From IMG/VR virus record IMGVR_UViG_3300021375_000155, positions 1-24,425 of that record: DNA of 24,425 nucleotides. One strand, 5' to 3'. The position numbers were made by a program, and so were the translations under genes. The DNA comes from a virus. Position 1 is the first letter of the stretch; each line of letters opens with the position of its first letter. This document shows, in pieces, positions 1-24,425 of this stretch. The notes below the pieces were generated by a model that worked only from the letters and a program-made list of their open reading frames with translations, had not been told where the DNA came from and searched no databases.

Positions 1-3000
1 TCTAGCATGAACGTTCCACGCATTCTCTTCGCCAACAGGGCCAAATCCATTACCTAGCTCTGCGTGTCCGTAGAAGTCGTGTACAGCTCTAAATATGTCA
101 TTAACGAGAAGAGTCTCTCCGTTTACATCCTTGACACCAGAGTCTCTAAGAAGTGGATTCTCTTTCCTTTGTTTTTCTGTTATAGGAGTATCTCCAAATC
201 CTGACTCTGTGGAGAAGATTTTCATCCTCTTATTATCCCTAAGATCATCAATCATCTCCTGAGCATTTTTGTATGGCTCAGAGTTATTAACCTCTATAGT
301 GTATCCTGCATCCTTGAAGTCCTGATACTGATCCATAGTCTCCTTTGCTAGAGCTTCATAAGCAGCCTTTACTTCAGGATCGTTAGGATTCTCTTGCATG
401 GCTTCAAATGCGTCGGATATTCTTTTGGCGAATTCCTTGTCTATCTTTTTGACACCTTCAAACCTTGGTCTTTCACCTTTGAAAATTCTCTTGTAATACT
501 TGTCCGCAATTGCCTTAACTGCCTTGAGGGGCTTATTGAAGAGCCTGTTTCCTGCTTTAGGTTTTTCATCTTTTATTATTTTTTTTGGTTTTACAAATAA
601 ATTAGGTATAAACTTTCCCTCATACAGGTCCATCTTCTCTTTAGATTGTGCGTGTAGCACACCCTTCTTACCTGACACCTGAGGTATAGCATCTTGCTCT
701 GTATCCTTAGCAAGTTTCATCATCTCCGATCCAGAAAGTTTTCTAGGGACTTGTATGACAAGAGTTTTACCGCTAACCTCAACATTTAAAGGTTCTACTG
801 GAAGTGCGTCTAATATCTCTTTCTGAGTCATTTCACGACCATCCTTGCCTTCAACCATCTCTATGTTTAAGAATGTCCCATCTGGAGCATCTTCTATTGT
901 AACCTCTGGACTCGCTATGCTTTCTTCTGTAGTAGCCTGCTCAGTATCTTGATCTGTTTTGCCTTGGGCAGCTTCTTCAGCTTGTCTAAGTTCGTTTTGG
1001 AATTCTTCATCTTGTTCTAGTAATTGTTCTATTTCTGTTGATTGTTGTGCTTGTCTTAATAACACATTATATGCAGCATCTTCTGCATTTTTTCCACGTA
1101 ATGTTTTTGACCTTGGCTTACCAACCTGATCAAGAGTGACTGAAGTTATGTTACCTCTACTGTCTCTTCTTATACGTGCACTTTCTGGGTTGTATATTTT
1201 ACCTTCAAATTCAATATTACCATCATCTGTAGTAGTGACACTAGGCATTTGTTGCTCGATACCCATTTCATCTAATGTCTTGTCTGATATCTTGTCAACG
1301 TTACCTATATCTGTAATATTTCCATTAGCATCTTCAACAACGATACGCTGACCATCTACATACATATCACCTTCTAGTGGGGTATCTAAATCAAAACCTC
1401 CAAGTTTTGTAAGTGTAACTGGTCTATTTATTAATTCACTTACTGTTTCTGCTTTCTCCTCAGGGGATAACTGTTCTGTTACTTCTTCCGTTTCTTCGAC
1501 AGCAGGCTCCCGTACTTCTTCTTCCATTTCTTGTACACCTTCGGCTCGTTCAGCATCAGGTATATCTCTTGTTTCTTGCTCTTGAATGGCATCTTCCTTT
1601 GTTTTTTGTTTAATCGACTCTCTTATCTCCGATATCTCTTTATCTATATCTTCGTGAAAAGAAGGGTCAAGTGTTTTTTTCTTATTTTCTAATTTTCGTA
1701 TGCTTTCCAAGTCAGATATAACATCTAAAGCTGTATCTGATTTCAAATCTGAAGGTATCTTAGACACGTTGTCCTTGTAAACTCTAACATCTCCAAGTAA
1801 TTCAGCTACTTGAGATTCAGAGTATATACCTTTATTTTGTTGAACCTTTAATAATTTTTCTAGTTTTTCTTGGTTTTCAGATAGTAATCTCAATGCCTTA
1901 ATTCTATCAACACCGTCGATACCTAGTAGTTTTTTTGATTTACTTCTAGCACCACCTATTAAATCCCCACCAAAAGGCATTAAAAAACCAGAAGTTAATG
2001 ATAACAGAGATGTATTTATAAAGCTGTCAACAGTAACTTCGTCTTCCTTTAGCTTTACACCAGCTAATTCATTTGTTCTTTTATTTACAACAAGAGTTTC
2101 TCCTGACTGTTGAATATTTTCTTGACCAGCCTCCTTTAATCCCTCCTCAAAGTAAGTTGTAGCTTTTCTTCCTGCTTTTTCAAAAATCTCGATAAAACCT
2201 TCTTTACCTATATTCTTATAAGCTTTTATAGCGTCTTTTATTGTTTCATTTTTAATCTTACCAAATATAGCTTCTGTGGCTTTTGTTTGTGGTGATATTG
2301 GAGCGGTAAGAGCATAAAGTTTTGCCATTTGAATTGAAGCATCTCTAGCTAACTCTACTGATTCCTTATCACTTAATCCAGCCTCTTTTGCAGCCAATAA
2401 TGTGTCTTCATATCCAGAAGAAGCTCCTAAGGTTGATTGAGCTAATATAGATGATGCTATTCCCCTATCTATTGTCAAACCTTTTGTTAGTTGTTTAAAA
2501 CTTGATGGAACATAACCTAATACACGTCTTACCTTGTCTGTATTGGAAATAGCAGAAACTATTTTACCACCGCTTGTAAAACTTCCTTGTAAGCCTATTT
2601 GAACAACCATATCACCCACAATGTTTGATGTTTCAAAAGCCATACCTTTAGAGCTAATACTAAAATCTTCAGTGCCGAATTGCACAGACTTATCTATTAT
2701 ATTATTTCTTAAATCTTCATCAATATAATTTGTTACACGTATCTTTAGGTCGGCATCATAAACCTGATTATTGCTGTCTACGATATAGTTCTTACCATCA
2801 ATATTAACTTTTTTTCCACCAACATAAGAGTAAGATAAGTTGTCACCATCTACTAGTTTTTCTTGCTCAATTTGAAATCTAATACCCTGAGCAGTGTTAG
2901 AAAAACCTATTAAATCAGTAAAACTAGCGGATAAGTTTTGTAGTCTTGTTTCAAAACCTTCGTAACCTTGATCTCCAAACTCTTTTAAAAAATCTAAATT

Positions 3001-4158
3001 ACCAAAATCACCTTCTAAATATTTTTTATATAAATCCCTGTTTTTTGAATCTGTCTCTAAAAGCTTTTCTGTTAGCTTAGGATAGTTTTTTTTGTAGTAC
3101 TCATTTATTTTAGGTATACTTACATTTTTATCTGACAATTTAAAAGAATATTTGTCATCTGTTAAATCTGGATCTATACCTTGTTCTTTTTCGTACTGTA
3201 ATTTTTGTTGCTTAATATCTCTCTTTGATTGCTCAGAAATATAAAGATCTAGCATTCTAGATAATTCCATTTCCTTAGCTAAATCAAGGTCATAAATAGA
3301 CCCGTATGTAGACTCAAAAGTTTTAGCCTTATTTATAAAATCCTGCTTCAAACCCTTTTCATTTAAGAATCCGTCAAAGTCTTTTATATTTACATTTGCT
3401 TCAGAAAGATCCTCTGAATTATAATTATATTCTATAAAGCTAAGATCTTCACTTGACTTTTCTTCATAAATATAAGGCTTGTCTAGTTTGAATTGAGATA
3501 TGGCGAAATCTAATTCATCTGAAGTTTTAGTCTTTCTTGAATATATTTTTTGTTTGGCGTTAAAAATCTCTTCTTGAGTAGGCTGTCTTTTTATTGTAGA
3601 AATTACTTCAGGATCTTTGTATCCAGCCAAAATTAAATCTTCATCTGAAATAAGTCCTTTGTTTATAGATTCTAATACACCTCTATCATTAAGATCTACA
3701 GGTTCATTTCTTTTTGAAAAATAGTTTCTAATATTTTCGTATTGATTATTATCACCTATAGACGTATCTGCTTTTTCTGGGGTTATTACTTCATCTAAAC
3801 CCATACTAACTAGGTATTCGTTTACACCTTGTAAATCCACCTTGTTCGGTTTATAGTAATCTAAAGTAGGTGTATCAACTGTTACGCCTGAAGCATCCGA
3901 TAAGATAGTTTGCTCTTCTTCCTTGGTAGTGGATTCCGTAACGCCCTCTTGAGAAGTAGAAACGACAGAATCGTCTTTTTTTTTTACAAGAGAAACGAAA
4001 TCATCATATGACCCAAATACAGACTCTCCTTTAGAATCGTAAACATCCTTTATATAACTGTCGTCAGATGTTATTAATGAATAATAATCATTGTAATTAC
4101 CAAATACAGATTCTCCTCCAAGATTGTCGTATATGTCTTTTATATATTTATCGTCCAT
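1..4158 (-). CDS. Giant internal virion / polyvalent-type protein, 3' end beyond window
   Basis: An uninterrupted frame runs from ATG at 4158 to base 1, 1386 codons with no stop; I read every codon. It begins one base after the stop of the 531-aa gene (TAA-G-ATG). Residues 2-58 hold two copies of a ~28-residue repeat (YIKDxYD..GESVFG.Y.D). Residues ~60-540 are charged and mostly helical. Residues ~567-735 contain Ala/Gly-rich and hydrophobic helices with a GYEDTLLAAKEAG stretch and a later EEGLKEAGQENIQQ stretch, which I recall from very large virion proteins of marine and Bacteroidota phages. Residues ~867-905 are Glu-rich and probably disordered. Residues ~1227-1386 form a compact domain with HDFYGH (1360-1365) and EENAW near the edge. 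Position after the tail and internal-protein genes suggests a protein carried in the virion and ejected with DNA. That role and any enzymatic activity are inference. Confidence 0.85.
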   Translation of the reverse strand, partial: MDDKYIKDIYDNLGGESVFGNYNDYYSLITSDDSYIKDVYDSKGESVFGSYDDFVSLVKKKDDSVVSTSQEGVTESTTKEEEQTILSDASGVTVDTPTLDYYKPNKVDLQGVNEYLVSMGLDEVITPEKADTSIGDNNQYENIRNYFSKRNEPVDLNDRGVLESINKGLISDEDLILAGYKDPEVISTIKRQPTQEEIFNAKQKIYSRKTKTSDELDFAISQFKLDKPYIYEEKSSEDLSFIEYNYNSEDLSEANVNIKDFDGFLNEKGLKQDFINKAKTFESTYGSIYDLDLAKEMELSRMLDLYISEQSKRDIKQQKLQYEKEQGIDPDLTDDKYSFKLSDKNVSIPKINEYYKKNYPKLTEKLLETDSKNRDLYKKYLEGDFGNLDFLKEFGDQGYEGFETRLQNLSASFTDLIGFSNTAQGIRFQIEQEKLVDGDNLSYSYVGGKKVNIDGKNYIVDSNNQVYDADLKIRVTNYIDEDLRNNIIDKSVQFGTEDFSISSKGMAFETSNIVGDMVVQIGLQGSFTSGGKIVSAISNTDKVRRVLGYVPSSFKQLTKGLTIDRGIASSILAQSTLGASSGYEDTLLAAKEAGLSDKESVELARDASIQMAKLYALTAPISPQTKATEAIFGKIKNETIKDAIKAYKNIGKEGFIEIFEKAGRKATTYFEEGLKEAGQENIQQSGETLVVNKRTNELAGVKLKEDEVTVDSFINTSLLSLTSGFLMPFGGDLIGGARSKSKKLLGIDGVDRIKALRLLSENQEKLEKLLKVQQNKGIYSESQVAELLGDVRVYKDNVSKIPSDLKSDTALDVISDLESIRKLENKKKTLDPSFHEDIDKEISEIRESIKQKTKEDAIQEQETRDIPDAERAEGVQEMEEEVREPAVEETEEVTEQLSPEEKAETVSELINRPVTLTKLGGFDLDTPLEGDMYVDGQRIVVEDANGNITDIGNVDKISDKTLDEMGIEQQMPSVTTTDDGNIEFEGKIYNPESARIRRDSRGNITSVTLDQVGKPRSKTLRGKNAEDAAYNVLLRQAQQSTEIEQLLEQDEEFQNELRQAEEAAQGKTDQDTEQATTEESIASPEVTIEDAPDGTFLNIEMVEGKDGREMTQKEILDALPVEPLNVEVSGKTLVIQVPRKLSGSEMMKLAKDTEQDAIPQVSGKKGVLHAQSKEKMDLYEGKFIPNLFVKPKKIIKDEKPKAGNRLFNKPLKAVKAIADKYYKRIFKGERPRFEGVKKIDKEFAKRISDAFEAMQENPNDPEVKAAYEALAKETMDQYQDFKDAGYTIEVNNSEPYKNAQEMIDDLRDNKRMKIFSTESGFGDTPITEKQRKENPLLRDSGVKDVNGETLLVNDIFRAVHDFYGHAELGNGFGPVGEENAWNVHAR
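3985..4155 (-). repeat. Tandem protein-level repeat at N-terminus of giant ORF
   Basis: Residues 2-29 and 32-58 align without much gapping: DDKYIKDIYDNLGGESVFGN and DDSYIKDVYDSKGESVFGS, each followed by Y(N/D)D and a hydrophobic end. The DNA copies have diverged, so this is an old duplication of a short unit. Confidence 0.8.
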
Positions 4159-4159
4159 C

Positions 4160-5755
4160 TTATTCTTGTTTTCTATTTGATGCGTTTAAAAGATTTTCTC
4201 CTTGAGTTTTATTTAAGTTATCAACAGCATTAAGTACAAGACTTAAATTTTTTACTCCGTCTGTTATTGTTTCACCATTAACCTCAATATCATTAGTGTC
4301 TGGTACAAATGATATACTAGCAGCTCCACCAACTAAGTTCTGTATTCTATTTGCTATCTCTTCACCCTTTTCATTACCTGATAATGCATTCCCGAAAGAA
4401 TCTTCTAATTTATTAGTGATACTGATTCTATTTGTTTGAGTATCAAAACTAACTTTAGGACTTTTTACAAAGACACCATAGTTACCACTATTTGCTGGAT
4501 CAAGTACTGATGCATTAAGACTTCCTTTTACACCTCTATCCTTGAAGAATTTAACCACCTTTAGAGGACCTGCTATTTCTTCACCGACCTGCTGTGCAGT
4601 CTTTCCTTTAGTATTTATTAAATACTCATTACCACTAGCATCTATTAATCTAAGAACACCATCCTTATCAGGAGCTTTAGATCCTACAAATCCTTTTTCA
4701 GATAAAGCAGATTGTAGTGATGAAAAATCACCCCTAGAGACGAAGTTTTCAATCAGAGATGCTACGTTTTTATCTGCTTTCTCCACAGAAGGTGTTCGTG
4801 GTCCTACAGGTCTTGATCTCTCTGTCTCTGTTCTTCCTATAGCTGCGTCTATCTGATTGTAAAGACCCTCCTCTACAGTTTCTCTAATACCTTCAACATC
4901 GAATACTATCTTGCCTCCCTCATTCTTAGCCAATATATATTGTCCAGGATTTTCCTTAGCAAGCTTCTCGTCATAGGTTACATCCATGTTCATCATGTCG
5001 GCAGCAGCCTCTAATATTTTCTTATCACTATTAAGTATAGACTTAACTTTTGATTTTAGAGTCTCCTTGTAAAAATCCTCACCCCTCTGTCTAAAGTCAG
5101 ACACACTCTTGTATCCACCTTTACTTGTTAAAGTCCAATTAGATATACCCTTAACAACGTTAACAACCTCATCAGTTGTATTAAACCTATCGTACTTTTT
5201 ATTTAGAATAGTATTCATTGATGTCGCAGGGACAACAATCTCATTACCACTCTCATCTCTAGTGAGAAAACTACCACGACCCATGTCATCAATAATCAAC
5301 TCAGACTTAGATATGTCTAAAGCACTTGCTACTTTCTTAGCTACAAAATCATTTAGAGATCCACCAGTTTCTATAAACGCACCAATTTTTTCATTGTAAA
5401 CTTTTGTTACGTCATTGATGGCTTTAAATGTATCCGAAGCACCTTGTTTTTTTATCTTGGTATCATTAACTGATACTAGACCATTCTTCAATAAATTATG
5501 ACTAGTCATAAGATAATCCTTATAGTTTTGAGCGTACTTCATCATAGCCTGATTCATAGTAGGGTCTAGACCCTTAGAATACTCATCTATTGCATTCAGC
5601 CTTTGAACCTGATCCTCTTCTATCTTAAGCTTAAGGTCATCCCTTCTGCTCTTCTCTTTCATAAGGTTGTCAGAGATATTTTTAGTTATCCCAGACCAGT
5701 CTATCATAGACTTGCTTATGTCGTCTCTCTCTTTGTACTTGTAGAATGTAGCCAT
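4160..5755 (-). CDS. Putative internal virion protein (531 aa)
   Basis: The protein opens with MATFYKYKERDD and a charged helical segment (residues ~10-60), followed by a mixed alpha/beta body and a Ser/Asn-rich C-terminus. I recall proteins with this same opening next to large virion proteins in marine Bacteroidota phages, usually without an assigned function. No catalytic motif, signal peptide or membrane segment is visible. It sits between the Ala/Gly-rich 288-aa protein and the giant ORF, which begins one base after its stop, so the three are probably one transcript made from the promoter at 6658-6665. By position it should be a virion component, perhaps an internal or cargo protein. That role is inference from context and family resemblance, not from a known fold. 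Confidence 0.85.
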   Translation of the reverse strand: MATFYKYKERDDISKSMIDWSGITKNISDNLMKEKSRRDDLKLKIEEDQVQRLNAIDEYSKGLDPTMNQAMMKYAQNYKDYLMTSHNLLKNGLVSVNDTKIKKQGASDTFKAINDVTKVYNEKIGAFIETGGSLNDFVAKKVASALDISKSELIIDDMGRGSFLTRDESGNEIVVPATSMNTILNKKYDRFNTTDEVVNVVKGISNWTLTSKGGYKSVSDFRQRGEDFYKETLKSKVKSILNSDKKILEAAADMMNMDVTYDEKLAKENPGQYILAKNEGGKIVFDVEGIRETVEEGLYNQIDAAIGRTETERSRPVGPRTPSVEKADKNVASLIENFVSRGDFSSLQSALSEKGFVGSKAPDKDGVLRLIDASGNEYLINTKGKTAQQVGEEIAGPLKVVKFFKDRGVKGSLNASVLDPANSGNYGVFVKSPKVSFDTQTNRISITNKLEDSFGNALSGNEKGEEIANRIQNLVGGAASISFVPDTNDIEVNGETITDGVKNLSLVLNAVDNLNKTQGENLLNASNRKQE

Positions 5756-5768
5756 TTATTGTAGTGCG

Positions 5769-6635
5769 TTAATTTATAGGTATTATAGGCTGTATAGGCG
5801 TTATAGGTGCTATAGGTGTCTGAGAAATATTCCTATAAGCAGGTGTAGGTACTGTAGGCATTATAGGTTGTATATTCATTGCAGTTTCTATAGGTGTCTG
5901 AGCAACACTCCGACCACCAGCTGTCAGTCCAGAGGCTAGGTTATTAAAACCTTGCTGGGTAATACCATTATTCATCATAGCTCTCCTTGCCTGTCTTGCA
6001 TTCATATCTCCATACATACCTGTCTGTTGTTGGTACGCTGAAGCAGCGGCTAACTCTGCTTGTCTGCCATTTCCATATAATGCTTGACCCTCGTAAAATG
6101 TTTGAGCTGCACCACCTAATCCTGTTATTGCACCAGATAAAGCCTGTGCTGACATCTGTTCTCTTTGGGCTGCTGCCATCTGAGCACCTTCCGCCTCTTG
6201 TAAGTTTATTGTTGCTAAAGCTCTATCAATCGTAGCCTGCTCATCAGCAACCATCTTATCTCTTGCATATATAGCGTCAGCCATCTGTTGCCTTTTCTTT
6301 TCTGTTGCCATAGCTCCAGCGGCTGATGACTTACCTACACCAGCGGCTAATGTTCTAGCGTCAGCCTCACGTAACCCTTCTAAGGATTGCATATGTTGTG
6401 CAGTTATCTCTCTTCCAGCCTGTTCGTAAGCGTCTAAGGGCACTTGTAAGCCTTCCATTCTATTAACCTCTATCTTACTCTTCGCTTGAGCCAAAGACTC
6501 TGCTGCTGCTCTCTCTGCGTCTCTCTCCTTCTTCTTTGCGTCTATAGATTGAGCTATATCTAAACCCATACCCAATACTTGTAATCCTACGCCTACAAAA
6601 GGTACTGCTGCTCCTAGTCCTGCTGCTGCTCCCAT
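5769..6635 (-). CDS. Ala/Gly-rich internal virion protein (288 aa)
   Basis: The N-terminus (MGAAAGLGAAVPFVGVGLQV...) is a hydrophobic Gly/Ala stretch of ~30 residues, followed by a long Ala/Glu/Gln/Lys-rich helical region (residues ~33-180) and a Pro/Ile-rich tail. This build, a membrane-active glycine-zipper-like start plus long helices, resembles internal ejection proteins of podoviruses such as T7 gp14, but the similarity is in composition and position only. It is the first gene after the promoter at 6658-6665 and precedes the 531-aa and giant virion proteins. The C-terminal ~17 residues repeat PI-x units, encoded by a 9-nt tandem repeat. Role in genome delivery is inferred. Confidence 0.85.
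   Translation of the reverse strand: MGAAAGLGAAVPFVGVGLQVLGMGLDIAQSIDAKKKERDAERAAAESLAQAKSKIEVNRMEGLQVPLDAYEQAGREITAQHMQSLEGLREADARTLAAGVGKSSAAGAMATEKKRQQMADAIYARDKMVADEQATIDRALATINLQEAEGAQMAAAQREQMSAQALSGAITGLGGAAQTFYEGQALYGNGRQAELAAASAYQQQTGMYGDMNARQARRAMMNNGITQQGFNNLASGLTAGGRSVAQTPIETAMNIQPIMPTVPTPAYRNISQTPIAPITPIQPIIPIN
5775..5819 (-). repeat. Five-unit 9-bp tandem repeat (tataggNNN)
   Basis: On the plus strand tatagg recurs every 9 bases at 5775, 5784, 5793, 5802 and 5811, with three variable bases between. It is in frame with the 288-aa gene and encodes a repeated x-P-I tail. Degenerate units continue to about 5935. Confidence 0.85.
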
Positions 6636-6657
6636 ATATTATTGTTTTTTATTAATG

Positions 6658-6665
6658 CAAATATA
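6658..6665 (-). promoter_or_regulatory. Bacteroidota-type -7 element TATATTTG
   Basis: Minus-strand TATATTTGCA matches TAnnTTTG. It lies in the 38-base gap between the 251-aa and 288-aa genes, with its G 23 nt before the ATG at 6635. I see no TTG -33 element at the usual spacing. Confidence 0.6.
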
Positions 6666-6673
6666 CTATTTTT

Positions 6674-7429
6674 TTATGGATAACTCTTGAATAAAGAGGA
6701 TCCTACACCAAATATCTCGGTAAATGTGTTAGATAAATTAACAGGTAGCTCTAAATGGTATTCTAGATAATATCCTGTAGTTCCATAAGACTCAGCTACA
6801 TTGTTCTTCACATACATCAAATACTCTCCAACAGTAGGTACAGAACCACCACCAACCGTAGTGTCTACAGTTATGGTTTTACCATCAACAGAAGTTATGT
6901 CTCCAATAAAGTCTGTGCCTGTAAGTGAAGTCATACGCATCTTATCACCGACAGATATCATACTGTCTAGCCTAAACCCAAACGTTATCAATACAGCTGA
7001 GGTGTCAGATGAATCTACATCCGTACTAGACCCAATACCTTGAAGAGACCTCATCTCAAAAACTCCATCAGAATCATTTCTTCTAATGTGTGCGTAGTAA
7101 TCACCCTCCTTTAGACTAAACCAAGTATTATCTATAAAGCCAGAACCTAAATCACTTGTAACCGTACAGTTAAATGGTTTAGTACTCTCTAAAGATATAG
7201 TCTTAAATGTCTTAACTGTAGATGGTTCTTCATTTATGACACCAGTTATAGTAGACACATACTGTGTTCCATAAAAATTATTCCTAGTATTATTGGTATT
7301 GTGTCTATACAACCTTCCACCCTTAAATGAATAAAAGTAGTTATTCATCCCTATCATCATATCTGGCTCAAAGGAATAGAACGAAGTCCATCCCTTAGCT
7401 GACTCACTGTATGTTAATGTTTTATCCAT
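6674..7429 (-). CDS. Tail nozzle companion protein (251 aa)
   Basis: The start (TLTYSESAKGWTSFYSFEP, then a segment ending FKGGRLYRHN) matches a motif I know from nozzle or 'stabilization' proteins of marine and crAss-like phages, where a KGW.SF.S block is followed by a short strand and a 'LWKHN'-type end. It probably completes or docks onto the beta-propeller of the preceding 1569-aa protein. Residues ~145-205 contain a small beta module (VGDKMRM...GDITSVDGKTITV) like ones in the major capsid and 340-codon proteins. The ATG lies 5 bases after the upstream stop, in a different frame, so translation is probably coupled. The C-terminus (LFKSYP) looks complete. No enzymatic motif is seen. Role as a short-tail component is inferred from motif and position. 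Confidence 0.85.
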   Translation of the reverse strand: MDKTLTYSESAKGWTSFYSFEPDMMIGMNNYFYSFKGGRLYRHNTNNTRNNFYGTQYVSTITGVINEEPSTVKTFKTISLESTKPFNCTVTSDLGSGFIDNTWFSLKEGDYYAHIRRNDSDGVFEMRSLQGIGSSTDVDSSDTSAVLITFGFRLDSMISVGDKMRMTSLTGTDFIGDITSVDGKTITVDTTVGGGSVPTVGEYLMYVKNNVAESYGTTGYYLEYHLELPVNLSNTFTEIFGVGSSLFKSYP

Positions 7430-7434
7430 CTATT

Positions 7435-10400
7435 TTAGCATTGAATAATGTTAATTATAACTCCACTAGTACCTATAACAATTACATAGTCTGACACTGT
7501 TATACTTGATAATACATAGCTCTGTCCGTCTGTAAGACCACTAGATAGTCTATACGTTCCAGAAGAAAGAAGTACTATATCTCCTCCACTAGTCTGGTAC
7601 AAGTTTTGACCAACTATTATTGCATCAGTCTCATCTACACTTACAATACTAGTAGCAACTCCATCAGCATCATTACAATCATCCACAGCTACAACGCTAT
7701 CGTATGTCACACCATTATCCGACCATTGTGATGTAAACGTAGTGTCTGAAGTTATAGTTGTTGGAAGTGTTGGAGACCATCCTGTAAATGTCCAACCAAA
7801 TCTAGTTGGTGTGCCTGGGCTTGTTACAGATAACGGAGACAGTCCAAACTGACTAGAATACCTTTCATTCCCTAAGCTATTATCAAACGTAGCTGTAACA
7901 GTTGTACCTGAAACCTGATCTATATAATCCCATACCAAATACAGATACTGATTATTAGAAGTGTTAGTGTATGTAAATGAAGCCTCATACACATCTGTCT
8001 CTGGACTTAATATAGGCGTAGCCTCTGTTAGTAAAGGTATAAGTGTAGCTATGTCTCCTTCCTGATAAAGAACATCAGAGACTAGGTACTTGAACTTGTC
8101 AATATCCCATTCAGCCAAATCACCTTCCAGCTTCTTATATCTCATAGTGACAGTTGCACCCTCAGATGGTGATCCACCTTGAGACTCAAAGTTAGTAGAT
8201 GTCTCGTATAAAGATACAGGACCTTCACCAAAAGTAAAGGAATCAGTCACAACCTGACTAGAAAATCCATTATCCTCCCATAGGTATTCGTGATGAATAC
8301 TTAGGTCTTCCATTTCATCTGTATTATTAACTATCCTTACAACAGTAAGCTGCTGTGCCTGAACACATCCAAAGTTTATTTCATATGTAGCATTTGTTGG
8401 TGTCAGTACTAGCACACACTCGTTTACATTCAGTTCATCCTTTGAGAATGTTAATGTACCTGTTCCAGTTAACACCTGGTCTAGTACATCTGTACCGTCA
8501 TACGTGACAAGTATATCTAAACTACCAGCTGTAATGTCGTAATCAATATCAACATCTCCTGTAAAATCATCTAGGTTAATATTATATGTAGCTACAGTGC
8601 TTGATGACTGTTGTGCTAAACTGAATCCACAATCTCTAGTATCTTCCTGTACATCTATTAAGTTATCAGTAAATGATAAAACATACTCATTCATGTAAGG
8701 ATCATACTCACCTAAATGCATTTTATTAGTGTTCTCTATAAACCTATCTCTAAACCAAGAACGCATTCCTAATGAAGAAATAACATTAAGCTGGTCACCT
8801 GTACCACCAGCACCTCTTAAGTTTATTACAGCACCTCTCTTTGAGTCTGTGAAGAATATATCGAAACCATAGTTAGAAAAACTTTCAGGATTATTACTTA
8901 TACCATACTCCTCAATCCTTGGTATTTGTTGTCCAAGTACGTCAGGTGTGGATAGTATAGCTCCTCCTGCCTGTGCATCTGAAAATAAATTCTTACCATT
9001 AGCAAGTACATAAGATATCTTATCCTCCTGAAGGGTGAGTATATCACTCATCCTTGCATGAAGTACCTCTATAGGTCCAAAGTTTTGTTCTAGCGTCTTG
9101 AAGTTTACTAAACCTAGATTGAACTCGTTTAGCTTGTTAAGGTTTGTCTCCTGATTGTACACACCACTATAAGTAATGTCTGCATACCTATGAGCCTCCT
9201 TATAGTCCTGCTCAGACACAGCAGTCACCCTAGCACCAAGATTAAACCCTGGTTGAGCTAAACCATCCTCTATCTTAAAACTTTCAACACCGTTACCAAA
9301 GGCAAAGCAGTTATACATATCTAGATTGACAATACACGAATCACTACTTGTCTGATCTTGAACATCACCAGTATGGTATCTGTCCTCTGTTATTGGGTAA
9401 CTCTTAAAACTCTCGTAGTATATCTCGTTAGTGTTTTCCTCTGGTATAGTCTCAAAAACTAAAAGTTCTCCTGCATTAAATACCTGAATATGAACAGTAA
9501 GCCAATAGTTTCTTCCATTACACTTACTACCAGCTTGAGTGAATGTCAAGAAAGAACTGTAATTAGAAGTCCCTGGTGTATTATTTCTAACAAACTGAAT
9601 ACCCGTTACACCTTCACCAGCATTATAACCACCAGATATTATACTATAAGTAGAGAGAACAACCAATGCTGTCCCAATACTTTCATCAAAATCTGCGCTA
9701 GGGGTAGTGTCGTCAGAACTCTCAGGTCCTGGATTGTTTGTAGGGTTGTTGAAGTCTACGTTCTCGCTTATTATGAAGTCGTAAAGACTATCGTAATCTC
9801 TGGTAGCTATAAACGTTCTATCGAACTTAAAATACCTAGATCCACAACCACTTCCTGAACCAGCTCTGTGGTTATTGAAAAATATCCTAACCTCACTTCC
9901 AGACGTTATTGAATAGTCTATATAAGTCCCTGGATTATCTGGGTCTTCTATATATGTAGGGTACGCTTGACCAACACCATTTTTTTTAGTCAAACTATCA
10001 AAATCTATGTCCTCTACCTCGGACTCAGCGATAGTAAAATTACTAGGTCTGACCTTCATATACACCCCACTACTAGGAGGGACCTCATTATTCTCGTCTA
10101 TAAAATGTTTTTCCTTTGTCTCTAAATCTAACACCTTGGTCTTTATAACATCTGTTGTAGGTCCATCTGATGCTTTCTTTACTATTAAACTGTCACCGTT
10201 CTTAAACTTTGTCTGATTATCACCCTCAAGCTTTAACCACCAAGCACCTTCACTAGTGTCAAAATAATAGTTCTGCACATAAACAGTCTCGTAATTACCC
10301 TTACTCGGCTTCATTACAAGCCTATATCTCTTTGCCCAGCTTGGAGCTAAACTATTTATTGTTGTTGTAATTGAGTTCTTATTTATAGAGTACTGAGGCT

Positions 10401-12144
10401 CTACATACACTGTATTGTAATTACTAACAAGAGCAGTTGAAGCTCTGTTATATTCGTCAAGATAAACAATACCTACCTCATAATCCCTATTACTATGCAG
10501 ACTCTGTCTATTACCTTGTTCAGTTATGGACGTAGTTGTAGAGCTGTTAGAGAAATATTCGTATGCATAAGTTCCAGGGTTTGTACTATCCTCAAACTCT
10601 ACTGCTGGTATCTGTATACTTAGTGTATTTCCAGAGTGAGATACTATAAATCCTTGGTCTGAAGATGTAATACCTCCATCAGAAATACCCCAGTTACCAC
10701 TAGCGTGGTCTACTATATTTGAAAAAAACAAGTCACTCAGGCTATATCCATCATCCTCAGTACCTGGGAATCCTGTCGGGTCTGTTAACTCTATAGAGGC
10801 TAAAAAATCAGTATCTGTAGCAAGATCCTGTGCATCTGAAAAATCTCTAGGGAATATAAATTCAAACGTTTCCTGGTAATTATTCTCTACCTCACTTCCA
10901 TCTACAAAAGAAGCATCTCCACCAAATGAATCATGAACAATATTAAAATCTATATTAAGACTACCTCCCTCTAACATATCAATATCAGTAAGGTCTATAT
11001 CTAGCCTTGAGTTTGTTATAGTTACATTAGGTGTTTCTAATGTGTAATCAGTTCCATCATCCCTAGATTCTACTAAAGGATTGAATCCTATATCCTCAGT
11101 ATTAAGTTCAATACTGTAATCAATAATGGTGTCTACATTATGTCCATCATAATAGTTACCATACATAATCCTATTACCTATAGTTGTCTGTGCCTTAGCC
11201 TTCTTAGGAACGTTATCATATAACCTTAGTAACTCACTCTCTGGTAGCGTGGTATATATCTTTTGGTTAGTGAACTCTACAGATACATTGTCATTGTCAC
11301 CCCATCCCATCTCTGACTTATCGTACTTCTCTATAACATTAATTATATTTGTGTTAGATAGTTTGAAACACAAGTCAATACCAATAACGTCAGATGGTCC
11401 AGTAAAAAAATCAACATTAACAGAGTTAATATTATTTCTCATACCAATCATATCATAGCTACCATAGTCAAATCTAAACTGTCCTGGAGTAAATGCTAAA
11501 TCTGAAAACTCAGAAAGGGCAGAATACTCTCCGTCCTTGTACTTATATCTATAAGAAAATCGGATAAACTTCTCCTCCATATAGTTATCCTTCTTAGCTT
11601 TCTTTGATAGTGTTAAAACAGGAGCATCTACAGGTGGCTTAACTATAACCGATATGTCATCCTCTGTAATCTGATCAACACCTCCAATTGGTTCAGGGTA
11701 TGACGACAGAACGTTTATACGTCTCGGTTGATTATAATTGTCTGTAAAAAATAATAGGTCATCTATAAGATTGATACCATTGATAAGATACCTCTCATCG
11801 AAGTTTAATACAGTCTCTGATACAACATGATATGTTATTGAATCTGACTTGGTATTGTATGATAATATAATATCTACAACATCAGACGTTAAAAACCAGT
11901 ATATTTTTTCATTTTCTCCATCCTCATACGCACCGATACATACAGCATCTGCCACATCTTTTCCATCATACCTAGGTGTTGCTAACAGCTCATTACCTTT
12001 TGTGTTTTCAGCACTTAATGCTTCACCATCCTCAGAAGATGATACACGTATGTTTAACGCATCCGTATAATCACCAGCAGGTATTAATCTTTCGTCTAGA
12101 CTTTTATTCATTCTAGACCCTATAAAATTCTTGTTTATAATCAT
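7435..12144 (-). CDS. Tail nozzle / stabilization-like protein (1569 aa)
   Basis: This is the largest complete gene in the window. The N-terminus (MNKSLDERLIPAGDYTDALN, residues ~12-31) and the following 'DEKLYWF'-like strand (here GENEKIYWFLTSD) match the family of large beta-rich tail proteins called stabilization or nozzle-like in crAss-like and marine phages, related in role to T7 gp12. Much of the chain is beta strands with aromatic spacing, consistent with a propeller plus added domains. Residues ~1145-1400 form an Ig-like or jelly-roll-like beta region. Residues 1415-1474 resemble an InlB/Flg_new repeat (PTRFGWTFTGW ... TSQW). The gene begins one base after the 305-aa gene stop and is followed by the 251-aa companion. 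It likely forms the distal part of the short tail, possibly contacting the host surface. Fold and position in the virion are inferred. Confidence 0.9.
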   Translation of the reverse strand: MIINKNFIGSRMNKSLDERLIPAGDYTDALNIRVSSSEDGEALSAENTKGNELLATPRYDGKDVADAVCIGAYEDGENEKIYWFLTSDVVDIILSYNTKSDSITYHVVSETVLNFDERYLINGINLIDDLLFFTDNYNQPRRINVLSSYPEPIGGVDQITEDDISVIVKPPVDAPVLTLSKKAKKDNYMEEKFIRFSYRYKYKDGEYSALSEFSDLAFTPGQFRFDYGSYDMIGMRNNINSVNVDFFTGPSDVIGIDLCFKLSNTNIINVIEKYDKSEMGWGDNDNVSVEFTNQKIYTTLPESELLRLYDNVPKKAKAQTTIGNRIMYGNYYDGHNVDTIIDYSIELNTEDIGFNPLVESRDDGTDYTLETPNVTITNSRLDIDLTDIDMLEGGSLNIDFNIVHDSFGGDASFVDGSEVENNYQETFEFIFPRDFSDAQDLATDTDFLASIELTDPTGFPGTEDDGYSLSDLFFSNIVDHASGNWGISDGGITSSDQGFIVSHSGNTLSIQIPAVEFEDSTNPGTYAYEYFSNSSTTTSITEQGNRQSLHSNRDYEVGIVYLDEYNRASTALVSNYNTVYVEPQYSINKNSITTTINSLAPSWAKRYRLVMKPSKGNYETVYVQNYYFDTSEGAWWLKLEGDNQTKFKNGDSLIVKKASDGPTTDVIKTKVLDLETKEKHFIDENNEVPPSSGVYMKVRPSNFTIAESEVEDIDFDSLTKKNGVGQAYPTYIEDPDNPGTYIDYSITSGSEVRIFFNNHRAGSGSGCGSRYFKFDRTFIATRDYDSLYDFIISENVDFNNPTNNPGPESSDDTTPSADFDESIGTALVVLSTYSIISGGYNAGEGVTGIQFVRNNTPGTSNYSSFLTFTQAGSKCNGRNYWLTVHIQVFNAGELLVFETIPEENTNEIYYESFKSYPITEDRYHTGDVQDQTSSDSCIVNLDMYNCFAFGNGVESFKIEDGLAQPGFNLGARVTAVSEQDYKEAHRYADITYSGVYNQETNLNKLNEFNLGLVNFKTLEQNFGPIEVLHARMSDILTLQEDKISYVLANGKNLFSDAQAGGAILSTPDVLGQQIPRIEEYGISNNPESFSNYGFDIFFTDSKRGAVINLRGAGGTGDQLNVISSLGMRSWFRDRFIENTNKMHLGEYDPYMNEYVLSFTDNLIDVQEDTRDCGFSLAQQSSSTVATYNINLDDFTGDVDIDYDITAGSLDILVTYDGTDVLDQVLTGTGTLTFSKDELNVNECVLVLTPTNATYEINFGCVQAQQLTVVRIVNNTDEMEDLSIHHEYLWEDNGFSSQVVTDSFTFGEGPVSLYETSTNFESQGGSPSEGATVTMRYKKLEGDLAEWDIDKFKYLVSDVLYQEGDIATLIPLLTEATPILSPETDVYEASFTYTNTSNNQYLYLVWDYIDQVSGTTVTATFDNSLGNERYSSQFGLSPLSVTSPGTPTRFGWTFTGWSPTLPTTITSDTTFTSQWSDNGVTYDSVVAVDDCNDADGVATSIVSVDETDAIIVGQNLYQTSGGDIVLLSSGTYRLSSGLTDGQSYVLSSITVSDYVIVIGTSGVIINIIQC
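7723..7902 (-). other. InlB B-repeat / Flg_new-like module in nozzle-like protein
   Basis: Residues 1415-1474 read TVTATFDNSLG, then PTRFGWTFTGWSP, then TITSDTTFTSQW. The order 'V.FD....' / 'PTR.G.TF.GW' / 'T..DTTFTAQW' is the signature of the Listeria-Bacteroides repeat found in bacterial surface proteins. Confidence 0.7.
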
Positions 12145-12145
12145 T

Positions 12146-13063
12146 CTATTTTAACCATTTTTGAGCACCCCTCATATTCATAAGTAGGCGACCAGGATGA
12201 ATGTTACTAAGTCTTATCTTGGCATTTCTTAAAAGAGCAGATTTATCTTTCTGAGCTCTCCTAACTACATACTCCTGAACAGCAAACTTAGAATTAAGTA
12301 TAGCGTACTTCATGTATGCATATATGTAATCTTCAAATAACTTATTTAGACTTACCTTTGCATCATCTCCGCCTTCCATACCATCAGACACATACTCTAT
12401 AACTACAATCTGATCAGCCATAGCTGAACTGAAGCTTATAACTCCACTAGATTTATTTATCTTAAATGTTGGATTTGCATTAGCGGTTTCAGTATTTAAA
12501 CCATACCTACCTCCTACAGAGTAATCAAACACCCATTTTCCTTCTATCTGATACCCAAGAGAACCATTCATTCTTCCCTCTCCTAAGTATTGTGTTTTTT
12601 GAACACCATCAATTCTATCTAGGTCTAGTATACCACTTCCTATAAGAACATCTCCATCCTGATCAAATAATACACGAGCATCATTGTCTTGTAGGTAACT
12701 CTTTGAAAAGTTAGTATTAACATTCTCTGTTAAAGGCATTAAGACTCCATCCTTATATAAAGATATTCTAACCCAGTTTACATAGTCTGGAGGAAGAACA
12801 ACTGTTGCATTGTCAGATACAGATAGCTCAACTATCTTTGTCTCCTTCATCGCATCGTAATTCAATTCCTGTATACCTCTCTTTGCATGGAATAATACAT
12901 TATACCTCTCAACATTGTTTACCAACTTATCATTACCGACATACATCAACATAAAGTTGTTTACAATATCATCCAATGATATGTACTGATATGATCCCCA
13001 ATTATTATCCTCTGGGTTAGACCCTGCATTCTCGTAATATTGATATCCTGTTAAATATGCCAT
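12146..13063 (-). CDS. Tail adaptor / ring protein (305 aa)
   Basis: The opening block (ISLDDIVNNFMLMYVGNDK, then an 'FHAKRGIQELNYD' helix, then 'VVLPPDYVNWVRISLY') is a pattern I recognise from conserved structural proteins of marine and Bacteroidota phages that act as head-to-tail adaptors or ring proteins beneath the portal. A middle beta region (residues ~130-225) is followed by helices ending in a basic C-terminus (PGRLLMNMRGAQKWLK). The ATG overlaps the stop of the 340-codon gene by one base (TAATG), and the nozzle gene follows after one base, so the three are probably translated together and assemble in the same complex. A role like T7 gp11 or P22 gp4 is inference from family resemblance and gene order. 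Confidence 0.88.
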   Translation of the reverse strand: MAYLTGYQYYENAGSNPEDNNWGSYQYISLDDIVNNFMLMYVGNDKLVNNVERYNVLFHAKRGIQELNYDAMKETKIVELSVSDNATVVLPPDYVNWVRISLYKDGVLMPLTENVNTNFSKSYLQDNDARVLFDQDGDVLIGSGILDLDRIDGVQKTQYLGEGRMNGSLGYQIEGKWVFDYSVGGRYGLNTETANANPTFKINKSSGVISFSSAMADQIVVIEYVSDGMEGGDDAKVSLNKLFEDYIYAYMKYAILNSKFAVQEYVVRRAQKDKSALLRNAKIRLSNIHPGRLLMNMRGAQKWLK

Positions 13064-14037
13064 TATCCTTGTTTTTGTGCTTCTTTAATTTCTTCGTTAC
13101 TTGCTGTCTGATATACGTCAGCCTCTCTTATAGATATACCTGCATACTTTAGTATCTTATTCACTAAGTTAGGTTCATCAGTAATAGGTAGTTCAAAATC
13201 CTGATAGTCAGTTGAACTCTGATCAAAAGCTGGCTCTCCTCCAGATAGACTTGTATATGTCCACTTAGGGTCTCTTGGCTTCCTAATATATTGAGCAGTA
13301 ACCTGACCCACTGCATCTACGCTATTAGGAAATACAGATATAGTTAACTCGCTCTGAGTGTATGCTGGAGTGTTTAACTTAGGAGCTGTAAGGTTTGATG
13401 AGTTTAGCATTGTTATCTTTGAATGAGAAACTCTCTCTACTTCTTTCTGAATAGTATTAGCCTCATATACAGAATAAACACTTGAAGAGCTAGATATATT
13501 TGTGTTAGATACAACCAAAGTATCTGTACCTGTAATACTATTTATTCTCTCGAAAAAAATTCTATCACCTACCTGTATAGCAACATAGTCACCTACAGAT
13601 ACTCCTAAACTTACAAAATCTTTGCTTGTGTCAACAACACCATTATTTCCTACAGTAACACCAGTAGTAGTTCCCTCTGTTAAAATATTTTTATATACCA
13701 ATACCTTATTTAAAAGGTAATACGTATCATCGTTATTTGTCTCGTTAGGCATATTATATAAGTTAGAAATACCACTCGGTGGATTAACCCTATATAAAGA
13801 GTCCTGAACAGAAAACAAGTCAATAACCTCTTCTAAATTTTTTACTATATCAGCATAGCCACTACCTGAAACTCTAGAGTTCTGTTTGACCATCCATTCA
13901 TTATATCTATAGAAATAATCCTCAAAAATATCTAACTGTGCCTGCTTTGCATAAAGATTAAAGTCAGCAGGACTTATATATCCGAAGTTTTGCTTGTTAG
14001 CTACAGCCAACACAGTATTTCTTACACTGTTTATCAT
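13063..14037 (-). CDS. Head-tail connector / ring-type structural protein (324 aa from inner start)
   Basis: I place the start at the ATG at 14037 (MINSVRNTVLAVANKQN...) rather than at an in-frame ATG at 14085, because the latter lies inside a terminator hairpin and upstream of a TATCTTTG promoter, and would add a 16-residue aromatic stretch. The N-terminal block (YISPADFNLYAKQAQLDIF) and the C-terminal 'QYIRKPRDPKWTY' block resemble a conserved structural protein of Bacteroidota and marine phages located between capsid and tail genes. Residues ~115-175 carry an inserted beta module (VGDYVAIQVGDRIFFERINS). It is the first gene of the tail unit and overlaps the adaptor gene by one base. Function as a ring or head-completion protein is inferred from context. 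Confidence 0.85.
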   Translation of the reverse strand: MINSVRNTVLAVANKQNFGYISPADFNLYAKQAQLDIFEDYFYRYNEWMVKQNSRVSGSGYADIVKNLEEVIDLFSVQDSLYRVNPPSGISNLYNMPNETNNDDTYYLLNKVLVYKNILTEGTTTGVTVGNNGVVDTSKDFVSLGVSVGDYVAIQVGDRIFFERINSITGTDTLVVSNTNISSSSSVYSVYEANTIQKEVERVSHSKITMLNSSNLTAPKLNTPAYTQSELTISVFPNSVDAVGQVTAQYIRKPRDPKWTYTSLSGGEPAFDQSSTDYQDFELPITDEPNLVNKILKYAGISIREADVYQTASNEEIKEAQKQG

Positions 14038-14053
14038 CTTGTAAAAGTTTATG

Positions 14054-14061
14054 CAAAGATA
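14054..14061 (-). promoter_or_regulatory. Bacteroidota-type -7 element TATCTTTG
   Basis: Minus-strand TATCTTTGCA lies directly after a terminator T-tract, with its G 17 nt before the ATG at 14037. The expected -33 position falls in the hairpin, and no TTG is seen there. Confidence 0.65.
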
Positions 14062-14062
14062 G

Positions 14063-14096
14063 TAAAAATAAATAAACCCCTTCATTTCTGAAAGGG
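14063..14096 (-). terminator. Rho-independent terminator after 247-aa gene
   Basis: The minus strand reads CCCTTTCA-GAAA-TGAAGGGG, a 7-bp stem with one bulged T and a GAAA loop, followed by TTTATTTATTTTT. It lies about 30 bases past the 247-aa stop and immediately before the promoter of the tail unit. Confidence 0.75.
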
Positions 14097-14125
14097 TCTA
14101 GATAATATGTGTTATATGGTAAGTT

Positions 14126-14869
14126 TTAGTCCTCTAACTTGTTCTCAAGCATAGACATAAGTTCAATGCCATCATCCGTCTGGAAGAACATAGCCAAAGC
14201 CTGTATAGCAGTATCACCGAAAGGTATACTCAATAACTTCTTCTTGTTCTGAGGTAGGTTAAAGTAAACATCCTTACCCTTATTTCTTATTGATAATAAT
14301 CCTTGACTCATACAATCAGAAGCTAACTTCTGGATCTTTAACATTGGATCATTAAGTGTGTCCAAGAAATCTTCTGGACTGTTTCTTGCATATAGACGAA
14401 CATCTCTCTTTAGTTCAGATGTAGACATCTTATCCACATTCAATCCAAGAGCTATTCTACCTATAGTTTCTAACATATCTATATCAAGATTCTTTGCAGC
14501 TACCTGAGCATCAATCTGAGCATCTAAAATCTCAACCTCTACTGTAGCATCTTTCTCATTGTCTACCTCTTCAAATATAGTTCCATTCCCTGGGTGAAGT
14601 GATAAAAATTCCTGAAGTACAGGATTTGTTTTAGGTACAAATAACATACCATCCTCAAAAACAACAGGTTCAATAATAGCATTATCATCCTGATCATCCT
14701 GAAATGGTGATGATTGGTTTGATGAATACCTTAAAGCACGGTTTTGTTTTCCGTCAAAATGTAGTAATGGTTTTCTACGTGAGTTACGTGAATTTAGAAT
14801 AAAGACAATAGAAGCTGTCTTTCCTTTTAACCGATAGGTTCTGTCCTTTAGGACTACTTGTTTTTTCAT
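14126..14869 (-). CDS. Conserved phage protein of unknown function (247 aa), downstream of major capsid gene
   Basis: The N-terminus is basic (MKKQVVLKDRTYRLKGK...RNSRRKPLLHFD) and could bind nucleic acid or another protein. A middle segment (NAIIEPVVFEDGMLFVPKTN) precedes an acidic beta stretch and a helical C-terminal half with a winged-helix-like end (LLSIRNKGKDVYFNLPQ). I recall relatives with the same order of blocks next to capsid genes in marine Bacteroidota phages, always uncharacterised. The gene is isolated by hairpins on both sides: one after the major capsid gene and one after itself. No clear TAnnTTTG promoter precedes it, so it may depend on read-through past the capsid terminator. 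I do not assign a function. Confidence 0.85.
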   Translation of the reverse strand: MKKQVVLKDRTYRLKGKTASIVFILNSRNSRRKPLLHFDGKQNRALRYSSNQSSPFQDDQDDNAIIEPVVFEDGMLFVPKTNPVLQEFLSLHPGNGTIFEEVDNEKDATVEVEILDAQIDAQVAAKNLDIDMLETIGRIALGLNVDKMSTSELKRDVRLYARNSPEDFLDTLNDPMLKIQKLASDCMSQGLLSIRNKGKDVYFNLPQNKKKLLSIPFGDTAIQALAMFFQTDDGIELMSMLENKLED

Positions 14870-14890
14870 TTGATTTTAATTTAAAGTTTA

Positions 14891-14929
14891 TAAAAGTAAT
14901 AATTACCCCCGTCAATACAACGAGGGTAA
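14891..14929 (-). terminator. Rho-independent terminator after major capsid gene
   Basis: On the minus strand TTACCCTCGT and ACGGGGGTAA pair over 10 bp (one G-U) with a 7-base loop (14903-14929), followed by a T-rich run (TTATTACTTTTAT). It starts 19 bases after the capsid stop. Confidence 0.75.
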
Positions 14930-14948
14930 AAATTACATATTTTAATTC

Positions 14949-16349
14949 TTATTTAAATAAGAAGAAATTGTTTGCACCTAATGTACATAAAGCTCTCTCT
15001 GATAAGAAGTGAACCTCCATAGCATCTAAATCGCTATTTGAAGCACCTCCAGCAGAACCTACGATCCAAGACTTCATCTTACGATCTTCAGTTTCAGAAG
15101 CTCTATATCTTACGTGTAAGAATGGACGCTTAGCGTTTTTACCCATGATTTGGTCATAAACGTTAGTAGATCCAGCAGGAACTAATACTCCGTCTACAGC
15201 ACCACCAACGATACCACCTCTCATAGTTGCATCATTTAAGTACTTCCAGTCAGACTTATAGAAGTCATATCCTCTACGGAATCCGTTGAATCCTAAGTTT
15301 AAAGCCATATCTTGATCGTTATCAAACAATCCAAAAGAAGCACCTGAAGAACCGAAGTTATTCTGTGCAGCTAATACATTGTCAATCTCGAAAGAAAGTG
15401 CACGGTTAACGAAAAGAACGTTCTCTTCGATAGCACCTTGCTTATCTAAACGAGTAACAACAGCATCGATATCATCTAAATCAGCTAAAGAACCTGTAGT
15501 AGTGTTACCACCATTTTCTATAGCGTAGAATAAACCTTCAGAACCTTTATTTCCTAAGTCTCCACTAGCAGCAATTGCTCCAGAGTTAGCCTCAGCAGGA
15601 ACAGCCTCGATCATTGCAGTCTCTAAATAATCTTCAAAACGCTGACGAGTTTCGTGCTCAGACTTTAAGTACCATAGGTATCCTGAACCATTCTCTCCTT
15701 CAACTTCGATCCATCCGATCTGAGCCATGTCAGAACCTGATACTGAATACTTGTCCTTGATGATGATTGGGTTATTTTCCTTGATATCCTCTTCAGCCTC
15801 TAAAGCACCATCCATTCCGTTTGATCCTTTTTTAAATTCAGAACCATAAACAAATAAGTCTAAGTCAGTAGCAGAGTTATCACCTGATGCTAATCCAGCA
15901 ACAGCAGGAAGACCAGCTGCGTCATAGATAGCTACAGTTACAGTATCAGCAGTAGTAGCAGTGATGATACCTTTGAAAGAAGCAGTAGCTGATGTAGATC
16001 CATCAGATACCATTACAGTCTGTCCTTTTCTAAGTGCGTGACCTGTAATGTTAAGTACAACGTCATCCTGACCAGCTACTTCAGCATCGTCAAGAGTAAC
16101 ACCCTCATATTTAATGTGTAAACGTCCTTGCTCAGACCACTTGATTAAGTCAGAAGTACAAGGCATTTCAGCTCCAACCATTCTTAAGAAAGAGCTAACT
16201 GATCTGTTACCATAACGCTCGAATTCTTTTTCGTAAGTGTCTGGTAAGTACTGATTCAAAAAGTTGAAGTCAGTAATGTAATTTCCAGGTAATGTTACCT
16301 GGCTTGGAGCTGGAGTTAAACTCACAGATCCTCCTAATGTAAAAGCCAT
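14949..16349 (-). CDS. Major capsid protein, HK97-fold candidate (466 aa)
   Basis: Size, position after portal and scaffold genes, and composition (rich in Gly, Ala, Asp, no long coiled coil) indicate the major shell protein. The N-terminal arm (~1-70) precedes a helix with FERYGNRSVSSFLRMVG, then a small beta insertion (residues ~95-150, GQTVMVSDGSTSATASFKG). The segment YLWYLKSEHETRQRFEDYLE looks like the long spine helix region, and the C-terminal part (FLHVRYRASETEDRKMKSWI) like the axial domain strands. The family resembles capsid proteins of Bacteroidota short-tailed phages. It has no promoter of its own in the 24-base gap upstream and is probably expressed from the promoter before the scaffold gene. 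A strong hairpin ends the transcript just past its stop, consistent with a high-output two-gene unit. Confidence 0.88.
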   Translation of the reverse strand: MAFTLGGSVSLTPAPSQVTLPGNYITDFNFLNQYLPDTYEKEFERYGNRSVSSFLRMVGAEMPCTSDLIKWSEQGRLHIKYEGVTLDDAEVAGQDDVVLNITGHALRKGQTVMVSDGSTSATASFKGIITATTADTVTVAIYDAAGLPAVAGLASGDNSATDLDLFVYGSEFKKGSNGMDGALEAEEDIKENNPIIIKDKYSVSGSDMAQIGWIEVEGENGSGYLWYLKSEHETRQRFEDYLETAMIEAVPAEANSGAIAASGDLGNKGSEGLFYAIENGGNTTTGSLADLDDIDAVVTRLDKQGAIEENVLFVNRALSFEIDNVLAAQNNFGSSGASFGLFDNDQDMALNLGFNGFRRGYDFYKSDWKYLNDATMRGGIVGGAVDGVLVPAGSTNVYDQIMGKNAKRPFLHVRYRASETEDRKMKSWIVGSAGGASNSDLDAMEVHFLSERALCTLGANNFFLFK

Positions 16350-16373
16350 AATTTAATGTTTTTTTTGTTATTT

Positions 16374-17441
16374 TTATCTTTTTTTAATCTTTAGACCACG
16401 ACTAGAATTAGACTCTACAGCTCTTATTTTAAACCCTTCATTAGTTGTCATCTGTTGAGGTGTAGAACGAACATCCATATCGATGTTTTTTATCGTCTTA
16501 CCTACATTATCAACAGCGTCAGACTTACCCTTCTCATAGAAGTATGTGGCAAGTTTATCTGGATTCAAAGCAGCACTTAAAGCCTTATGGTATCCAACAT
16601 GGTCATTCACCATACCTGAATCATCTAAAAATTTAGAGATAAAGTTATTTACGTCTGACTGAACCTTCTTTACCTCCTTAACGTCACCTGGATTAAATAT
16701 AACCTTCTGATCACCGACTGCGAATTCAAAACCTTTGAAATCATCGTTGAAAAGATCGTTAGTCTTTTGGGTGAAGTATTCGGAACGCTTCTGATTCTGT
16801 TCTTGGATACTTTCTGATTGTGATATATATTCCTTGTAAGCCTTGTAGGACTCCATTTCATCTTCGTTGACAGGTGAACCCGTCGACTCGACAGGGACCT
16901 TATACGCCTCCTTTAGATCATTGAAATGCTTCTTAGCTTTTGCAAGTTCTCTTTTCTTTGCGATCTGCTTATTCTTAATCTCCGACTCATCATCCAAATC
17001 TTCGTCATAAGAAAATTTCTCACTCATAAGGTAATTAATATCCTCAGAGTCTAAATCATTTTCGGTTTCAGCATAATAGTCACGCAATACTTGGTCTGGG
17101 TCTAGTTCATCATAGTCAATCTGTAACTTCATGAAGTCATTAATACCTCGACCTGTTTCCTTCTTATACTTCAAGAAGGATGATACATCCTCTGGTAGTT
17201 CATCATTCTGCTCACGCTGAGAGAACAACTCGTCTATAGAGTTTATATCTTTTTCATATCTATTCTTAATAAATGAAAGAACGTCTTCCTCACCAAACTG
17301 AGGAGTGTTATCTTCTACAGTCTTTTCATCTGTAGTATTCTCGACCTCTACTTGTTCGGTCTGTTGATCAATTAATTTTTCCTCGACCTCTTGGATCGAT
17401 TTCTGTCCAGGACCATCGACCTCTTTTATTTTTATTTCCAT
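16374..17441 (-). CDS. Probable scaffolding protein (355 aa)
   Basis: The protein is strongly acidic and largely helical, with coiled-coil-like heptads and almost no hydrophobic core (E/D-rich at residues 15-150, helices at 150-240), and ends in a basic tail (NSSRGLKIKKR). That combination, an acidic helical body with a positively charged C-terminus directly upstream of the major capsid gene, is typical of phage scaffolding proteins, which guide shell assembly and then leave. No protease motif is seen, so it is probably not a fused protease-scaffold. The start ATG at 17441 lies 21 nt after the G of a TATTTTTG promoter. It could instead be another capsid-associated protein; the assignment rests on position and composition only. 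Confidence 0.8.
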   Translation of the reverse strand: MEIKIKEVDGPGQKSIQEVEEKLIDQQTEQVEVENTTDEKTVEDNTPQFGEEDVLSFIKNRYEKDINSIDELFSQREQNDELPEDVSSFLKYKKETGRGINDFMKLQIDYDELDPDQVLRDYYAETENDLDSEDINYLMSEKFSYDEDLDDESEIKNKQIAKKRELAKAKKHFNDLKEAYKVPVESTGSPVNEDEMESYKAYKEYISQSESIQEQNQKRSEYFTQKTNDLFNDDFKGFEFAVGDQKVIFNPGDVKEVKKVQSDVNNFISKFLDDSGMVNDHVGYHKALSAALNPDKLATYFYEKGKSDAVDNVGKTIKNIDMDVRSTPQQMTTNEGFKIRAVESNSSRGLKIKKR

Positions 17442-17461
17442 ATTAAATTAAATTTATTGTG

Positions 17462-17469
17462 CAAAAATA
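17462..17469 (-). promoter_or_regulatory. Bacteroidota-type -7 element TATTTTTG
   Basis: Minus-strand TATTTTTGCA lies in the 46-base gap between the portal stop and the scaffold start. Its G is 21 nt before the ATG at 17441. It would drive scaffold plus major capsid protein. Confidence 0.6.
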
Positions 17470-17487
17470 CACATTATTATATTATAT

Positions 17488-19908
17488 TTATCTAGGCTCA
17501 AACTCAGACAGATCAAATCCATCTAGAGTATCCTCATTGGACTCAAAATTTATAGGAGGTAAATCTTTCTTACGCTGCTCAATAAGTCTTGATTGTTGCG
17601 TATTCTGTTTACTTATCCTATCATCCTTAGCCTTTTCTTTACTATCCTCTCTACTGTTTACCATATCAGCCTCAACACCCCTTAACTGCATGTTTAATTG
17701 GAATTCAAGTTGCATCAATTGAGTCTTCAACTCAGCCTCACCTCTAAGCTTCTCTAATGAGAAACCTGCTTCAGCTTGAGCGATCTGCATCTTAGCCTGA
17801 GCCTCCATCTGTATCTTCTGAGCAGCAGCCTGAGCAGCTATCTGTTGAGACTGCATCTGTCCCTGCTGTTGTTGCTGAACCTTCTGCATCTCGTAAGCAC
17901 GTCTGTCTTTTTCTTTTCTTTTTCTTTTAACCTTTAATAACTGATTAGCTAGCTTTACATTTCTAACCTCACGTATATCAATGGCATCATCCAAATCAAT
18001 AGCGTCACGAGAGAGAGCTACTTGAATATTTTGTTCTAGCTGTTGTTTCTGCTCATCGTCAGGAGCCATCTCTATAAATATTCCAAAGTCATATATGTGT
18101 AAATCCTTAATATCATTAAGTAGGTTTACATTATACTTACCTATCTGCATTATAAATTCATCCTTGTATGGATGATACTCTAAAGCATCAGACACTCTAC
18201 ATGAAAGTGCTACAGCTAGGTCTCTAGTTATATCCAAAGTACCGTCTAATATATGTCTAGTTGCTGTATTACTATTTAATGCTGCAAGCTTCTGTAACCC
18301 TACTAATGAGTTTGGATCAGGCATTGAACCATCACGAGCCTCATTAAGTCCAGTTACATCTCTAAGCATCTGTAGGTAATGATTATAACTACCTATAAGG
18401 CTTCCTATCTTACCCTGACCACTATTCTTAGAAAGTTCCTGTATTGGAACTCTTGCATTATTAAACTCTCCATCCTGAGTATAACTTCTACCAACAACAG
18501 AACCTGTCTGAAAGTATAGCCTAAGTGCATCTTCAGGGCTGTATGCTGCTCCATTACCAAGGTCAACCTCATTAATACCATCAGCATCAATAAATACACC
18601 ATCTGGAACAACCTTCTGTATTACCTGTTGTAGTTTAAGGTGAGTCATCTGTATAAGATCCGCAAAAGGAACCATACGTCTAAGTAATGACTCTATATTA
18701 CCCTTATACATCCTTGGAGCACAAGCAATATAATTAGAACTTGAGTTTTGAGATGCAGACTTAGGTCTTACCATATTCTTAGCTAACTCCCATCTAAGTA
18801 TGATGTTTGTACCCATAACCATAACACCCTCATACCATACCTCTATCTTCTTCTCAATCTTATCAAACCCTCTTTCATCCATCATCTCTTGTGGTGGATT
18901 AAACTCATCATCCTTCTCAATAACTTTTTCACCCTTCTTCTTATAAACCATCTTCTTTGTGGTCTTATAGTTGAAATATAAAAGTGTTACGCTGTCATTA
19001 CTAAATATAGAATTATCATAATACTGTGTAGAATGAGAGTACTGATGCCATGCCTGACTGTATTTTCCAATAGCCTCTAAATCTTCGTTACTTATACTAG
19101 GGTCTATCTTTACAACCTCAGTTATAGGTACTGTCTTAACCTCACCCCAATAAAAACAATCATTAAAGTTAGGGTCTTCAGTATAGCTATATACAACATT
19201 AGCTGGGTCTACATACTTAGCAACAATACCTGCTCCAGGTAAGAACTCGTGCTTTGCAACACCTATACCTAGTGTAGTTAGGTCATATACAATTCTTTTT
19301 CTAGTATCCTCATACTTGTTCTCAGAAAGTATAGTATTTATAGCCGCCTCTTCAGCCAACTCTATAGACGACTTATAGTTAAGCTGCATATGCAATTGTA
19401 ACTCATCATCTGTCTCTGGTAACTCTTCTGGTGATGTATTAAATGCATCTACCCCAAAGTCATCTTTTATTTGTGTAAGCAAGTCCTTAGAGACCATGTC
19501 TGACTCTATATTGTCTTGATAACTATTTCTCTTTTCAGCAGACATTGCATCTTGTGCATAAGCCTTAATGTCAAACATTCTGTCTGCCATTCCGTTAACA
19601 ACTATGTCTATGAACTTAGGTATTATTGGGACAGGTGTCCAGTCTAAGTTCATGTATGACAAGTCTCCGTCTACAGATAGTTCGTTCTTATATTTAGCTA
19701 CAGATTGTTCTGCTCTAGCGTATAGCCTTAGTTTATGGAAGGCATCCCATTGGTTGTAAAATTTTGAACCTCCATTATCTCTCTTAAACCACTCATACTG
19801 AATGGCTTGACCTATCTGTAGACCAAACTCTTTTGTATTCTTCTTAGAGTCAGGTACATACTGGCTGGGAAATGAAGACGAGTTTACAGATATATTTATC
19901 TCTTTCAT
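17488..19908 (-). CDS. Portal protein (806 aa)
   Basis: The gene directly follows TerL with a 4-base ATGA overlap, the usual place for a portal. The protein has an N-terminal portal core with long helices (residues ~55-200), a beta-rich wing region and a helical crown. The segment IGSYNHYLQMLRDVTGLNEA followed by 'GLQKLAALNSN' resembles the region near the tunnel loop seen in portals of crAss-like and T7-like phages. The C-terminal tail (about 665-806) is a basic stretch followed by a Gln/Ala-rich coiled coil (675-745) and an acidic end, an extension I recall in portals of this phage group. Twelve subunits would form the DNA channel at one capsid vertex and bind TerL during packaging. A TAACTTTG promoter 41 nt upstream allows expression apart from TerL. 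Confidence 0.92.
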   Translation of the reverse strand: MKEINISVNSSSFPSQYVPDSKKNTKEFGLQIGQAIQYEWFKRDNGGSKFYNQWDAFHKLRLYARAEQSVAKYKNELSVDGDLSYMNLDWTPVPIIPKFIDIVVNGMADRMFDIKAYAQDAMSAEKRNSYQDNIESDMVSKDLLTQIKDDFGVDAFNTSPEELPETDDELQLHMQLNYKSSIELAEEAAINTILSENKYEDTRKRIVYDLTTLGIGVAKHEFLPGAGIVAKYVDPANVVYSYTEDPNFNDCFYWGEVKTVPITEVVKIDPSISNEDLEAIGKYSQAWHQYSHSTQYYDNSIFSNDSVTLLYFNYKTTKKMVYKKKGEKVIEKDDEFNPPQEMMDERGFDKIEKKIEVWYEGVMVMGTNIILRWELAKNMVRPKSASQNSSSNYIACAPRMYKGNIESLLRRMVPFADLIQMTHLKLQQVIQKVVPDGVFIDADGINEVDLGNGAAYSPEDALRLYFQTGSVVGRSYTQDGEFNNARVPIQELSKNSGQGKIGSLIGSYNHYLQMLRDVTGLNEARDGSMPDPNSLVGLQKLAALNSNTATRHILDGTLDITRDLAVALSCRVSDALEYHPYKDEFIMQIGKYNVNLLNDIKDLHIYDFGIFIEMAPDDEQKQQLEQNIQVALSRDAIDLDDAIDIREVRNVKLANQLLKVKRKRKEKDRRAYEMQKVQQQQQGQMQSQQIAAQAAAQKIQMEAQAKMQIAQAEAGFSLEKLRGEAELKTQLMQLEFQLNMQLRGVEADMVNSREDSKEKAKDDRISKQNTQQSRLIEQRKKDLPPINFESNEDTLDGFDLSEFEPR

Positions 19909-22148
19909 CTAATTATTTCACTAAATCGTCCTTGGTTATTATATCTTGCAAAGTTAATGCTTATTTTTGACTGTTTTTTAATGTTGTTAAATGTATGTTT
20001 TTGATTAGCCATGATAGCTAAACCAGAGCTAATAGATGCATCAAACTTAGTTCTATTATTTATATCGAACCTAGCCCAGTCTTGCAGTGTCCTAGAGAAG
20101 TACATAGAACCCATCTCGTCAGAAGACCTATAGTTGCCCTCAATATCTAAACCAACATACTTCTCTATGTATGTCTCTATAGCTGATGCGTGTGCTTGTT
20201 TTACTGCCTCAGATGAGTTAGGTATACCCCCAAGCTCTAACTCTGTCTTAGAAAGGTTCCTAGTAGGCTTATCAGGTCTGTTTAATGAATACTTTCTATA
20301 ACCTCTGTTTTTAAAGTGATATAGTAGTCTTGGTTTATTGTTCTCTACAAGTATAGGCATCCCATAAAATACACAAGCCATTAAAACATCCTCAAAGAAT
20401 ATTTCTGCTGTCTGAGGTCTTGCCACATACTCCAAAAAAAACTCGTTTACAGGAGCGTCATCCATATGAAATCTAGTAAGTCCATGAAGAGCACCATTAG
20501 ATCCACCACCACCAACAGTTCCTGATATATCATAACTATCACAACCAAAGGAACCTATATGAGCGTTGCCAGGTGACTTAGATCCGTTTACTATATCTAT
20601 CCTGTTCTGTAATTTTTGATTTGGAATCCAAGATATTAAAAACCTACCCCTGTTATCGGGAGTCCAGAAAACCTCTGTATCCTTCTTTCCATCCTTCCAA
20701 TGGAATGACCCCTTAACCAAAACCTTATCACGTATAAGATTATCATTGTAATCCATCTGCTGATATATCTTAGTCAGGCTAAATATAGAGCTCTTGCTTT
20801 CATCTCTAAATGCATGAGACTCTGTCCTTGGAAACTGTCTATAATACTCATTAAGAGCATCTGGATCGTTCTTAAGAGAATCAACCTCATTGTTCCAATA
20901 CTCTACAGCACCCTGCTTTATTTTATCACCATTGATACCTATAACAGGCTTTTTTGGATTGTCTAAGACTGGCATACCATACCTATCTATAAAACCTTCC
21001 ATATTCCATTCCATAGGTATGAATATGTTATACATACCACTCTTTGTTTGTCCGTTAGAGTTCCTGTTGTTAGGATCAGAATCGTAGTATAACTTCTTGA
21101 AGTTATTACCACCCTTCTCTAGTGCATTTGATGTAGAACCCATTAGACACTTACCAATGATCCTACTACCTAGTCTTAGACAGGTTTTTGTTACACGCCA
21201 ATTGTTTAATATATTATTTGGTTTAATCCACTTACCAGATTCATCATGAACCAGTAGTAAAAGTTTTTCCCCATCATAAGAGTTATCGTCAGTATTCTTC
21301 CAATCAATAGTGGTATCCAATCCATCTATATCCTCCTCAGAGTCATACATATTTTTCTTTGTTATCTTAGAGGCAGGAACCCTGTACGCAAGCTCTGTCT
21401 TAGGTTTATCCATACCATCCTGAACAGGCTTAAAGAAGAAAGGATAGTTACTAGATATTGGTACAACCTTATCTGTAAACATCTTCTTGGCATCAGACCC
21501 AGTCTTAGACAATATCCCTACCCTAGAATCTTTTGCTAGTGTAGCAGTATTAACACACTCAGCTGAAGACATAAATGAAAAACCTGAACGACGTATCTTT
21601 AAATACACCATTCCGAAACATCTATCATCAGCCTTACAAGCCTCCCAATATAAAAAGAATATTCTATTCGCTTCACGAAAGTCAGGATGACCAACATCAA
21701 TCTTAGTCCATTGCAAGTACATGTAGTGTGTACCTGTTATATACGTAGGTTCGCCATTATTGTAGAACCAATATCCGTCATCCCTTCTGTCAAACTCTTG
21801 TTCAATATAATCAACCCAACTAGACTTGAAATCTTTAGGAGACTCGTTCCATTGGAATATAGATTTTATTCTTTGTAGTTGTTTTGGATATTCAGGAACC
21901 TCCCAATACTGTTCATTTTTTTTTGAGCTTCTCTTGTGTATTTTTTTAGGTGTAGATGGTAGGGCTATATTTATACCATTAATATTAATAACATCCCCTA
22001 CAGTACCATCCTTAGATATAACAACAATATCATACTTATCATCATATCCATACTTAAATGATCTAGCCTTATTCTTTGATTTTAAAGCCTTTTCTGTAAT
22101 AGGATATACCTTAGTATATAGTTCTTTATTTTGCTCTTCTTTCTGCAA
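19905..22148 (-). CDS. terL: Terminase large subunit (747 aa, TTG start)
   Basis: The DNA-packaging motor. The ATPase domain shows a Walker A-type loop KIRRSGFS (residues 184-191), a Walker B LLLLVHDE (296-303) with the catalytic Glu, and a coupling motif GSTSN (337-341). The nuclease domain shows candidate metal-binding acids at D537 (GSFGCDSYD), E586/D587 (FFEDVLMA) and D703 (KFDASISSGLA). At 747 aa it is near the size of TerL in crAss-like phages. The start must be near 22148: an in-frame TGA lies 7 bases upstream, and the first Met is residue 143, so TTG at 22148 is the likely start. It overlaps the 93-aa gene by 23 bases, suggesting coupled translation, and overlaps the portal start by ATGA. 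Confidence 0.95.
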   Translation of the reverse strand: MQKEEQNKELYTKVYPITEKALKSKNKARSFKYGYDDKYDIVVISKDGTVGDVININGINIALPSTPKKIHKRSSKKNEQYWEVPEYPKQLQRIKSIFQWNESPKDFKSSWVDYIEQEFDRRDDGYWFYNNGEPTYITGTHYMYLQWTKIDVGHPDFREANRIFFLYWEACKADDRCFGMVYLKIRRSGFSFMSSAECVNTATLAKDSRVGILSKTGSDAKKMFTDKVVPISSNYPFFFKPVQDGMDKPKTELAYRVPASKITKKNMYDSEEDIDGLDTTIDWKNTDDNSYDGEKLLLLVHDESGKWIKPNNILNNWRVTKTCLRLGSRIIGKCLMGSTSNALEKGGNNFKKLYYDSDPNNRNSNGQTKSGMYNIFIPMEWNMEGFIDRYGMPVLDNPKKPVIGINGDKIKQGAVEYWNNEVDSLKNDPDALNEYYRQFPRTESHAFRDESKSSIFSLTKIYQQMDYNDNLIRDKVLVKGSFHWKDGKKDTEVFWTPDNRGRFLISWIPNQKLQNRIDIVNGSKSPGNAHIGSFGCDSYDISGTVGGGGSNGALHGLTRFHMDDAPVNEFFLEYVARPQTAEIFFEDVLMACVFYGMPILVENNKPRLLYHFKNRGYRKYSLNRPDKPTRNLSKTELELGGIPNSSEAVKQAHASAIETYIEKYVGLDIEGNYRSSDEMGSMYFSRTLQDWARFDINNRTKFDASISSGLAIMANQKHTFNNIKKQSKISINFARYNNQGRFSEIIR
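19949..19956 (-). promoter_or_regulatory. Bacteroidota-type -7 element TAACTTTG inside terL 3' end
   Basis: Minus-strand TAACTTTGCA lies within the last codons of the TerL gene, with its G 41 nt before the portal ATG at 19908. It matches the motif at other gene borders but is coding sequence, so chance is possible. Confidence 0.45.
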
Positions 22149-22407
22149 AGCTGTTCATATTTTTTGTTTCAGTTCCTGAACTCTCTATAAGTTCTTTCTC
22201 TGACTCTATTCTAGATAGTATCTCAAAAGCATCAAATATAGCAAGCTTTTTTGATGCAGCAGCATTCTTTAACCTATCGGCAGCTATCTCTGGAGATAGA
22301 TCATCAAGATCCTTCTTAATTATATCCTCCTTAGCGACCTTTATAAGTTCCTGAACAGCCTTTTCAGCTGCCCTTATTATCTCTATCTTTATTTTTCTTG
22401 AGTCCAT
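22126..22407 (-). CDS. Small helical protein, terminase small subunit candidate (93 aa)
   Basis: The protein is small, charged and almost entirely helical (MDSRKIKIEIIRAAEKAVQE..., then 'LSPEIAADRLKNAAASKKLA'), ending in a basic FAERRAK. It sits directly before TerL, overlapping it by 23 bases, and overlaps the 189-aa gene by 19 bases. I recall short proteins of the same pattern just upstream of TerL in marine Bacteroidota phages. That position is where a terminase small subunit normally lies, and the size and helical content would suit one. No clear helix-turn-helix is visible, so TerS is a suggestion only. Confidence 0.85.
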   Translation of the reverse strand: MDSRKIKIEIIRAAEKAVQELIKVAKEDIIKKDLDDLSPEIAADRLKNAAASKKLAIFDAFEILSRIESEKELIESSGTETKNMNSFAERRAK

Positions 22408-22958
22408 GTTATCCAGTCTGTTCTTACCCTGTACAGTTTCTCTCCATCTAAATTAAACTCATACTCTGAATCTGGTCTAAAAGATACAATATCTCCGACA
22501 TCTAATCCGTAAGAAAGTAAAATGTTGTTTGTGTATACAATCTCACCCATCAATGGTTGTTCTACACCAGGACTGTATATATAAATCTGTTCTTTAGATA
22601 TTGGTCTTATAAAACAAAACTCATCCTTAGACTTCCAAACATCATTATGCTTATACATATAATACTGAAAGTCATCAACCAAGAATAAGTCGTCCTTAAT
22701 AAAACTTCTTCCACTTTTTTGACGACCCTTCATGTCATAATAATATTTAAAAACATTATGATGAACCATAATAGTATCACCAGGCTCTATATCACCTGAG
22801 TAATTAATAGGTGTAGACACCACAGTTGCATATCGGTTAGATGTTGTATGATCTTCCTGTGATGTGCTAGTTATTAAATCTATTCCACCAACATTCTTTA
22901 TATTATCATACCTCCTTCCATTATGCGGACGCACAATAAAGTTAAAGGGTGATCTCAT
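22389..22958 (-). CDS. GroES-like protein, possible phage co-chaperonin (189 aa)
   Basis: The N-terminal third follows the GroES pattern: FIVRPH, then KNVGGIDLI, a short loop, then 'ATVVSTPINYSGDIEPGDTI', matching the order 'V.VK / GGI.L / G.V...G....G..VKVGD.V.F'. The C-terminal third repeats it: MGEIVYTN, then YGLDVGDIVSFR, then 'FNLDGEKLYRVRTDWITW', resembling the GroES end 'GD.V.F......DGEEL.....SDILA'. It therefore looks like two GroES-type halves, or one domain with an insertion of ~70 aromatic-rich residues. T4 gp31 shows that phages can encode co-chaperonins for capsid folding, and this gene lies in the packaging and capsid block. The GroES reading is from pattern only; a sequence-profile or structure test is needed. 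The start overlaps the upstream stop by one base. Confidence 0.85.
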   Translation of the reverse strand: MRSPFNFIVRPHNGRRYDNIKNVGGIDLITSTSQEDHTTSNRYATVVSTPINYSGDIEPGDTIMVHHNVFKYYYDMKGRQKSGRSFIKDDLFLVDDFQYYMYKHNDVWKSKDEFCFIRPISKEQIYIYSPGVEQPLMGEIVYTNNILLSYGLDVGDIVSFRPDSEYEFNLDGEKLYRVRTDWITWTQEK

Positions 22959-23182
22959 TAAAAGTTTATATTAAATTCTATAGATATTGGCATATTCCTA
23001 TTGAACTTTTTCCAAAGTAAAATTTCACCATCCCTCTCTATCCATATTTTATAAGATTCAGATGTCTCATCATACTGTATCAGATGTATATAGTACTGGT
23101 TATTTAAAACGCCTTGACCATATATATAATGCATAGAACTAGACTTATAGTCAGCTCCTATAGATATCTTTCTAATCTCCAC
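22958..23182 (-). CDS. Conserved small phage protein (74 aa, GTG start)
   Basis: A short beta-rich protein (MEIRKISIGADYKSSSMHYI ... ending MPISIEFNINF). I recall this pattern in hypothetical proteins close to terL in marine Bacteroidota phages. The start codon is GTG at 23182, overlapping the 76-aa gene by 11 bases, and the stop overlaps the GroES-like gene start by one base. No function is known to me and no motif is visible. It is probably a minor structural or assembly protein by location only. Confidence 0.82.
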   Translation of the reverse strand: MEIRKISIGADYKSSSMHYIYGQGVLNNQYYIHLIQYDETSESYKIWIERDGEILLWKKFNRNMPISIEFNINF

Positions 23183-23402
23183 TTTCCTCAGATATAGTTC
23201 CGTCTTGAAGGTTTATTGAAACCTTACCATACTCATCCTCAAGTTCTTTCTGGTAAGCATTTAATTCACCCTGAATATCTGACACCTGATGAAGTAGCTG
23301 GTGCTTTTGAAACTCCAACCCACCTACCTGTGATTGTACACTGTTTATACTACCTACTAATTCCTGTAGCTTTTTAAGCTGATCATCTTTAATTTTACTC
23401 AT
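23172..23402 (-). CDS. Small coiled-coil protein (76 aa)
   Basis: Residues ~5-60 form a Gln/Leu/Glu-rich coiled coil (LKKLQELVGSINSVQSQVGG and onward), followed by a short tail (YGKVSINLQDGTI). I recall similar coiled-coil proteins upstream of terL in Bacteroidota phages, without function. It is the first gene after the TATATTTG promoter at 23424-23431, with its ATG 22 nt from the G of the motif, so it opens the transcript that leads through the small genes to TerL. Its role is unknown; it could be an assembly or packaging accessory. Confidence 0.82.
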   Translation of the reverse strand: MSKIKDDQLKKLQELVGSINSVQSQVGGLEFQKHQLLHQVSDIQGELNAYQKELEDEYGKVSINLQDGTISEESGD

Positions 23403-23423
23403 TATTATTTGATTTTATTATAG

Positions 23424-23431
23424 CAAATATA
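23424..23431 (-). promoter_or_regulatory. Bacteroidota-type -7 element TATATTTG
   Basis: Minus-strand TATATTTGCT lies in the 41-base gap between the 108-aa and 76-aa genes. Its G is 22 nt before the ATG at 23402. It would start the transcript of the small genes and terL. No TTG -33 element is evident. Confidence 0.6.
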
Positions 23432-23443
23432 AGTAATTTTAAT

Positions 23444-23770
23444 TTAATCCTCTATGTTCATCGTAACAGATGTAGGATTTTCTTTCTCTGCAATCTGATC
23501 AGCAATGTTTTTCTCGATGACAGCGATGGTTTCATCACCTAATGACGCTTTTGTCCAATCAACGACTTGCTCGTTTGTTAAATCAGAAAAAGGTATAAAC
23601 TCTGTAATGTCAGATGTATCTAACATTTGAGTACCTATTGAGACTGCTGTAAGAGCTGTTTCACTATCTTCACCAGTCACCCTGTAGTGCACGTTATACA
23701 CCACATTTGTGTTACTTCCTTCTGTTGGATATACATCTACTGTTCTGCAATCCCATGTGTAATTTATCAT
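23444..23770 (-). CDS. Conserved small phage protein (108 aa)
   Basis: The protein begins MINYTWDCRTVDVYPTEG, continues with a beta segment (VVYNVHYRVTG) and a helical region (FIPFSDLTNEQVVDWTKASLG), and ends in an acidic tail. I recall this as a widespread small family in marine phages, near fibre and neck genes, with no fixed function. It lies between the lectin/fibre gene end and the packaging genes, preceded by a 42-base AT-rich gap without a clear promoter. A minor structural role is possible. No catalytic motif is visible. Confidence 0.85.
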   Translation of the reverse strand: MINYTWDCRTVDVYPTEGSNTNVVYNVHYRVTGEDSETALTAVSIGTQMLDTSDITEFIPFSDLTNEQVVDWTKASLGDETIAVIEKNIADQIAEKENPTSVTMNIED

Positions 23771-23812
23771 AATTTTTATTTTTTTTAATTAACATTACAA
23801 CGCTATTATAGA

Positions 23813-24100
23813 TTAAAACTGTGTACCAAAATGTTTTCCCAGTTGTATTTCCGCATCTTCAATAGCTTGTAATTCGTCTGCGTTTAGGTCTATGACTTCG
23901 TAATAAAAAACACCGCCTACATCTTCTTTTACTTCAGACAATCTTTGCTTGTTACTATCAAATGTAGGTTGCTCTACATCTTGCCAACCGTCGGCAATAT
24001 GCTTGTCGTTTGGTAACGTGTTATAATACGGTGTATTATTATAAAATTTAGGTATTTTGGAATAAATCTGTATTGTATTATTTTCTTTTATTGCTTTCAT
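23813..24100 (-). CDS. Small phage protein, fibre-associated candidate (95 aa)
   Basis: I choose the ATG at 24100 (MKAIKENNTIQIYSKIPKFY) over an in-frame ATG at 24112, because 24100 overlaps the preceding stop by one base (TAATG), a junction used elsewhere in this block. The sequence has an N-terminal beta segment, a 'GWQDVEQPTFDSNKQRLS' stretch and a helical end (ADELQAIEDAEIQLG). Short proteins with this layout often follow fibre genes in Bacteroidota phages, perhaps as chaperones or fibre accessories. That idea is inference; no motif proves it. Confidence 0.78.
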   Translation of the reverse strand: MKAIKENNTIQIYSKIPKFYNNTPYYNTLPNDKHIADGWQDVEQPTFDSNKQRLSEVKEDVGGVFYYEVIDLNADELQAIEDAEIQLGKHFGTQF

Positions 24101-24425
24101 TATAAACCCCATTTATTTGTTAAATATGTGTTCATTTGCCCTCGTTCTGTATCGCTTAATTTTCTAGGAAATGCAACTACTTCCCCTATAACACCTTGCC
24201 AACCGTTAGAATTATTAGCTCTTTCACCACCTACACAAATACCATTAACGCCAATAGGTGAATTTGCCGAAAAAGATATAAGAAAATTATTTGCTATTGT
24301 ATTTGCAACACCTAAAACATCATCGCCACTTGATATTACTATTTCGTTTAAATACAAATTATCAAAAAACCTATAATTATAAAAATCGGGTGTTCCGGGA
24401 TACCCTACTAATCCTACCCCCCCTG
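24100..24425 (-). CDS. LamG/concanavalin-type lectin or fibre protein, C-terminal part, 5' end beyond window
   Basis: The frame stays open from the stop at 24100-24102 to the right edge: upstream of a possible TTG at 24357 it continues as ..GLVGYPGTPDFYNYRFFDN. So this is the end of a larger gene, not an 85-aa protein. The C-terminus (GWQGVIGEVVAFPRKLSDTE, then a helix ending YLTNKWGL) is the classic end of a LamG/concanavalin A-like domain, where a last strand is followed by 'LS..ER..V..YL..K(W/Y)G'. Such domains often sit at the tip of phage fibres and bind carbohydrate. The ~20 visible residues at the edge are Gly-rich. Its role in receptor binding is inferred. Confidence 0.82.
   Translation of the reverse strand, partial: GGVGLVGYPGTPDFYNYRFFDNLYLNEIVISSGDDVLGVANTIANNFLISFSANSPIGVNGICVGGERANNSNGWQGVIGEVVAFPRKLSDTERGQMNTYLTNKWGL

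What the first reader, a model, noticed from the sequence alone, without database searches (positions are those of the whole stretch)
1..4158. A giant open frame (at least 1386 codons) runs off the left edge
No stop codon occurs in this frame from ATG 4158 to base 1, so nearly a fifth of the window is one gene that a closed-ORF search would miss. Helical segments with GYEDTLLAAKEAG and EGLKEAGQENIQQ recall very large virion proteins of marine and Bacteroidota phages, and the visible end adds a separate compact domain. Such multi-domain proteins can be injected with DNA and act early in infection.
Basis: partly seen in the sequence, partly recalled or inferred. Interest (0 to 1): 0.62.

Follow-up and report, generated by a model that had tools for sequence, protein, structure and literature searches.

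The report
Giant injected phage protein, swappable parts
The long open frame at the left edge is the first third of a 3,588-residue phage protein that is probably packed in the virion and injected into the bacterium as a string of enzymes, and near-identical sister phages carry different enzymes in the same gene behind the same short front tag.

Summary
In detail: window 1-4158 (-) is stop-free for 1,386 codons and is cut only by the contig end. A 60.7-kb contig identical to window 1-14158 gives the whole gene: 3,588 aa (L002:10001-20767). It is the last gene of a podovirus late operon (terminase, portal, capsid, rings, crAss-type muzzle, then 288-aa, 531-aa and giant). The unexpected part is intragenic cassette exchange. 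A sister phage with ~97% identical flanks has a 3,844-aa allele with most of the middle replaced. Elemo and Cellulophaga isolates show the same kind of change, and in two lineages the replaced part begins just behind the N-terminal leader. The leader is short repeats, KKK and an S/T-rich linker; KKK lies at residues 26-110 in 25 of 31 giants (5% expected). Best explanation: a virion-packaged, injected multi-effector whose leader stays while effector domains are swapped. Packaging, injection, processing and enzyme activities were not tested here. Parent class known (polyvalent proteins); constant-leader cassette exchange and the HDxFGH domain are the new points.

The parts
1..4158 (-). 5' part (residues 1-1386 of 3588) of the giant gene; the rest is on L002:14159-20767
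3862..4158 (-). N-terminal leader, residues 1-99: two ~30-residue repeats (YIKDIYDNLGGESVFGNYNDYYSLI / YIKDVYDSKGESVFGSYDDFVSLV), KKK at 59-61, S/T/E-rich linker; constant between alleles
   Evidence: 90% over 99 aa vs the L003 allele, dropping to ~20-30% right after; KKK in residues 26-110 of 25/31 giants
1609..3861 (-).
   Evidence: same place replaced in elemoD versus elemoA/C
709..1608 (-). linker and 'DGQRVVVEDxxGNITxIGNVD'-type segment, residues ~850-1150, partly conserved between alleles (38-72% per 60-residue block for much of it)
1..576 (-). start of the HDxFGH domain (residues 1195-~1465, cut by the window edge); HDFYGH at window 64-81
   Evidence: 68 viral loci by tblastn, 48-row alignment with invariant H1360 D1361 G1364 H1365 E1377 E1378 H1384 E1399; AF2 pLDDT 87, pTM 0.83; found in other phage polyvalent proteins by fold
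4160..5755 (-). 531-aa protein directly upstream; same place as crAss001 gp46 (cargo C2, 534 aa); diverges (92% nt) between L002 and L003 while the two genes farthest upstream are >=99.8%
   Evidence: no sequence homology to gp46 detected
5769..6635 (-). 288-aa virion protein with hydrophobic N-terminus (phrog_13764); inferred small ejection protein
6674..7429 (-). separate gene carrying the crAss muzzle C-terminal domain (PF25729, E 5e-14)
7435..12144 (-). muzzle protein body, 1569 aa (phrog_14478, E 5e-247)
12146..14085 (-). two virion structural proteins (305 and 340 aa; phrog_13977, phrog_14543), tail-ring position
14949..16349 (-). 466-aa virion protein, major capsid position (phrog_13704, E 4e-107)
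17488..22148 (-). portal (phrog_6547) and terminase large subunit (phrog_6681)

Best explanation
The frame is the start of a phage-type polyvalent protein: a giant virion cargo polypeptide that is packed with the ejection proteins and passed through the portal and muzzle into the cell ahead of or with the DNA. The N-terminal leader (short repeats, KKK, S/T-rich linker) marks it for loading or leads ejection, the N-module and C-terminal LPD38 module serve virion and ejection functions, and the middle is a row of effector enzymes (HDxFGH domain, zincin-like segment, phrog_30118, DUF7178, ADP-ribosyltransferase). The zincin-like segment may cut the chain into working pieces in the host. Effector segments are exchanged between phages by recombination at conserved islands and linkers, while the leader and usually the C-module of a lineage stay. 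Shown: full length, architecture, position, allele replacement, common leader. Inferred: packaging, injection, processing, enzyme activities, function of the leader.
For: Domains: ART-PolyVal 9e-13, DUF7178 4.5e-27, LPD38 4e-4 (below Pfam cut-off) in P0002; LPD23 4e-23, SprT-like 3.5e-6 and ART-PolyVal 2.5e-4 in the sister allele P0003; HEAFHA/HESFHA zincin motif in the two alleles, segment 43-44% identical in elemo giants. [quoted passage not shown] Position: end of late operon after the muzzle, the slot that holds cargo proteins gp45-gp47 in crAss001 (PMC10172136); counterparts annotated structural. Exchange: L002/L003 flanks ~97% with islands of 93-98% inside a replaced middle; L004, from another metagenome, carries the L003-type N allele at 99%; elemoC/elemoD isolates 99.5% over 7.3 kb before and 98.5% over 8.65 kb after a replaced ~2.1 kb (residues ~140-820), 2 records of that one isolate versus 66 records with the other allele; phi13:2/phi19:3 differ by a ~120-aa segment placed in a T/E/Q-rich linker; phi13:2/phi46:3 share 1,051 aa at 98% and then have unrelated C-ends. 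Leader: KKK in residues 26-110 of 25/31 giants, 5.4% expected.
Against: No virion proteomics or injection assay for this phage. 'Structural protein' labels were taken as deposited. The zincin matched Pfam only weakly (Peptidase_M13 E 0.04-0.08). The KKK P-value (1e-26) ignores relatedness of the phages, and elemo, phi13:2 and Panino lack KKK in that range. No solved structure resembles the HDxFGH domain or the C-module. In phages with ~70-74% identical terminase that carry the HDxFGH domain, the C-module was not detected, so the C-module is not a universal anchor.
Confidence: 0.75

Rival explanations
1. The alternative alleles are assembly chimeras, and the gene is an ordinary single-version giant.
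For: Repeats and strain mixtures can make chimeras in metagenome contigs; elemoD_13-5B is labelled a partial genome.
Against: Each allele type is seen twice in the window lineage: window and L002 (differing elsewhere by 15 bases), and L003 and L004 from different metagenomes. Cultured isolates (elemo; phi13:2, phi19:3, phi46:3) show the same kind of change, mostly in one continuous frame.
Confidence: 0.05
2. It is a purely structural or host-range protein (tape-measure or fibre-like), variable because it faces receptors.
For: Counterparts are annotated structural; strong local variation is typical of adhesins.
Against: No fibre, lectin or adhesin family matched; the variable segments match LPD23, SprT-like, DUF7178 and ART families; it follows the small and mid-size ejection-type genes.
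Confidence: 0.08
3. It is a packaged RNA polymerase like those of N4 or crAss phages, filling the same slot.
For: Same position as crAss001 gp47 after gp44-gp46; N4-type vRNAPs are also polyvalent proteins with MPTase (PMC5512222).
Against: No RNA polymerase family in Pfam or PHROGs for 3,588 and 3,844 aa; no other ORF above 806 aa in the two end pieces of the contig examined.
Confidence: 0.05
4. The replaced segments are neutral phage mosaicism with no effector role; only the ends work in ejection.
For: Phage genes are commonly mosaic; activities are untested.
Against: The segments are enzyme-like families known from conflict systems, and the HDxFGH motif residues are invariant across 48 sequences down to 45% identity, which shows selection on that domain.
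Confidence: 0.12

Closest known systems
Phage-type polyvalent proteins (Iyer et al. 2017, PMC5512222)
   Same: Many unrelated domains in one chain, ART-PolyVal, zincin-like segment, LPD38, coded among virion genes; mosaicism noted there for H. pylori jhp1044 and for kinase-bearing loci with cassette-like side genes.
   Different: Here the exchange is caught between phages 97-99% identical around the gene, in cultured isolates too, and starts right behind a common N-terminal leader in two lineages; the HDxFGH domain matches no Pfam or NCBIfam model.
crAss001 cargo slot gp45/gp46/gp47 (PMC10172136)
   Same: Order ring, muzzle, mid-size cargo of ~530 aa, giant; crAss muzzle C-terminal domain present.
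   Different: No sequence link of the 288- or 531-aa protein to gp45/gp46; the giant is polyvalent instead of an RNA-polymerase subunit; the muzzle C-terminal domain is a separate gene.
Giant structural proteins of Elemovirus, Pachyviridae and Pervagoviridae phages
   Same: Same place after terminase, portal, capsid and muzzle genes; about 1,700-3,850 aa; shared zincin (43-44%, elemo) or C-module (27-28%, phi46:3, Panino).
   Different: Different domain sets; no whole-length homology.
Bcep22-like phage JC1 gene 69 (PMC9144972)
   Same: Giant protein of over 4,400 aa with LPD38 near its C-terminus, other LPD and enzyme domains.
   Different: Carries a lytic transglycosylase and helicase-like regions; proteobacterial host.
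T7 gp14-gp15-gp16 / N4 gp50 ejection proteins
   Same: Small, mid-size and giant order at the end of the late genes (from own knowledge).
   Different: C-module model has no PDB match; no transglycosylase family found.

Membership tests
Phage-type polyvalent protein | Several unrelated enzymatic/LPD domains in one polypeptide | tested here: met
   ART-PolyVal, DUF7178, LPD38 (weak) plus HDxFGH domain; LPD23, SprT-like and ART in the sister allele
Phage-type polyvalent protein | Encoded among late virion genes | tested here: met
   Follows terminase, portal, capsid, rings, muzzle
Phage-type polyvalent protein | Zincin-like metallopeptidase (commonest hub domain) | tested here: inconclusive
   HEAFHA and a downstream E-rich helix in the sequence, conserved in both alleles and elemo; only weak Pfam M13 match
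Phage-type polyvalent protein | Packed in the virion and delivered to the host | not testable with these tools
   Needs virion proteomics and an injection assay
Crassvirales | crAss-type muzzle | tested here: met
   PF25729 E 5e-14; PF25731 weak, below cut-off
Crassvirales | Giant packaged RNA polymerase genes after the muzzle | tested here: not met
   Giant has no RNAP family; no other giant ORF in the contig pieces examined. Not filed as Crassvirales; nearest terminases belong to Elemovirus and Pachyviridae
T7 gp16-like ejection protein | Fold similarity of the conserved C-terminal module to solved ejection proteins | tested here: not met
   Best Foldseek E 0.1, membrane transporters, TM < 0.2; model confidence only moderate (pLDDT 73)
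Aromatic amino acid hydroxylase (for the HDxFGH domain) | HDxFGH plus a later Glu iron ligand | tested here: met
   H1360-D-F-Y-G-H1365 and invariant E1399, compared with FHDVFGH...TVEFGL in bacterial PhhA
Aromatic amino acid hydroxylase (for the HDxFGH domain) | Significant profile or fold similarity | tested here: not met
   hhalign probability 4%, P 0.01, 13 columns; Foldseek E 1.8-8, TM < 0.2. Not a member; motif resemblance only

The most novel reading that the evidence does not exclude
The leader (short tandem repeats, KKK, S/T-rich linker) is a portable loading and ejection signal shared by giant proteins of many Bacteroidota-type podoviruses, and the gene behind it is a polymorphic injected-effector locus, the phage counterpart of polymorphic toxins, with the HDxFGH domain as a new predicted metal-dependent effector.
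Probability: 0.35. Interest if true: 0.75.

Novelty: new variant of a known kind. Interest (0 to 1): 0.5.

Why it matters
If right, a single gene lets these phages change their whole injected toolkit by recombination while the packaging machinery stays fixed. The near-isogenic elemo isolates (elemoC versus elemoD, same host strain) make it directly testable which step of infection or which host defence the exchanged part addresses. A true loading leader would also be a handle for studying how phages choose what they inject. The HDxFGH domain is a widespread phage fold (20 BFVD matches at E <= 0.001, none in PDB) with no known function.

Tried and rejected
Pfam on the window part alone found nothing; the full-length protein was needed. 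The C-module fold gave no PDB match, nor did profile searches. Homology of the N-modules between lineages could not be established (hhalign probability 13% window-Cellulophaga, 84% elemo-Cellulophaga, no iteration gain). The 288- and 531-aa proteins against crAss gp45/gp46: no homology. The ~1155-1330 segment of the sister allele looked GNAT-like by eye but matched no family or solved structure, so it is not named as such. NCBIfam slices: nothing credible (the gyrA and chorismate mutase hits are far below cut-off).
Full report
OBSERVATION. The window's left edge cuts one open frame on the minus strand, 1..4158, 1,386 codons from ATG 4158 without a stop; by chance this has probability ~2e-52 at this composition. 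A public contig of 60,676 bp is identical to window 1-14158 and completes the gene: 3,588 aa, L002:10001-20767. The window is a separate record, since the remaining 10.8 kb carries 15 mismatches to that contig. The contig's ends share a 100-149 bp direct repeat, which suggests a complete genome, in line with the circular 60,850-bp relative MW202828.

SURROUNDINGS. Reading on the minus strand: GroES-like (22389-22958), terminase, portal, a 355-aa protein, a capsid-position protein, 247-aa, 340-aa and 305-aa proteins (the last two in the tail-ring position), muzzle (1,569 aa, phrog_14478 E 5e-247), a separate 251-aa gene with the crAss muzzle C-terminal domain (PF25729, E 5e-14), a 288-aa virion protein, a 531-aa protein, then the giant. 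Nearest terminases: MW202828 (73%), Flavobacterium elemo phages (45%), Maribacter Panino (41%), Cellulophaga Pachyviridae and Pervagoviridae phages (34-38%). The place corresponds to the crAss001 cargo slot gp45-gp47 (PMC10172136), but the 288- and 531-aa proteins show no detectable homology to gp45/gp46. In the relatives the equivalent giants are annotated as structural proteins; the experimental basis of those labels was not verified here.

DOMAINS. On the full 3,588 aa: ART-PolyVal 2452-2604 (E 9e-13), DUF7178 2211-2321 (4.5e-27), LPD38 3243-3396 (4e-4, below the Pfam cut-off), phrog_30118 at 1718-1915 (3.5e-66), phrog_3170 at 1261-1411 (7e-17). The sequence VAHEAFHAIFLN with a later E-rich helix reads as a zincin-like metallopeptidase, with only a weak Pfam M13 match. 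The compact domain that the window edge cuts (residues 1195-~1465) was aligned in 48 phage sequences from 68 loci; invariant residues include H1360, D1361, H1365, E1377, E1378, H1384 and E1399. AlphaFold2 gives a confident, mainly helical model (pLDDT 87). No solved structure matches it (best E 0.58); among viral models it matches 20 entries at E <= 0.001, including polyvalent proteins with NAT, ART-PolyVal or LPD labels and stand-alone mycobacteriophage and Gordonia phage proteins. The motif HDxFGH...E is shared with bacterial phenylalanine hydroxylases, but profile and fold tests were not significant; a metal site is an inference.

C-MODULE. Residues 2670-3588 occur at or near the C-terminal end of 1,370-3,940-residue frames in about 25 other viral contigs, whose middles carry various domains: DUF3293, DUF7178, LPD23, ART-PolyVal. 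Its model (pLDDT 73) has no PDB match. Panino and phi46:3 share it; elemo, phi13:2 and the eleven giants of phages related by terminase and carrying the HDxFGH domain do not, as far as sequence shows. So the ends are exchanged as well over longer times.

ALLELE EXCHANGE. (a) L002 versus L003: ~97% DNA identity over 10.3 kb upstream (ending at residue 99) and 3.7 kb at the 3' end and beyond; in between only islands remain (594 bp at 94%, the zincin region; 177 bp at 98%; 106 bp at 93%); the rest is ~20-30% identical in protein or unrelated, and the lengths differ, 3,588 versus 3,844 aa. The HDxFGH domain was not found in L003. L004, from a third metagenome, has the L003-type N allele at 99%. 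The neighbouring 531-aa gene diverges too (92% L002/L003, 97% L003/L004), and the 288-aa gene of L004 is only 70-74% identical. (b) Cultured elemo phages: elemoC and elemoD are 99.5% identical over 7.3 kb before and 98.5% over 8.65 kb after a replaced stretch covering residues ~140-820, which begins right behind a KKK at 137-139; the D allele occurs in one isolate (2 records), the other allele in 66 records. (c) Cultured Cellulophaga phages: phi13:2 and phi19:3 differ by a ~120-residue segment inside a T/E/Q-rich linker; phi13:2 and phi46:3 are 98% identical for 1,051 residues and unrelated after a linker. Assembly error is therefore an unlikely general explanation.

LEADER. Giants of this group start with one or two short repeats, of different kinds in different phages, then KKK, then an S/T/G/E-rich linker. 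KKK falls within residues 26-110 in 25 of 31 giants against 5.4% expected from the rest of the same proteins; the P-value (1e-26) ignores relatedness. In the window lineage and in elemo, the exchanged part begins just behind the leader. A loading or ejection function is an inference.

MECHANISM. Shown here: architecture, position, exchange, leader. From published work on these families: polyvalent proteins are proposed to be packaged and injected, with MPTase domains thought to process them (PMC5512222); crassvirus cargo proteins are stored in capsid and tail and thought to be extruded partly unfolded (PMC10172136). Inference: the protein studied here is loaded by its leader, ejected with the 288- and 531-aa proteins, cut by its zincin, and its enzymes act early on host targets or defences.

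NOVELTY. The class is known (polyvalent proteins). New as far as the tools show: exchange of effector segments between near-isogenic phages behind a constant leader, the leader itself, and the HDxFGH domain as an undescribed fold in this class. The literature was not searched for the leader, so prior description cannot be excluded.

Noticed in passing
window 6674-7429 and 7435-12144 (-): The crAss-type muzzle is split: the C-terminal muzzle domain (PF25729) is a separate 251-aa gene (212 aa in L003), whereas crAss001 gp44 is one protein.
   Followed up: partly
L004:7653-8387: The 288-aa ejection-type gene of L004 is only 70-74% identical to L002/L003 although most of the genes upstream of it are ~98-99% identical: a second allele-like replacement next to the giant.
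   Followed up: partly
L014:26439-32958 (phi46:3 gp120/gp121): The homologous giant is split inside the C-module in phi46:3, in both public versions of the genome seen here; real split or base error cannot be told.
   Followed up: partly
window 22389-22958 (-): GroES-like co-chaperonin (phrog_13932, E 1e-21) two genes before the terminase; a GroES gene lies at or next to the same place in elemo, phi46:3, phi38:1 and Panino.
   Followed up: no
L002:15152-15745: phrog_30118 segment (E 3.5e-66) of unknown function inside the giant.
   Followed up: no
window 24100-24423 (-): Gene cut by the right edge resembles virion structural phrog_10356 (E 1e-8).
   Followed up: no
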